Part shown: positions 1 to 64,000 of the stretch, piece by piece
Layout of the letters: the number at the start of each line of letters is the position of its first letter
How positions within the stretch are numbered: the first letter of the stretch is position 1
From: Clostridioides sp. ES-S-0010-02
GTDB lineage: Bacteria; Bacillota; Clostridia; Peptostreptococcales; Peptostreptococcaceae
Assembly (NCBI GenBank): GCA_020641055.1
Contig: CP067345.1
Location: 1,171,317 to 1,235,316, forward strand
Length of the DNA stretch: 64,000 nucleotides
Reading direction: 5' to 3'
The notes under the pieces: model-generated
The model's database searches: none
Seen by the model: the letters and a program-made list of their open reading frames with translations, nothing else
What the model was told of the DNA's origin: nothing
Translations under genes and position numbers: made by a program

Positions 1-120
1 AAAAAGAACAAAAACACAAAATTATTGACAAATTGTATTATAAAAGACTTAAAAAGTCAAAGTTAAATAAAAAACAAAAAAAAATTTGTAATTATACTCG
101 AAAAAAGTGTATATTAGTAG

Positions 121-187
121 TATAATATTTTTGTAGCACTAGTGGGAACAAAAAATGACCATAGGACAAAAAAGTACCACTAAGTGC
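121..187 (+). promoter_or_regulatory. ptsH leader: -10-like box and hairpin
   Basis: A TATAAT lies at 121-126, without a clear -35 at the usual distance. Just downstream GCACTAGTGG (136-145) can pair with CCACTAAGTGC (177-187), one base bulged, leaving a 31-nt loop. If transcription starts near 133 the hairpin would begin the ptsH leader. Its function is unknown; it has no U-tract, so it is not an ordinary terminator. Positions 1-120 are AT-rich with nothing recognisable. Confidence 0.35.
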
Positions 188-257
188 CATTAAAGTAAAA
201 AATAGGAAAACAATTTTAAAAAATATAAAATGTTAGGTTTATAGGAGGATTTAAAAA

Positions 258-518
258 ATGGAAAAAGTAGTTAGTATCAAAAATGCAAGTGGATTACATG
301 CTAGACCAGCAGGAATGTTTGTTAAGAAGGCTGCTGAGTTTAAATCAACAGTAGAAGTTGTGGCAAAAGACAAAACTGTAAATGCAAAATCAATCATGGG
401 AATAATGAGTTTAGGTTTAGCTCAAGGAGAAGAATTAAAATTAGTTGTAAATGGAGAAGATGAAGAAGTAGCTTTAGCAGCAATGGTTGAATTAGTTGAA
501 AGTGGATTTGGAGAGTAG
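258..518 (+). CDS. ptsH: Phosphocarrier protein HPr
   Basis: HPr accepts phosphate from Enzyme I and passes it to the sugar-specific EIIA proteins of the PTS in the cytoplasm. The 86-aa length is typical. The active-site motif GLHARPAG is at residues 12-19, with catalytic His14. The regulatory serine of Gram-positive HPr lies in KSIMGIMSLG (Ser45), so control by HPr kinase and CcpA is expected from family knowledge. An AGGAGG site precedes the ATG by about 10 nt. Unlike many Firmicutes, ptsI does not follow directly; a 261-bp gap with a stem-loop intervenes. Confidence 0.97.
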   Translation: MEKVVSIKNASGLHARPAGMFVKKAAEFKSTVEVVAKDKTVNAKSIMGIMSLGLAQGEELKLVVNGEDEEVALAAMVELVESGFGE

Positions 519-571
519 ATATAATAATTTCTAAAAATTTGGTATTTATAATCTAATCATTGCTTAGAGTA

Positions 572-639
572 AAAGTAACAGAGAAACATTAAAAATATAC
601 AGACAAAAGTTTGTAAATATTTAGTTTCTTTGTTACTTT
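572..639 (+). promoter_or_regulatory. Stem-loop between ptsH and ptsI
   Basis: The arm at 572-587 pairs with the arm at 624-639 over 16 positions with one mismatch, around a 36-nt loop. The loop contains a small ACAAA/TTTGT hairpin. No long U-run follows, so it looks more like an mRNA processing or stability structure, or a weak terminator, than a strong intrinsic terminator. It could set different levels for HPr and Enzyme I. Confidence 0.5.
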
Positions 640-779
640 CATGTTTATTTAATCAGAAGATTAAGATTATTATTAATTGGGTATGAAAATATAAATATTT
701 TAAATGATGAAATAAGTAAGATATTTTTAATTATAAATTTGGAATCAAAATACAGAAGATATTTTTAGGAGGTAGGGTT

Positions 780-2492
780 ATGGCTTACAAAGGAATAGGA
801 GCTTCTCCTGGTATTGCTTTAGGGAAAGCGTTAGTAGTTGAGCATAGTGAGTTAGTAATTGAGAAAAAAACTATAGATAATGTTGAAGCGGAAGTTGCTA
901 AATTAGAAAATGCAGTTGTAGTTTCTAAAGAAGAATTAATAAAAGTTAAGGAAAAAGCTTCTCAAGAATTAGGAGAAGAAGAGGCAGAAATATTTGAAGC
1001 ACATTTATTAGTTTTAGAAGATCCAGAGTTAATTGGTTCTGCAATTGATAAAATCAAAACTGAAAATGTAAATGCAGAATATGCTTTAAATGAAATAAAA
1101 GAAATGTTTGTTAGTATGTTTGAGTCTATGGACAATGAATATATGAAAGAAAGAGCAGCAGACATAAAGGACGTTACAAATAGAATACTTAGACATATAC
1201 TAGGAATCAAAGTTGTTGATTTATCTGCTTTAAGTGAAGAAGTAGTATTAATAGCACATGATTTAACTCCATCAGATACAGCAACTATGAACAAAAAAAT
1301 GGTTTTAGGATTTTTAACTGACATAGGTGGAAGAACTTCTCATACAGCTATAATGTCTAGAACTTTAGAAATCGCTGCAATCGTTGGACTAAGTGATATA
1401 ACTTCAAATGTTAAAGATGGAGATTTTGTAGTTTTCAATGGAGATACTGGTGAAGTAATCGTTAATCCAGATGAAGAAACTATAAGCAAATACACTGAGT
1501 TAAAAGCTAAGTATGAAGAGGAAAGAAAAGCATTACAATTATTAAAAGGAAAGCAATCAGTAACTCTTGATGGGAAACACGTGGAATTAGCTGGTAATAT
1601 AGGAACTCCTAATGATATAGAAGGTCTAATAAAGAATGATGCTGAAGGTGTTGGTCTTTATAGAACAGAATTTTTATATATGGATAGAGATTCTTTCCCA
1701 ACTGAGGAAATACAATATGAAGCTTATAAAGCTGTATTAGAAGGAATGGAAGGTAAACCTATAGTTATAAGAACATTAGATATAGGTGGAGATAAAGAGT
1801 TAAGTTACTTGACTATGGAACCTGAAATGAATCCATTTTTAGGTTACAGAGCAATAAGACTTTGTTTAGATAGAACAGATATATTTAAGACTCAATTAAG
1901 AGCTTTATATAGAGCAAGTGTTCATGGAAGATTGAGAATAATGTTCCCTATGATTTCATCTTTAGAAGAATTATTACAAGCTAAAGAAGTTGTAAAAGAA
2001 GTTTTAGCAGAACTTGATTCTGAAGGTATAGCTTATGCTAAAGATGTAGAAATCGGTATGATGATAGAAGTGCCATCTGCTGCTGTAATATCTGATATAC
2101 TTGCTAAACATGTAGATTTCTTCTCAATAGGAACTAATGATTTAATACAATATACTTGTGCAGTTGATAGAATGAATCAAAAGATAAGCTATCTTTACAA
2201 TCAATTTAATCCAGCTGTTTTAAGACTTATAAAGACAGTTATAGATAATGCACATAAAGAAGGTAAATGGGCAGGTATGTGTGGAGAATCTGCTGGAGAC
2301 CAAAAAATGATACCAATACTTTTAGGTATGGGATTAGACGAGTTTTCTATGTCTCCAATATCAATACTTCCTGCTAGAAAATTAATAACTTCAGTTAAAG
2401 AAGCGGATATGAAAAAATTAGCTGATGAAGTACTTAATATGGGTACTGCGGAAGAAATAAAAAGATATATTGAAACAACTTTTAACATGTAA
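780..2492 (+). CDS. ptsI: PTS Enzyme I (phosphoenolpyruvate-protein phosphotransferase)
   Basis: Enzyme I autophosphorylates from phosphoenolpyruvate and transfers phosphate to HPr, the first step of all PTS sugar uptake including the mannose-type system at 25-28 kb. The 570-aa length is normal. The phospho-histidine motif GGRTSHTAIMSR places the active His at about residue 188. The PEP-binding half carries LYRTEFLYMDR, the signature FFSIGTNDLIQYT, and the catalytic cysteine in GMCGESAGD near residue 501. The start is the ATG after AGGAGGTAGGGTT. A strong hairpin terminator follows. Confidence 0.97.
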   Translation: MAYKGIGASPGIALGKALVVEHSELVIEKKTIDNVEAEVAKLENAVVVSKEELIKVKEKASQELGEEEAEIFEAHLLVLEDPELIGSAIDKIKTENVNAEYALNEIKEMFVSMFESMDNEYMKERAADIKDVTNRILRHILGIKVVDLSALSEEVVLIAHDLTPSDTATMNKKMVLGFLTDIGGRTSHTAIMSRTLEIAAIVGLSDITSNVKDGDFVVFNGDTGEVIVNPDEETISKYTELKAKYEEERKALQLLKGKQSVTLDGKHVELAGNIGTPNDIEGLIKNDAEGVGLYRTEFLYMDRDSFPTEEIQYEAYKAVLEGMEGKPIVIRTLDIGGDKELSYLTMEPEMNPFLGYRAIRLCLDRTDIFKTQLRALYRASVHGRLRIMFPMISSLEELLQAKEVVKEVLAELDSEGIAYAKDVEIGMMIEVPSAAVISDILAKHVDFFSIGTNDLIQYTCAVDRMNQKISYLYNQFNPAVLRLIKTVIDNAHKEGKWAGMCGESAGDQKMIPILLGMGLDEFSMSPISILPARKLITSVKEADMKKLADEVLNMGTAEEIKRYIETTFNM

Positions 2493-2588
2493 TTTATAAA
2501 ATATATAATATGTAATTTACAAACTTATATTATATAAAATATCCATGTAGATATGTTATAAATAATATGAATAACTCAATAAGTAAAG

Positions 2589-2630
2589 AAAAGCCATAGT
2601 TTATTTTATACGCTATGGCTTTTTTATTAT
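2589..2630 (+). terminator. Terminator after ptsI
   Basis: An 11-bp stem (AAAAGCCATAG, 2589-2599, with its complement at 2613-2623) is followed by a run of T. This is a classical intrinsic terminator closing the ptsI transcript. Confidence 0.85.
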
Positions 2631-2790
2631 TATAAATTAAAATTTATAATACTTTAATTATAGTTTGTGTTTTTTGTAGACTTATTTTTTAGGTAATTGC
2701 ACCTGAATATGTATTAATGTTATGTGGATGTACTTTTGAAATATGGTAATATATATTAAGGGTGAATGGTTTAAAGAGTATATATTTAAC

Positions 2791-2826
2791 CTCCTATGGC
2801 GAAATTCCTCTTCCTCGTCATAGGAG
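2791..2826 (+). repeat. Left-end hairpin of the IS element
   Basis: CTCCTATG (2791-2798) and CATAGGAG (2819-2826) form a perfect 8-bp stem with a 20-nt loop directly after TTTAAC. IS200/IS605 ends carry such subterminal hairpins, which TnpA recognises in single-stranded form. Confidence 0.6.
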
Positions 2827-2930
2827 ATGGAGGATGTAAGCCTAACCGATAGGTTATTTATTTTACTTGATTTTCAAAAAATGTATTGTATTATAAAATC
2901 AGTAGTAAAAACTGAAAGGAAGTAACTACA

Positions 2931-3326
2931 ATGAAATTAGATAGTAATAATCATTAAGTATTTTTGTTACACTATCACTTAGTTATGTGTATAAAATATA
3001 GAAGAAAAGTAATAGATAACTCTATATCAGATAGACTAAAAGATATATTTGTAGATATCTCCCCAAATTATGGAGTGGAGTTGCTAGAATGGAATCATGA
3101 TATTGACCATGTGCACTTGTTATTCAAAGCAAAACCAAATACAGAGATATCTAAACTCCTAAATGCTTATAAATCAGCATCAAGTAGAAGAATAAAGAAT
3201 GAATTTCCAAGTATTCGTAAGTCCTTATGGAAAGAATACTTTTGGAGCAAAAGTTATTGTCTAGTAACAACTGGTGGAGCTCCATTGGATGTTGTAAAAC
3301 AATACATAGAAAATCAAGGAAAGTAG
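2931..3326 (+). pseudogene. tnpA: tnpA: Y1 HUH transposase with an early stop
   Basis: Reading from the ATG at 2931 (after GAAAGGAAG) gives MKLDSNNH, then TAA at 2955-2957, then VFLLHYHLVMCIKYRR in the same frame. Relatives commonly have a sense codon here, so this looks like a nonsense mutation. The rest is open to 3326: the HUH motif (DHVHLLF), WSKSYCLVTTGG, and the catalytic tyrosine in VVKQYIENQ. Restart at TTG 2964 is possible but has no ribosome site of its own. The enzyme would cut and rejoin single-stranded element ends at replication forks. Confidence 0.8.
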
Positions 3327-3333
3327 GGATAAT

Positions 3334-4421
3334 ATGCTAAGAGCATATAAATATAGATTATATCCAAATAGCGAACAAAAAGAATATTTTGCTAAAACTT
3401 TTGGATGTAGCAGACTTATATATAATCTTATGTTATCCGATAGGATTAAAGCATATGAGGAAAACAAGGACTTAGATATTAAAAAAATAAAATATCCTAC
3501 ACCTGCACATTACAAAAAGGAATATGAGTTCCTAAAAGAAGTTGATAGTTTAGCACTAGCAAATGAACAAATGAATTTAGATAAAGCCTATAAAAACTTT
3601 TTTAGAGATAAATCAGTAGGTTTTCCTAAATTCAAATCTAAGAAAATAAACTATCATAGTTATACTACTAACAACCAAAAAGGTACTGTAAGGATTGAAA
3701 ATGGATATATAAAATTACCTAAACTAAAATCGATGGTTAGGATAAAACAACATAGAATGTTTGATGGAGAAATAAAGAGTTGTACTATATCGAGAACACA
3801 GGTAATAGATATTATATTTCTATATTAGCAGAAACTGAAATAGAGAAACTAAAAACTATTGATAAGAAAATAGGTGTAGATGTTGGATTGAAAGAATTTG
3901 CAATATGTAGCGATGGATTTAGAGTAGATAATCCTAAACACTTTAGAAAATCAGAGAAAAGATTAACTAAACTACAAAAGGACTTATCAAGAAAACAAAA
4001 AGGAAGCAATAATAGATATAAAGCAAGATTGAAGGTAGCAAGGTTGCATCAAAAGATATCAGACCAAAGAGCAGATTTCCTAAATAAGTTATCAACTAAA
4101 CTAATACACGAAAACCAAGTTATAGTTATTGAGGACTTGAAGGTAAAGAATATGGTGAAAAATCATAAGTTAGCGAAAGCTATAAGCGAAGCAAGTTGGT
4201 CGGAGTTCAGAAGAATGTTAGAATATAAAGCTAATTGGTATGGTAGAGAAATAATAGTAGCAGATAAGAATTTCGCATCTAGTCAATTATGTTCTAAATG
4301 TGGATATAAAAATCCATTAGTGAAGAACTTAGGACTAAGAGAATGGGAATGTCCAGAGTGTGGAGCATTCCACGATAGAGATATCAATGCAAGTATCAAT
4401 CTACTAAACTTAGCCATATAA
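3334..4421 (+). pseudogene. tnpB: tnpB: RNA-guided nuclease of the IS605 family, frameshifted
   Basis: The first frame runs 3334-3828 and holds the N-terminal domain (LRAYKYRLYPNSEQKEYF). The frame then shifts near 3797-3800: the text AGAACACAGG reads on in the next frame as [13 protein letters not shown] if one base is restored. The downstream frame to 4421 keeps the RuvC motifs: Asp in [10 protein letters not shown], Glu in [12 protein letters not shown], Asp in [11 protein letters not shown]. It also keeps the zinc finger CSKCGYKN...CPECG. TnpB proteins are RNA-guided DNA nucleases, ancestors of Cas12, that help retain the element. This copy should be inactive unless the shift is a sequencing error or is bypassed. 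Confidence 0.85.
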
Positions 4422-4560
4422 ATGGTAATCATAAGGGTTAGGAACTAGCCCAATAGCTTGGAGATACTGATAACAATAGTTATCTTGACCAAGAAGCCAC
4501 CACTTCAAACATTACCGTAGGTAGTTAAGTGGATGGTAGTTCACTGATACTAGATTTGAA
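4400..4560 (+). ncRNA. Candidate omegaRNA / right end of the IS element
   Basis: In IS605 elements the 3' end of tnpB and the right-end DNA encode the guide scaffold, and the guide itself is copied from the flank. Here the 140 bases after tnpB are rich in short pairings. A right-end hairpin forms from CCACTT (4500-4505) and AAGTGG (4527-4532), extended by CCA/TGG across one bulged base. The guide would start at about 4561. Position and structure support this; no expression evidence can be read from sequence. Confidence 0.45.
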
Positions 4561-4767
4561 ATGAATTTACCAGATTATATTAATAGCGATACAATTGTAT
4601 ATATAGAAAAAATGGATTTAGGAGAAGAAAAAGATAAAAGAAGTTATAATGTAATATTTGCCAATGATGGGGTAGAAAAAGCTGGTGGGAAGTTAGGTTT
4701 TTCTGATATTAATATTGATGTTATAAATGATGGTGGAGTGTGGAAAGTATCTGGATTTACGAAATAA

Positions 4768-5208
4768 ATTTAAACTTAAAATTATTAATGTTAAAATTTG
4801 ATATTGTATTGAAAAATAATTAAAAGTATTTAATAATAGAATTAAGGGTAAAATAAATTAAGAACTTAAGATATTGAATATGAATGTATAATTCTAATGT
4901 GATATCCAGATAAATCCTGAATTTAATTTGAGTTTTAATATATATGGTCTAAGGTTTGATTATTAAAGATTTAATTGTAAGTGTTACAGTTGATGATATT
5001 GATGTAGAGATTAAAGTTTAGAGTAGAAAGTGCACCTTAAATTTTAAAATGTAAATTTAAAAATGTAAGCTAGTACAATCTAAAAATTATAATCACTCAA
5101 TAGATTCAGGGATTTATTTGTTTATTATAAATAAGTGGGAGTAGATTTTTCTACTCCCACTTTGTATATTATTATTTAATCAAAAATTATCACATTAAAA
5201 TCCTAAGA
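4768..5208. other. Intergenic stretch with a decayed coding scrap
   Basis: This is AT-rich DNA. A short frame at 4956-5021 (about 21 codons ending VDDIDVEIKV then stop) looks like the tail of a broken gene, with stops upstream in its frame. A terminator stem lies at 5133-5162. Nothing else is recognisable. Confidence 0.4.
5133..5162 (-). terminator. Terminator stem downstream of the 5209-5874 gene
   Basis: AAGTGGGAGTAG (5133-5144) pairs perfectly with CTACTCCCACTT (5151-5162) around a 6-nt loop. It lies just past the 3' end of the reverse-strand gene, with A-rich + strand upstream giving a U-tract on the reverse transcript. It could act in both directions. Confidence 0.75.
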
Positions 5209-5874
5209 TTAGTTGATATTTCCTGCTTTATTAGCAAATAACTCCTTAATAACATTGTTTCTAGTAGCTAAATCTCCATTAGAATTATTTGTTTTTTTCA
5301 TAATTACAGAATAACGCTTTTTATTTATAAAAAATATTAAAATCTTATCATCATCAAAGTTATATTCTTTGTATCTATCAATAGATTCATAACCTAAATT
5401 TAAGATGTTTTTATCTTTTATGCTATCTACATCCAAAACATATGATGGGTCAGCCTTTAGTAATATATTAATTAAACATTTTTCTTCACCAGCACAAAAT
5501 AAATCAACCTTATTTGATATAGACTTAGATTGTTCTGAAGTTATTTTTACAGGAATAAGATTACTATTGCTATCTCTTAAAAGAGAACCATATGTGTCTT
5601 GTTGATATACTAAATTAACTTTTTTCTTAGGAACACTTACCATCTTATCCAAATGTACATAATGATGATTTTCAACAAAGCCTTCATTTAATATTTCAAC
5701 AAAGTTGTCAATTTTACCTAAACAAAAAGATTCTATAGATTCTTTACAGAATTTATTTGTAAATGGTATAATGTTTACGTTTTCCTCGTCTATATTCCAT
5801 GCTATAGCATAATCCAATGAATATACTTCTTCCTCTATATCTGCAAAATTATATTGTACTATGTTTCCTTTCAA
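5209..5874 (-). CDS. Hypothetical protein, 221 aa
   Basis: I do not recognise a family. The product is a soluble-looking, acidic protein without signal peptide or membrane segment. It contains four cysteines spread without a metal-binding pattern, and a C-terminal lysine/asparagine-rich stretch. The start is a TTG preceded by GGAGG about 10 nt upstream on the reverse strand. A good terminator follows, so it appears to be a monocistronic, intact gene. It lies between the IS element and a repeat-protein gene transcribed the other way; the neighbourhood gives no hint of function. Confidence 0.7.
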   Translation of the reverse strand: MKGNIVQYNFADIEEEVYSLDYAIAWNIDEENVNIIPFTNKFCKESIESFCLGKIDNFVEILNEGFVENHHYVHLDKMVSVPKKKVNLVYQQDTYGSLLRDSNSNLIPVKITSEQSKSISNKVDLFCAGEEKCLINILLKADPSYVLDVDSIKDKNILNLGYESIDRYKEYNFDDDKILIFFINKKRYSVIMKKTNNSNGDLATRNNVIKELFANKAGNIN

Positions 5875-6217
5875 AATTACTCAACCTCCATCTTATAATA
5901 TATTTAATATACTTTATAAAACTTATATTATACTTAAATAATATCATAAATTAAATGAATATGATATAGTAAATGATGAAAAAATTGAAAAAAATAACTA
6001 TAAATGAGTATTAAATATAAATAGTATATACTAATGGGATGAAAAATGTCCACTATTAACTTTATTACCCCGCATGTTTATAATTAAATTATTAATATAA
6101 AATAGAATCTATCGACAATGAATGGACTTTTAAAAGAACTTAATATAAAATTAATTAAATAAATACTTAAAAATGATTTACTTTAATGATAAAATCGTAT
6201 TAAAGGAGGTTAATTTT
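5875..6217. other. Divergent intergenic region
   Basis: About 340 bp of AT-rich DNA separate two divergently transcribed orphan genes and must hold both promoters. I see no confident -35/-10 pair, no tRNA, no riboswitch and no strong hairpin. Confidence 0.5.
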
Positions 6218-7648
6218 ATGGATATAAAAAATAAAATTAAATCTATGTTTTTGCCAGATAAAGATGACTATTTAGATGATGAAGAATTTGAGGATGATAT
6301 AAAAATTAATGAGGATAATTCAGAAGAAGATAATAATGTACATTTAAATGACTTAAGCAGAGTGAAATATGACTATAGAGAATTAAAAGACATAGAAAAT
6401 CAAACTGAAGAAATGTGTTTACTAGCAGTAAGGCAAGATGGTACAATAATAGAATTTGTAAAAGATAAGACTGATAGGGTGTGCATGGAGGCAGTAAAGC
6501 AGACTTATAAAGCTCTCAAATACATAACAAATCAAACCGAAGCTATATGTATAGAAGCTGTAAAACAGAATTATAGAGCCTTATATTACGTAAACGACAA
6601 GACAGAAAATATATTAATTGAAGCTATAAGAAGTGCATCAACTCATGATGTTATGGAAGTTTTTAGATTTGTTGAAGAGCAGACAGAAGAGGTATGTTTA
6701 GAATTAATAGAAAGGGCATCAAAAAATGATGTGGCAGAAATATTAAAGGATATAAAAGAACAGACTCCAACAATATGCTTAGAAGCAGTAAAAAAAGATG
6801 GAAAGTCTTTAGCTTATGTTAAGGAACAAAATAATAGTATATGTTTAGAAGCAGTAAAGGAAAACTACAGTGCATTGCCTTGTGTAGAAGAACAGACAGA
6901 AGAAATATGTATAGAAGCAGTAAAGCAAAATGATTTTGCCTTGTATTATGTAAATGAACAGACAGAAAAAATATGTATAGAAGCAGTAAGACGAAGTTAT
7001 ATGGCTCTTCAATATGTAAATAAGCAGACGGAAGAAATCTGTTTAGAGGCAGTAAGAAATGATGGAAGAGCACTACAATATGTAAAAGAGCAGACAGAGA
7101 ATATTTGTTTAGAGGCAGTAAGACAAAATGGGAAAGTATTACAATATGTAAAGAAACAGACAGAAGAAATATGTATAGAAGCTATAAGGGGCTCATTTAA
7201 AGATTTTGAAATAAAAGAAATATTGACCTATATAAAGATACTAACAGAAAAAGTATGTTTAGAGGCAGTAAAGCAAAATGGAAATATTCTTAAATATATA
7301 GAAGAGCAAACAGAATCAATGTGTATAGAGGCGGTAAAAGAAAATTACAGTGCTATACAATATGTAAAAGAGCAAACAGAAAAGGTTTGTTTGGAAGCAG
7401 TAAATCAAAGTTTTGAGGCACTTAAATATGTAAAAGAACAAACAGAGGATATTTGTTTAAGGGCAGTAAGACAAGATTATAGAATGATAAAATATGTTAA
7501 AAATCAAACAGAAAAGATATGTTTAGAAGCAGTAAAACAGAATTATAGAGCTTTGGAATATGTAGAAAATCAAACAGAAAAAGTTTGTTTAGAGGCAGTA
7601 AAACAGAATAGAAAAGCACTTCAATATGTGAAGCAAAAACAAAGTTAA
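6218..7648 (+). CDS. DUF4116-like repeat protein
   Basis: After an acidic N-terminal part (about residues 1-50, rich in D and E) the 476-aa protein consists of some 17 tandem units of about 23 residues. The consensus is roughly EQTEEICLEAVKQN..ALQYVK. Such units resemble DUF4116 repeats, which fold as helical hairpins; the function is unknown. There is no signal peptide or membrane segment, so it is probably a cytoplasmic scaffold or binding protein. The start at ATG 6218 is chosen because AAAGGAGG lies 8 nt upstream; an earlier in-frame start has no ribosome site. The neighbouring repeats are very alike at DNA level, suggesting expansion by unequal recombination. Confidence 0.8.
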   Translation: MDIKNKIKSMFLPDKDDYLDDEEFEDDIKINEDNSEEDNNVHLNDLSRVKYDYRELKDIENQTEEMCLLAVRQDGTIIEFVKDKTDRVCMEAVKQTYKALKYITNQTEAICIEAVKQNYRALYYVNDKTENILIEAIRSASTHDVMEVFRFVEEQTEEVCLELIERASKNDVAEILKDIKEQTPTICLEAVKKDGKSLAYVKEQNNSICLEAVKENYSALPCVEEQTEEICIEAVKQNDFALYYVNEQTEKICIEAVRRSYMALQYVNKQTEEICLEAVRNDGRALQYVKEQTENICLEAVRQNGKVLQYVKKQTEEICIEAIRGSFKDFEIKEILTYIKILTEKVCLEAVKQNGNILKYIEEQTESMCIEAVKENYSAIQYVKEQTEKVCLEAVNQSFEALKYVKEQTEDICLRAVRQDYRMIKYVKNQTEKICLEAVKQNYRALEYVENQTEKVCLEAVKQNRKALQYVKQKQS

Positions 7649-7728
7649 ACATATATATTACGAAAATAAAAGCAAAACTAAGGTATATCATAAAAATAAA
7701 TATAAAATTAAGGATTTATAATAAAAAT

Positions 7729-7767
7729 AAAAGCACATAACTTATATGCTATAAGTTATGTGCTTTT
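7729..7767 (+). terminator. Terminator after the repeat protein gene
   Basis: A 16-bp stem (AAAAGCACATAACTTA at 7729-7744 with its complement at 7752-7767) has a 7-nt loop. It ends in T residues and closes the repeat-protein transcript before agrB. Confidence 0.8.
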
Positions 7768-7894
7768 ATGCATATAAAGCTTAATAAAACTCTTTTATTA
7801 TAACTTTTTTATTATATAAAAAATAACAAAATGATTATATAGGTCTTTTTTTGACCAGTTTTACAATTTCAATAACTAGTTTTGAAAAATATAT

Positions 7895-7922
7895 TGAATT
7901 TTCTCAAAAAAGACGCTATTCT
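7895..7922 (+). promoter_or_regulatory. Possible agr1 promoter with CodY-like box
   Basis: TTGAAT (7895-7900) and TATTCT (7917-7922) are spaced 16 bp and could form a weak promoter. Overlapping it, AATTTTCTCAAAAAA (7897-7911) differs at three positions from the CodY consensus AATTTTCWGAAAATT. In such AT-rich DNA this may be chance. Confidence 0.25.
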
Positions 7923-7953
7923 ATATATGTAAAATTTTTTTCTGGAGGTAATA

Positions 7954-8562
7954 ATGTTTAAGAGATATGCTGATAAAATGACATCTGTTTTAATTTATAA
8001 CAACATGATAGATAACCATGAATCTAGGGTGTATTCTTATGGATTTGAAATATTAATTGCTTTTATAGTTAATATAACGACCATACTACTCTTAGGTTTT
8101 TTATTTGGGAAATTTACATATATATTATTTTTTTTAATATGTTACTGTCCAATAAGACAATTTTCTGGAGGGTATCATGCAAATAACTATTTTAGATGTC
8201 TATTAACCTTTATTTTTATAATCTTATCTACAATATTTATTATAGAAAATCTAAATGTATATTTATTTAAAAATATTATTATGATTATTGCTAGTATTAG
8301 TTGGATTGGAATTTGCATCATGTGTCCAGTAGAGCATAAAAGTAATCCTATAAGTGAGATAGAAAAGTTAACTTATAAAAAAATTGCTATATCTATGTCT
8401 ACAGTAGTCTTGTTAATGACAGTTTCAAGTTTTTCATCAAATGTATTTATGGATTACTTTATATATAGTGCTTTTGCAATGTTTTGGATTTGTATAATGC
8501 TAGTATTAGGTAAATTAAAATCTAAAAAGAATATAAGTAAAATGTGTACGAGGGAGAATTAA
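7954..8562 (+). CDS. agrB1: AgrB1 accessory gene regulator protease
   Basis: AgrB is a membrane cysteine endopeptidase that cuts the C-terminal tail off AgrD and forms the thiolactone ring of the autoinducing peptide. The 202-aa length is typical. The catalytic pair is visible in CPIRQFSGGYHANNYFRC: His75 and Cys82. Four to six hydrophobic segments surround it. An AATTCT-free TGGAGG site precedes the ATG. agrD1 begins three bases after the stop, so the pair is one transcript. No agrC kinase or agrA regulator follows, matching the minimal agr1 locus known in C. difficile. Confidence 0.95.
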   Translation: MFKRYADKMTSVLIYNNMIDNHESRVYSYGFEILIAFIVNITTILLLGFLFGKFTYILFFLICYCPIRQFSGGYHANNYFRCLLTFIFIILSTIFIIENLNVYLFKNIIMIIASISWIGICIMCPVEHKSNPISEIEKLTYKKIAISMSTVVLLMTVSSFSSNVFMDYFIYSAFAMFWICIMLVLGKLKSKKNISKMCTREN

Positions 8563-8565
8563 ATT

Positions 8566-8712
8566 ATGAAAAAGTTTATTGTGAAAATTATGAAGTGTGC
8601 TAGTTCATTAGCACTGAGTACTGCAATTTTGTCAGCAAATAGCACTTGTCCATGGATTATACATCAACCCAAGGTACCAAAAGAAATTAAGAATTTAAAA
8701 AAGATAAATTAA
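8566..8712 (+). CDS. agrD1: AgrD1 autoinducing peptide precursor, 48 aa
   Basis: This short gene encodes an amphipathic leader (MKKFIVKIMKCASSLAL...), a core around NSTCPWII, and a charged tail (PKVPKEIKNLKK). Cys28 and the following CPWII would give the five-residue thiolactone ring reported for the C. difficile AIP. The ribosome site GAGGGAG overlaps the end of agrB1, so translation is coupled. Secreted peptide signals population density; toxin and virulence control has been linked to it. The cognate receptor is not encoded next to it. Confidence 0.95.
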   Translation: MKKFIVKIMKCASSLALSTAILSANSTCPWIIHQPKVPKEIKNLKKIN

Positions 8713-8842
8713 AAACAAGCAATTATTTATATGAAATAATTATAAGAAATATTATGGTTTAATAAATACAAAATAAGCAAATTATTTATATAGAATTATT
8801 ATAAAAAGAACTTATTATACTTTTAATAAATATAAAATAAGT
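8713..8842 (+). repeat. Imperfect AT-rich tandem repeat after agrD1
   Basis: Two diverged copies of a unit of about 60-75 bp run from about 8715, each opening with AAGCAA(A)TTATTTATAT and ending near TTTAATAAATA(C/T)AAAATAAG, with a partial third copy starting near 8840. No coding potential is visible. The rest of the gap up to 9068 holds only the terminator at 8938-8966. Confidence 0.5.
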
Positions 8843-8937
8843 AATTAGATACAAAAATTTTATTTTATGAGTACATAATATACTTTATTTTGTAATGTAT
8901 AAGTGTGCTAATTTAGGGGGATATAGTGTATCCATTG

Positions 8938-8968
8938 AAATGACTTACGAGTAGTAAGTCATTTTTGT
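8938..8968 (+). terminator. Terminator between agr1 and the maturase gene
   Basis: TGACTTAC (8941-8948) pairs with GTAAGTCA around a 5-nt loop and is followed by TTTTTG, with flanking A/T extending the stem. It probably ends the agrBD transcript. Confidence 0.7.
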
Positions 8969-9068
8969 ATTGTATGTATTTTAAGCAAACTGTATGATAT
9001 AATGAAGGGTAAAGTTTAATTAAAACAGTAAAAAACTTTAGTATAGATAGTAGTTTAGGAGGTAGGTT

Positions 9069-10448
9069 ATGAGTATAATACATAAATTTTCTATGAATGG
9101 ATATAATATCGTTTTAGATGTGAATGGAGGAGCTGTTCATGTATTAGATGATGTTGCATACGATTTATTAGATTTTTATAAAGAAAAAAGTAAAGAAGAA
9201 GTACTAGATATATTAAAATCTAAATATCAAGAAGAAAAAATAAATGAAGCATATGAAGAAATATTAAATTTAGAAAAAGAAGGTCTTTTATATACAGAAG
9301 ATACATATCAATATCATCCAAGCTTTGTACATAGAGAGCCTGTAGTAAAAGCATTATGTTTAAATGTAGCACATGATTGTAATTTGAAATGTAAGTATTG
9401 CTTTGCAGCTCAAGGGGATTTTGGTGGAGAAAAAGAACTTATGAGTTTTGAAGTCGGTAAAGCAGCAATAGATTATTTGATTGCCAATTCTGGAAGTAGA
9501 AAAAACTTAGAGATAGATTTCTTTGGTGGAGAGCCTCTAATGAACTTTGAAGTTGTAAAGCAATTAGTTGAATATGGAAAAAGTATTGAAAAGGATTATA
9601 ATAAAAATATAAGATTTACAATAACTACAAATGGTGTTCTGTTAAATGATGAAATTATAGATTATATAAATGAAAATATGCATAATGTAGTTTTAAGTTT
9701 AGATGGAAGAAAAGAAGTCAATGATAATATGAGACCAACTTTAAATGACAAAGGTAGTTATGATATTACATTGCCAAGATTTAAAAAACTTGTAGAAGGA
9801 AGAGCAAAAGATAAGTATTACTATATAAGAGGTACATTCACAAGAGATAACTTAGATTTTTCTAAAGATGTTATGCATTTTGCAGATTTAGGGTTTAAAT
9901 TAACATCTGTAGAGCCAGTTGTTGGAGATGAAAGTAATCCATATGCACTTAGAGAGGAAGATTTACCAAAAATATTTGATGAATATGAAAAATTTGCGGT
10001 GGAGTATGCAGATAGACAGTTACAAGGAGATGGATTTAAATTTTTCCATTTTATGATAGATTTAAATCAAGGACCATGCGTAATAAAGAGAATAACTGGA
10101 TGTGGTGCTGGAAATGAGTATCTTTCTGTAACACCAAGTGGAGACATATACCCATGTCATCAATTTGTTGGAAATGAAGAATTTAAAATGGCAAATATAT
10201 TGGATAAAGAAATTGTACTTCCAGAAAAGTTAAAAAATACATTTAGAGAAGCTCATGTATATACTAAGGAAGAGTGTAAAAAATGTTGGAATAAGTTCTA
10301 TTGTTCAGGTGGATGTCATGCAAATGCAATAAACTTCAACAATGATATATCAAAACCATATGAGTTGGGCTGTGAAATGCAAAGAAAGCGTACAGAATGT
10401 TCTATTATGATACAAGCAAAATTAATGTTAGAAGGAGCAAATAATTAA
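9069..10448 (+). CDS. scfB: SCIFF-type thioether-forming radical SAM peptide maturase
   Basis: This 459-aa protein has an N-terminal PqqD-like peptide-recognition domain (about residues 1-80). A radical SAM core follows, with Cys104, Cys108 and Cys111 in CNLKCKYCF. A C-terminal SPASM domain binds further iron-sulfur clusters (CGAGNEYLSVTPSGDIYPCHQF, then CKKCWNKFYCSGGCHAN). The layout and the CSGGCHAN segment match maturases that install thioether bridges in the six-cysteine SCIFF (ranthipeptide) precursors. The start follows AGGAGGTAGGTT. Clostridia usually have the small Cys-rich precursor gene just upstream; I find none between 8713 and 9068. Confidence 0.85.
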   Translation: MSIIHKFSMNGYNIVLDVNGGAVHVLDDVAYDLLDFYKEKSKEEVLDILKSKYQEEKINEAYEEILNLEKEGLLYTEDTYQYHPSFVHREPVVKALCLNVAHDCNLKCKYCFAAQGDFGGEKELMSFEVGKAAIDYLIANSGSRKNLEIDFFGGEPLMNFEVVKQLVEYGKSIEKDYNKNIRFTITTNGVLLNDEIIDYINENMHNVVLSLDGRKEVNDNMRPTLNDKGSYDITLPRFKKLVEGRAKDKYYYIRGTFTRDNLDFSKDVMHFADLGFKLTSVEPVVGDESNPYALREEDLPKIFDEYEKFAVEYADRQLQGDGFKFFHFMIDLNQGPCVIKRITGCGAGNEYLSVTPSGDIYPCHQFVGNEEFKMANILDKEIVLPEKLKNTFREAHVYTKEECKKCWNKFYCSGGCHANAINFNNDISKPYELGCEMQRKRTECSIMIQAKLMLEGANN

Positions 10449-10476
10449 ATTTATATCTTAAAGGAGTTGTTTATAT

Positions 10477-10971
10477 ATGATTAGAGATTATTTAGAAGAT
10501 AAACCTTTAATTGATGAAAGTGTCTTTGTAGCAAAATCAGCAGATATAATTGGAAATGTTAAAATCGGTAAAGATTCAAGTGTATGGTACAATGCAGTAG
10601 TTAGAGGAGATGAAGGACCAATAACTATTGGAGAAAATACTAATATACAAGACTGTTCAATAGTACATGGAGATGAAAATACTGTAATTGGGAATAATGT
10701 AACAGTAGGGCATAGGTCAATAGTTCATGGTTGCAAAATTAGTGACAATGTTTTAATTGGAATGGGTTCAATAATACTAGATAATGCTGAAATAGGAGAA
10801 TACACTTTAATAGGAGCAGGTACATTAATTACATCTAATAAAAAGTTCCCACCAGGAGTTTTAATAATGGGCTCTCCCGGAAAAGTAGTTAGAGAACTTA
10901 CTGAAGAAGATAAAAAATATATTGATGAGTCATATCAATGGTATTTAGAAGCAGCACAAAATCAAAAATAA
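10477..10971 (+). CDS. Gamma-carbonic anhydrase-like hexapeptide-repeat protein
   Basis: The 164-aa protein is a left-handed beta-helix of hexapeptide repeats (IIGNVKIGKDSSVWYNAVVRGDEGPITIG and onward). It carries three metal-type histidines, one in SIVHGDENTVIG and two in TVGHRSIVHGCKI, as in YrdA/PaaY/CaiE-type proteins. Such proteins may hydrate CO2 or have lost activity; which one cannot be told here. It follows the maturase gene by 28 bp with AAAGGAG before the ATG, so the two may be co-transcribed. Confidence 0.85.
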   Translation: MIRDYLEDKPLIDESVFVAKSADIIGNVKIGKDSSVWYNAVVRGDEGPITIGENTNIQDCSIVHGDENTVIGNNVTVGHRSIVHGCKISDNVLIGMGSIILDNAEIGEYTLIGAGTLITSNKKFPPGVLIMGSPGKVVRELTEEDKKYIDESYQWYLEAAQNQK

Positions 10972-10980
10972 CAATTAAAG

Positions 10981-11026
10981 AGTGGTTGTTTCAAAACATG
11001 CTTAAATTTGTTTTGAGGCAACCACT
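10981..11026 (+). terminator. Terminator after the hexapeptide-repeat gene
   Basis: AGTGGTTGTTTCAAAACA (10981-10998) pairs with 11009-11026 along 18 positions, two of them G-U, and is followed by a T-rich stretch. The remaining bases up to 11272 are AT-rich and show no other feature. Confidence 0.75.
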
Positions 11027-11272
11027 AATTTATTTTATTAGGTTAGTTGGTATTTTAATTTTGAGAAAGCAGTTGTTTAGAATAGGTATGAAATGTCAAA
11101 AATAAAAATTAACTGAGTTAAAGAAATTTAATAAAATTACTAGTATATGTGATAAAATTAAATATTAAAGAGGATATAAGATATTAGAGTATCAATTAGT
11201 AAAATAATGTCGTAGACAGAGATAAATTAAGGTGTAAGTTTTTGGGTATACCTATTCTAGGAGTGAAAAAAT

Positions 11273-12937
11273 TTGAGAATAAGTTATAGGAATTTAAAGA
11301 GATATAGAGAAATTGGATATATTTTGATAAAGTATGGTTTTAGTTTTATTGTAGAAAGATTAAATATAGAGGGCATAGCATATAAAATACCACTATTTGA
11401 CCCACCAGAAGAAATAAAAAACATGACAACTGGTGAGAGAATGAAAAGAGTCTTAGAAGAACTAGGACCTACATATGTAAAAATAGGTCAAATATTGAGT
11501 ACAAGAAAAGACTTGTTAGACCAAGATATAATTGATGAAATATCAAAGCTTAGAGATGATGTAGAAAAATTTGATTCAAATATAGCTATTGAAATATTTA
11601 AAGAAGAAGTAGGCTTAAGCATAGAAGAAGTATTCTCAGAATTTAAAGAAGAACCAATAGCAGCAGCTTCAATTGGTCAAGTTTATGAAGGAATACTTAA
11701 AACAGGAGAAGAAGTGATTGTAAAAATTCAAAGGCCAAATATAGAGAAGATAATAAAATCTGACTTGGAGATTCTTAGAACTATTGCACATACATTAAAA
11801 GACTTAAAAAAAGATTTTAATTTAGATTTAGAGCAAATGATAGAAGAATTTCAAACTCAATTAATGAGAGAACTTGACTACAATTTTGAATCTATAAATG
11901 CAACTAAATTTTCTAGGATATTTAAAAATAGTGATGAAGTATATATACCAAAAGTATATTCAGAATATAACAGTAAGAGAATTTTAGTAATGGAGAAAGT
12001 TAATGGCACAAAGTTAAGTGATGTAGAAAAAATAAGAAAATTAGGCTACAATACAAAAACTATTGTCGAAATAGGTGTTAGGTCTTTTTTTATACAGGTA
12101 TTGTCACATGGTTTTTTTCATGCAGACCCACATCCAGGTAATATATTTATAGTTGGCAGAAACAAGATAGCATATATAGACTTTGGAATGATTGGAATTA
12201 TTGATAATAGAACTTTGAACCAATTAAATGAAATTGCATTAGCAGGTGTAGAAAAAAATGTTGATAAAATAATTTACTTATTAATAGAAATGGATGCATT
12301 AAATGGAGAAGCTGATGTTAAAGGTCTTAGACAGGATTTACTGTATCTAATACATTACTACTATGATATCTCTATAGAAAAGATAAATGTGACAGATATA
12401 TTAAATGAATTGTTTAGATTTTTTAGACAGTATAAGATAATTATGCCTGCACAGTTTGTAACACTTGCAAAGACTATTATAACATTAGAGGGTACAAGTA
12501 GAACCTTAAATACAGATTTTTCTCTTGGCTCTATGGGAAAAGAGTTTATGAAGCATCATTATAAAAGTAAATTCAATCCTAAGAATGTAGTTTTAAATTC
12601 AAGACAAAATGTGGAAGAGATATTGCTTGACGTAAAAACTATTCCAAAACAGTTAAAAGCAATCTTAAGAAATGTAGAAAGAAATAATATAAAAATGCAA
12701 ATTGAAGATGTTAAAATGACAAAATTAGAAATTTGTATAACAGAATTAACTTCTCAAATGTCATTAAGTTTAGTATTAGCATCCATCATAGTAGGTTCTT
12801 CACTTATAATTGCATCACCAAATATAGAAAATAATATATGGATAAAATTTACTGCTATAGCAGGGTTCTTTATTTCTTTTATAATAGGGCTATGCTTAGT
12901 TATAAGAAGTATTAGGTCAAAATACAAAAAAGATTAG
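11273..12937 (+). CDS. UbiB/AarF-type (ABC1/ADCK) membrane-anchored kinase-like protein
   Basis: The protein has the ABC1 family marks: KxGQ motif (YVKIGQILSTR), the alanine-rich loop AAASIGQVYEG, the metal-binding segment HADPHPGNIF and the DFG-like DFGMIG. Two membrane helices close the C-terminus (about residues 500-550). The family supports isoprenoid-quinone or lipid metabolism and is ATPase-like. C. difficile is not known to make ubiquinone, so a lipid or other isoprenoid role is more likely here. The start is TTG with AGGAG upstream. recJ starts 12 bp after its stop. Confidence 0.85.
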   Translation: MRISYRNLKRYREIGYILIKYGFSFIVERLNIEGIAYKIPLFDPPEEIKNMTTGERMKRVLEELGPTYVKIGQILSTRKDLLDQDIIDEISKLRDDVEKFDSNIAIEIFKEEVGLSIEEVFSEFKEEPIAAASIGQVYEGILKTGEEVIVKIQRPNIEKIIKSDLEILRTIAHTLKDLKKDFNLDLEQMIEEFQTQLMRELDYNFESINATKFSRIFKNSDEVYIPKVYSEYNSKRILVMEKVNGTKLSDVEKIRKLGYNTKTIVEIGVRSFFIQVLSHGFFHADPHPGNIFIVGRNKIAYIDFGMIGIIDNRTLNQLNEIALAGVEKNVDKIIYLLIEMDALNGEADVKGLRQDLLYLIHYYYDISIEKINVTDILNELFRFFRQYKIIMPAQFVTLAKTIITLEGTSRTLNTDFSLGSMGKEFMKHHYKSKFNPKNVVLNSRQNVEEILLDVKTIPKQLKAILRNVERNNIKMQIEDVKMTKLEICITELTSQMSLSLVLASIIVGSSLIIASPNIENNIWIKFTAIAGFFISFIIGLCLVIRSIRSKYKKD

Positions 12938-12949
12938 GGGGAATTAAAT

Positions 12950-15400
12950 TTGAAAAAATGGACACTGAAATATAAAGGGAAGATAGAGGAAAGTGAATTT
13001 AGCAAAAAACTTAATATTTCCCCGGAAATCTGCCAAATTTTAAAAAATAGAGGTATATATACTGAAAAAGATTCAGAAATATTCATGAATCCATCTTTAG
13101 ACTATTTAAGAGACCCTTTATTAATGAAAGATATGCAAAAGGCTGTAGATAGAATAAAGTCAGCTATTGATAAAAAAGAAAAAATTTGGATTTATGGAGA
13201 TTATGATGTTGATGGTGTATCTTCTACTTCTATTTTATGCTTATATTTTAATAGTATAGGATATCATGTGGATTACTATATTCCAAATAGACTAGAAGAA
13301 GGCTATGGTATAAATGAAGAGGCTATAAAGCTTATAAGCTCTAGGGGATGTGACTTGATTATAAGTGTTGATTGTGGAATTACATCAGTATCTGAGGTTA
13401 ACCTAGCAAATAATTTGGGTATAGATGTTATAATAACAGACCATCATGAATGCCAAAATGAAATTCCCTCAGCTTTTGCAGTAATAAATCCAAAGCAAGA
13501 AGATTGTAACTATCCATTTGATGCATTATGTGGATGTGGTGTAGCATTTAAAATGATACAAGCACTTACTCCAAAAGAAGATTTTAAGACTAGCATGTAT
13601 GATTATTTAGAAATAGTAACATTGGCAACTATTTGTGATATTGTTCCACTTGTGGATGAAAATAGAATAATTGTAAAAAATGGTTTAAAATTAATGAAAG
13701 AAGGCAAAAATATTGGATTAAGAGAGCTTATAAAAGTTTGTGGTGTAGAAAGTGAAAAAATAGGTTCTTCTCATATAGGCTTTGCAATTGGGCCTAGAAT
13801 AAATGCATCAGGACGTTTAGGATATTCTTATTTGGGTGTTGAGTTATTTACTACTCAATCTAAAGATGAAGCTGTTGAAATAGCTAATATATTGGAAGAA
13901 AAAAATAATGAAAGACAGATGATTGAGGCTCAGATGTATCATGAAGCTGAGGAAATATTAAAGTCCAATAGTAGATATAATGAAGATAAAGTATTGGTTT
14001 TAGCTAAAGAAGGTTGGCAACATGGGATAATAGGAATTGTAGCATCTAAGTTGACTGAAAAATACTATAAACCAACGATTCTTTTAGGTGTAGAAGGTGG
14101 AGAAGCTACTGGCTCAGCAAGGTCAATAAAAGGATTTAATATATTTGAGGCTCTTGTAAAGTGCAAAGACTTAATGACTAGGTTTGGTGGACATGAGCAA
14201 GCAGCTGGATTGTCTTTAAATTCAGAAAATGTGGAAGCTTTGGCTAATGAAATAAATAAGTTTGCAGATTATAATTTGACTGAAGATGATATGATAGAAA
14301 ATGTAAATGTTGAATTTGAACTACAAGAAAATGTAATAAGTTTAAATCTTGTGGAGGAATTACATAAGTTAGAACCATTTGGATTAAATAATCCTAATCC
14401 TAGATTTATAGTTAGGAACTATATTCTAAAAGACTTAAAAATCATAGGTAAAAATCAACAACATTTGAAATTAAGCATAGAAAATGAAAAGTGCTATGAA
14501 TGTATAGGATTTAACATGAGTCATTTAAAATCATTATTCAAGGTAGGAGATAAAGTAGATGTATTGTTCCAACTAGATGAGAACAACTATATGGGAAATA
14601 GGAAAGTGCAGTTTCTACTTAAAGATATTAGATTAGCTCGACCTAAAAGTGCAAGTAATGACAAACTTTCGCTAAAATTAATGTCAAAAATAATACCAAA
14701 AGATTCACAAAGCTTGTATAATATATCTGAGTCTGGTTTTGAATTATTTGATGGAAATACAGATATAAATATATTTGATTATTTTGAAAAAGAGACATTG
14801 ATAATATCTAATTCTATAAATGGATTCTATAGAGCAATATCAGATGTATCACTTATAGATTTGGATTTTAACATAAATTACAATATTATTGAAGATATTA
14901 ACAAAAATACTGATAAATTAGAGCTTATATTTTCTCCTAATATTGATAAAATAGACTTAAAAAGATATAATAATATTATTCTTTATGATTATTTATACAA
15001 TAAAGGCGAATATTCGTATATATATGAGAATAAAAGAGAAGAAAGTGAAATTATAAAATATTATAATAAAACAGACCTATTATATTTAAAGAATGTAGTT
15101 AGTAATATAGTTCCATCAAGAGATGAATTTATAACAATTTATAAACAAGCACTTATAAAAAAAGAAATTGATTTGGATATGGTAAATATAAAGGGAACTT
15201 TTAATGTAATTCCATTAAAGTTTTTTACGATATTGAATGTGTTTAGAGAATTAAATTTACTTGACTTTAATTTAAATTATGAAAAAAATTCTGTACTCAT
15301 AAGAATATTGCCAAAACCACAGAAAAAATTAGACTTAAATGAGAGTTTAATACTCAATAATCTAAAAAAATTAGAAAAACAATACAATAGCAGTTATTAG
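12950..15400 (+). CDS. recJ: Single-stranded-DNA-specific exonuclease RecJ
   Basis: RecJ degrades single-stranded DNA 5'-3' in recombination and base-excision repair. The DHH phosphoesterase motifs are visible: GDYDVDGVSS (about residue 85), the eponymous TDHHEC, and the DHHA1 motif GGHEQAAG. An OB-fold region follows. At 816 aa it is longer than the E. coli enzyme; the C-terminal 250 residues form the lower-complexity RecJ_C extension common in Firmicutes. The start is TTG after AGGGGGAATTAAA. It lies between ubiB-like and apt, a gene order common in Clostridia. Confidence 0.95.
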   Translation: MKKWTLKYKGKIEESEFSKKLNISPEICQILKNRGIYTEKDSEIFMNPSLDYLRDPLLMKDMQKAVDRIKSAIDKKEKIWIYGDYDVDGVSSTSILCLYFNSIGYHVDYYIPNRLEEGYGINEEAIKLISSRGCDLIISVDCGITSVSEVNLANNLGIDVIITDHHECQNEIPSAFAVINPKQEDCNYPFDALCGCGVAFKMIQALTPKEDFKTSMYDYLEIVTLATICDIVPLVDENRIIVKNGLKLMKEGKNIGLRELIKVCGVESEKIGSSHIGFAIGPRINASGRLGYSYLGVELFTTQSKDEAVEIANILEEKNNERQMIEAQMYHEAEEILKSNSRYNEDKVLVLAKEGWQHGIIGIVASKLTEKYYKPTILLGVEGGEATGSARSIKGFNIFEALVKCKDLMTRFGGHEQAAGLSLNSENVEALANEINKFADYNLTEDDMIENVNVEFELQENVISLNLVEELHKLEPFGLNNPNPRFIVRNYILKDLKIIGKNQQHLKLSIENEKCYECIGFNMSHLKSLFKVGDKVDVLFQLDENNYMGNRKVQFLLKDIRLARPKSASNDKLSLKLMSKIIPKDSQSLYNISESGFELFDGNTDINIFDYFEKETLIISNSINGFYRAISDVSLIDLDFNINYNIIEDINKNTDKLELIFSPNIDKIDLKRYNNIILYDYLYNKGEYSYIYENKREESEIIKYYNKTDLLYLKNVVSNIVPSRDEFITIYKQALIKKEIDLDMVNIKGTFNVIPLKFFTILNVFRELNLLDFNLNYEKNSVLIRILPKPQKKLDLNESLILNNLKKLEKQYNSSY

Positions 15401-15412
15401 GAGGCGTTTCCC

Positions 15413-15925
15413 ATGGATTTAAAAAACTTTATAAGGAATATTGATGATTTCCCAAAGCCAGGTATAGATTTTAAAGATGTTACAACTCTATTTAAAGACG
15501 GCGAGGCATTTAAATATGCAGTAGATTCTATGGCTGAAGAATTGAAAAGCAAGGGTGTGGATTTAGTAGTAGGTCCAGAAGCAAGAGGATTTTTGATGGG
15601 TACACCTGTAGCATATGCACTAGGAGTAGGATTTGTTCCAATTAGAAAACCTGGAAAGTTACCAGGAGAAGTTGAGAGTTATGAGTATGGATTAGAGTAT
15701 GGTACGGATACTTTAGAAATACATAAAGATGCAATTAAAAAAGGTCAAAAAGTGGCAATAGTAGACGATTTATTGGCTACTGGTGGAACTATGGAAGCTG
15801 CTGCTAAGCTTGTAGAAAAATTAGGTGGAGAAGTAGTTTCTATGCAATTTTTAATTGAGCTAGAATTCTTAAATGGGAGAGAAAAGTTATCTAACTATGA
15901 TGTTAATTCTCTTATAAAATACTAG
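15413..15925 (+). CDS. apt: Adenine phosphoribosyltransferase
   Basis: Apt converts adenine and PRPP to AMP in purine salvage. The 170-aa length is typical. The PRPP-binding signature [17 protein letters not shown] is at about residues 121-137, and the N-terminal block [15 protein letters not shown] is characteristic of Apt. TAGGAGGCGTTTCCC before the ATG gives a strong ribosome site. It follows recJ by 12 bp and precedes relA across a small hairpin. Confidence 0.97.
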
Positions 15926-15934
15926 TACTTTTAC

Positions 15935-15959
15935 AATAGTTGGTATAGCACCAACTATT
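15935..15959 (+). terminator. Small hairpin between apt and relA
   Basis: AATAGTTGGT (15935-15944) and ACCAACTATT (15950-15959) form a perfect 10-bp stem with a 5-nt loop, followed by only a short T-run. It may partially terminate transcription and so reduce relA relative to apt. Confidence 0.55.
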
Positions 15960-15998
15960 TTCATATATATTAAAATTTTATACAAAATAGGTGGTTAT

Positions 15999-18206
15999 AT
16001 GCATGATAAAGAATTACAAGAAATAATTGAAAAGATAAAAGTTTATGCACCTAATGCAAATTTTGAAAAGGTTGAAAAAGCCTACAATCTTGCAAAAAAA
16101 GCGCATGATGGACAATATAGAAAATCTGGGGAACCATACTTTATTCATCCATTGGCAGTGGCAAATATTTTAATAGAGATGGAATTAGATATTGAAACTA
16201 TAACAGCAGGTTTGCTTCATGATGTTGTAGAAGATACAGAATATACCTATGAAGACATAACAAAAGAATTTGGAAAAGAAGTAGCGGATTTAGTTGATGG
16301 AGTAACAAAACTTGGTCAGATAAAATATCGTTCAAAAGAAGAAACTCAATCTGAAAATTTAAGAAAAATGTTTCTAGCAATGGCAAAAGATATAAGGGTT
16401 ATACTTATAAAGCTTGCTGATAGATTGCATAATATGAGAACGTTAAAATACATGCCTCCAGAAAAAGCAAAGTATAAAGCAAAAGAAACTTTAGAGATTT
16501 ATGGAGGTATAGCCCACAGATTAGGTATATCTAAGATAAAGTGGGAACTAGAAGACAGAGCATTAAGGTTTATGGACCCAGAAGGATACTATGAATTAGT
16601 TGATAGAGTGTCAATGAAGAGAAGTCAAAGAGAAGACTATATACAAGGGATTGTTGAGCTTCTTAAAGATAAGTTTAAAGATTTAAGTATACCATGTGAT
16701 GTATATGGTAGACCAAAGCATTTTTACAGTATTTATAGAAAGATGCAGAAAAAACACAAGACTTTTGAAGAAATTTTTGATTTAACAGCTGTAAGAATAC
16801 TGGTAGATAATGTGAAAGACTGTTATGCTGTACTTGGTATAGTTCATACATTATGGAGACCTATCCCAGGCAGATTTAAAGACTATATAGCAATGCCAAA
16901 GCCAAATATGTACCAATCATTGCACACTACTGTTGTAGGGCCTGATGGAGAGCCTTTAGAGATACAAATAAGGACTCATGAAATGCATAATATAGCAGAA
17001 AATGGTATTGCAGCACACTGGAAATACAAAGAAGGTATTTCTGGCAAAGAAGTAAAAGTTGAAGAGAAACTTCAGTGGTTAAGACAAATGATGGAGTGGG
17101 AAAAAGATTTAAAAGACCCACAAGAATTTATGGATGCACTTAAAGAAGATGTATTTAATAGTCAGGTTTATGTATTTACTCCACGAGGAGATGTAATTGA
17201 ATTACCAGCAGAATCAACTCCTATAGATTTTGCCTATAGAGTCCATACAAATGTAGGAAATAAATGTGTTGGAGCAAAAATTGATGGAAGAATAGTACCT
17301 ATTGATTATAAGCTTCAAAATGGTAACATTGTTGAAGTACTTACATCATCTAATTCTAATGGTCCAAGTAGAGACTGGCTTAACATAGTAAAAACACCAA
17401 ATGCAAAAAGTAGAATTAGACAATTTTTCAAAAAAGAAAGAAGAGAAGAAAATGTTGACCGTGGGAATACCATATTAGAAAGAGAGTTTAAGAAACATGA
17501 TATACCACAGAAAGACCCTCTTGTTGAAAAATACATGGCATTAGTTGCCAAGAAGTTTAATCAGCCAAGTGTTGAAGACTTAGTTGCCACTGTGGGTTAT
17601 GGTGGTATAATGTCATCTCAAGTTGTATCTAAAGTAAAAGACTTGTATTTAAAAGAAATTAAAAAAGTAAAAAAAGAACAACAGATGCAAGAAGAAGATT
17701 TAAATAAACACAATATGAGCGAAACAGAATACAGCAAAAAGAGAAAGAAAAATTCATCACAAGGTATTGTAGTAAAAGGACTTGATAATATCTTAGTAAG
17801 GTTTGCTAAATGTTGTAATCCACTTCCAGGAGATGAGATTGTAGGATATATCACTAAAGGTAGAGGTGTAGCTATACACAGAGCGGATTGCCCAAATGCA
17901 AATAACAATGGAGACTTCTTCCAAAATAGATTAGTGGAAGTGTCATGGAGTTCAGCAGGTAAAGGCAAGTTTGAAGCAGAGATTCAAATAAAGGCTGTCG
18001 ACAGAAGAGGAATTGTTAATGAAATAACTCATATTGTTGCAATGGATAAACTTAGCTTAAATGGAATAAATGCAAGAAAAGGAAAAGATAGTATTGTAAG
18101 TATAAATCTACTTGTAGAAGTTAATGACACTGAGGAATTGAAAATTCTAATGAAAAAATTAAAAGCAATTCCTGGTGTAGAAAGTATTTATAGAATGACA
18201 AATTAG
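15999..18206 (+). CDS. relA: Bifunctional RelA/SpoT homologue (Rsh)
   Basis: The 735-aa protein synthesises and hydrolyses guanosine alarmones in the stringent response. In order it has an HD hydrolase domain (FIHPLAVANILIE, LLHDVVEDTEYT, LADRLHNMRTL), the synthetase domain (GRPKHFYSIYRKM through PNMYQSLHTTV), a TGS domain (VYVFTPRGDVIELP, about residue 390) and a C-terminal ACT domain. The conserved cysteine motif CCNPLPGDEIVGYITKGRG precedes ACT. Both catalytic centres look intact. It is followed by dtd after 24 bp, the usual Firmicutes order. Confidence 0.96.
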   Translation: MHDKELQEIIEKIKVYAPNANFEKVEKAYNLAKKAHDGQYRKSGEPYFIHPLAVANILIEMELDIETITAGLLHDVVEDTEYTYEDITKEFGKEVADLVDGVTKLGQIKYRSKEETQSENLRKMFLAMAKDIRVILIKLADRLHNMRTLKYMPPEKAKYKAKETLEIYGGIAHRLGISKIKWELEDRALRFMDPEGYYELVDRVSMKRSQREDYIQGIVELLKDKFKDLSIPCDVYGRPKHFYSIYRKMQKKHKTFEEIFDLTAVRILVDNVKDCYAVLGIVHTLWRPIPGRFKDYIAMPKPNMYQSLHTTVVGPDGEPLEIQIRTHEMHNIAENGIAAHWKYKEGISGKEVKVEEKLQWLRQMMEWEKDLKDPQEFMDALKEDVFNSQVYVFTPRGDVIELPAESTPIDFAYRVHTNVGNKCVGAKIDGRIVPIDYKLQNGNIVEVLTSSNSNGPSRDWLNIVKTPNAKSRIRQFFKKERREENVDRGNTILEREFKKHDIPQKDPLVEKYMALVAKKFNQPSVEDLVATVGYGGIMSSQVVSKVKDLYLKEIKKVKKEQQMQEEDLNKHNMSETEYSKKRKKNSSQGIVVKGLDNILVRFAKCCNPLPGDEIVGYITKGRGVAIHRADCPNANNNGDFFQNRLVEVSWSSAGKGKFEAEIQIKAVDRRGIVNEITHIVAMDKLSLNGINARKGKDSIVSINLLVEVNDTEELKILMKKLKAIPGVESIYRMTN

Positions 18207-18230
18207 AGTTAAAATAATAGGGAGGAAAAT

Positions 18231-18680
18231 ATGAGAGCAGTAGTACAAAGAGTATCTTCATCTAAAGTTACAGTAGATGAAAACATTATAGGTGAAGTAA
18301 ATAAGGGGTTGCTAGTACTGTTGGGAGTAACTCATGATGATAAATCGAGTGATGTAGACTACATGATTGATAAAATATTAAACCTAAGAATTTTTGAAGA
18401 TGAAAATGATAAGATGAATTTATCTCTAATGGACATAGGTGGAGAGCTTTTAGTAGTATCTCAATTTACTTTATATGGAGACTGTAGAAAAGGAAGAAGA
18501 CCTGGATTTAGTAACGCAGCTAGACCAGAACTTGCAAATGATTTGTATGAAGAATTTGTAAAAAAAGCCAAAGATAAAGGTGTAACAGTAGGTACAGGTC
18601 AATTTGCAGCTCATATGATGGTAGAATTAACTAATGATGGACCAGTAACAATACTATTAGACTCAAGTAAATCTTTTTAA
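18231..18680 (+). CDS. dtd: D-aminoacyl-tRNA deacylase
   Basis: Dtd frees tRNA that was mischarged with D-amino acids (and glycine), a proofreading step of translation. At 149 aa it has the family motif [17 protein letters not shown] and the Gly-cisPro motif in [11 protein letters not shown] near the C-terminus. GGGAGG precedes the ATG. It sits between relA and a metallo-hydrolase gene with short spacers, so it belongs to the same run of genes. Confidence 0.96.
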
Positions 18681-18694
18681 GGGGGAAAACTTTA

Positions 18695-19309
18695 ATGGTT
18701 ATAAAAAAATTTGTAGATAGTTATTTTGGAGTAAACACTTATGTGTTAGGTGATGAAAAAACTAAAAAATGTGCAGTTATAGACCCAGGAGGAAGTTTAG
18801 TAGATACATTAAGCTTTGTCAAAGAAAATGGATTGAATGTTGAATATATAATTCTTACTCATGGACATGGTGACCATATAGGGTATGTTAAAGATATTAA
18901 AGATAAGACTGGTGCTAAGGTAGTTGCACATACTGATGAAAAAGAATTATTAAATGATAAAAATAAAAACTTAAGTTACACAATGAGATGTGGCGCACAA
19001 GAATTTGATGCAGATATATATGTAAATGATAAAGATAAAATGGAACTTGGTGAATTAAAAATGACTTTCTTGCATACACCAGGTCATACACAAGGATGTA
19101 TGTGTATAAGAGTTGAAGATGACATGTTCACAGGAGATACTTTGTTTGCTGGAAGTATTGGTAGAACTGATTTATATAGTGGAGATTTCCACCAAATGGA
19201 GAAATCACTTAAAAAATTATGTAAATATGAAGATGCTGTTAGAGTATATCCTGGTCATGGGCCAACTAGTACTCTAGGTGTTGAAAAGAAGACAAATCCT
19301 TACATGTAA
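18695..19309 (+). CDS. Glyoxalase II-like metallo-beta-lactamase-fold hydrolase
   Basis: The 204-aa protein has the dinuclear-metal motifs THGHGDHIGY (HxHxDH), HTPGHTQGC, TGDTLF and YPGHGPTS. Proteins of this size next to relA/dtd are usually annotated as YcbL/GloB-like hydrolases. The substrate, a thioester or other ester, cannot be assigned from sequence. Start follows AAGGGGGAAAAC. Spacing of 14 bp from dtd suggests co-transcription. Confidence 0.9.
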   Translation: MVIKKFVDSYFGVNTYVLGDEKTKKCAVIDPGGSLVDTLSFVKENGLNVEYIILTHGHGDHIGYVKDIKDKTGAKVVAHTDEKELLNDKNKNLSYTMRCGAQEFDADIYVNDKDKMELGELKMTFLHTPGHTQGCMCIRVEDDMFTGDTLFAGSIGRTDLYSGDFHQMEKSLKKLCKYEDAVRVYPGHGPTSTLGVEKKTNPYM

Positions 19310-19401
19310 TTTTATATTAATATTTAAAAATAGTATCAAATATTTAATAAATGTATCAGTGATGGGGTTCTTCTAGTGTTTAAATAGAAGGAGTTAAGTT
19401 G

Positions 19402-20961
19402 ATGTTGGATGTTTTTTTAAAAGGACATGATTATAAGTATGAAGTAGCAGAACTTATAAAATTGTTTACTAGTGAATTTAAATTTAATGACTTTGCTGAT
19501 TGTAGCAATAGTATAGAGTCAAGATATTTAATAAATAGATTGATTTGTGAAAATGATACTTTACTTTCAATTACTGAATATTATGAAGGTGGTAACTTAA
19601 AGTATGAATCAATACAAAATATCAAAGATATAAATACGGAGTTTTTAAATGGATTTTGTAATAATAATACGATTGAAGAGTTTTTAGATAGACTAGACAG
19701 TGAAAGTAAGAGAAAGATTAGAAAATTATGCAAAGAAAGTATTAAAAAAAGTATGTTTATAGTACTTAAACAAATATTTAATTCTTATGTTCCATGGGGC
19801 ATTTTGACTGGTATAAGACCAGTCAAAATTGTCCACAATCTGATGGATGAAAGACTAGATGATGATAGTATAAGAACTATTCTAAAAGAAAACTATTTTA
19901 TAATGGATGAGAAAATAGATTTAGCTCTTGAAATAGCTAAAAGAGAACGCTTATTTATGTATCCGATAGACAAAAATAAAATTTCTCTTTATGTAAGTAT
20001 TCCATTCTGCCCAACTAGATGTGTATACTGTTCATTTCCTTCAAACTCGTTAAAGCAATTTGGCCATTTAAAAAGAGAATATGTCTATAAATTGATTGAA
20101 GAAATTAAAGGGTTTTCCAAAGTTATTGAGGATACTAATAAAGAAATTGAAACTCTATATATCGGTGGTGGAACTCCTACTACATTGGATGAGGAAGAAT
20201 TGGATTTACTTATAAATGCTCTCTTTAGAGAATTGGACTTAAGCAAAATTAAAGAATTTACGGTAGAAGCAGGTAGACCAGATACTATTACCAAAGAAAA
20301 ATTAAGTGTATTAAAAAAACACAATGTAAGTAGAATTAGTATAAATCCTCAAACTATGAATGATGATACTTTAGTTAAAATTGGAAGAGAACATAAAGTT
20401 TCTGATTTAGTAGAATGTTTTAATATGGCTCGAAATATGGGATTTGACAATATAAATATGGATATAATTTTAGGTCTTATAGATGAAGACTTAGACATGG
20501 TAAGAAATACATTAGAGGAAATAAAAAAGCTTTCTCCTGAAAGTCTTACAGTTCATACATTAGCTATAAAAAGAGCTTCTAACCTAAATATAAATATGGA
20601 TAAGTACAAAGAACATTTAACTCAGTATGAAGAAATGATAAAAATGATAGATTTATCAATGAAATATGCCAAGGATATGGGACTTAATCCATATTATATG
20701 TACAGACAAAAACATATGCTAGGTAACTTAGAAAATATAGGTTATGCTAAAGAAGGATATGAGTGTATTTACAATATACAAATTATGGAGGAAAAACAAA
20801 GCAACTATGCCTTGGGTGCAGGTGCTATATCAAAATTTGTCTATGTAGATGAAGATAGAATTGAAAGAGTAGAAAATGTAAAGAATGTTGAACAATACAT
20901 TGATAGAGTAGATGAAATGATAAAAAGGAAGAAAGAAGAGGTATATAAAAATGTTGACTAA
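19402..20961 (+). CDS. hemZ: HemZ-like coproporphyrinogen-dehydrogenase-family radical SAM protein
   Basis: This 519-aa protein has a long N-terminal region (about 190 aa), then a radical SAM core with CPTRCVYC (Cys motif CxxxCxxC) and the glycine motif YIGGGTPTTL typical of HemN relatives. In Firmicutes this gene lies before hisS and is called hemZ; true coproporphyrinogen oxidase activity is not certain for such relatives. ATG 19402 is preferred over TTG 19399 because AGAAGGAG lies 7 nt upstream. Its 3' end overlaps hisS by 11 bases. Confidence 0.85.
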   Translation: MLDVFLKGHDYKYEVAELIKLFTSEFKFNDFADCSNSIESRYLINRLICENDTLLSITEYYEGGNLKYESIQNIKDINTEFLNGFCNNNTIEEFLDRLDSESKRKIRKLCKESIKKSMFIVLKQIFNSYVPWGILTGIRPVKIVHNLMDERLDDDSIRTILKENYFIMDEKIDLALEIAKRERLFMYPIDKNKISLYVSIPFCPTRCVYCSFPSNSLKQFGHLKREYVYKLIEEIKGFSKVIEDTNKEIETLYIGGGTPTTLDEEELDLLINALFRELDLSKIKEFTVEAGRPDTITKEKLSVLKKHNVSRISINPQTMNDDTLVKIGREHKVSDLVECFNMARNMGFDNINMDIILGLIDEDLDMVRNTLEEIKKLSPESLTVHTLAIKRASNLNINMDKYKEHLTQYEEMIKMIDLSMKYAKDMGLNPYYMYRQKHMLGNLENIGYAKEGYECIYNIQIMEEKQSNYALGAGAISKFVYVDEDRIERVENVKNVEQYIDRVDEMIKRKKEEVYKNVD

Positions 20962-22213
20962 AGCTCCTAGAGGAACTAAAGACATAACTCCAAAAGAGGC
21001 TTATAAATGGCGTTATGTAGAAAATAAATTTAGAGAAATATGTGCTTTATATGGGTATGAGGAAATGGTAACTCCTATATTTGAACATACAGAACTTTTT
21101 AAGAGAAGTGTTGGAGATACTACAGATATAGTTCAAAAAGAAATGTATTCTTTTAAAGATAAAGGGGATAGAGAAATTACTCTAAAGCCAGAAGGTACAG
21201 CTGGTGTAGTAAGAGCATTTATAGAGAATAAATTATATGCAGATACTCAACCAACAAAATTATTTTATGTTACACCTTGTTTTAGATACGAAAGACCACA
21301 AGCTGGTAGACAGAGACAATTTCATCAATTTGGTATAGAGGCACTTGGAAGTGATACTCCTTCAATGGATGCTGAAATAATAGCACTAGCTGTTCAATTT
21401 TTTAATGAAGTTGGATTAAATGATTTGGTAGTGAGTATAAATTCAGTGGGTTGTCCAGTTTGTAGAAAAGAGTACAATGCTTTATTAAAAGAATATCTTG
21501 ATTCAAAAGCAGATATATTATGTGAAACTTGTAATGAGAGAAGAGAAAAAAATCCAATGAGGGTTATAGACTGTAAAAACCCTACATGTAAAGAAAATAT
21601 CAAAGATATACCATTTATTGCAGACCATTTGTGTGATGATTGTAAAGTTCACTTTGATAAACTTCAAGAATACTTAAAGGAAATGAATATAAACTTTGTA
21701 ATTGATAAAACAATAGTTAGAGGGTTAGATTACTATAGAAAAACTGCTTTTGAAATTATATCTAATGATATAGGTGCTCAAAGTACTGTATGTGGTGGAG
21801 GCAGATATGATGGTCTTGTTGAACAACTAGGTGGTCCAAAAGGTATAAGTGGAATTGGATTTGGACTAGGGATTGAAAGACTTTTACTTACACTTGAAGG
21901 TAATGGAATTGAAATAGAAAACCCTCAATCTACAGACATATTTATAGTAACTATAGGTGAAGAAGCAAATACAAGAAGCTTTAAATTGTTGAAAGATTTA
22001 AGACAAAATCATATAAGTGCGGATAAAGACCATATAGAAAGAAGTGTAAAAGCACAATTTAAGTATTCAGATAAAATAAATTCAAAATTTACAATAGTAA
22101 TTGGTGATGACGAGCTAAAAAATGACACTGCAACATTAAAAAATATGAAAACATCAGAGCAAACTACTGTAAAATTAAGTACATTAGTTGAAGAATTAAA
22201 GCAAAAGCTGTAA
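20951..22213 (+). CDS. hisS: Histidyl-tRNA synthetase
   Basis: HisRS charges tRNA-His with histidine. At 420 aa it shows class II motifs: motif 2 FRYERPQAGRQRQFHQFGIEA shortened here to its core RYERPQAGRQRQF, the histidine-binding LDYYRKTAFE, and motif 3 GFGLGIERL. A C-terminal anticodon-binding domain ends the protein. The start ATG lies within the hemZ-like gene, so translation may be coupled. No T-box leader is seen before it. Confidence 0.97.
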   Translation: MLTKAPRGTKDITPKEAYKWRYVENKFREICALYGYEEMVTPIFEHTELFKRSVGDTTDIVQKEMYSFKDKGDREITLKPEGTAGVVRAFIENKLYADTQPTKLFYVTPCFRYERPQAGRQRQFHQFGIEALGSDTPSMDAEIIALAVQFFNEVGLNDLVVSINSVGCPVCRKEYNALLKEYLDSKADILCETCNERREKNPMRVIDCKNPTCKENIKDIPFIADHLCDDCKVHFDKLQEYLKEMNINFVIDKTIVRGLDYYRKTAFEIISNDIGAQSTVCGGGRYDGLVEQLGGPKGISGIGFGLGIERLLLTLEGNGIEIENPQSTDIFIVTIGEEANTRSFKLLKDLRQNHISADKDHIERSVKAQFKYSDKINSKFTIVIGDDELKNDTATLKNMKTSEQTTVKLSTLVEELKQKL

Positions 22214-22286
22214 AATAAGAAAGTATGATGTTTTGTGTATTAGATAAATATATAGCATTAAAATTAAATAAAATGGAGGTAGTATC

Positions 22287-24074
22287 TTGGAAACTTTAAA
22301 GGGTTTAAAGAGAACTCACTACTGTGGAGAGTTGAGAGAAAAAAACATAAATGAAGAAGTTGTACTTATGGGATGGGTACAGAAAAAAAGAAACTTAGGA
22401 GGACTTGTATTTGTTGATTTAAGAGATACAAGTGGATTATGCCAAATAGTTTTTGATACAGATGTAGATAAAGAAGCTTTTGAAAAAGCTGAAAAATTAG
22501 GTGCTGAGTTTGTAATAGCAGTAAAAGGAAAAGTATGCGAAAGACAGTCTAAAAACCCTAACATGCCAACTGGGGACATAGAGATATTTGCAACTGAACT
22601 TAGACTTTTAAATAAATCAGAAACTCCACCTATTTATATAAAAGATGATGATGATGTTTCAGAAGCACTAAGACTAAAATATAGATACTTAGACTTGAGA
22701 AAATCATCTATGCAAAGAAATTTAAAGTTAAGACATAAAGTAATGAATATTACAAGAAATTACTTATCAAATAATAGATTTTGTGAAATAGAAACACCAT
22801 TTTTAATTGCTCCAACACCAGAAGGAGCAAGGGATTATCTTGTACCAAGTAGAGTTAATCCAGGTAAATTTTATGCATTACCACAATCACCACAATTATA
22901 CAAACAATTATTAATGGTAAGTGGTATGGATAGATATTTCCAAATTGTTAAGTGTTTTAGAGATGAAGACCTAAGAGCTGATAGACAACCAGAATTTACA
23001 CAAATAGACTGTGAAATGTCTTTTGTTGAACAAGAAGATGTTATGAGTATGATTGAAGGATTACTTGAAGTTATATTTAAAGAAGTTTTAAATGTAGAAT
23101 TGACACTTCCACTTCCTAAAATGACTTATGCAGAAGCTATGGCTAGATATGGTTCAGACAAACCAGACACTAGATTTGGTTATGAACTAACAGATATATC
23201 TGATGTCGTTTGTAATTGTGGATTTAAGGTGTTTGCTGATGCTACACAACCAGGAAAAAGCGTTAGAGGTATAAATGTAAAAGGAAAAGCTGACGATTTT
23301 ACTAGAAAACAAATATCATCATTAGAAGAACATGCTAAAACATATAGAGCAAAAGGGCTTGCTTGGATGAAAGTAGGTCAAGATGGAGTAACTTCTCCAA
23401 TAGCAAAATTCTTTAGCGAAGATGAAATGAATGCTATACTTACAAGAATGAATGCAGAAGCAGGAGATTTACTTTTATTTGTAGCTGATAAAAACTCAGT
23501 AGTATTTGATGCTTTAGGACAAGTTAGACTTGAAGTGGCAAATAGACTTAATATACTAGATAAGAATGTATATAATTTATTATGGGTAACTGAATTCCCT
23601 GTTTTTGAAGAAGATGAAGAAACAGGTAAGTTTGCAGCAATGCATCACCCATTTACATCACCTATGGATGAAGATTTAGATAAACTAGAAGATGGAGATA
23701 AAGCATCTTTAAGAGCTAAAGCTTATGACATTGTATTAAATGGATATGAAATAGGTGGAGGAAGTGTTAGAATATCAAATTCAGATGTTCAATCAAGAAT
23801 GTTTAAGGCACTTGGGTTTACAGAAGAAAGAGCTAATGAGAAGTTTGGTTACTTATTAGAAGCATTCAAATATGGAACTCCTCCTCATGCTGGTCTAGCT
23901 TTTGGGCTTGATAGACTTGTTATGTTGCTTGCAGGAGCTGAAAATATAAGAGAAGTTATTGCATTCCCTAAAAATCAAAATGCTGTTTGTCCTATGACAA
24001 ATGCTCCTACAGTAGCAGATGATGAGCAATTGGATGAATTAAGTATAAAAGTTGATATAAAAGATAAAGAATAA
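22287..24074 (+). CDS. aspS: Aspartyl-tRNA synthetase
   Basis: AspRS charges tRNA-Asp. The 595-aa length and the insertion (GAD) domain between motifs 2 and 3 (about residues 290-400) are the bacterial type. An N-terminal OB-fold anticodon domain begins THYCGELREKNI. Motif 2 is CFRDEDLRADRQPEFTQID and motif 3 is GLAFGLDRLVML. The start is TTG after TGGAGGTAGTATC. It is the last gene of this housekeeping run; a terminator follows. Whether it also charges tRNA-Asn cannot be read from the sequence. Confidence 0.97.
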   Translation: METLKGLKRTHYCGELREKNINEEVVLMGWVQKKRNLGGLVFVDLRDTSGLCQIVFDTDVDKEAFEKAEKLGAEFVIAVKGKVCERQSKNPNMPTGDIEIFATELRLLNKSETPPIYIKDDDDVSEALRLKYRYLDLRKSSMQRNLKLRHKVMNITRNYLSNNRFCEIETPFLIAPTPEGARDYLVPSRVNPGKFYALPQSPQLYKQLLMVSGMDRYFQIVKCFRDEDLRADRQPEFTQIDCEMSFVEQEDVMSMIEGLLEVIFKEVLNVELTLPLPKMTYAEAMARYGSDKPDTRFGYELTDISDVVCNCGFKVFADATQPGKSVRGINVKGKADDFTRKQISSLEEHAKTYRAKGLAWMKVGQDGVTSPIAKFFSEDEMNAILTRMNAEAGDLLLFVADKNSVVFDALGQVRLEVANRLNILDKNVYNLLWVTEFPVFEEDEETGKFAAMHHPFTSPMDEDLDKLEDGDKASLRAKAYDIVLNGYEIGGGSVRISNSDVQSRMFKALGFTEERANEKFGYLLEAFKYGTPPHAGLAFGLDRLVMLLAGAENIREVIAFPKNQNAVCPMTNAPTVADDEQLDELSIKVDIKDKE

Positions 24075-24098
24075 TATATGAATAAGAAATAATATATA

Positions 24099-24132
24099 AA
24101 AGACTGTCGCACTAAAAATAGGGTGACGTCTT
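24099..24132 (+). terminator. Terminator after aspS
   Basis: An imperfect stem (AGACTGTCGCAC with GGTGACGTCT, two bulges) is followed by eight T. It ends the hisS-aspS transcript. Confidence 0.75.
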
Positions 24133-24321
24133 TTTTTTGTACTATTTAATAGTAATAATTGTCAATTAAAAGTAACATTAATTATTATTTACACAATTCT
24201 AAAAAAGAATTCTGTTAGATTAATAATCCAAACTATTCCTACCTGATACTACAAACAATAAAATACTATATTAGACAAAAAAATTAAAAAATTACCAAAT
24301 TAAAAATTATTTAAAAATAAA

Positions 24322-24350
24322 TTGACAACGATTTCGAGTTGTTATAATAT
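24322..24350 (+). promoter_or_regulatory. Promoter and possible operator of the GntR/PTS operon
   Basis: TTGACA (24322-24327) is followed by TATAAT (24343-24348, 15-bp spacer) or TAATAT (24345-24350, 17-bp spacer). A dyad ACAAC...GTTGT (24325-24342) fills the spacer and would block polymerase if bound; the GntR protein encoded next is the obvious candidate. The rest of the 24133-24407 gap is AT-rich without further features. Confidence 0.6.
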
Positions 24351-24407
24351 GTAATAAAGAACTTGTTATATAATGTTATAAAAATACTACATGAGGGGGT
24401 GAGTAAA

Positions 24408-25160
24408 ATGGATGAAAAAAAGCAAAAAAAAGAAATGGACTTAGAGGTAAATTCATTTATTCCTTTGTACCAACAACTATATGACAACATAAAAAAACAA
24501 ATAGCAGCTGGTATATATAAGCCAGGAGATAAACTTCCATCTGAAGTAGACCTATGTAAGGAGTTTAATATAAGTCGTATAACTGTGAGAAATGCGCTTA
24601 ATGAACTTGTAAAAGAAGATATATTATGTAAAAAGCGTGGAAAAGGAACTTATGTAACTATTCCAGAGAGAATAGAAGCAACATGTGCAGGAAATAGTTT
24701 TACTAATTCTTGTCATCGTATTAATGCAAAACCAAGTACTAAGATAATCTCTATTTTGATAAAAAAAGCTGATAAGCAGGTGGCTGAAGCTTTAAATATT
24801 GAACTAGAAGAGAAGATAATATGTATTAAAAGACTTCGATTAATAGATGAAGTACCTGTTATTTTTGAAGTTGATTACTTTAGAATAGATTACATGTTTT
24901 TATTAAAAGAAGAGCTGGAAGATAAGTCTTTAATGGAAGTTATATCTAATAATATAAGTACACTACCTAATCGTGTGGAAAATATATTTGAAGTAAAACA
25001 CTCAAACAAAGAATATTCTGACCACCTTAAATGTGCAAGCAATATGGCATTATTAAAAGTAAGACAATTAGTATATACAGAGAATAATGATGTTTTATAT
25101 TACAATGAACAATTTATAAGAAGTGATAAGTATAAATATGCAGTATCAGCAGAAATATAA
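24408..25160 (+). CDS. GntR-family regulator (HutC type)
   Basis: The 250-aa protein has an N-terminal winged helix-turn-helix (PLYQQLYDNIKKQIAAGIYK, then LPSEVDLCKEFNISRITVRN) and a C-terminal UTRA ligand domain. Such regulators bind phosphorylated sugars and usually repress the adjacent sugar operon. The ATG at 24408 is used because GAGGGGGTGAG lies just upstream; an upstream in-frame TTG has no ribosome site. It is the first gene of the PTS operon, 24 bp before EIIA, which implies autoregulation. Confidence 0.92.
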   Translation: MDEKKQKKEMDLEVNSFIPLYQQLYDNIKKQIAAGIYKPGDKLPSEVDLCKEFNISRITVRNALNELVKEDILCKKRGKGTYVTIPERIEATCAGNSFTNSCHRINAKPSTKIISILIKKADKQVAEALNIELEEKIICIKRLRLIDEVPVIFEVDYFRIDYMFLLKEELEDKSLMEVISNNISTLPNRVENIFEVKHSNKEYSDHLKCASNMALLKVRQLVYTENNDVLYYNEQFIRSDKYKYAVSAEI

Positions 25161-25184
25161 TTTACACTTAGGAGAGGAATAAAT

Positions 25185-25598
25185 ATGAGAAAAATAATAT
25201 TAGCGTCTCATGGAGACTTTTCAAAAGGGCTTTTAGATTCAGTAAAAATGATAGTAGGAGATTTAGCAAATTGCGTTAATTCATACAGTTTATATCCTGG
25301 ACAAAGCGCTTCAGATTTTGCTTTAGAGTTAGAAAAAACAATAGTAGAAGATAAAGAATGTGAATATATAATTTTATCTGATTTATACGGAGCAAGTGTA
25401 TGTACTGCTATGTTAAGGTTAACTAAGTTACATAATGTTAAGCTATTTTCAGGAATGAATTTAAATATGGTATTAGAGCTTCTTACAAGATTTTCTGATA
25501 AATTAACAACTGAAGATGCAGAACAGTTAGCAAAAGAATCTAGAATGGGAATACAAAATGTAACATTACAAATAAATGAAGAAGAAGAGGTATTTTAG
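25185..25598 (+). CDS. PTS EIIA component, mannose family
   Basis: The 137-aa cytoplasmic protein takes phosphate from HPr and gives it to EIIB. The active histidine is His9 in IILASHGDFSKGLL, the standard place for the mannose/fructose/sorbose family. AGGAGAGGAA precedes the ATG. It is encoded separately from EIIB, with an unrelated gene between the two. Confidence 0.93.
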   Translation: MRKIILASHGDFSKGLLDSVKMIVGDLANCVNSYSLYPGQSASDFALELEKTIVEDKECEYIILSDLYGASVCTAMLRLTKLHNVKLFSGMNLNMVLELLTRFSDKLTTEDAEQLAKESRMGIQNVTLQINEEEEVF

Positions 25599-25601
25599 TT
25601 T

Positions 25602-26345
25602 ATGGACAATAAGGGAATATTATCAGTTTTTAAAAACAAAAAGCCAATTATAGCAATGATACACCTAAAGGGAGATACTTCAGATGATATTTTTGAAAGA
25701 GCTAAAAAAGAAATTAGTATCTTAGAAGCAAATGGTGTAGATGGAATAATGTTAGAAAATTACTATGGCAATTACTATGATTTAGAAAGAATACTTGAAT
25801 ATGTATCTAAATCTAATTTGTCAATACCATATGGAGTAAATTGCTTAAATGTTGATACTATGGGATTTGAACTAGCAACAAGATATAATGCAAGCTATGT
25901 ACAAGTTGACTCTGTAGTAGGTCATGTCAAACCTAGAGATGAGGCTACTTTAGAAGAATTTTTCAAATTACACCGCTCAAAATGTCAAGCTTATTTAATT
26001 GGAGGGGTACGTTTTAAGTATCAACCAGTTTTATCAGAAAATACTGTTGAAGAAGATTTAAAGATAGGAATGACAAGATGTGATGCTATAGCAGTTACAG
26101 AAAATGCTACAGGGCAAGAAACATCAATGGAAAAAATAGAATTATTCCGCAAAAATGTAGGAGATTTCCCTTTAGTTATTGCAGCTGGAGTTACATTAGA
26201 AAATGCAAAAAAGCAGCTTGAGATAGGGGATATGGCAATAATAGGAAGTTACTTCAAAGATAATTACCAAGACTTTGGAGATGTTAGTGCAGAACATGTA
26301 AAAACATTTATGGATGAAATAAAAAAAATTAGGGAGGAATTATAA
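25602..26345 (+). CDS. BtpA/SgcQ-family protein in a PTS operon
   Basis: The 247-aa TIM-barrel-like protein starts with KKPIIAMIHLKGDTSDD and contains GVDGIMLENYYGNYY and VIAAGVTLENAKKQL, which fit the BtpA family. SgcQ of the E. coli sgc PTS operon is a relative. The reaction is not established; a role in processing the phosphorylated substrate brought in by the linked PTS is inferred from position. It starts 4 bp after EIIA and its last base overlaps the EIIB start, so it is translationally embedded in the operon. Confidence 0.82.
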   Translation: MDNKGILSVFKNKKPIIAMIHLKGDTSDDIFERAKKEISILEANGVDGIMLENYYGNYYDLERILEYVSKSNLSIPYGVNCLNVDTMGFELATRYNASYVQVDSVVGHVKPRDEATLEEFFKLHRSKCQAYLIGGVRFKYQPVLSENTVEEDLKIGMTRCDAIAVTENATGQETSMEKIELFRKNVGDFPLVIAAGVTLENAKKQLEIGDMAIIGSYFKDNYQDFGDVSAEHVKTFMDEIKKIREEL

Positions 26346-26815
26346 TGATTAAATTAGTAAGGGTAGACCACAGACTTATACATGGACAAGTAGCATTTAC
26401 ATGGACAAAGTTTTTAAATACAGATTGTATATTAATAGCAAGTGATGAACTATTAAAGGATGATTTAAGAATGGCAGGGCTTAAAATGGCTAAGCCATCT
26501 AATGTCAAACTTGTAATGAAAAGTATCGCAGATTCTATAAAAGCACTTAATTCAGGTGTAACTGATAAATACAATCTTTTGATACTTTGTGAATCTGTAG
26601 AAGATGTTTATAGACTATCTAAAGAAGTTAAATCTATTAAATCAATAAACCTTGGTGGAACAAAATCAGATGATAATCGTGAAAATATATCTAAAGCAGT
26701 TCATGTATCAAAGGATGATATAAACATGATTAAAGAATTAGATTCAGAAGGTGTAAATGTATTCGTACAATTAGTTCCTGATGATGATGCTACAAATGTA
26801 ATGAAACTAATATAA
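26345..26815 (+). CDS. PTS EIIB component, mannose family
   Basis: EIIB receives phosphate from EIIA and phosphorylates the sugar during transport. The 156-aa protein starts MIKLVRVDHRLIHGQVAFTW with the active His14 in RLIHGQV. The length and motif are typical for the mannose/sorbose family. Start overlaps the previous stop by one base after GGGAGGAATTATA. Confidence 0.95.
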   Translation: MIKLVRVDHRLIHGQVAFTWTKFLNTDCILIASDELLKDDLRMAGLKMAKPSNVKLVMKSIADSIKALNSGVTDKYNLLILCESVEDVYRLSKEVKSIKSINLGGTKSDDNRENISKAVHVSKDDINMIKELDSEGVNVFVQLVPDDDATNVMKLI

Positions 26816-26831
26816 TTTTAGGGGGATAAAA

Positions 26832-27590
26832 ATGGAATTTACACAAGTTATTCTAATAACTCTAATTGCATTCTTTGCATATATGCATTGTTTTGTAGGT
26901 TCTACAATGCATAATAGACCTATAGTTGTTGCACCACTTGTTGGTTTAGCACTAGGAGATTTACGTACAGGTATAATAATAGGGTCAACATTAGAACTAG
27001 TATTTATGGGTGCATTCCCAGTTGGAGCAAGTAATCCTCCTGACTTTGTATCTGGTTCTATTATTGCTACAGCATTTGTAATATTAACTGGTCAAGATGT
27101 ATCAGCAGCAGTTGTACTTGCAGTTCCTATAGCAACTTTAGTATTACTTATAGACAACTTCTTAATGACAGTAGTACTTACATGGGGAGCTCATCTTGCT
27201 GACCGTTATGCAGAAGATGGTAACATTGAAGGCGTAGAACGTATACAATTATTATTTGGTATAGGCAATAAATTAATACTAGCAATAATAGTAGGTACAG
27301 GATTCTCATTAGGTGTTCCAGTAATAGAAAAAATACTTTCATTTATACCATCATATGTAATTCATGGTATGGATGTTGCAGCAGGCGTGATACCAGCAAT
27401 AGGTTTTGCCATGTTAGCTAGAATGATGCTTAATAAGAAAACGATAGCATTCTTATTATTAGGTTTTATAATGGTTGCTTATTTAAAAATAACAGTAACA
27501 GGAGTTGCATTATTTGGATTAGCAGTAGCTTTAATATATGTTAACTTTTTAGGAGAAAAGGAGGTAGTAGTAGATGACAACGAATTCTAA
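26832..27590 (+). CDS. PTS EIIC component, mannose family
   Basis: This 252-aa integral membrane protein forms the sugar channel together with EIID. It has about seven hydrophobic segments and the family segment TLELVFMGAFPVGASNPPD near residue 55. TTAGGGGGATAAAA precedes the ATG. Its 3' end overlaps the EIID start by 17 bases, indicating coupled translation. Confidence 0.94.
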   Translation: MEFTQVILITLIAFFAYMHCFVGSTMHNRPIVVAPLVGLALGDLRTGIIIGSTLELVFMGAFPVGASNPPDFVSGSIIATAFVILTGQDVSAAVVLAVPIATLVLLIDNFLMTVVLTWGAHLADRYAEDGNIEGVERIQLLFGIGNKLILAIIVGTGFSLGVPVIEKILSFIPSYVIHGMDVAAGVIPAIGFAMLARMMLNKKTIAFLLLGFIMVAYLKITVTGVALFGLAVALIYVNFLGEKEVVVDDNEF

Positions 27591-28416
27591 GAAATTAGAA
27601 ACAATTTCGCCAGATAGCAAAATAACAAGAAAAGACTTTTGGAAATGTTTTAGAAGGTCTTTAACATTAGATTCATCTTGGAACTACGAACGTATGCAAA
27701 ACATAGCATATGCATATACGATGGCACCAATAATCCGTAGATTATATAAAAATGATAAAGAAAAAAAATCTCAAGCTTTAAAAAGACATCTTGAATTTAT
27801 GTCAGTTACACCTCATATAAGTACTCTTTTAGTTGGTATATCTGGAGCTATGGAAGAAGAAAATGCAAAAAATGAAGAATTTGATGCAAAGAGTATAAAT
27901 GCTGTTAAGTCAAGTTTAATGGGTCCAGTTTCTGGAATAGGAGATTCATTTTTCTGGGGAACATTAAAGCTTATAGCAGCTGGAGTTGGTATAGCTTTAG
28001 CTTCTCAGGGGAATATAATGGGTCCAATTTTATTCCTTCTAATAATAAATATTCCTCACTTTATTATTCGTTATATATGTTTAGATAAAGGATTTAAGTA
28101 TGGAACTCAATTTTTTAAAGATGTAAGTGGTTCAAATATAGTCTCAAAAGTTATGGAAGCAGCATCAATGCTAGGACTTATGGTAATTGGAGGGATGACC
28201 GCCTCTAATGTAATACTAAAACTTAGTGTTAATGTAGGGAGTGGAGAATGGGCAGAGCCTATTCAAACTTACTTAGACCAAATAATGCCATGTATGCTTC
28301 CAGCTATGATATTTGGAATTATGTATTGGTTATTAGGAAAAAAAGTCAAGACAACTACGATATTAATTTCAGTTATGATTATTTGTATAATATTAGCTGC
28401 AATTGGGGTAGTATAA
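27574..28416 (+). CDS. PTS EIID component, mannose family
   Basis: The 280-aa membrane protein completes the transporter. It begins ITRKDFWKCFRRSLTLDSSWNYERMQN cut here to its key part RRSLTLDSSWNYERMQ, and carries EFMSVTPHISTLLVG, SSLMGPVSGIGDSFFW and C-terminal membrane helices, all typical of EIID. It is the last gene of the operon; a weak GC stem (AAAGGGG 28468-28474 with CCCCTTT 28499-28505) may terminate it. The sugar is not identifiable from sequence. Confidence 0.94.
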   Translation: MTTNSKKLETISPDSKITRKDFWKCFRRSLTLDSSWNYERMQNIAYAYTMAPIIRRLYKNDKEKKSQALKRHLEFMSVTPHISTLLVGISGAMEEENAKNEEFDAKSINAVKSSLMGPVSGIGDSFFWGTLKLIAAGVGIALASQGNIMGPILFLLIINIPHFIIRYICLDKGFKYGTQFFKDVSGSNIVSKVMEAASMLGLMVIGGMTASNVILKLSVNVGSGEWAEPIQTYLDQIMPCMLPAMIFGIMYWLLGKKVKTTTILISVMIICIILAAIGVV

Positions 28417-28422
28417 GTAAAA

Positions 28423-28620
28423 TTATGAATATGATTTTTGATAATCTTTTCTACAATTGAAATATATAAAGGGGGGGCGTACTAAAAAATAGGCGATTCC
28501 CCTTTTGAATAAAAAGTAAATACTAAGTTCAAATAAATCACCAATTTTATGCCTATAGTGGCAAGCACCTTTTTCTTTTTTATCCATTAAAGTTATCTTT
28601 ATCTTTGGTCTTCTAGCCAT
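28423..28620 (-). pseudogene. Truncated small-protein gene (TIGR04076-like N-terminus)
   Basis: On the reverse strand AAGGAGG precedes an ATG at 28620 and the product begins MARRPKIKITLMDKKEKGAC, then HYRHKIGDLFEL. This start resembles the N-terminus of TIGR04076-type small proteins. After that the sequence turns into hydrophobic, low-complexity residues up to the stop, unlike the Cys-containing remainder of that family. It looks like a 5' fragment whose 3' part was replaced or lost. Confidence 0.5.
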
Positions 28621-29125
28621 AATCTTACACATCCTCCTTTGTATTCATATTCAATATAATAAAAATACTGTATTTTAAAATTTTATCATGAATTCGTTTT
28701 TAAGTAAATTTTGTTTTAAAAACTATTTTTATAATAATAATCAGAAAATTTAGACTAAATTTGATTAGTAAAGTTGTAATAAATTCACTAAAAATAAGTT
28801 AGAATAGGTGAAAATTGAAGTATTTATAAGCCTCATAAAAAATATTTGGGAATAAATTACACACTATAAAATTTTAATAAAATAAGTATAATTCTAATAA
28901 AACTGAAATAAATTTAAAATATGTGTGAATAGTCTAAATTTAAATAATAATTTTAGACTATTTATCTATCTATAACTTAAATTATATCAAATTGATAATA
29001 AACTATATATTATACTTTTTTGTAGAGTAGAATTATAATTATAGAAAGAAAAAAAACTATCAAGGGTGAAAAAAATGTAGAAAAAAGTAGAAAAGATTCT
29101 TTTACAAAGAAAGGGAGGGATAATC
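28621..29125. other. AT-rich intergenic region before the NCS1 permease
   Basis: About 500 bp of very AT-rich DNA. It contains an 11-bp inverted repeat (AATAGTCTAAA at 28928-28938, complement at 28952-28962), which could be a terminator or operator. It also holds the 34-bp element at 28982-29015 that recurs upstream of the DUF917 gene. No gene is visible. Confidence 0.6.
28982..29015 (+). promoter_or_regulatory. Putative LysR-type operator, copy 1
   Basis: The element begins TTATATCAAATTGATAAT and ends TATATATTATAC. It holds the perfect dyad TATCAAATTGATA (28985-28997), which fits the T-N11-A pattern of LysR-type sites. It is 30/34 identical to 32204-32237. It lies about 110 bp upstream of the permease start. 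Confidence 0.6.
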
Positions 29126-30358
29126 TTGCAAGAGAGAGAAGAATTAGTTTTAAATCCAGTTCCAAAAGAGGAAAGAGTTGGATGGTTAGCTCCATTATTT
29201 AATATGCTTGGCTCTAATATAGCCATATCAGAATTAATGGTTGGAGGAACCTTAATTTTAGGAATGACTCTTTCCAATATGATTATTACATCAATTATAG
29301 GGAACTTAATATTAGTCGCAATTATTATGATACAAGGTTATATTGGTTGTAAAGAAGGGTTAAATACATATGTATTAGCTAAGGGGGCATTTGGAGAGAT
29401 AGGTGGAAAATATCTAATATCTCTATTGCTTGGAATAACTAGCTTTGGTTGGTTTGGTGTACAAGCAGGAGTTGCGGGATTATCAGTACAAAAAATATTT
29501 CCAAGTGTAAACTTAACTCTAGTCACAGTTATACTTGGATTATTAATGGTAGTTTTCGCTTTGTATGGTTTTAAGGCAATGGCTAAGTTTAATTACTTAG
29601 TTATACCACCACTTATAATATTAATGGCTTGGGGAGTTTTTAAAGCTTTTTCTACTTATGGAGTTGAAGCTATCTACAATTACACTCCTCAAACAACAAT
29701 GAGCATGGTTGAAGGATTAAATATGGTTGTTGGTCTTATCATAGTCGGTGCGATTATATCACCTGACCAATTAAGATATACAAGGGGAGTAAAAGATATT
29801 TGGATAATTGGTTTTTTAGGATTAGGTATTATTTCATTGTTCCAACAAGTTGCAGCAGGTGTAATGTCTATGGGTGCTCCTACTTGGGATATAACAGAAG
29901 TATTGGCTAATTTAGGATTTGGATGGATAGCATTTGTTATTTTAATACTTGCATCTTGGTCAACCAATGTATCAAATGCCTATTCTGGTGGATTGGCACT
30001 AAAAACTATTTTTCCAAATGTAAAGAGAAATGTATTAACTTTAGTTGCAGGTCTAATAGGTACAACAATAGCAGCTACTGGTATAATATTCAAATTCCAA
30101 TCGTTCTTATCTTTCTTAGGAATAGCAGTTCCAGCTATAGCAGGAATTATGTGGTGTGAATATTATTTTATACAAGGAAGAACTTATAAACACAGAGAAG
30201 GAATAAATTGGATTGCAGTAATAAGTTGGTTAATTGGTTTTGCAGCATCATATTATACTTCAAAAATAAGTTTCTTAATACCACCAATAAATGGAATTGT
30301 AGTAAGTATGATTCTTTATTATATACTAATGAAATGTTTTGGAAGTAAGGATAAATAA
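29126..30358 (+). CDS. NCS1-family nucleobase/hydantoin-type permease
   Basis: The 410-aa membrane protein has about twelve hydrophobic segments and CodB-like features: an N-terminal PVPKEERVGWLAPLFNMLGS region, GTLILGMTLSNMI and a GWFGVQAGVAGLS segment. NCS1 carriers take up cytosine, purines, allantoin or hydantoins with Na+ or H+. The start is TTG with GGGAGGGA 5 nt upstream. The nitrilase-family gene follows after 13 bp, so the pair is an operon for uptake and hydrolysis of a nitrogen compound. Confidence 0.88.
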   Translation: MQEREELVLNPVPKEERVGWLAPLFNMLGSNIAISELMVGGTLILGMTLSNMIITSIIGNLILVAIIMIQGYIGCKEGLNTYVLAKGAFGEIGGKYLISLLLGITSFGWFGVQAGVAGLSVQKIFPSVNLTLVTVILGLLMVVFALYGFKAMAKFNYLVIPPLIILMAWGVFKAFSTYGVEAIYNYTPQTTMSMVEGLNMVVGLIIVGAIISPDQLRYTRGVKDIWIIGFLGLGIISLFQQVAAGVMSMGAPTWDITEVLANLGFGWIAFVILILASWSTNVSNAYSGGLALKTIFPNVKRNVLTLVAGLIGTTIAATGIIFKFQSFLSFLGIAVPAIAGIMWCEYYFIQGRTYKHREGINWIAVISWLIGFAASYYTSKISFLIPPINGIVVSMILYYILMKCFGSKDK

Positions 30359-30371
30359 AGGGGGAATTTGT

Positions 30372-31178
30372 ATGAGTCGTAAAGTGAAAATAGGTATAAT
30401 TCAACAGCATAGTGTACTTGGAGATGTTAAAAAAAATATAGAAAAAGCAGTAGAGATGATAGATGATTTGGGAAATCAAGGTGCAGATATTATTTGTTTG
30501 CCAGAATTATTTGCTACAGGATATAACTTAGAATATTTAGGTGGAATTAAAACATTAGACCTAATAAGAGAACATAACAAATACATAGAAGAATCAATGT
30601 CAGAAGCAGCTAAAAGAAATAATGTATACCTAATATCTCCATATGGAACTTTAGAAAAGGACTCTACACATGTTTTCAACTCAGCTGTTATATTCGATAG
30701 ACAAGGTAATATGATGGGAGAATACTGTAAAAATCACCTATGGTCATTAGAAGCAGTATACTTTAAAGCAGGGGAAAAAGTAGATGTATATGATGCTGAT
30801 TTTGGTAAATTTGGTGTAATGATATGCTATGATGCAGGATTCCCAGAAGTGGCTAGAGAGTTGACATTAAAAGGCTCTGAAATAATATTTATACCTTCTG
30901 CATGGAGAATACAAGATGAAGATATGTGGGATTTAAACGTATCTCAAAGAGCTTTAGAAAATACTGTGTATACAGTAGGAGTAAATTTAGTAAGTAATGA
31001 CCCTAATTTGATACTGTTTGGAAAGAGTAAAATATGCAATCCTAGAGGAACTATAATAAGTCAATTAGATACATATAGAGAAAAATATATATTAGCAGAG
31101 ATTGACCTAGATGAAATAGAAAAATATAGGAACGATATTCCATACTTAAAAGACAGAAAAAATAGTTACAATATATAA
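30372..31178 (+). CDS. Carbon-nitrogen hydrolase (nitrilase superfamily)
   Basis: The 268-aa protein shows the Glu-Lys-Cys triad: Glu in CLPELFATGY, Lys in YCKNHLW and Cys in MICYDAGFPE. Such enzymes cut amide or carbamoyl C-N bonds, for example of N-carbamoyl amino acids. ATG 30372 is chosen over an upstream in-frame start because AAAGGGGG precedes it. Pairing with an NCS1 carrier suggests it acts on the imported compound; the compound is unknown. Confidence 0.9.
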   Translation: MSRKVKIGIIQQHSVLGDVKKNIEKAVEMIDDLGNQGADIICLPELFATGYNLEYLGGIKTLDLIREHNKYIEESMSEAAKRNNVYLISPYGTLEKDSTHVFNSAVIFDRQGNMMGEYCKNHLWSLEAVYFKAGEKVDVYDADFGKFGVMICYDAGFPEVARELTLKGSEIIFIPSAWRIQDEDMWDLNVSQRALENTVYTVGVNLVSNDPNLILFGKSKICNPRGTIISQLDTYREKYILAEIDLDEIEKYRNDIPYLKDRKNSYNI

Positions 31179-31224
31179 TTTTACATTATATGTTAAGGTA
31201 CAATTTTGATAAAAAATAAAATAG

Positions 31225-31278
31225 GAGGATATGTCAAACGCTAAAGATAAAGTTATTAACTCTGTTTGATATATCCTC
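31225..31278. terminator. Bidirectional terminator between convergent genes
   Basis: A 15-bp stem (31225-31239 with 31264-31278, one G-U pair) lies between the nitrilase gene and the converging LysR gene. A T-rich run follows on the + side and an A-rich run precedes it, so it can serve both transcripts. Confidence 0.75.
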
Positions 31279-31299
31279 TTTAATAATACCAGCTTTGGT

Positions 31300-32169
31300 T
31301 TAAAGGTTTTTGAAATAGTTTATAAGAAAGTCTTTGAATAATAAGACTGCTTTAGATGCATAATTCTCACTAAACCATGAAAGATTTAAATATCTTTTAA
31401 ATTCAATATCTTTTATATGTAATAGTTTAATTTCAGGGTCTCGAGATAAGCCCCATGATTTTCCACATATAAATCCAACTCCTTGAAGTGATTTTATAAG
31501 AGCATAGATTGTATATGGAGAATCGGATTCAAAGGCTATTTTGGGCTTGAAATTAGCTGATTCACATAATATATCTATTATTTCTCTGTAATTCTCACCT
31601 TTAGTTATAACTATAAAATTTTCATCTGAAACTTCATTTAGATAAACCTCATCTTTTAAAGATAGAGAGTGGTTTATTGAAACTCCTAATAATATTTCCT
31701 CACAGGTTAATGTTATATTATTTTCTGAGTTTAATTTTGTAAATGAAGAAGATATATACAAATCAAAATCACTTTTCTTATAAGACGATGGTAGAGTATG
31801 TGAAACATTAAAGGTAATATTAGGATATAGTTTTCTAAAGTTGCTCAAAAGTGGCGGTAATACATTAGCAGCTGCTGTAGCTAATATTTTTACTTCACCA
31901 GAGTTTTCTAAGGAAATATCTTGTAATTCTTTTTTTGACATTTCTACTAAATCTAAAATACTATCCACCCTTTTTAGAAATAATCTACCATACTCATTTA
32001 GTACAATATATCTTCCTTTTCTATCAAACAACTGAACTCCAAGTTCTTTTTCTAAAGAAGATATGGTTTTACTTAAAGCTGGTTGTGCTATATTTAGTTT
32101 TTGTGATGCTTTTGTTATGTGTTCCATTCTAGCGACAGTTTGAAAATACTTAAGATGCAATAAATCCAT
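31300..32169 (-). CDS. LysR-type transcriptional regulator
   Basis: The 289-aa protein has the LysR winged helix at its N-terminus (LLHLKYFQTVARMEHITKAS, then LNIAQPALSKTISSLEKELG) and a periplasmic-binding-like effector domain. It is divergent from the DUF917 gene, the usual arrangement of a LysR activator and its target. The shared 34-bp element suggests it also controls the permease-nitrilase pair. The effector is probably the transported compound or a product (inference). Confidence 0.93.
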   Translation of the reverse strand: MDLLHLKYFQTVARMEHITKASQKLNIAQPALSKTISSLEKELGVQLFDRKGRYIVLNEYGRLFLKRVDSILDLVEMSKKELQDISLENSGEVKILATAAANVLPPLLSNFRKLYPNITFNVSHTLPSSYKKSDFDLYISSSFTKLNSENNITLTCEEILLGVSINHSLSLKDEVYLNEVSDENFIVITKGENYREIIDILCESANFKPKIAFESDSPYTIYALIKSLQGVGFICGKSWGLSRDPEIKLLHIKDIEFKRYLNLSWFSENYASKAVLLFKDFLINYFKNL

Positions 32170-32203
32170 AATATAAAATACACCTCTTTTAATATAACTT
32201 GAA

Positions 32204-32237
32204 TTATATAAATTTGATAATTAATTATATATTATAC
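32204..32237 (+). promoter_or_regulatory. Putative LysR-type operator, copy 2
   Basis: This copy begins TTATATAAATTTGATAAT and ends TATATATTATAC, 30/34 identical to 28982-29015. The dyad is weaker (TATAAATTTGATA). It lies in the divergent LysR/DUF917 intergenic region, the expected place for LysR binding. Confidence 0.6.
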
Positions 32238-32340
32238 ATTATAATACAAAGCTTGTATAATAAACTATAATATGGCATAAAGTTATGTAAATATTTACTA
32301 ATACATTTACATAATCTAACTAATAAAGGAGATATTTAAT

Positions 32341-33402
32341 ATGAAATTAACTAAGGAAATATTAGAATATGCTTTAATAGGAGGTACAATTTTAGGTGGA
32401 GGAGGTGGTGGTGCAAAGGAAAGTGGAAGAGAGATGGGGGAATATGCCTTACAACATGGATTTCCAAATCTAATAAGTATAGATGAATTACATGATGATG
32501 CAATTGTCTTAAATGTATCAGCAGTAGGAGCTCCAGCAGCACCACTCAAGTATGCTGATAATGATGATTATATAAATACAGTCAAGATATTTATTGATAA
32601 ACTAGGATTAGATATACAAGGTATTATTACAAATGAAAATGGAGGATGTGCAACAATAAATGGATGGCTTCAGTCTTCTGTACTTAAAATACCACTAATA
32701 GATGCACCTTGCAATGGTAGAGCCCATCCAACAGGCCTGATGGGGAGCCTTGGATTACATAGAGATAAAACATATAAGTCTTATCAAGCTGTGTCTGGTG
32801 GAAATCCAGAACTTGATAATCATATAGAGGGATTTGTAGAGGGTTCTTTAAATAAGACAGCAGGACTTGTTAGACAGTGTGCTGTAGCAGCAGAAGGTTT
32901 AGTTGCTGTAGCTAGAAATCCTGTAAAAGCATCTGTTGTAAAAGAAAATGCTGCTATAGGAGGTATAAGCCATGCAATAGATTTGGGTAGAGAGTTTTAC
33001 TTAGGTTTAGAAATATCAAAAGATAAAGCAATAAACAACGTTGTCGAATTTTTGAATGGAGATGTAGTTTCAGAAGGAACAATAGAAATTTTAGAGTTAG
33101 AAACTATAGGTGGATTTGATGTAGGTAAATTGATTGTAAATGGTTATGAGGTAACTTTTTGGAATGAATATATGACAATAGAAAAAGAGAATAATAGAAT
33201 AGCAACATTTCCAGACTTAATTATGACTTTTGATAAAAACACAGGCATGCCTGTTACATCAGCAGAAATCAGAGAAGGGCAAGAGATAGTTTTAATAAAA
33301 ACTTCTAAAGAAAATTTAAAACTTTCAATAACAATGACACAAGAAGAATTATTAAAAGATATAGAAGATATATTAAATAAAAAAATAATTGGAGTTAATT
33401 AG
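32341..33402 (+). CDS. DUF917 family protein (hydantoinase/S-methylthiohydantoin desulfurase-like)
   Basis: The 353-aa protein has the glycine-rich N-terminus of the family (LIGGTILGGGGGGAKESG) and the segment ENGGCATINGW. DUF917 domains occur alone or fused to hydantoinases, and a subset has been linked to thiohydantoin desulfurisation. AAAGGAGATATTTAAT precedes the ATG. Position next to LysR and near the permease, nitrilase and DUF1177 genes suggests a catabolic step for a cyclic ureide-like compound. The reaction is not established. Confidence 0.82.
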   Translation: MKLTKEILEYALIGGTILGGGGGGAKESGREMGEYALQHGFPNLISIDELHDDAIVLNVSAVGAPAAPLKYADNDDYINTVKIFIDKLGLDIQGIITNENGGCATINGWLQSSVLKIPLIDAPCNGRAHPTGLMGSLGLHRDKTYKSYQAVSGGNPELDNHIEGFVEGSLNKTAGLVRQCAVAAEGLVAVARNPVKASVVKENAAIGGISHAIDLGREFYLGLEISKDKAINNVVEFLNGDVVSEGTIEILELETIGGFDVGKLIVNGYEVTFWNEYMTIEKENNRIATFPDLIMTFDKNTGMPVTSAEIREGQEIVLIKTSKENLKLSITMTQEELLKDIEDILNKKIIGVN

Positions 33403-33666
33403 GATATGTAGTAATTTGATTGATTGAAGAATTAAAATTAATTAAATTTAATGAGCAATATAATACCTATAAAACTATAAATAAAACAAATACTTAGGAA
33501 AAAGTTTATAAAAATAAAAAAATAAATAAGATATTAAATATAATAAGAAAAAGTTTATAAGAATATAGATAAAATAAAAAAATGCTGTAATATTTATAAA
33601 AATAAAAGTAAAAATATTTAAACAAAAACTATAAATAAAAGAAATAAAATTGGATGGTGAGCAAAT

Positions 33667-34602
33667 ATGATGTTAAAACAAGTTTTGGAAGTTTATGATA
33701 TTATTGATAGCGCAGAAGTAGATGGAGAATGTGTAAAAAAATATTTGGAAAGCTATGGTGGGAAGAATATATTAGTAAAAACTTTAGGTACAGAAAAAGG
33801 GTCTACTGACTTAGTAAAGCTTACAATACCAGGAAAAAATGGAAAATCATCAGGAGGAACAGCTAAGACATTAGGTGTTTTAGGAAGACTAGGAGGAATT
33901 GGAGCAAGACCAGAAATGATGGGTATGGTTTCTGACGCTGATGGAGCTTTAGTAGCAATAGCAGTAGGAGCAAAATTATTGGACATGCAGAATAAGGGAG
34001 ATTTTATTGATGGAGATGTAATAGTTTCAACTCACATATGTCCAGATGCACCTACTAAAGAACATAAACCAGTTCCATTTATGGATTCTCCAATTGATAT
34101 GAGAACTATGAATGAAAATGAAGTTGATTTAAGCTGTGATGCTATATTATCAATAGATACAACTAAAGGGAATAGAGTTATAAATACAAGAGGTTTTGCT
34201 ATATCTCCCACAATAAAAGAAGGGTATATTCTAAAAACAAGTAATGATTTATTAGACATAATGCAGACTACTACAGGAAGACTTCCTTACGTATTTCCAG
34301 TGTCAATACAAGATATAACTCCATATGGAAATGGTTTATACCATATAAATAGTATTCTTCAGCCTGCTGTAGCTACAAAAGCACCTGTAGTAGGAGTTGC
34401 TATAACAACTGAGACAACAGTTGCTGGATGTGCAACTGGAGCAAGTAATTATTCTGATTTAGAGAGTGCAGGAAGATTTGTTGTTGAAGTAGCAAAACAC
34501 TATTGTGGTGGAAATTGTGAGTTTTATGATGAACATGAATGGAATATTTTAATGAATAGATATGGAAGCTTAGATAAGTTTCAAACTTTTGGAGAAGAAT
34601 AA
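33667..34602 (+). CDS. DUF1177 family protein
   Basis: The 311-aa protein begins MMLKQVLEVYDIIDSAEVDG and contains TLGTEKGSTDLVKLTIPG, GIGARPEMMGMVSDADGA and STHICPDAPTKEHKPVPFMD, which I recognise as DUF1177. The His/Asp-rich HICPDAPTKEH segment could bind a metal. No reaction is known for the family. GGATGGTGAGC before ATG 33667 is a weak ribosome site. A 264-bp AT-rich gap separates it from the DUF917 gene with no terminator visible, so they may be one transcript. Confidence 0.8.
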   Translation: MMLKQVLEVYDIIDSAEVDGECVKKYLESYGGKNILVKTLGTEKGSTDLVKLTIPGKNGKSSGGTAKTLGVLGRLGGIGARPEMMGMVSDADGALVAIAVGAKLLDMQNKGDFIDGDVIVSTHICPDAPTKEHKPVPFMDSPIDMRTMNENEVDLSCDAILSIDTTKGNRVINTRGFAISPTIKEGYILKTSNDLLDIMQTTTGRLPYVFPVSIQDITPYGNGLYHINSILQPAVATKAPVVGVAITTETTVAGCATGASNYSDLESAGRFVVEVAKHYCGGNCEFYDEHEWNILMNRYGSLDKFQTFGEE

Positions 34603-34711
34603 AGTTGTCTTTTATTGATGTTTTAGAATGGATGATATAGGCTAAATTATTGTGATATAATATTTAGAGTAAATAAAAATTGTAGATATAATAATTTTAG
34701 GGGGAGTTAAT

Positions 34712-36139
34712 ATGAAATCAACAAAATCAATATCATCAGTATTGTGTTTATCTCTAGTTTTAAGCTTATCATCAATATCATATGCAAATGAAGTGGGTAG
34801 AACGGCAACAGAAAATACTTTAATAGGTAAAGATAGATATCAAACAGCTATTGAAGTAAGTAAAGAGGGTTGGAGTAGCACAAATGAAGCTGTAATAGTG
34901 AATAGTGAATCTATTGTAGATGCATTATCTGTTACACCATTTGCTAAATTAAAGAACGCTCCAATACTACTTACAGAAAAAAATAATTTAAATTTACAAA
35001 CAAAGAAAGAATTAGAAAGATTAGGTGTTAAAAAAGTTTATATAATTGGACTATCTGGTTCTGTATCAGATAATGTAGAAAAACAACTAGAATCTAATAA
35101 CTTAACAGTTGATAGAATTGGTGGTAGTGACAGACATCAGACAGCTTTAAACATAGCTAAAAAGATAGAAGGTTTAAAAGACATATCAGAAATAGCTGTG
35201 ATAAATGGATATACAGGTCTTGCAGATGCAGTTAGTATAGCTTCTGTAGCTGCTACTAATGGTATGGTTATACTTCCGGTTTCTGATGCATCTGGAGTGT
35301 CTAGTTTTAAGGATTTTATAGCTTCTAAAAATATAAGTAAGTCATACATAATAGGCTCTACTAATGCTGTATCAGATAAAATAAAACAAAGTCTACCAAA
35401 TTCAGAAAGAATAGGTGGAGCAGATAGAAATGAAACAAATGGAAAGGTAATAGAAAAATTTTATACATCAAATGACTTAGATAATGTATTTGTAGCTAAA
35501 GATGGAATGAAAAAACAAAATCAACTTATAGATGCTCTAGCAGTAGGTGTATTGGCATCAAAAGAAAATTCTCCAGTACTTATAGTAGGAGATAAATTGA
35601 GTGCAACTCAAAAGAGTATATTTACAAATAAAAAGGCGACTGCTATAACTCAAGTTGGTAGTGGTGGAAATGAAAATGCATTTGCAGAACTAAAAGATTT
35701 ACAAGGGAGTAGTACTGGTAAGAAAGTAATGTATGTAGCTAATACAGATAAAGTAAATGTAAGAAGTGATGCTACAATAGAAGCTTCTGTAGTGGGTTAT
35801 CTAAACAATGGTGATGAAGTAGAAGTTTTAGAAGTACTAAAAACGGGATGGGTTAAGATAAAATACAATGACGATATTGGATATGTCAGTGGATCTTATC
35901 TAACAAGTAATAAACCTAATAACAGCAGTGAGAATGTTAAGATAAAATATGTAAAAGAAAAAGATGGTCTAAATGTTAGAAAAGGACCAAGTACGGAAGA
36001 TGAAAAAATAGGACAACTTCCATATGGAAGTAAGGTAGAAACTGTAGAAATGTTTGCTACTGGATGGGTAAAAATAAAATACAATAGTGGATATGGTTAT
36101 GTAAGTAATGATTACCTATCTGATACACCAGTTATCTAA
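34712..36139 (+). CDS. cwp14: Cell-wall protein with CWB2 repeats and two SH3 domains (probably Cwp14)
   Basis: A signal peptide (about residues 1-26, ending SSISYA) leads to three tandem CWB2 (PF04122) repeats with the hallmark RIGGSDRHQTA and RIGGADRNETN blocks. Two bacterial SH3 domains follow (starting MYVANTDKVNVRSDA and IKYVKEKDGLNVRKG). CWB2 triplets anchor proteins to the wall polymer PSII in C. difficile. SH3 domains bind wall peptides, so this is a surface protein with wall-sensing or structural function but no enzyme domain. TTAGGGGGAG precedes the ATG. The number 14 is from memory of the genome order. Confidence 0.88.
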   Translation: MKSTKSISSVLCLSLVLSLSSISYANEVGRTATENTLIGKDRYQTAIEVSKEGWSSTNEAVIVNSESIVDALSVTPFAKLKNAPILLTEKNNLNLQTKKELERLGVKKVYIIGLSGSVSDNVEKQLESNNLTVDRIGGSDRHQTALNIAKKIEGLKDISEIAVINGYTGLADAVSIASVAATNGMVILPVSDASGVSSFKDFIASKNISKSYIIGSTNAVSDKIKQSLPNSERIGGADRNETNGKVIEKFYTSNDLDNVFVAKDGMKKQNQLIDALAVGVLASKENSPVLIVGDKLSATQKSIFTNKKATAITQVGSGGNENAFAELKDLQGSSTGKKVMYVANTDKVNVRSDATIEASVVGYLNNGDEVEVLEVLKTGWVKIKYNDDIGYVSGSYLTSNKPNNSSENVKIKYVKEKDGLNVRKGPSTEDEKIGQLPYGSKVETVEMFATGWVKIKYNSGYGYVSNDYLSDTPVI

Positions 36140-36153
36140 ACTTATAGATAATA

Positions 36154-36200
36154 AACAATAAAGAGACTGTCTTAATATTAATGACAGTCTCTTTATTGTT
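36154..36200 (+). terminator. Terminator after the cell-wall protein gene
   Basis: A perfect 18-bp stem (36154-36171 with 36183-36200) closes the transcript. The remaining AT-rich bases to 36512 hold a TATAAT-like box near 36440 but nothing else I can support. Confidence 0.9.
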
Positions 36201-36512
36201 ATGAAATGTAGATTTTAATAATGATTTATATTTTGATAACCTAACTTTAGAAGTTATTATTGTAGATATTATTAATATATAAATACTTAAAATCCGATGC
36301 TTAATACCAAAATTGCATATTAATATGATGAGATAATTTAAATATAAATAATTTTATCTAATTATTATTATAAATTAAGTAGTAATATAAAAGAAATAGC
36401 TAAAATGAGTCCTTTTATTTTTGTTTTTTGTATCTATTTGGTATAATAGTATTGAAACATATAATAATTTAGATAAAATTTCTTAAGAGAAATACTATGA
36501 GGAGAACATAAA

Positions 36513-36914
36513 ATGAAAAAATGTCTTTACTGTAATAGGGATATAAAGTCACCAAATAATAAATTGGCTATAAAATACGATGACAATACCAATATATATC
36601 CATGCCGTACAGAATGTAAGGAAAAAATTGAAGAATATATAATAAAAAAACCTACTTATAAGTTTATAAATATATTGGAGGTTCTTTTAGGTGTAGGTGG
36701 AATATTTTGCTTTTTGAGCAAATGGACTATTGCAGCCCAAATTGTACTTGGAATTGACGCATTAGTTATATTTTTATTTCCATTAGCAGGGTTTAAGATG
36801 AATGGTAAATTAAGTATGGAGCAAACTAAGCATCAGAGCAGGTCTATAGCAATATCAATTTTAGCATTTATAATAGTAATAACTGTATTATATTTTAAGC
36901 AAATTGGTAAGTAA
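36513..36914 (+). CDS. Small zinc-ribbon membrane protein, hypothetical
   Basis: The 133-aa product starts MKKCLYCNRDIKSPNNKLAI with a CxxC pair and a second Cys pair in YPCRTEC, which could bind zinc. Three hydrophobic segments follow (about residues 54-70, 72-92 and 110-127). I do not recognise the family. TGAGGAG precedes the ATG. It lies 42 bp before the CsoR gene and may be in one transcript with it. Confidence 0.75.
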   Translation: MKKCLYCNRDIKSPNNKLAIKYDDNTNIYPCRTECKEKIEEYIIKKPTYKFINILEVLLGVGGIFCFLSKWTIAAQIVLGIDALVIFLFPLAGFKMNGKLSMEQTKHQSRSIAISILAFIIVITVLYFKQIGK

Positions 36915-36956
36915 ATCATAATTGTATAGAACATCATAAGAGTATGAGGTGAGTTT

Positions 36957-37250
36957 ATGGAAGAAAGAAAATTAGCACCAAACAATGAGCGAGAAGCTCT
37001 TATAAAAAGATTAAAAAGAATAGAGGGTCAAGTTAAAGGGATACAAAAGATGGTAGAAGAGGAACGTTATTGTGTTGATATATTAGTTCAAATATCTGCT
37101 ATAAGGTCTGCTATAAATAGAGTGGGTACAATTATTTTGGAAAATCATATAAAAGGATGTGTAGCAGAAAGTATCAAACATGATGATAGTGAAAAAACTG
37201 AAGAGATGATAAAAGAACTTATGGATACCATAAATAAATTTACAAAATAA
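36957..37250 (+). CDS. CsoR/RcnR/FrmR-family metal- or sulfur-sensing repressor
   Basis: The 97-aa all-helical protein has the family start (RLKRIEGQVKGIQKMVEEERYC) shortened here to RLKRIEGQVKGIQKM. It carries the Cys-His-Cys ligand set of CsoR (Cys in ERYCVDIL, His and Cys in ENHIKGC). Such tetramers bind DNA and release it on Cu(I) or reactive sulfur. No copper ATPase gene is adjacent; an RseC-like gene follows after 14 bp and is the likely co-transcribed partner. Confidence 0.9.
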   Translation: MEERKLAPNNEREALIKRLKRIEGQVKGIQKMVEEERYCVDILVQISAIRSAINRVGTIILENHIKGCVAESIKHDDSEKTEEMIKELMDTINKFTK

Positions 37251-37264
37251 GGGGGCGATTAGGT

Positions 37265-37705
37265 ATGAATCAACAAGGATTTATTATGGAGATTGTTGAT
37301 GATAGAACTGCAAAATTAAAAATGCAAAGACACTCAGCTTGTGCTGCTTGTGGAAAATGTGCTACTGCTGACTCATCAGAGTCAAAAGAGATATTAGTAG
37401 AGGTAGACAATACAATTGGTGCGAAGGTTGGTGACCATGTAGAAGTAAGTATGGATAACATGAATGTATTAAAAGCAGCTGTGATGGCTTATATAATACC
37501 TCTTGTAGCACTTCTTGTTGGAACAATAGGAACATACTATATATTGGGAGCAATTGGCATGACATCTGGCGTTGAAGCGATAAGTGGATTAGTTGGGATT
37601 TGTCTTACAATAATTTGTTATTTGTATTTAAAGAAGAATGATAAAAAATTTAGAGATAGTAGAGAATTTATACCAGTAATCACAAGAATCTTAATTGACC
37701 TTTAA
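37265..37705 (+). CDS. RseC/MucC-like SoxR-reducing-system protein
   Basis: The 146-aa protein begins with a cytoplasmic Cys cluster (HSACAACGKCATA) followed by two membrane helices (about residues 75-97 and 105-125), the standard RseC layout. RseC proteins are linked to the Rnf complex and redox control of SoxR. It follows the CsoR gene with GGGGGCG as ribosome site. The pairing suggests a redox or metal response; the precise role is unknown. Confidence 0.88.
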   Translation: MNQQGFIMEIVDDRTAKLKMQRHSACAACGKCATADSSESKEILVEVDNTIGAKVGDHVEVSMDNMNVLKAAVMAYIIPLVALLVGTIGTYYILGAIGMTSGVEAISGLVGICLTIICYLYLKKNDKKFRDSREFIPVITRILIDL

Positions 37706-37720
37706 AATGATTATAATTTA

Positions 37721-37786
37721 AAAATAGCAATGTACTCTTATAAACACTTAATGTATATTTATAGGATTTGGGTACATTGCTATTTT
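37721..37786. terminator. Bidirectional terminator between RseC-like and ThrE-like genes
   Basis: AAAATAGCAATGTAC (37721-37735) pairs perfectly with 37772-37786 around a 36-nt loop. T-rich DNA follows, and it separates convergent genes. Confidence 0.75.
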
Positions 37787-37793
37787 TATATTT

Positions 37794-38267
37794 TTATTTT
37801 GATTTTCTTTGAGGAATAAAGTTCTTTCGTATTTTTAAAAGGTTTAATGTTCTTACAAAAGAAGTTACAACCAATACACCAAGCGATATTGCAGCACTTA
37901 AAAATAGTGCATCAGTACCTTTTGACATAGCTAAATCATAATTTTTTTGAATTAAAGATAACATTGTATTGTATAATCCAATTCCTGGTATCAGAGGAAG
38001 AATACCTGGAATTACAAATACAATAGCTGGTTGCTTTAGTTTTCTAGCCAATATCTCACTACATGCTGAAACCAAAGCGGCAGCTATAAAGCCCGCAAAA
38101 ATTGAGTTTGTAGTGAAATTAAATAAATATACATACACAATCCAACCAACTCCACCAGTTATTCCAGCTGGAAGAAGTAGATAAAGTGGTGCATTAAAAA
38201 AAACAGCAAATCCAGCAGTTGCAATGCCTGAAAATAAAAAATGTAAAATCATTGACATATCAGTCAT
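37794..38267 (-). CDS. ThrE-family exporter, C-terminal-type subunit (DUF3815)
   Basis: The 157-aa protein has four or five membrane helices and the segment PGILPLIPGIGLYN typical of ThrE_2. In ThrE of Corynebacterium both halves form one threonine/serine exporter; here they are two proteins. Its start overlaps the end of the N-terminal-half gene by one base, so they are coupled. A fully separate function cannot be excluded. Confidence 0.9.
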   Translation of the reverse strand: MTDMSMILHFLFSGIATAGFAVFFNAPLYLLLPAGITGGVGWIVYVYLFNFTTNSIFAGFIAAALVSACSEILARKLKQPAIVFVIPGILPLIPGIGLYNTMLSLIQKNYDLAMSKGTDALFLSAAISLGVLVVTSFVRTLNLLKIRKNFIPQRKSK

Positions 38268-39055
38268 TAGAAAGGACCTCCAATTCTATACCATGTATCA
38301 AGGACAAAACCGACTCCAGAAGCAATTGCAATAATAATCATAGCAGCATCGAAAGCACGAGAAATTCCTGATATTAAATTACCTGATATTAAATCTCTGA
38401 TGGCTTTTATAAAAGCAACTCCTGGGAGTAGTGGCATTATTGCTCCAACTATAAGCATTTTAGGGTCATTCAAAATACCTATTTCAACTAGTAAAACTCC
38501 TGAAAGTGCTATTAAAAAAGAAGATACTAAACATGAAAATGCAGATATTGCACTTATCTTCATGGTTTTATCATAAGTAATTGCAGCAAATATTGCTATT
38601 ATAAATGTAAGAATAAAATTTAATATATAATTCCCTCCAAGCAAGCAAGCAAAGCAAGCAGATGCAATTCCTGTACAAGAGTAAAACAACCATAAAGGAT
38701 AAGGTTTTACCTCTTGAATTTCATAAAGACGTGCAATAGCAGTATCAATATCATATTCTTTATCATTTACAAATTCTCGAGAAAAACTGTTTAATAAGGA
38801 AATCTTATTTAAGTTTATACCTCTTGATTGAATCGTTTTCATAAACGAAAAACCGTCAAATTTTTCATCTGAAATAATTATTACTGTAGGAGTTGTAAAA
38901 ATATTTACATGATAAAATCCTCTTGACCTGCATATTCTAAGGACACTGTCTTCAACCCTAGATGTTTCAGCTCCATTTTTTATCATAAGTTCCCCTACAA
39001 ATAGAGCTAATTTTAGAATATTTTTTTTATATTCAAGTTCCTCATTTTGATTCAT
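38267..39055 (-). CDS. ThrE-family exporter, N-terminal-type subunit (DUF1212)
   Basis: The 262-aa protein has a soluble N-terminal domain (ELMIKNGAETSRVEDSVLRI at about residues 17-36) and about five membrane helices, matching the ThrE domain. A role in exporting threonine, serine or small peptides is inferred from the family. AGGAGG lies upstream on the reverse strand. It is divergent from glyA (serine-glycine interconversion), which fits an amino-acid balancing role but is not proof. Confidence 0.9.
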   Translation of the reverse strand: MNQNEELEYKKNILKLALFVGELMIKNGAETSRVEDSVLRICRSRGFYHVNIFTTPTVIIISDEKFDGFSFMKTIQSRGINLNKISLLNSFSREFVNDKEYDIDTAIARLYEIQEVKPYPLWLFYSCTGIASACFACLLGGNYILNFILTFIIAIFAAITYDKTMKISAISAFSCLVSSFLIALSGVLLVEIGILNDPKMLIVGAIMPLLPGVAFIKAIRDLISGNLISGISRAFDAAMIIIAIASGVGFVLDTWYRIGGPF

Positions 39056-39261
39056 AAATACACCTCCAAATTAAAAAACATAATATTGAAATTATATCAA
39101 ATTTTTAAGTAATATTCCTTATATATATATAAATTATATTATCTTTTTTTATTTAAAAATAGTCACATCTAAATTATATCCAATTAAAAGAATTAGACAA
39201 TATTATTTATTATATTTTAACTTAAAATACAGAAAGAAAACATGTAAAAGTAGTAAAACAC

Positions 39262-39310
39262 TTGACTATTAATTTATAAAAGACTATAATAATAAATTAT
39301 CATATTGATA
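39262..39310 (+). promoter_or_regulatory. glyA promoter with dyad
   Basis: TTGACT (39262-39267), a 17-bp spacer and TATAAT (39285-39290) form a strong sigma-A promoter. Just downstream lies TATCATATTGATA (39298-39310), an inverted repeat of 5-bp arms resembling a LysR-type box. The rest of the divergent 39056-39371 region is AT-rich with nothing else visible. Confidence 0.7.
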
Positions 39311-39371
39311 AAAACGAAAATTATGAAATGTCTGTAAAAGTAAAATTTAAATAATAACTAGGAGGAGTAAT

Positions 39372-40616
39372 ATGTTTGAGAACTTGAAAAAAGCGGACCC
39401 TGAGATTTATGAAAGTATGAAAAGAGAGTTAAAAAGACAACAAAGGAATATTGAGTTGATAGCATCTGAAAATATAGTATCAGTTCCAGTAATGGAAACT
39501 ATGGGAAGTCATCTTACTAATAAATATGCAGAAGGTTACTCAGGCAAAAGATATTATGGTGGATGTGAGTACATAGATGAAGTTGAAACTCTTGCAATAG
39601 ATAGAATTAAAAAGATATTTGGGGCAGAACATGCTAATGTTCAACCTCATTCTGGAGCAAATGCAAATATCGGTGTATATTTTGCTATGCTAAAACCAGG
39701 TGATGTTGTTATGGGAATGAATTTATCTCAAGGTGGGCATTTAACTCATGGTGCTCCAGTTAATATTTCTGGTCAATATTATAAATTTTATGAATATGGA
39801 ATAGATAGAGATAGTGGACTTATAGATTTTGATGATGTTAGAAAAATAGCACATGAAGTAAAACCTAAAATGATAGTTGCAGGAGCAAGTGCATATCCTA
39901 GAGAGATAGATTTTAAAAAATTTAGAGAAATAGCTGATGAGGTTGGAGCATTACTTATGGTAGATATGGCTCATATAGCAGGTCTTGTAGCTGCTGGTCT
40001 TCATCAAAATCCATGTGAGGTAGCTGATTTTGTTACAACAACAACTCATAAAACTTTAAGAGGACCTCGTGGAGGAGTTATCCTTTGTAAAGAAAAATAT
40101 GCTAAAGCTATAGACAAAGCAATATTCCCTGGAATTCAAGGCGGACCTCTTGAGCATATAATTGCATCTAAAGCAGTATGTTTTAAAGAAGCTTTAAGTG
40201 ATGAATTTAAAACATACCAACAACAGGTTGCTAAAAATGCAAAAGCTTTAGCTGAAGAACTTATTAAGAGAGATTTTAAATTGATTTCTGGAGGAACAGA
40301 TAATCACTTAATATTATTAGATTTAACTAATAAAAATATAACTGGTAAAGCAGCAGAAAAAAGATTAGATGATGCTTACATAACTGCTAATAAAAATACA
40401 ATACCATTTGATCCAAATGGCGCACTTGTTACAAGTGGAGTAAGACTTGGTACTCCAGCTGTAACTACTAGAGGCATGAAAGAGGAAGATATGGCAGTAA
40501 TTGCTGAGGCTATAGACCTATGTTTAACTTATGATGAAGAATCTAAGGCAAGAACATTGGTTGTTGGTTTAACTGAAAAATATCCTCTATATGAAGAATA
40601 TAATATTATGGATTAA
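39372..40616 (+). CDS. glyA: Serine hydroxymethyltransferase
   Basis: GlyA converts serine and tetrahydrofolate to glycine and 5,10-methylene-THF, using PLP. The 414-aa length is standard. The PLP lysine lies in [14 protein letters not shown] (about residue 227). The N-terminal block [11 protein letters not shown] and substrate motif [16 protein letters not shown] are intact. AGGAGGAGTAAT precedes the ATG. It has its own promoter and terminator, so it is monocistronic. Confidence 0.98.
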
Positions 40617-40686
40617 TTAAAAGTATAATTAAATAAGACATATCTAAAGAATTAAAATGATAGTATTTATGTTTAAGTATGTTTAT

Positions 40687-40744
40687 AAAGACAAAACCCA
40701 ATTAATTAGGAGATAGCTTCCAATATTAATTGGGTTTTGTCTTT
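40687..40744 (+). terminator. Terminator after glyA
   Basis: A perfect 20-bp stem (40687-40706 with 40725-40744) has an 18-nt loop and is followed by T residues. Confidence 0.9.
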
Positions 40745-40863
40745 TTTAATTAAAACTTTAAGATTTCTTAAGAATTATACTAGGTTTTTCTAAAGATTTA
40801 AAGTTTATACTTATAAATATAGTAATTAAAGGTATTTAAAGGCTTTAATGAGGAGGGAATCTT

Positions 40864-41961
40864 ATGAAAGTATTAATTCTTACAGGAAAATTTGGTATGG
40901 GTCATTACTCAGCATCAAACTCTTTAAGTGAAGATATAAAAACAAAATTTAATAATTCTGAAATAATAATTAAGGATATATTTGAATATATTATGCCTAA
41001 CTACTCAGATAAAATGTATAAAACTTTTTCTATTCTTGTAAATCGGGGAAGTAGTCTTTATAATTTATTTTACAAATGCACTGAAAATGGTAAAAAAGAT
41101 ATAAAATTTACATTTTCAGATTATTTCTTAATTAAATTAGACAAGTTACTTAATGAAATACAACCAACAGTAGTTATTTCAACTTTTCCATTTTGTTCTC
41201 AAGTAGTATCAAGATATAAAGAAAAGTATAATTCAAATCTTCCTTTGATAACATGTATAACAGATATAAGTAGTCATTCAGAATGGATTAGTAAAAATAC
41301 AGATTGTTACTTAGTGGCTAGTGAATCTACTAAAGAAGAACTTATTTTAAAAGGAATAGATGAAGATAAAGTAAAAGTTAATGGTATACCTGTAAAAAAA
41401 GAATTTAAAAAAATAGAACATATAAATCATTTAGATAAAAAAAACATCCTCATAATGGGTGGGGGCTTAGGTTTATTGCCTAAGTCAGAACAATTTTATA
41501 GAGAACTAAATAGTTTAGAAGGAGTAAAAACTACTGTAATAACTGGTAATAATAAAAAAATGTACTATAAATTGTGCAATAGATATGAAAATATTGAGGT
41601 TGTAGGCTATACTAATGAAGTATACAACTATATGGAGAGTGCTGACCTTATTATTTCTAAACCAGGTGGAATAACATTATTTGAAACAATTTACTCAGAG
41701 CTTCCAATATTAGCATTCAATCCATTTTTGCAACAAGAGATAAATAATGCTGATTTTATACTAAATAATGGAATTGGAAGAATACTTGATAAAAATAAAA
41801 AATACTATGTAGATGAGATAAAAGACTTAATCTATGATGATGTTACACTTAAAGAAATGAGTTTGAATATGAAAAAACTTAAAAAACAATTTGATAATAA
41901 TTCATTAGAAAATATTTTATTTTCATTTGATGGACAAGGAGTGTGTAGAGAATGTATGTAG
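40864..41961 (+). CDS. MGDG-synthase/UgtP-type glycosyltransferase
   Basis: The 365-aa protein starts MKVLILTGKFGMGHYSASNS, the N-terminal domain of the UgtP/MurG-like GT28 family, and has the donor-binding part ESADLIISKPGGITLFE at about residue 260. Such enzymes add sugars to diacylglycerol, making glycolipids and anchors for lipoteichoic acid. GGAGGGAATCTT precedes the ATG. Its end overlaps the deacetylase gene by 10 bases. Confidence 0.88.
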   Translation: MKVLILTGKFGMGHYSASNSLSEDIKTKFNNSEIIIKDIFEYIMPNYSDKMYKTFSILVNRGSSLYNLFYKCTENGKKDIKFTFSDYFLIKLDKLLNEIQPTVVISTFPFCSQVVSRYKEKYNSNLPLITCITDISSHSEWISKNTDCYLVASESTKEELILKGIDEDKVKVNGIPVKKEFKKIEHINHLDKKNILIMGGGLGLLPKSEQFYRELNSLEGVKTTVITGNNKKMYYKLCNRYENIEVVGYTNEVYNYMESADLIISKPGGITLFETIYSELPILAFNPFLQQEINNADFILNNGIGRILDKNKKYYVDEIKDLIYDDVTLKEMSLNMKKLKKQFDNNSLENILFSFDGQGVCRECM

Positions 41962-42650
41962 TAGGTTTAATTATAGTTGTTGCTTTGATTTTTTTAATCC
42001 ATTCAATTATACCTACATATTATAATAAATTATTAAATAAAGATGTATTGAAAAATATGACTGAGAAGAATGAAATTGCTCTTACATTTGATGATGGACC
42101 AGACAAAAGATATACAGAAAAATTGTTGGATGTACTAAAAGAAAATAATATAAAGGCCATGTTTTTCGTAGTGGCAAAGAATGCTGAAAAAGAGCCTGAA
42201 ATTATAAAAAGAATGTTAAGAGAAAATCACATAGTTGGTTTACATTCACTAGAACATAAGAATGCATGGCTTTATAGTTATAATTATGTTAAAAAAGATT
42301 TTATTGAAAGTACAAATACAATGAAAAATTTAGGTGTAGATGTAAACTACTATCGTCCACCATGGGGTCATACTAATATATTTTCATATCAATTTGTTAA
42401 AAAATATAACTTAAAGATGACCTTATGGGATGTAATGGCAGAAGATTGGAGTAAAGATAGTACAGTAGAGATTATAGTAAATAAGTTAATAGATAGAACA
42501 AAAGAAAATTCTATAATTTGTTTGCATGATGCAGGAGAAAACTCAGGAGGAGCAGTTGGCGCACCTGAACGTACTATCGAAGCATTAAAGATAGCTATTC
42601 CAAAACTCAAAGCTAGTGGTTTTAAATTTGTAACACCAGAAAGGATGTAG
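41952..42650 (+). CDS. Membrane-anchored polysaccharide deacetylase (NodB fold)
   Basis: A membrane anchor (residues 2-20) is followed by a NodB domain: EIALTFDDGPDKRYT, the metal motif GLHSLEHKN (H-x3-H), RPPWGHTN and a C-terminal LHDAG. Family members remove N-acetyl groups from peptidoglycan or other glycans outside the cell. After the second histidine the usual Pro is Lys. The gene lies between a glycolipid transferase and a flippase-like gene, so the substrate could be a lipid-linked glycan and not peptidoglycan. Confidence 0.88.
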   Translation: MYVVGLIIVVALIFLIHSIIPTYYNKLLNKDVLKNMTEKNEIALTFDDGPDKRYTEKLLDVLKENNIKAMFFVVAKNAEKEPEIIKRMLRENHIVGLHSLEHKNAWLYSYNYVKKDFIESTNTMKNLGVDVNYYRPPWGHTNIFSYQFVKKYNLKMTLWDVMAEDWSKDSTVEIIVNKLIDRTKENSIICLHDAGENSGGAVGAPERTIEALKIAIPKLKASGFKFVTPERM

Positions 42651-42652
42651 TT

Positions 42653-43717
42653 ATGATAAGTAAAACTGAAAAGAAAAATAAGTGTCTAGGTAGTGTAACC
42701 TTCTTAGTTTTACTAATGGGTATAACTGGATACTTTGTTTTTAGAGGTCAATCAATTGAATCGTTAATAAAATCATTAAAAGGTGCAAGTCCTGTGTTTA
42801 TATTAATTGGATTTGCAATGATGTTTATATATGTTGCTTGTGAAGGTATAAATATATATTTAGGTATAAAGGCTTTAAATCAAAAAACTACATTTTTAAA
42901 ATGTATGGGATATGCGTTTGTTGGATTTTATTTTAGTTCAATTACACCTTCAGCGTCTGGAGGTCAACCAGCGCAAGTTTATTACATGAAGAAAGATGAT
43001 ATAAACATATCTTATTCTTCACTTATACTATTAGTTATTGTTGTCATTCACCAAGTTGTTGTATTGGCATATAGCGGAATAATGTTCATTATGGAACGTG
43101 AATTTATACTAAACAATGTAAGAGGAATGAGTATTTTATTGATATATGGTGTAATAACGAATGTTGCTCTTGTTGTTGGAGTAATTGCAGTTATATTTTC
43201 AAAAAAATTAGTAAATAACTTCATAATATTCATAACGAATTTATTAGGAAAATTAAGAATAATAAAAGATGTTGAAGGTTCACGAAAAGTGATAACTTCT
43301 CAAATTGAAGAATATGTTAAAGGTGCTCAATATATAAAACAAAATCCAAAGTTAGTAATTAAGATTTTACTTATAACTATTGTGCAAATAACAGCTATGT
43401 TTTTAGTACCATTCTTTGTATATAAAGCTTTCCATCTATCAACATATACTGTGTTTGAAATATTAGCAATACAATCATTACTCAATATTGCTGTTTCATC
43501 TTTACCATTACCAGGAGCTGTTGGGGCATCTGAAAATAGTTTTATGACATTATTTAAGATATTTTTCCCAGGGCATTTATTAGTGCCAGCGATGTTACTT
43601 AGCAGAGGAATAAGTTTTTATGCATTCGTTGCTATAAGTGGTTTAGTATGTATTGTAGCACATGTTAAATCTTCTGAAAAAGTTAAGTCAGTAAAAGAAG
43701 TTGTTTATGTAAGATAG
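42653..43717 (+). CDS. Flippase-like membrane protein (LPG-synthase TM / UPF0104)
   Basis: The 354-aa protein has about eight membrane helices and the signatures SSITPSASGGQPAQVYYM and LPLPGAVGASENSF. This is the membrane half of MprF and the stand-alone AglD/YbhN-type family, linked to flipping or modification of lipids. There is no catalytic aminoacyl-transferase domain. It starts 3 bp after the deacetylase stop, so the three genes form one operon for an envelope lipid or glycan. Confidence 0.88.
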   Translation: MISKTEKKNKCLGSVTFLVLLMGITGYFVFRGQSIESLIKSLKGASPVFILIGFAMMFIYVACEGINIYLGIKALNQKTTFLKCMGYAFVGFYFSSITPSASGGQPAQVYYMKKDDINISYSSLILLVIVVIHQVVVLAYSGIMFIMEREFILNNVRGMSILLIYGVITNVALVVGVIAVIFSKKLVNNFIIFITNLLGKLRIIKDVEGSRKVITSQIEEYVKGAQYIKQNPKLVIKILLITIVQITAMFLVPFFVYKAFHLSTYTVFEILAIQSLLNIAVSSLPLPGAVGASENSFMTLFKIFFPGHLLVPAMLLSRGISFYAFVAISGLVCIVAHVKSSEKVKSVKEVVYVR

Positions 43718-43896
43718 TATTGTATAGTTTATTTTTTACATCAAGGATATGTGTGTACGTTTTGATTAAACTTTGAGCATACTTACAATAGTAGAAAGTA
43801 TTAAAACGTATGACATTGCTAAGCTTTTACTAATAAAGTATAATATTTTATATAGTTTGAAATATTTAAGAAATATAGTAAAAAAGGAGCTTAGCG

Positions 43897-44601
43897 ATGA
43901 ATAAAGAGATTCAAAAAAAAATTTTAGTAGCTGATGATAATCCAGAAATTAGGGAAATTGTAGAAATACTTTTAACTGGTGAAGGTTATGAAGTTGTTAT
44001 GGCGACGAACGGAGAAGAGGCTGTAAACTTAGTAGACAGTACAATTGATTTGATTATTTTGGATGTTGTTATGCCAGTAAAGACAGGGTTTGTTGCATGT
44101 AATGAGATTAGAGAAAAAACAACAGCTCCAATATTATTTTTAACTGCGAAAACTCAAGATTCCGACAAGGTTATTGGGTTTTCAGCAGGAGGAGATGACT
44201 ATTTATCAAAGCCTTTTTCATATTCTGAGTTAATTTCAAGAGTTAAGTCATTACTTAGACGTTATTATATATATCAGGGAAAGGAAAAGAATAAGGAGCA
44301 AAATATATTGAAAACAAGAGGTTTAAGTGTAAATTTGGATACCCAAGATGTCATATTGGATGGAGAAACTATATTTTTGACAACTATAGAATATAGCATA
44401 CTAGTTCTTATGCTAAAAAATAGAAAAAAAGTTTTCTCGTCTGAAAATATATATGAAAGTATTTGGGATGAGCAATATTTTTATACAGCAAATAATACTA
44501 TAATGGTACATATTAGAAATTTAAGAAAAAAATTAGAGAAAGATCAGAAAAATCCACAATATGTAAAAACTGCATGGGGAAAGGGGTACTATATTGATTA
44601 G
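43897..44601 (+). CDS. OmpR-family response regulator
   Basis: The 234-aa protein has a receiver domain with the phosphorylated Asp in LIILDVVMPVKTG (about residue 55) and Lys in YLSKPFS, then a winged-helix DNA-binding domain ending TAWGKGYYID. AAAAAGGAG lies upstream of the ATG. It overlaps the histidine kinase gene by 8 bases. The family regulates nearby envelope or transport genes; the target here is unknown. Confidence 0.93.
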   Translation: MNKEIQKKILVADDNPEIREIVEILLTGEGYEVVMATNGEEAVNLVDSTIDLIILDVVMPVKTGFVACNEIREKTTAPILFLTAKTQDSDKVIGFSAGGDDYLSKPFSYSELISRVKSLLRRYYIYQGKEKNKEQNILKTRGLSVNLDTQDVILDGETIFLTTIEYSILVLMLKNRKKVFSSENIYESIWDEQYFYTANNTIMVHIRNLRKKLEKDQKNPQYVKTAWGKGYYID

Positions 44602-45916
44602 CAAAATTAAGCCATCAAAGTTGGGTGTCATACTATTGATATATGTAGTAATCTCAGCTGGGGTGGCTTTTATTTTAAATATACCATTTTATTCTGCCGT
44701 TGAGTCAATAGTAAAGGATGTATCAGAAGGTAGAACCTATTTTAAAAGAGAAGCAGACCAGTTAATGGCTGATTTTCAAATCTATGTGAATGATAAAAAT
44801 TTAAGTTCAAATGATGGAGAAGATATATCAAATTGGAATAATGACAATTGGTTTGTATCTATGAAAGTATATAAAGGAAATGAGCTTTTTTATGATACAC
44901 TGTACTATCCAGATGAAGTACCTGATAAGAGTGAAGAAAATGAATTTTATAGTAGCTCTATGGCTAGACATTATGAGATACAATTTTCTGATATTAAAGC
45001 TAGTGTAGTTATAGTAGCACTATTTAGATTTCGATTTCAAAATTTTATAGAAGCTGTTTCTATCACATTTATGGCAATTACATTTATTGTAACATTTTTA
45101 TTGCTGTTGAGTAGAAAGATTAAATATCTAAGAAAAATAGAGATGGGCATAAAGATAGTAGAAAGTGGTAGTTTAAAGTATAGAATTCCTGTTAAGGGTA
45201 ACGATGAATTATCATCACTTGCATCTAGTATTAATGAGATGAGTCAGGCACTTGATAATCAGATTATAAAAGAAAGAGAAATGAAGAATAAAAATAAGGA
45301 TATAGTAACTTCAATATCACATGATGTCAGAACTCCATTGACATCAGTAATTTGTTATTTGGATTTAATTAAAGATCATAAGTATAATAGCCCTGAGCAA
45401 TTGGAGCAATATATAAAAAATGTGAGATTAAAAGCATATCAGATAAAAGATTTGACAGATGACCTTTTTACACATTTTGTTAATTCGGAAGAAGAAGTTT
45501 CTAAAAAATATGAAAAGATTAATGCAAATGAATTTATATTTCAACTGCTTTTAGATAGTTCATATACATTGGAAGAAAAGGGATTTCATATAAAAATAGA
45601 AAATGAACTTTATAATCAATATCATATTTATGTAGATGTAACACAATTTAGAAGAATATTTGATAATCTATGTTCCAACATAATAAAGTATGCAAGAAGG
45701 GATAGACCAATAGTATTTTTAATTAAAGTTGAAGATGGTAAGCTGTTAATTATACAAAAAAACAAAGTTAGTAACATTCATAAAAATGTAGAAAGTTTTG
45801 GAATTGGCATAAAAAACTGTGAAAAGATAATTGCATATCACAATGGAAGTATAAATGTAAAATCAGGTGACAAAGAGTTTTCTATTGAAATATCTATTCC
45901 AGTAAATGAATCATAA
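44594..45916 (+). CDS. Sensor histidine kinase
   Basis: The 440-aa protein has a membrane helix (residues 9-30), an extracytoplasmic sensor of about 105 aa, a second helix (about 137-172) and a HAMP region. The phospho-His lies in SISHDVRTPLTS, followed by a HATPase domain with the N-box FDNLCSNIIKYA. The G1 box (DxGxG) is replaced by NKVSNIHKNVES, leading into FGIGIKNCEKI. This resembles NisK/SpaK-like kinases that respond to lantibiotics or envelope stress. The start is TTG, overlapping the regulator gene. Confidence 0.9.
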   Translation: MISKIKPSKLGVILLIYVVISAGVAFILNIPFYSAVESIVKDVSEGRTYFKREADQLMADFQIYVNDKNLSSNDGEDISNWNNDNWFVSMKVYKGNELFYDTLYYPDEVPDKSEENEFYSSSMARHYEIQFSDIKASVVIVALFRFRFQNFIEAVSITFMAITFIVTFLLLLSRKIKYLRKIEMGIKIVESGSLKYRIPVKGNDELSSLASSINEMSQALDNQIIKEREMKNKNKDIVTSISHDVRTPLTSVICYLDLIKDHKYNSPEQLEQYIKNVRLKAYQIKDLTDDLFTHFVNSEEEVSKKYEKINANEFIFQLLLDSSYTLEEKGFHIKIENELYNQYHIYVDVTQFRRIFDNLCSNIIKYARRDRPIVFLIKVEDGKLLIIQKNKVSNIHKNVESFGIGIKNCEKIIAYHNGSINVKSGDKEFSIEISIPVNES

Positions 45917-46028
45917 ATGTCTAAATTAAGTACTGCACATGCCAATTGTTATGTGCCTATGACCAAGTAACAAGTTTACTTGTAAGACCATATAATATTA
46001 TTATCTTAAAAAAAGGGGACATAATAAT

Positions 46029-47402
46029 ATGGTTTTAACAGGAGCGCATTATATTTACATTGTATTTATGGTAATTATCTTAATTACTATGCTTATGAAA
46101 AAAGATACTATAGTACCATGTATATTAGGTGTTTTTTTCATGGGGCTATTCTTTGAAAAAAATATCTTTGGAGCTATAACAGCAGTGTTTAACTCGTTTA
46201 TTATATCTTTAAATGAGTTGGGACCTATTATTTTAATCATAGCTATTATGGTAGCTTTATCTAAAGCTCTAGAAGCAAATAATGCCATACAGTATATGGT
46301 AAGACCATTTTCCAAAGTTATAAAAAATTCTAACACAGCATTTTTTGTAACTGGATTTGTAATGTTGATTCTTTCTTGGTTTTTTTGGCCAACTCCAGCT
46401 GTTGCCTTAGTCGGAGCTGTATTTTTACCTGTTGCTATTAGAGCTGGATTACCAGCGATTGGTGTTGCAGTAGCATTAAACTTATTTGGTCATGGTCTTG
46501 CCTTATCTACAGACTTTGTTATTCAGGGAGCCCCAAGTATAACAGCTGGTGCCGCAGGAGTAGCAGTATCATATGTCATAAATGATGGTATGATTTTATT
46601 TTGGGTAATGGGAATTGTAACGATATCGATGGCGTTTTATACATTAAAAAGAGATATCAATAAAGGAATGTTTAGAGAAGAGCTTAAAGATTTTGAAAGT
46701 GAAGAAGTAAAAGAATTTAATGGAAAATCTAAGATAGCAACTATTTTAGTAGCTTTAGGATTTCTTGCTGATATAATTGCTATGTATATGTTTGACCTAA
46801 AAGGAGGAGATGCATCAGCTCTTTTAGGAGGAACAGCAGTGTTTCTAATAATTATTATAAACACTATAAATTTTGGTAAAAATAGTCTTGAAAATGTGTG
46901 TGAAAATATAATAGATGGTTTTGTGTTTGGTATAAAGATATTTGGAGCTATTATACCAATAGCAGCGTTTTTCTACATGGGAGAAGTTGCACCTTTAACT
47001 GGTGTATTTGGAAAGGTATTAGCCCCTGGTTCTCAAGGATTATTATCAGATATAGGGATAGCTCTTTCTCAAACTATACCACTTAATAAATTTGCAGTAT
47101 CAGGTATAGAAACTGTAGTAGGAGCAATAACTGGGCTTGATGGTTCTGGGTTCTCTGGAATCTCATTAGTTGGTTCACTTGCATCTGTATTTGGAACTGC
47201 TATTAATGCAAGTGTTGGTGCATTAGCTGCATTAGGTCAAATTAGTGGTATTTGGGTTGGTGGAGGATGTCTAGTTCCTTGGGGGCTTATTTCAGCAGCA
47301 GCAATTTGTGGAGTTAGCCCTATTGAATTGGCAAAAAGGAACTTTATTCCTGTGATAACAGGTCTCATTGTAACAACAATAGTAGCAGTATTCATTATTT
47401 AG
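46029..47402 (+). CDS. Ion-transporter-superfamily permease (GntP/CitMHS-like)
   Basis: The 457-aa protein has 11-13 hydrophobic segments. The sequence FWPTPAVALVGAVFLPVAIRAG and the C-terminal GLDGSGFSGISLVGS are typical of the IT superfamily, which carries organic anions such as gluconate or citrate. The substrate cannot be assigned. AAAAAGGGGAC precedes the ATG. It follows the two-component genes by 112 bp with no terminator seen, so it may be their target. Confidence 0.75.
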   Translation: MVLTGAHYIYIVFMVIILITMLMKKDTIVPCILGVFFMGLFFEKNIFGAITAVFNSFIISLNELGPIILIIAIMVALSKALEANNAIQYMVRPFSKVIKNSNTAFFVTGFVMLILSWFFWPTPAVALVGAVFLPVAIRAGLPAIGVAVALNLFGHGLALSTDFVIQGAPSITAGAAGVAVSYVINDGMILFWVMGIVTISMAFYTLKRDINKGMFREELKDFESEEVKEFNGKSKIATILVALGFLADIIAMYMFDLKGGDASALLGGTAVFLIIIINTINFGKNSLENVCENIIDGFVFGIKIFGAIIPIAAFFYMGEVAPLTGVFGKVLAPGSQGLLSDIGIALSQTIPLNKFAVSGIETVVGAITGLDGSGFSGISLVGSLASVFGTAINASVGALAALGQISGIWVGGGCLVPWGLISAAAICGVSPIELAKRNFIPVITGLIVTTIVAVFII

Positions 47403-47494
47403 AAAATAAAAGCTAATATTATTTTACTTGTAGATTAACAAAGCTTATGTAAATTAAAACTTATATAAATTAAAAATAAAAAATCATATAAATT

Positions 47495-47570
47495 AAAAAT
47501 AGATGTACAGTTATTATCTACTAAAAGACTTTTGTATCATGTAAAAACTATACATCTATTTTTTTTGGAA
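47495..47570. terminator. Terminator between convergent genes
   Basis: AAAAATAGATGTA (47495-47507) pairs with TACATCTATTTTT (47551-47563) and is followed by more T, ending the permease transcript and possibly the converging deacetylase one. Confidence 0.75.
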
Positions 47571-47651
47571 GTATTTAATTTGAAGTAGTTTATGTAAATT
47601 AATATCTGAATATTAGATTTAAAATATAGCTTTTAAATATATTTCTAAATG

Positions 47652-48593
47652 TTAATAATTTAGAAGCTCAAAATTGTATCCTAGTTTTCTAGCATCTGAT
47701 ATAAAATCACTTAGAATTTCTGTACTAGTTTTAGAAACAGCATGTAGTAATAAGATAGAACCATCATGTAAATTATCCATTATTTTCTTCTTAGCTTCCT
47801 CATGTGATGGTTGTTTTTCAGTATCCCAATCTCTATATGCGAAACTCCAAAATATAGTTTTATAACCTAGGTTTTTAGTCATTGCTAAGCTTTTTTCTGA
47901 ATATTTACCCATAGGAGGTCTGAAAAACTTAACTATGTTTTTTCCAGTTAATTCTTTATAAAGTTTTTCAACATCTTCAAATTCATCATTAAAGCTTTCT
48001 AGATTGCTTGTTTTTGTTGGCATAGAAGGATGAGTTTTACTATGACTTCCAACTATGTGACCTTCTGCAACCATTCTTCTTATCAAATCTTCATTTTCCT
48101 TTATATATGGAGAGGTAACGAAAAAAATGGCCTTTACTTTATTTTTTTTTAAAACATCTAGTATCTTTGATGTATATCCATTTTCATAACCTTCATCAAA
48201 TGTAAGATATAATGTTTTTTGACCATCTTTGATGGGTCCATTATATATAGCATTATAGTCAGAAAAATTAAATTTGATGTCAGTATTTACTTCTGGAGTT
48301 TGATGTTTAGTATTTGGTATATAAAACCAATCAAGAGCAGTATTATCCAAAGATGACACATCTAACTTTTCATTATCATTGTTCACAGTATTTTTATTTG
48401 ATGGACTGTCTGTTCCATCTGAAACAGTTACATTGGAAGTATTTTTACTATCATCAGCATTTTGAGAATCTCCTTGTGTTGATATTTCTTTATTCTGTTC
48501 TGTGTTTTGTTTTTTTTGTGAGTTTGAACATCCCACAACGAAAAAAATAGATATAGAAAGTATTGTCAAAACGTATAGTATCTTTCTAAGCAT
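47652..48593 (-). CDS. pdaA: PdaA-like polysaccharide deacetylase lipoprotein
   Basis: A lipoprotein signal ends FFVVGC (Cys22), then a low-complexity linker of about 70 aa rich in S, N and D leads to a NodB domain. The block YLTFDEGYENGYTSKILDVL, GSHSKTHPS and FRPPMGKYS follow PdaA, the N-acetylmuramic deacetylase that starts muramic-delta-lactam formation in spore cortex. The usual second Asp of TFDD is Glu, as PdaA proteins differ there. C. difficile has two such genes; this may be the second (pdaA2). Ribosome site GGGAG lies upstream on the reverse strand. Confidence 0.8.
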   Translation of the reverse strand: MLRKILYVLTILSISIFFVVGCSNSQKKQNTEQNKEISTQGDSQNADDSKNTSNVTVSDGTDSPSNKNTVNNDNEKLDVSSLDNTALDWFYIPNTKHQTPEVNTDIKFNFSDYNAIYNGPIKDGQKTLYLTFDEGYENGYTSKILDVLKKNKVKAIFFVTSPYIKENEDLIRRMVAEGHIVGSHSKTHPSMPTKTSNLESFNDEFEDVEKLYKELTGKNIVKFFRPPMGKYSEKSLAMTKNLGYKTIFWSFAYRDWDTEKQPSHEEAKKKIMDNLHDGSILLLHAVSKTSTEILSDFISDARKLGYNFELLNY

Positions 48594-48748
48594 TTTTTAG
48601 CTCCCTTCTAAATTAATTGTAATTATATATAGTATTATTATAGTTTGAAAGTGTTATTATTAATAGTTACATATTTGAAAATAAAGTCGCAATAGTATTA
48701 TAAAATATGAATAATTAATAAATTTAAGAAAAAATGTAAAAAAGTAGT

Positions 48749-48777
48749 TGACCATATTATAATAAGATGTTATGATA
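48749..48777 (+). promoter_or_regulatory. rRNA operon promoter
   Basis: TTGACC (48749-48754), a 17-bp spacer and TATGAT (48772-48777) lie about 170 bp before 16S. The leader contains AAGGAACC repeated twice near 48794-48810 and then the upstream arm of the 16S processing stem. The 48594-48748 part shows nothing further. Confidence 0.75.
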
Positions 48778-48856
48778 ATAAATGTGCTCAACAAGGAACC
48801 AAAAGGAACCAAAAAATAATGAGTACAAAATGATTTATTTAATAAAATGAACTTTG

Positions 48857-50476
<1,620 letters not shown>

Positions 50477-50555
50477 GAGGGTTCGTTTTTACGAATACTC
50501 AATTAGCACTTTGAGCAACAGGATTTATCTGTTGGCGCTGTGCGTTAGCACTTTG

Positions 50556-53607
<3,052 letters not shown>

Positions 53608-53642
53608 TAGAGTGTTAATTTAACTCACAATAGAATAAGTGT

Positions 53643-53717
53643 GCTGGTGTGGCTCAACGGTAGAGCAGCTGACTTGTAATCAGCAGGTTGTAGGTTCGAT
53701 TCCTATCACCAGCTCCA
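53643..53717 (+). tRNA. tRNA-Thr (anticodon TGT)
   Basis: A full cloverleaf is visible: acceptor GCTGGTG with CACCAGC, D-loop GGCTCAACGGTAGAGC, anticodon arm CTGACTTGTAATCAG with TGT, T-arm GTAGGTTCGATTCCTAT, and encoded CCA. The gene follows 23S by about 77 bp inside the rRNA transcript. Confidence 0.96.
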
Positions 53718-53719
53718 GT

Positions 53720-53750
53720 AAAGACTATGTTTTTAACATAGTCTTTTTTA
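53720..53750 (+). terminator. Terminator of the rRNA operon
   Basis: AAAGACTATGTT (53720-53731) and AACATAGTCTTT (53734-53745) form a hairpin followed by T residues directly after tRNA-Thr. Confidence 0.9.
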
Positions 53751-53818
53751 TTATATAATATATTTATTATTTTATATAGTTTATAGAAATAGACAGGAAA
53801 TTGATAAATTTAAGTAAA

Positions 53819-53866
53819 AAATAGCTATTAAGTAAGAAATAGCTATTAAGTAAGAAATAGCTATAC
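53819..53866 (+). repeat. 18-bp tandem repeat
   Basis: The unit AAATAGCTATTAAGTAAG occurs twice exactly (53819-53836, 53837-53854) and then partially (from 53855). It lies between the rRNA operon terminator and the srtB terminator; no function is evident. The number of copies may vary among strains. Confidence 0.85.
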
Positions 53867-53894
53867 AGATTAAAATAATTATTTTAATCTGTAT
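53863..53894 (-). terminator. Terminator of srtB (perfect palindrome)
   Basis: A 32-nt perfect palindrome with core ACAGATTAAAATAA and its complement lies downstream of srtB on the reverse strand. It is AT-rich and lacks a clear U-tract, so it could also be a protein-binding site. Confidence 0.6.
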
Positions 53895-53956
53895 GTGAAT
53901 ACCTTAACGCAAAAATTTGATTATTTGTGTAAGAATTGTTAAAAAGACATGTATAT

Positions 53957-54643
53957 TTAATTTGAAACTAACTTGCCATGGATTACCATTCTAGCATCAT
54001 CAAATTCATAAGTGCATGTAGAAAGTGTAACTATCTTATCTTTACTACTTACTTTCATATTTGATTTATGTAATGATTTGGAAGTAATAGCATCTATGTA
54101 TTTTTGATAGTCTGATTCGCTATTAAAGCTTGTTTTTAGATAATCATAATCAGATTCTACAATATAGGCAGAAAATACTTCATATAATAATTCTTTTCCA
54201 TCCATAGTGATTTTTATTTGATTGTTTTCTTTAAAGAAATCATCATCTTTAAACTTATTTAGATTATTAAACATTGTTTTGTTTTTCATATTATGTCCAT
54301 ATACTATAACATTTTGGTCATCCAGAGATTTATTTCTATAATCCATGAATAATGTACCTGAGATAGATTTTTTACCATAAAAGTCTTTGTCAAGATAATA
54401 AGAATTATCTTTAGATTGTACAACTGGATAATTTATATTTGTATTATCAACAGAAAGCCAAAACTTAAAATCTTTGTTTATTTTTAATAAGTCTTCTTTT
54501 TTATTTTCTTTTTTCTGAAGTTGAGCAGATACTTTAGTATCATGGCTGTACTTGCTAAGCTTTAAGCATATATTAAATCCACTATAGATTATTACTAATA
54601 TTAATATAATATTAATTATTACTCTATATAATTTTTTCAACAT
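53957..54643 (-). CDS. srtB: Sortase B
   Basis: SrtB is a membrane-anchored cysteine transpeptidase that links sorted surface proteins to peptidoglycan. The 228-aa protein has an N-terminal membrane helix (about residues 8-27). The catalytic residues are visible: His in VIVYGHNMKNKTMF, Cys in TLSTCTYEF, Arg in DDARMVIHG. C. difficile has this as its only functional sortase, with SPKTG/PPKTG-type substrates encoded elsewhere (established knowledge). No substrate with such a signal is in this window. It is monocistronic. Confidence 0.94.
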   Translation of the reverse strand: MLKKLYRVIINIILILVIIYSGFNICLKLSKYSHDTKVSAQLQKKENKKEDLLKINKDFKFWLSVDNTNINYPVVQSKDNSYYLDKDFYGKKSISGTLFMDYRNKSLDDQNVIVYGHNMKNKTMFNNLNKFKDDDFFKENNQIKITMDGKELLYEVFSAYIVESDYDYLKTSFNSESDYQKYIDAITSKSLHKSNMKVSSKDKIVTLSTCTYEFDDARMVIHGKLVSN

Positions 54644-54726
54644 TCCACCTCAAATCATAAATAATAGTTTATATACCTATATTACACTATTTTTGAAGAA
54701 ATTTAAATTTTTAGTATAATATTACT

Positions 54727-54755
54727 TTGACATACTTAAGTATTTATGATAATAT
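54727..54755 (+). promoter_or_regulatory. rnpB promoter
   Basis: TTGACA (54727-54732), 17 bp, TAATAT (54750-54755) would start transcription at about 54762, close to the RNase P RNA 5' end. A second TTGAAG/TATAAT pair lies further up (54693-54720). Confidence 0.65.
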
Positions 54756-54773
54756 AGCTAAGTAAAATGAATA

Positions 54774-55106
54774 TTAAGTAAGCCAGATAATCGCATGTAA
54801 TTTTACATGAGGAAAGTCGGAGCTCCATAGAGCAGGGTGCTAGGTAACACCTAGTGGGAGCAATCCTAAGGATAGTGCAACAGAAATAAACCGCCACTTA
54901 AGTGGTAAGGATGGAAAGGCGAGGTAAGAGCTCACCAGCAGCTAGGCGACTAGTTGGCTATGTAAACCCCACCTGGAGCAAGACCAAGATAGGAATAAAG
55001 AGTGCTGCTCGTACTCTCCGGTAGGTAGGTCGCTTGAGCTTATTGGTGACAATAAGCCTAGAAAGATGATTATCTAATACAGAACTCCGCTTATAGACTT
55101 GCTTAA
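54774..55106 (+). ncRNA. rnpB: RNase P RNA
   Basis: The catalytic RNA of RNase P, which matures tRNA 5' ends. The P4 halves are present: GAGGAAAGTCGGAGCTCC near 54810 and ACAGAACTCCGCTTATAG near 55079. The universal core AGGGTGCTAGGTAACACC is there too. The P1 ends pair (TTAAGTAAG at 54774, CTTGCTTAA at 55098-55106, with one G-U). Length about 333 nt. Confidence 0.93.
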
Positions 55107-55121
55107 TTTTTTCGATAGGTG

Positions 55122-55150
55122 AAACATCAGTTTAAACTGATGTTTTTTTA
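55122..55150 (+). terminator. Terminator after rnpB
   Basis: AAACATCAGTTT and its complement form a 24-nt palindrome (55122-55145) followed by T residues. The remaining bases to 55394 are AT-rich and must hold the mldA promoter. Confidence 0.85.
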
Positions 55151-55394
55151 TTTGCAAATTTGTCTAATTTACTTTCAAAATTTTGTGGAATATTGTAATA
55201 TAAGTTAGTACAGATATTAAAAATGGTATAATATAAGATGGATATAAAAAGAAAAAGTAAAATGATGTAAATAATATGATATGATATAAGATGTAGTAAA
55301 TTTAGTAACTAATTATTAAAATATCATAATCAAATTAGTAATTTTACATAATGTAAATATCACAATAAAATAATTGATTTAAGGAGTGAAGGTT

Positions 55395-57896
55395 TTGAGT
55401 GAAAATAATATAATAAGAAATACTGTTTTAAATGTCACAGCAAGTTTTTTAAAACAAGAGTCTAAGATAAATGAAAAATTAGAAGGTGTTTTAGAAAAGA
55501 AATTTGAAAAAGTAGAATTCAATGAAGCAAAATATGCTGAGCTTTTAAAATTTAATATATTGTTTTATAAAACATTAGCAAGAAATACAGAACCGCTTAT
55601 CGGGAAATGGATAGTAGATAAATACATACCTGAAATAGATGAATTAGAGAAAGAATTAGAATTAACTACAGCTAAATGTAGAAAGTATGTAAATAAGGCA
55701 ATGAAGGATGGTTTAGACTGTCTAAAAGCCAACGATTTAAGTAGTTTTTTAGCTTATGATAAAATGGACCTATTAGAGAGACGAAGACGTTTAGAAAAGG
55801 ATTATAAGGTTCTAAATCTATATAAAGACCTTCTTAATATAACACTTAGAAAGATAAGTTTAGAAAAGAAAGATTGTGCAAGTTTATTTCTTAAGAATCA
55901 AGCTGATGCTAAAAGAGAACTAAAAAGAGAAATAATATTCTGTGTAAATAAGATATTAGCTAGTAGCAAAGAGGTAGTACCTAAAAATATAGAAGAGAAT
56001 TCTGAACAAAGCAGTGAAGATATAAAAGCAACAGAAATTGAAGATTTACAATTAGGTAAAGATAATTCAGAAAATGATGTTTTATTAAATTCAGTTAAAA
56101 AGTCAGAATTAGGAAAAGAACCGCAGATAAATGATGTAGAAGCAAAGTTTATGGATAAACTAAATAGTTTAAATGATGAAAGTATATCTCAAACTGTATA
56201 TAATGAATATAAAAAATTATGTGGGTTAGAAGAACTTCCTTATGTTGAAGGCTATGGCTTTGGTGGAGAAGTTATTAAAGACTTTGTTTGTGCAACAGTT
56301 GCATTAGAATTTTTGAAGAGAAGAAATAGAGACCTTATAGAAGGTGCGATGAGATTAACTATAATTGGAGAATTTGGTGCTGAAAATTTTAAGGAATTCA
56401 TAGATTATGTAATTAAAAATAAAACAGAAATTAGTGAAAATGTTTGGGAAGAAGCACACATTGTTCTAAAAGATAAATCTTCTGAATTAGAAAATCACGA
56501 TATTGTATCAAAGAGAACTAGAAAAAATAAAGACATTGATATTGAAGAATATATTTATATGATAAAAAATGCAGATAAAGATGTTTGTTTTAGAAGTAGC
56601 ATTTCTATAGAGGAAGATACTAAAGAAGAAGTAATTAATAAGAATGAAAATGTAGAGAATGCTATAGAAAATAAAGAAGATATTGAAAAAGATCATGATA
56701 TAAATAAAGAAGAAATAATTGAACCAGAAAATAAGAAGAGTAGAAAAAAAGATAAATTATTTGGATTTATGAAAAAGGAAAGCAAAAAAGAGGATGTGCT
56801 AGAAGAAACTGAAAAGGAAGAGATTGGATTAGATAATACTTCTGATACAGTTCCAGGTGAAGCTGATGAATCTATTAAGGAAAATATAGAAAACTTAGAA
56901 GAAATAAACCAAAGTTTAGAAGAAGAACGCAACATAAAAATAGAAAAACCAATAAATAATGATGAGTTAGATAAAAAACTATCAGCAAGTAATGAGCCTA
57001 AATCTGAAAAAGAAAGTAAGGGATTAGGTGATGAAATGCCAAAAGAAGCAGAAGAAAAAAAGGTAGAAAGTGAAAAATCAGTAGTAATACCTATTAACAA
57101 GAAAGAAAAAAATAGCAAAAAGTCTAAACATTCTTCTAAGTTTAATTCTAAGGAAAAGAAAACAGAAATAAAAAATTATGAATCAAATGAAGAAGATTCT
57201 ATAGATGATGAAGAGGTTGGTTCTAAAAAAAGCAGATTAAAAGAGACTATTATAGCTATAGTTATAGTGGCAATTGTTGGTGTAGGATACTTTATAACAG
57301 TAGGCAATAACAAGAAAAATGATAAAGACACGACACCTCCAAAAGCACCAACTCAGCAACAAGCCAACAATAAACAAACAGAAGAAGAAAAGAAAGCAAA
57401 AGCTGAAAAAGAAAAGAAAGAAGCAGAAGAAAAGGCAAAAGCAGAGGAAAAAGAAAAAGCTGAAAAGAAAGCAAAAGAGATGGAAGCATATAAAGACGGT
57501 AAAGGTGTATATTATACTGTCTATGCAGGTTCACTTAAAGTTGAAGCAACAGCAAAAGAAACAGCAAAAGAATATGAAGCTAAAGGTATTTCTTCAACAA
57601 TAGTTCAAGAGAATGGATATTATAAAGTGAAGATAGGTGATTATTCTGAGTATGGAGAAGCACAAGAAAAATGTAATGAATTAGCTAAGAAATCTATTGA
57701 TACATATATAGCGATGTATGATAAGTACTATGATTACAAATTAGAAGATTTGAAAGAATCAGCTCCTTCATTAAGTGCTGAAGAACTTAGACAAAAATAT
57801 GAAGATTTAAGAAGTGAGTTAAAAAATAAATCTGGATATCGTGAATATGTTAAACATTTAGATAAACTTTATGAAGAAATAGTTGAAGGTGCTTAG
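55395..57896 (+). CDS. mldA: MldA, midcell division protein with SPOR domain
   Basis: The 833-aa protein has a long cytoplasmic part: a folded region (1-330) followed by an acidic, lysine-rich stretch with predicted coiled coil (about 380-610). One membrane helix follows (TIIAIVIVAIVGVGYFI, about 620-637), then an extracytoplasmic K/E-rich helix and a C-terminal SPOR domain (YYTVYAGSLKVEATA onward). SPOR domains bind denuded glycan at the septum. The layout matches MldA of C. difficile, needed for normal rod shape and division. TTG 55395 is preferred because AAGGAG lies 8 nt upstream; GTG 55386 overlaps that site. Confidence 0.9.
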   Translation: MSENNIIRNTVLNVTASFLKQESKINEKLEGVLEKKFEKVEFNEAKYAELLKFNILFYKTLARNTEPLIGKWIVDKYIPEIDELEKELELTTAKCRKYVNKAMKDGLDCLKANDLSSFLAYDKMDLLERRRRLEKDYKVLNLYKDLLNITLRKISLEKKDCASLFLKNQADAKRELKREIIFCVNKILASSKEVVPKNIEENSEQSSEDIKATEIEDLQLGKDNSENDVLLNSVKKSELGKEPQINDVEAKFMDKLNSLNDESISQTVYNEYKKLCGLEELPYVEGYGFGGEVIKDFVCATVALEFLKRRNRDLIEGAMRLTIIGEFGAENFKEFIDYVIKNKTEISENVWEEAHIVLKDKSSELENHDIVSKRTRKNKDIDIEEYIYMIKNADKDVCFRSSISIEEDTKEEVINKNENVENAIENKEDIEKDHDINKEEIIEPENKKSRKKDKLFGFMKKESKKEDVLEETEKEEIGLDNTSDTVPGEADESIKENIENLEEINQSLEEERNIKIEKPINNDELDKKLSASNEPKSEKESKGLGDEMPKEAEEKKVESEKSVVIPINKKEKNSKKSKHSSKFNSKEKKTEIKNYESNEEDSIDDEEVGSKKSRLKETIIAIVIVAIVGVGYFITVGNNKKNDKDTTPPKAPTQQQANNKQTEEEKKAKAEKEKKEAEEKAKAEEKEKAEKKAKEMEAYKDGKGVYYTVYAGSLKVEATAKETAKEYEAKGISSTIVQENGYYKVKIGDYSEYGEAQEKCNELAKKSIDTYIAMYDKYYDYKLEDLKESAPSLSAEELRQKYEDLRSELKNKSGYREYVKHLDKLYEEIVEGA

Positions 57897-57921
57897 GATA
57901 TTTATTAAATAAGGACGAATT

Positions 57922-57969
57922 ATGTCTCAAAATAAAAAGTATTAAAAGATATTATTTATTTTGAGACAT
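57922..57969 (+). terminator. Hairpin between mldA and mldB
   Basis: A perfect 15-bp stem (ATGTCTCAAAATAAA at 57922-57936, complement at 57955-57969) has an 18-nt loop and is followed by TTTATTC. It could attenuate transcription from mldA into mldB-mldC. Confidence 0.65.
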
Positions 57970-58018
57970 TTTATTCACCTTTAGAAAATAATTATAATTT
58001 TGTTTAGGCGGTGAAGGT

Positions 58019-60010
58019 ATGTTGAAATTAGGAGAAAAAATTATATATGAGCTTTCAGATGGATTTGAGCTTAGTGGTATCAGTAGATATTCAAAAGAAT
58101 CTAAGAAACTTCATATAACAAATTTAGGTAATATTATAATCAGCAAAGCAGATGAAGTTAATGATGAATCAGGGGTAAAATATATATATAGTTTTTCAGA
58201 TAATAAAAAAAAGTTAGAAGCAGTTTTAGAAGGTTCTCAAATAATCATTTATGGAGATAACTTGCCTTTTTATATAAAAAGTGAGAATTCAAGTAAGAAT
58301 GTTACAGCAAGTTTAACTATGAAAATAACTTTAGATGAATATGATTTAATCTGTAAGAACCAAAGAGAATTTATATTTTATTTAAAAGACAACATGACTA
58401 TCTTGAGTTTAGATGATAATAAATTTTATATGGGTGGAATTAATAAAGATAATGAAAAGTTTATATTTATCAGTGGAAAAAATAGATTTGAAATAAACTT
58501 TGATGATATAGAAAGATATATTTTAGAAGATAAGAGAGTTTCTCTAAAGGGTTATTTTCATATGGAAAGAGAAGGTCTTATAGTAAGGTCTATTTCTATA
58601 TTTAATAATAATGTAGAAAATATAGTTCCAGCCGATTTAAGTGAGAGAGTTAAAGATAATAAGAAAATAGGAAATCTTCCTAAAGATTGTGAGATAGTAT
58701 TCTGTAAAATATCAGGAAATATAGATGGATTTGATTATAAAAATACTAATATGCTTTTAGTAAAATATCAGGATCAACTTATTTTTATAAATAAGAAGTC
58801 TAAAAAAACTATTGTTAAGTCAACAAAAGATAATTGTTCAAAGTTAATTTTAGGAGAAGACATTATATTATATGATAATAAAAATGTATTTAACTTGCAC
58901 ATAAATGATAAAAATAAAGAAGCTATGCAAATAGAGGATTTAAAAGATATAGAAAATGAAATAGTAGGATATACATTAAAACATGCCCCATTTTTTATCC
59001 AAGAAGATTTTAATAGTTTAACAATAATGAAGTCTTTCCAAAAAGAAATTATATCTATAAAAAATAGTGATGTTAAAGATATTGTAATTAATAGAGATAT
59101 TGAAAGTAAAAATTCTGATTTTGTAGAAACAGAAATAAAATTTAATAATCAAAAAATAATTTTAAATTTAAGTAGAAGTATGGTTCAAAAACTTATGCAA
59201 GATGTCTTTATATATGCAAAAAAACCACTACTTAAAGACGTTTCTGTTGAGATTTTATATAAAAATTGGTCTAAAGCTATGAATGATATGATAATATTTA
59301 ATTTCTTTGGAAATATTTATTACATGAAATCTGAATTTGATAAAGTATTAGAAAGAGAATTGAATGATGAAATAAGAATAGAAGTCATAAATGCACTTTA
59401 TAATCAGATACAAGAACAGAGAAATAATTTAGACTTGATATCAGCTTATACTCCAAGAATATTAGAAAATCAAGAGATAGAGTTATTTGAAAAGTATAAT
59501 GCAAAACTTGATGTACAAGTATTTAGACAGATTAAAAATTTATTCTTTGATTTATCATACAATATAAGTAGTTATTTAGATGGAGTTGAAAAAAGTTTAG
59601 ATAATATTATATTTGTAATATCAGGTAAAGATAAGAAGCGATACAATTATAGGATGTTAAAGGAAAGTGAAAGTGCAAACTTGGATGTATTTTTAAAACA
59701 AGCTATATCAAGATTAAATCATTTAGTAGAAAATATGTATCCTTACTATGTGGATGAAACTAGTAGAGAGATGTTTAAGTTATTTGAAGTTTTATGGAAA
59801 AATTATAAAAATATTAATGATGATAGTGTAAAAGAAGTATTATTCGAGAGAATAACAAATACATATGTATTTAGACAATTGACATTAAATAATAATACAA
59901 ATGAAAGAAGAAAAGACATAATTGAAAAAATATATAATTCTGTTGATTATGGAGCCAATAAGATAGATGAAAATATGTTTTTCACAGGAGGTATGAAGTA
60001 TGTCAAGTAA
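58019..60010 (+). CDS. mldB: MldB, midcell division protein
   Basis: The 663-aa protein is soluble, lysine- and asparagine-rich, without signal or membrane segment. Two similar beta-rich regions of about 180 aa appear in the N-terminal half (around 1-200 and 215-400) and an all-helical region in the C-terminal third. It lies directly after mldA and its stop overlaps mldC by 11 bases, so it fits MldB, a cytoplasmic partner at the septum reported only in C. difficile and close relatives. GGCGGTGAAGGT precedes the start. No enzymatic motif is seen. Confidence 0.85.
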   Translation: MLKLGEKIIYELSDGFELSGISRYSKESKKLHITNLGNIIISKADEVNDESGVKYIYSFSDNKKKLEAVLEGSQIIIYGDNLPFYIKSENSSKNVTASLTMKITLDEYDLICKNQREFIFYLKDNMTILSLDDNKFYMGGINKDNEKFIFISGKNRFEINFDDIERYILEDKRVSLKGYFHMEREGLIVRSISIFNNNVENIVPADLSERVKDNKKIGNLPKDCEIVFCKISGNIDGFDYKNTNMLLVKYQDQLIFINKKSKKTIVKSTKDNCSKLILGEDIILYDNKNVFNLHINDKNKEAMQIEDLKDIENEIVGYTLKHAPFFIQEDFNSLTIMKSFQKEIISIKNSDVKDIVINRDIESKNSDFVETEIKFNNQKIILNLSRSMVQKLMQDVFIYAKKPLLKDVSVEILYKNWSKAMNDMIIFNFFGNIYYMKSEFDKVLERELNDEIRIEVINALYNQIQEQRNNLDLISAYTPRILENQEIELFEKYNAKLDVQVFRQIKNLFFDLSYNISSYLDGVEKSLDNIIFVISGKDKKRYNYRMLKESESANLDVFLKQAISRLNHLVENMYPYYVDETSREMFKLFEVLWKNYKNINDDSVKEVLFERITNTYVFRQLTLNNNTNERRKDIIEKIYNSVDYGANKIDENMFFTGGMKYVK

Positions 60011-60320
60011 ATACAATGTATGGAATTTTAATTATGAGTTTTTAGGTTTGAATTCAAGTGATGAAAAAAATAATGAAGTTTATTATGAGATTGATTTAGA
60101 TGAAGTCTTAAATGAAAACTATATAAGTGAAGATATAGATGGAGATTTAGATACTGATGGAAATAGCATCTTAGGAGAATTAATATCAGAAATGGATATA
60201 GATGAAGATGTAAGTGTTGACATGACATATCAAGAATTAGACGTGGATTTAGAAGATTTAGATTCATATTTGGATGATGATATAGATAGTGATATAAAGG
60301 GTATTTTAGATGAAATTTAG
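60000..60320 (+). CDS. mldC: MldC, small acidic midcell protein
   Basis: The 106-aa product is very acidic: from residue 25 on it is mostly D, E and short hydrophobics (DGDLDTDGN, ELDVDLEDLDSYLDDD). It starts SKYNVWNFNYEFLGLNSSD, a more ordered N-terminal patch. It has no known domain. The ATG lies inside the end of mldB after CAGGAGG, so translation is coupled. Position and size fit MldC. Confidence 0.82.
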   Translation: MSSKYNVWNFNYEFLGLNSSDEKNNEVYYEIDLDEVLNENYISEDIDGDLDTDGNSILGELISEMDIDEDVSVDMTYQELDVDLEDLDSYLDDDIDSDIKGILDEI

Positions 60321-60378
60321 TATCTATGTGAGTTTTAGGTAGAATATATAAAATATAATATATTAACTTATAAAAACT

Positions 60379-60410
60379 AAAGGTAGATGAAATTTCATCT
60401 ACCTTTATGT
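60379..60410 (+). terminator. Terminator after the mld cluster
   Basis: A 28-nt perfect palindrome (60379-60406) with arms AAAGGTAGATGAAA and its complement closes the mldABC transcript. Confidence 0.85.
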
Positions 60411-60513
60411 TCTTGTAATGTTAAGAATTGGGATAATATAGAGTTTGAAGAAAAAGTATAAATATGGTATATTAATTTGGTACAAGAGAAAATTTACGAA
60501 GAAGGGTGAAAAA

Positions 60514-61389
60514 ATGCAGATGACAGTAAAAAAAGCGATAATACCAGCAGCAGGGCTAGGAACTAGATTTTTACCAGCAACAAAATCACAGCCCAAAGAA
60601 ATGCTTCCTATAGTAGATAAGCCAACTTTACAGTATATAATAGAAGAAGCTATAGACTCAGGAATTGAAGAAATTCTTATAATAACAGGTAGAAATAAAA
60701 AATCTATAGAAGACCATTTCGATAAATCAGTTGAATTAGAGTTAGAATTAGAACAAAAAGGTAAGACAGAAATGCTAGAAATGGTAAGAGATATATCAAA
60801 TATGGTAAATATTCACTATATAAGACAAAAGGAGCCAAAAGGTCTTGGACATGCAATTTACTGTGCAAAAAGTTTTATAGGAGATGAACCTTTTGCTGTA
60901 CTATTAGGTGATGATATAGTAGACTCAGATGTGCCTTGTCTAAAGCAATTAATAGATACTTATAATGAATATAAAACAACTGTACTAGGTGTTCAAAAGA
61001 TAGCTAAAGAAGATACAAACAAATATGGAATATTGGATATAAAACATATAGAGGATAGAGTTTATAAAGTTAAAGATATGGTTGAAAAGCCTGCAATTGA
61101 AGAAGCACCATCAGATATAGCCATACTTGGAAGATATATAATAACTCCTGCAATATTTGATATATTAGAGAAACAAACACCTGGAAAAGGTGGAGAAATA
61201 CAGTTAACAGATGCACTTCAAACTCTTGGAAAACAAGAAGCTATTTATGCGTATAATTTTGAAGGAAGAAGATATGATGTGGGAGATAAGATTGGTTTTT
61301 TAGAGGCGACAATAGATTTTGCTCTACAAAGAGAAAATCTAAAAGATGATTTAATGGATTATATGAGAAAAAAAGTAAGCGAAAAATAA
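60514..61389 (+). CDS. galU: UTP-glucose-1-phosphate uridylyltransferase
   Basis: GalU makes UDP-glucose from UTP and glucose-1-phosphate for wall polymers and glycolipids. The 291-aa protein has the nucleotidyl-transferase signature AAGLGTRFLPATKSQPKEML and the block VEKPAIEEAPSDIAILGRYI. ATG 60514 is chosen because GAAGGGTG lies 5 nt upstream; an upstream in-frame start has no ribosome site. galE follows 22 bp later, a UDP-sugar pair. UDP-glucose is also the donor for the UgtP-like enzyme at 40.9 kb and for the C. difficile toxins. Confidence 0.95.
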   Translation: MQMTVKKAIIPAAGLGTRFLPATKSQPKEMLPIVDKPTLQYIIEEAIDSGIEEILIITGRNKKSIEDHFDKSVELELELEQKGKTEMLEMVRDISNMVNIHYIRQKEPKGLGHAIYCAKSFIGDEPFAVLLGDDIVDSDVPCLKQLIDTYNEYKTTVLGVQKIAKEDTNKYGILDIKHIEDRVYKVKDMVEKPAIEEAPSDIAILGRYIITPAIFDILEKQTPGKGGEIQLTDALQTLGKQEAIYAYNFEGRRYDVGDKIGFLEATIDFALQRENLKDDLMDYMRKKVSEK

Positions 61390-61411
61390 ATTTAGAAAAG
61401 AGGTAATTACT

Positions 61412-62425
61412 ATGGCGGTTTTAGTAGCTGGAGGAGCAGGATATATAGGAAGCCATACAGCAATAGAACTTTTAGAATCAGGTTATGAAGTTGTTATAGT
61501 TGACAATTTAAGTAATAGTAACTCAATAGTAGTTGATAGAATTAGAGAATTATCTGGAAAACAAGTAAAATTTTATAATATTGATATAACTAATAAAAAT
61601 GAAATGCACACTGTATTTAAAGAGAATAATATTGAATCTATTATACATTTTGCAGCTTTAAAAGCAGTTGGAGAATCAGTGGAAAAGCCAATTGAATATT
61701 ATAGTAATAATCTAATAAGTACATTAAATTTATTTGAATTAATGAGAGAATATGGTGTTAAAAAATTTGTATTTAGTTCATCAGCTACTGTATATGGAGA
61801 TCCACATACTTGTCCAATATTAGAAGATTTCCCGCTTTCCGTAACTAATCCATATGGAAGAACTAAGCTTATGATAGAGCAGATGTTAGTGGATATATCA
61901 AAAGCAGATGAGTCATTAGATATAGCACTTTTAAGATATTTTAATCCAGTAGGTGCTCATAAGAGTGGAAGAATTGGTGAAGAACCAAATGGAACTCCAA
62001 GTAACTTAATGCCTTATATAACAAAAATAGCAGTGGGTAAATTAAAAGAACTAAGTGTATATGGAAATGATTATCCAACTCATGATGGGACTGGAGTTAG
62101 AGATTATATACATGTATTAGATTTAGCTGCTGGTCATGTAAAGGCATTACAAAAATTAGAAGAAAATCCAGGACTTGTTGTTTACAATTTAGGAACTGGT
62201 AAAGGATATAGTGTTCTTGATTTAGTTAAAGCATTTTCTAAAGCCAGTGGAAAAGAGATACCATACAAAATTGTTGGAAGAAGAGCTGGAGATGTAGCAA
62301 TGTGTTATGCAGATTCATCAAAAGCAGAGAAAGAACTTGGATGGAAAGCTAAATATGAACTTGAAGAAATGTGCCAAGATTCTTGGAGATGGCAAAGTAT
62401 GAATCCAAATGGATACGAAGCATAA
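61412..62425 (+). CDS. galE: UDP-glucose 4-epimerase
   Basis: GalE interconverts UDP-glucose and UDP-galactose. The 337-aa short-chain dehydrogenase has GGAGYIGSHT for NAD, the catalytic pair in SSSATVYGD and PYGRTKLMIEQ (Tyr-x3-Lys), and the C-terminal RRAGDVAMCYAD. AAAGAGGTAATTACT precedes the ATG. It is co-directional with galU. Confidence 0.95.
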   Translation: MAVLVAGGAGYIGSHTAIELLESGYEVVIVDNLSNSNSIVVDRIRELSGKQVKFYNIDITNKNEMHTVFKENNIESIIHFAALKAVGESVEKPIEYYSNNLISTLNLFELMREYGVKKFVFSSSATVYGDPHTCPILEDFPLSVTNPYGRTKLMIEQMLVDISKADESLDIALLRYFNPVGAHKSGRIGEEPNGTPSNLMPYITKIAVGKLKELSVYGNDYPTHDGTGVRDYIHVLDLAAGHVKALQKLEENPGLVVYNLGTGKGYSVLDLVKAFSKASGKEIPYKIVGRRAGDVAMCYADSSKAEKELGWKAKYELEEMCQDSWRWQSMNPNGYEA

Positions 62426-62535
62426 AATGTATATTAAAGGGGTAAATGTAACAAATTTGTAAATGCAAGATATTGGTAATTTTATGTTATAATTAGAGGC
62501 GTGTAGTTATGTTTCTAAAAGAGGGGGAAGTTATA

Positions 62536-64000
62536 GTGAAAAAAAGTCTAAAAAAGTATTTAGTACTAGCAATGACTTTAGTTTTAGTATTTGCATGTGG
62601 TGTACCAGAATCAAGTGCAGCCAGTAAACATGTAATTATAGTAAACTCAAGAAAAAATACTCTGGGATATTTTGTAAATAGCAAGCTTGTAAAAGAATTT
62701 AAAGTTGCAACAGGGAAAAAAGGTTCAGAGACACCAACAGGGAAAACAAAGGTAGTTAACAAGATAAAAAATAGACCATATTATAAAGGAAATATACCTG
62801 GAGGAAGCCCAAAAAATCCATTAGGAGATAGATGGATGGGATTAGCACTAAAAGGAACTTATGGAGATACATATGGGATACATGGAAATAATAATGAAAG
62901 TTCTATAGGAAAACACATTTCTGGTGGATGTATAAGAATGCACAATAAAGAGGTTAGATGGTTATTTGACCAAGTTCCAGTAGGTTCAGATGTAATTATA
63001 GATTATAGTAATGACAGTTATACTAAAATAGCAGCAAAATATAAGATAAATTTAAACCAAACAGGATGGAAAACAGAAAATGGTAAGAAGTATTATGTAA
63101 AATCTGATGGAACATACCAAAAAAATAGTTGGTTAAAAGTAAATGGAAAAATGTATTATTTTGATGCTTCAGGAGTAATGCAAACAGGATGGAAGACAAT
63201 TAATAATAAAAAATATTACTTAGGAACTGATGGAGTAAGAGTATCTGGATGGAAGGTAATAGATGGAAAAACTTATTACTTTAATTCAGATGGAGTAATG
63301 CAAACAGGATGGCAAGAAAAAGATGGCAAGAAATACTATCTAGGAAATGATGGCTTATCAGTAGTAGGATGGCAAGAAATAGATGGTAATAAGTATTACT
63401 TTGATAAAACAGGAGTAATGCAAACAGGATGGCAGCAATTAGAAGGTAAATCTTACTATTTAGACAAAGAAGGTAAAATGCTAACAGGAACTCAAAAAAT
63501 AGATGGAAAAGATTATACTTTCAATGAAGATGGAACAATAAACCCTACATGGAACACAGTTATAGGAGCAAATAGATTTGATACAGCTAAAAAAATAAGT
63601 GAAGTTGGAAATTGGGGTGCTGATAGTTCAGATACTGTTGTATTAGTAAATGGAAATGCAATAGCAGATGGAATAACAGCAACACCTTTGGCAAGTAGTT
63701 ACAATGCAACAATATTACTTACTAATACAGATAAATTACCAACTGAAACTGTTGCAGAAATGAATTTATTAGCACCTAAAACAGTAATTTTAATAGGTGG
63801 AGAAAATGCAATAAGTTCTAAATTAGAGCAAGAAATAAAGAGTACTTTTAATGCAGAGACAAAGAGAATATCAGGTCAAGATAGATATCAAACTGCTGTA
63901 AGAATAGCTAATGAACTTGGAAACAGAGAAGAAATAAAGACAGCTTATATGGTTTCTGGAAATGGAGAGGCAGATGCTCTATCTGTAGCTTCTAAAGCTG
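62536..64000 (+). CDS. cwp22: L,D-transpeptidase with cell-wall-binding repeats (Cwp22/LdtCd2-like), partial
   Basis: Start GTG 62536 after GAGGGGGAAG. A signal peptide (MKKSLKKYLVLAMTLV..., about 1-29) leads to a YkuD L,D-transpeptidase domain with the catalytic cysteine in HISGGCIRMHN (about residues 130-140). Then come about eight choline-binding-type repeats (GWKTINNKKYYLGTDG and similar) and the first CWB2 repeats (VIGANRFDTAKKI). The gene is open at 64000, so the third CWB2 repeat is outside. Such enzymes make 3-3 crosslinks, dominant in C. difficile wall and resistant to most beta-lactams. Confidence 0.88.
   Translation, partial: MKKSLKKYLVLAMTLVLVFACGVPESSAASKHVIIVNSRKNTLGYFVNSKLVKEFKVATGKKGSETPTGKTKVVNKIKNRPYYKGNIPGGSPKNPLGDRWMGLALKGTYGDTYGIHGNNNESSIGKHISGGCIRMHNKEVRWLFDQVPVGSDVIIDYSNDSYTKIAAKYKINLNQTGWKTENGKKYYVKSDGTYQKNSWLKVNGKMYYFDASGVMQTGWKTINNKKYYLGTDGVRVSGWKVIDGKTYYFNSDGVMQTGWQEKDGKKYYLGNDGLSVVGWQEIDGNKYYFDKTGVMQTGWQQLEGKSYYLDKEGKMLTGTQKIDGKDYTFNEDGTINPTWNTVIGANRFDTAKKISEVGNWGADSSDTVVLVNGNAIADGITATPLASSYNATILLTNTDKLPTETVAEMNLLAPKTVILIGGENAISSKLEQEIKSTFNAETKRISGQDRYQTAVRIANELGNREEIKTAYMVSGNGEADALSVASKA

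Follow-up and report, generated by a model that had tools for sequence, protein, structure and literature searches.

The window analyzed here, a stretch of 64,000 nucleotides, carries five neighboring genes that are best explained overall as a LysR-controlled catabolic regulon with two promoters, which would break down a ring-shaped amide; we hold this reading tentatively, a little short of an even chance. Its computed support is fourfold: the gene set itself, an operator-like element that occurs nowhere else in the genome, the pairing of one class of DUF917 proteins (class II) with DUF1177, and the paired presence and absence of these genes within the genus.

Gene set and shared operator-like element

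The host genome is that of a Clostridioides, 4.26 Mb in a single contig. All the genes named in a preliminary description of this DNA (NCS1 carrier, carbon-nitrogen hydrolase, LysR, DUF917, and DUF1177) were found at full length by Pfam matches and open reading frames (Table 1). They form two plus-strand pairs, NCS1-amidase (29126-31178) and DUF917-DUF1177 (32341-34602), separated by the minus-strand LysR gene, which diverges from DUF917 and converges on the amidase gene. The same description had placed the genes under LysR; the five genes are indeed there, with the correction that the regulator gene is located within the set and reads in the opposite direction. For the amidase, the ATG at 30372, preceded by AAAGGGGG, is a likelier start than the TTG at 30339. 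A gap of 264 bp separates the DUF917 stop from the DUF1177 start, and this pair may be transcribed jointly. Promoter-like sites in the region (48 versus 41.5 expected, sd 6.0) and terminator-like sites (1 versus 1.2 expected) were close to chance, and these scans are therefore uninformative on joint transcription. The GntR-PTS-BtpA operon at 24363-28416 was considered as a member of the set and left out, because in two other Clostridioides genomes (G004 and G006) it is aspS that lies directly upstream of NCS1.

Table 1. Genes and operator-like elements of the locus, in window coordinates
Feature	Position	Strand	Evidence
Operator-like element 1, upstream of NCS1	28971..29018	+	Dyad TATCAAATTGATA at 28985-28997
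NCS1 carrier	29126..30358	+	PF02133, 8e-27
Nitrilase-superfamily carbon-nitrogen hydrolase, amidase/carbamoylase candidate	30372..31178	+	PF00795, 2.8e-51
LysR regulator	31300..32169	-	PF00126 (HTH_1), PF03466 (LysR_substrate)
Operator-like element 2, between LysR and DUF917	32193..32240	+	Match to element 1
DUF917/S-Me-THD, thiohydantoin-desulfurase-like class (class II)	32341..33402	+	N domain 1.1e-20, C domain 4.5e-24
DUF1177	33667..34602	+	PF06675, 1.1e-135

The two operator-like elements are identical at 42 of 48 positions without gaps. Their local alignment score of 66 was reached by none of 2000 first-order shuffles (maximum 40), and the other 230-bp slices of the window score 40 at most, excepting two overlapping slices upstream of NCS1 (66 and 51). 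The core dyad TATCAAATTGATA is exact at NCS1 and has one mismatch at LysR; the window holds two more one-mismatch sites (39298 and 42387). When up to three mismatches are allowed, a degenerate 34-mer has exactly two sites in the whole genome, both at this locus; it was built from these sites and their relatives, so that its presence here is by construction and the informative part is its absence elsewhere. In other Clostridioides, we observed two sites each in G001 and G004, one in G006 (at NCS1), and one each in G002, G003, G005, and G007 (at LysR), and the pattern read backwards has no site in the eight Clostridioides genomes. At a second DUF1177 locus (see below), the best score for the element was an unremarkable 33.

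Because the LysR gene lies divergently beside the element, we take its product as the probable binding protein. Its orthologue is 95%-100% identical in all eight Clostridioides genomes; the closest paralogue, 45%-46% identical, sits at the second DUF1177 locus in G000 and G001, and the next closest reaches 37% at most. We conclude that the five genes very probably constitute one regulon. The preliminary description had staked its proposal of an uptake and hydrolysis set on co-regulation, and the shared operator-like element speaks for it; judged by sequence, this is a co-regulated catabolic set.

Conservation of the DUF917-DUF1177 pair

Within the genus, LysR is present at this site in eight of eight genomes, the NCS1-amidase pair in four, and the DUF917-DUF1177 pair in three (NCS1, DUF917, and DUF1177 were searched genome-wide, and the amidase at this site, where it is absent from G002, G003, G005, and G007). 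One genome, G006, keeps NCS1-amidase-LysR and lacks the DUF917-DUF1177 pair. In all five genomes without this pair, similarity covers the LysR promoter and continues as far as 32359-32363, some 20 nt into DUF917, and resumes at 34612-34643, just 3' of the DUF1177 stop. Because this 5' remnant of DUF917 persists (most clearly in G006, with 15 identical bases, and in G002), we prefer loss of the pair over late gain, although not with certainty, the remnant being short. A second DUF1177 gene is found elsewhere in seven of the eight genomes, and in G004 as a fragment with stops only; thus, each of the eight has at least one intact DUF1177. In the four genomes viewed (G000, G001, G005, and G007), the second copy is 75%-76% identical to that of the window and neighbors genes for an M20 peptidase and a DUF3100 protein, Pfam names that were taken from the relatives L006 and L005.

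The preliminary description had also proposed looking for genomes in which DUF917 and DUF1177 co-occur, and such genomes exist. Among 398 genomes of the phylum, 46 have DUF1177, 64 DUF917, and 44 AroM. Class II DUF917 was delimited by eye, at 65-87 bits over most of PF06032, leaving out of the count partial matches in G213 (85.4 bits), G119 (41.3), and G260 (33.2). Of the 24 class II genomes, 22 also have DUF1177, which in 19 follows DUF917 immediately in the same orientation (Fisher p 2.5e-21). Among the 40 DUF917 genomes without class II, 2 have DUF1177 (p 0.29). Both tests take genomes as independent and ignore kinship. In the five remaining class II genomes, DUF1177 is on another contig (G447, G174, and G275) or absent (G369 and G260). 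The DUF917-DUF1177 partnership is therefore conserved. The Anaerovirgula and Geosporobacter counterparts of the two proteins are 59% and 70% identical. DUF1177 does not require DUF917 in return, since class II DUF917 is lacking from 24 of the 46 genomes with DUF1177. Its commonest partner is AroM (36 of 46 genomes), which is absent from the genome of the window. Moreover, of 14 genomes chosen because they have a DUF1177 locus that lacks DUF917, 12 contain no match to DUF917; the other two carry one elsewhere, Pfam-typical in one case (135.6 bits) and weak in the other (85.2 bits).

We surveyed neighbors within 6 kb (open reading frames of at least 200 aa, BLAST above 60 bits) at 79 loci with a DUF1177 open reading frame of at least 280 aa, drawn from the best 80 of 586 confirmed loci, a sample that leans to near relatives. 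AroM was found at 40 of these loci, an M29-like peptidase at 27, class II DUF917 and OPT at 21 each, an Asp/Glu racemase at 20, PucR at 17, two M20 types at 17 and 16, an Opp binding protein at 16, NCS1 and amidase at two each, and LysR and HyuA at one each. Among those best 80 of 586, just one further locus clearly resembles the mixture seen in the window: in Neofamilia (L021), DUF1177, NCS1 (62%), and amidase (51%) stand in a row. A link to histidine degradation was considered from genes near DUF1177 in L020 and L058, which we take by sequence to be HutU and FtcD, and from a 208-aa gene common to L050 and L052-L054; it was dropped, as it concerned few loci.

These patterns bear on whether the locus encodes a single pathway, as first described. 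The co-regulated set stands; an obligatory unity is doubtful, because of the 24 DUF1177 genomes without class II DUF917, the OPT and peptidase neighbors, and the gene content of G006. Likewise, given the frequent oligopeptide transporters and peptidases, together with the 12 of 14 chosen genomes devoid of DUF917, DUF1177 may catalyze something other than a hydantoin step. Our main rival to the hydantoin-like route, which remains the best single reading, is a peptide-derivative route for the DUF917-DUF1177 pair: two loosely joined functions, in which this module would share a regulator with an NCS1-amidase salvage system (e.g., for a cytosine-like compound or a nitrile or amide). It would account for the AroM, M29-like, OPT, racemase, M20, and Opp surroundings of DUF1177 elsewhere, for the gene content of G006, and for the Neofamilia row, whose genome has no DUF917 match. 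However, the operator-like element is common to both gene pairs, the same Neofamilia row joins NCS1-amidase to DUF1177, and relatives of the carrier adjoin DUF917; we consider this division somewhat unlikely.

Protein families and candidate chemistry

By their NCBIfam names, relatives of the window's DUF917 remove sulfur from (S-methyl)thiohydantoins. The protein scores 293.7 bits with the thiohydantoin desulfurase model NF058529, 146 short of its cut-off of 440, and 268.9 bits with the S-methyl-thiohydantoin desulfurase model NF058532, 181 short of 450; the other DUF917 of the same genome reaches 73.9 and 91.3 bits. Among the four desulfurase-type controls scanned, L201 (555.1 bits), L202 (597.4), and L206 (611.4) exceed a desulfurase cut-off, and L203 (394.9) does not. 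In a tree of 55 DUF917 rows, a branch with 100/100 support splits 16 Pfam-typical sequences from the other 39. These comprise the window protein, 31 more rows in which DUF1177 is adjacent, five plasmid-borne rows that BLAST assigned to the desulfurase type, and two others; the window DUF917 thus shares a clade with the (S-methyl)thiohydantoin desulfurases. Four of the five desulfurase-type records are annotated, and in them a urocanate hydratase gene adjoins DUF917 or lies three genes off; the fifth, L207, is unannotated. Class II proteins share a conserved stretch, D-A-P-C-N-G-R-A-H-P; its C124 and N125, kept in 91% and 97% of linked rows, show no such conservation in the two remaining DUF917 groups. 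Since both models give 250-315 bits for the members scanned (the window protein, five linked or adjacent to DUF1177, and L188, which has no DUF1177), class II likely acts on a substrate other than that of the desulfurases.

The clade and these scores would also suit a branch of ergothioneine degradation, the process to which we take clusters with NF058529 or NF058532 proteins to belong, with DUF917 as a true desulfurase of a sulfur-containing ring. We regard this as improbable: both cut-offs are missed, and no urocanate-hydratase-like, ammonia-lyase, or amidohydrolase gene occurs among the open reading frames of 24000-40000 (nine of them scanned with Pfam), whereas the annotated clusters L201-L203 and L206 carry two or more of these and are not among the seven plasmid records with DUF1177.

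DUF1177 matches PF06675 with 451.3 bits (gathering score 25), and its mean column identity is 71% across 54 bacterial and archaeal sequences. The HICPDAPTKEH segment pointed out earlier as a possible metal site is present, with C125 and H133 invariant and H123 nearly so in the window protein and 53 homologs. Compared with clan MH, the predicted fold agrees, being M20/M28/M42-like. We take the clan MH site, as in the Aeromonas aminopeptidase, to comprise the ligands H97, D117, E152, D179, and H256 and the base E151. Placed by element order, two ligands appear to be kept (D90 or D92, and D164), and the remaining places fall to R74, H123/C125, and G254/C255. Sequence searches weaken the link to peptidases, because they gave chance matches in the PDB (CD8, a peroxygenase, and an RNase P protein), no peptidase in Pfam for the 54 members at E up to 10, and a probability of 0.9% over 44 C-terminal columns in hhalign against 14 M42 sequences. 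A quick tree, built from 95 DUF1177 rows, groups the window protein with the M20-linked copies of the genus (support 100), so the DUF917-DUF1177 pair may be of mixed origin. The DUF917-linked label changes 15 times on this tree, versus a shuffled mean of 28.1, and the partnership was therefore gained or lost many times. DUF1177 had been described as having no known reaction, and the matches listed from the open-licence literature indeed describe none for DUF1177/PF06675. A passage of one paper mentions the name once, for Arabidopsis RING ligases (PMC4738358), which we read as another DUF number. In its section 6, a paper on cyclodipeptide oxidases regards DUF917 proteins as likely hydantoinases and does not name DUF1177; it describes the oxidase clusters as enriched in hydantoin racemases, DUF917, AroM, and OPT, the first three in clusters without cyclodipeptide synthases (PMC11055893).

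The nearest solved relative of the carrier is CodB (7qoa, 4.7e-39). Among 397 other genomes, five relatives were found at E <= 1e-60 (35%-39% identity), and every one of them lies in a DUF917 cluster. Four directly adjoin a DUF917-HyuA pair; the fifth has an in-frame stop, with two DUF917 genes at a distance of about 5 kb. The DUF917 proteins beside them are Pfam-typical, not class II. Cytosine is held in CodB by the side chains of Gln105, Trp108, and Phe204, as given in a passage of PMC9379551; in the window carrier, the Trp is retained as W109, with Ser and Ile in the places of Gln105 and Phe204. Hydantoin is held in Mhp1 by Trp117, Gln121, and Asn318, according to a passage of PMC4195764, and W109 and Q113 fit the first two by spacing only. 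A Gln at W+4 occurs in nine of ten other carriers compared, all chosen near DUF917 or DUF1177, with Glu in the tenth; CodB was the only carrier compared from outside such linkage. Thinly, then, these residues lean toward a hydantoin-like ring. The amidase keeps Glu-Lys-Glu-Cys, including the Glu-Lys-Cys triad of the nitrilase superfamily (PF00795; aligned with 1j31 and 3ivz). It reaches no NCBIfam cut-off, scoring 137.8 bits with the N-carbamoylputrescine amidase model TIGR03381 (cut-off 410.25), and has no relatives in the viral contigs scanned.

Hydantoin, thiohydantoin, and pyrimidine derivatives had all been guessed as substrates; the DUF917 subfamily and the kinship of the carrier favor the first two, and nothing specific favors the third. 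Pyrimidine or nucleobase catabolism, to which CodB as nearest structure and the beta-ureidopropionases included by database names in the nitrilase superfamily might point, is the least probable reading, given the 201.5 bits of the carrier with the cytosine permease model (cut-off 326), its loss of the CodB Gln105 and Phe204, and the lack of a dihydropyrimidinase or deaminase among the Pfam-scanned open reading frames of the cluster.

For the hydantoin-like route, we suggest that LysR would respond to the substrate at the shared element, and that NCS1 would import a small, probably 5-substituted compound (hydantoin, 2-thiohydantoin, or a related cyclic amide). DUF917 would hydrolyze at the ring, like its desulfurizing relatives; DUF1177, with a remodeled site, would open the ring or cut the next amide bond, in the place held by HyuA or a metal amidohydrolase in related clusters; and the nitrilase-type amidase would remove a carbamoyl or amide group, leaving a fermentable amino acid. 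A cyclic amide or hydantoin-like substrate has about an even chance, and this exact order of steps is unlikely to be right throughout. More speculatively, and with a still smaller chance, DUF1177 could represent a novel kind of enzyme, a hydrolase of M20/M28/M42 fold with its di-zinc ligands swapped for an Asp/Cys/His/Arg site. It would open rings of hydantoin- or thiohydantoin-like compounds (or cleave ureido-peptides) to which a partner DUF917 has given access, and would stand in for HyuA or metal hydantoinases in a catabolic route found across bacteria and archaea.

DUF1177 is a strongly conserved family, and the locus narrows the question of its reaction to two small operons, for which an operator is predicted and a partner of DUF1177 is defined; a substrate screen could therefore be read through one regulator. 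The answer would reveal the way in which many gut and soil anaerobes treat ring-shaped amide or peptide breakdown products.

Comparison with known systems

The desulfurase clusters (NF058529 and NF058532) resemble the locus in having a DUF917 of the same clade together with uptake and hydrolase genes; unlike it, they carry urocanate hydratase and amidohydrolase genes, a Zn-dependent hydrolase in three of four, and no DUF1177. In the NCS1-DUF917-HyuA clusters (including G000:C1:2513000-2517100), the carrier likewise adjoins DUF917 and hydantoinase-like chemistry is expected, but the DUF917 is Pfam-typical, HyuA replaces DUF1177, and no nitrilase was noted. The PucR-racemase-OPT-DUF917-DUF1177-AroM-M29 clusters share the DUF917-DUF1177 pair, with an oligopeptide-type transporter and a peptidase instead of NCS1 and nitrilase; the LysR of the window has no match in these rows. 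Although Mhp1/Hyu hydantoin utilization uses other enzyme families for both hydrolyses, it has the same combination that we propose here, an NCS1 carrier with ring-opening and decarbamoylating steps.

Variable genes upstream of NCS1

In a same-site comparison, the genes between aspS and NCS1 (GntR, EIIA-man, BtpA/SgcQ-like and mannose-type PTS) separate these two both in the window's own genome and in a second Clostridioides genome, G001, and the GntR-PTS genes are absent from that place in G004 and G006. We regard them as a variable PTS operon. A short stretch downstream resembles an 88-92 aa gene whose frame is open in G002, G003 and G005 and which, as the window is oriented, lies on the minus strand; among the window ORFs of 90 aa or more none corresponds to this stretch, which is perhaps a remnant of that gene. 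Elsewhere in the window, G+C reaches 0.435 at 48001-52000, versus 0.255-0.363 in the remaining 4-kb slices.

Positions of features in the window and at related loci
Feature	Window or locus	Genome
GntR to PTS genes	24363-28416	
Stretch resembling 88-92 aa gene	28525-28663	
tRNA-Thr	53643-53717	
Second DUF1177, G004	L118	G004:C1:806473-806637
~275 aa family adjoining AroM	L018:10534-11457	
503-aa ORF with a stretch looking like that family, then AroM	L120:9656-11167	
NCS1-DUF917-HyuA cluster	L114:4069-8062	G000:C1:2513000-2517100

Second DUF1177 and the AroM neighbor

The second DUF1177 of G004 is reduced to a stop-containing fragment; this genome retains the window cluster. A family of ~275 aa adjoins AroM, its L018 member having no match in Pfam or NCBIfam; at L120, a single 503-aa ORF comprises a stretch looking like this family, then AroM.

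An NCS1-DUF917-HyuA cluster outside the window

Counterparts of its NCS1 and DUF917 are present in all eight Clostridioides genomes. Among the changed genes listed in a paper on hcpR (PMC12915319) are CDR20291_1615-1617, which comprise permease, DUF917 and hydantoinase genes and are probably this same cluster.
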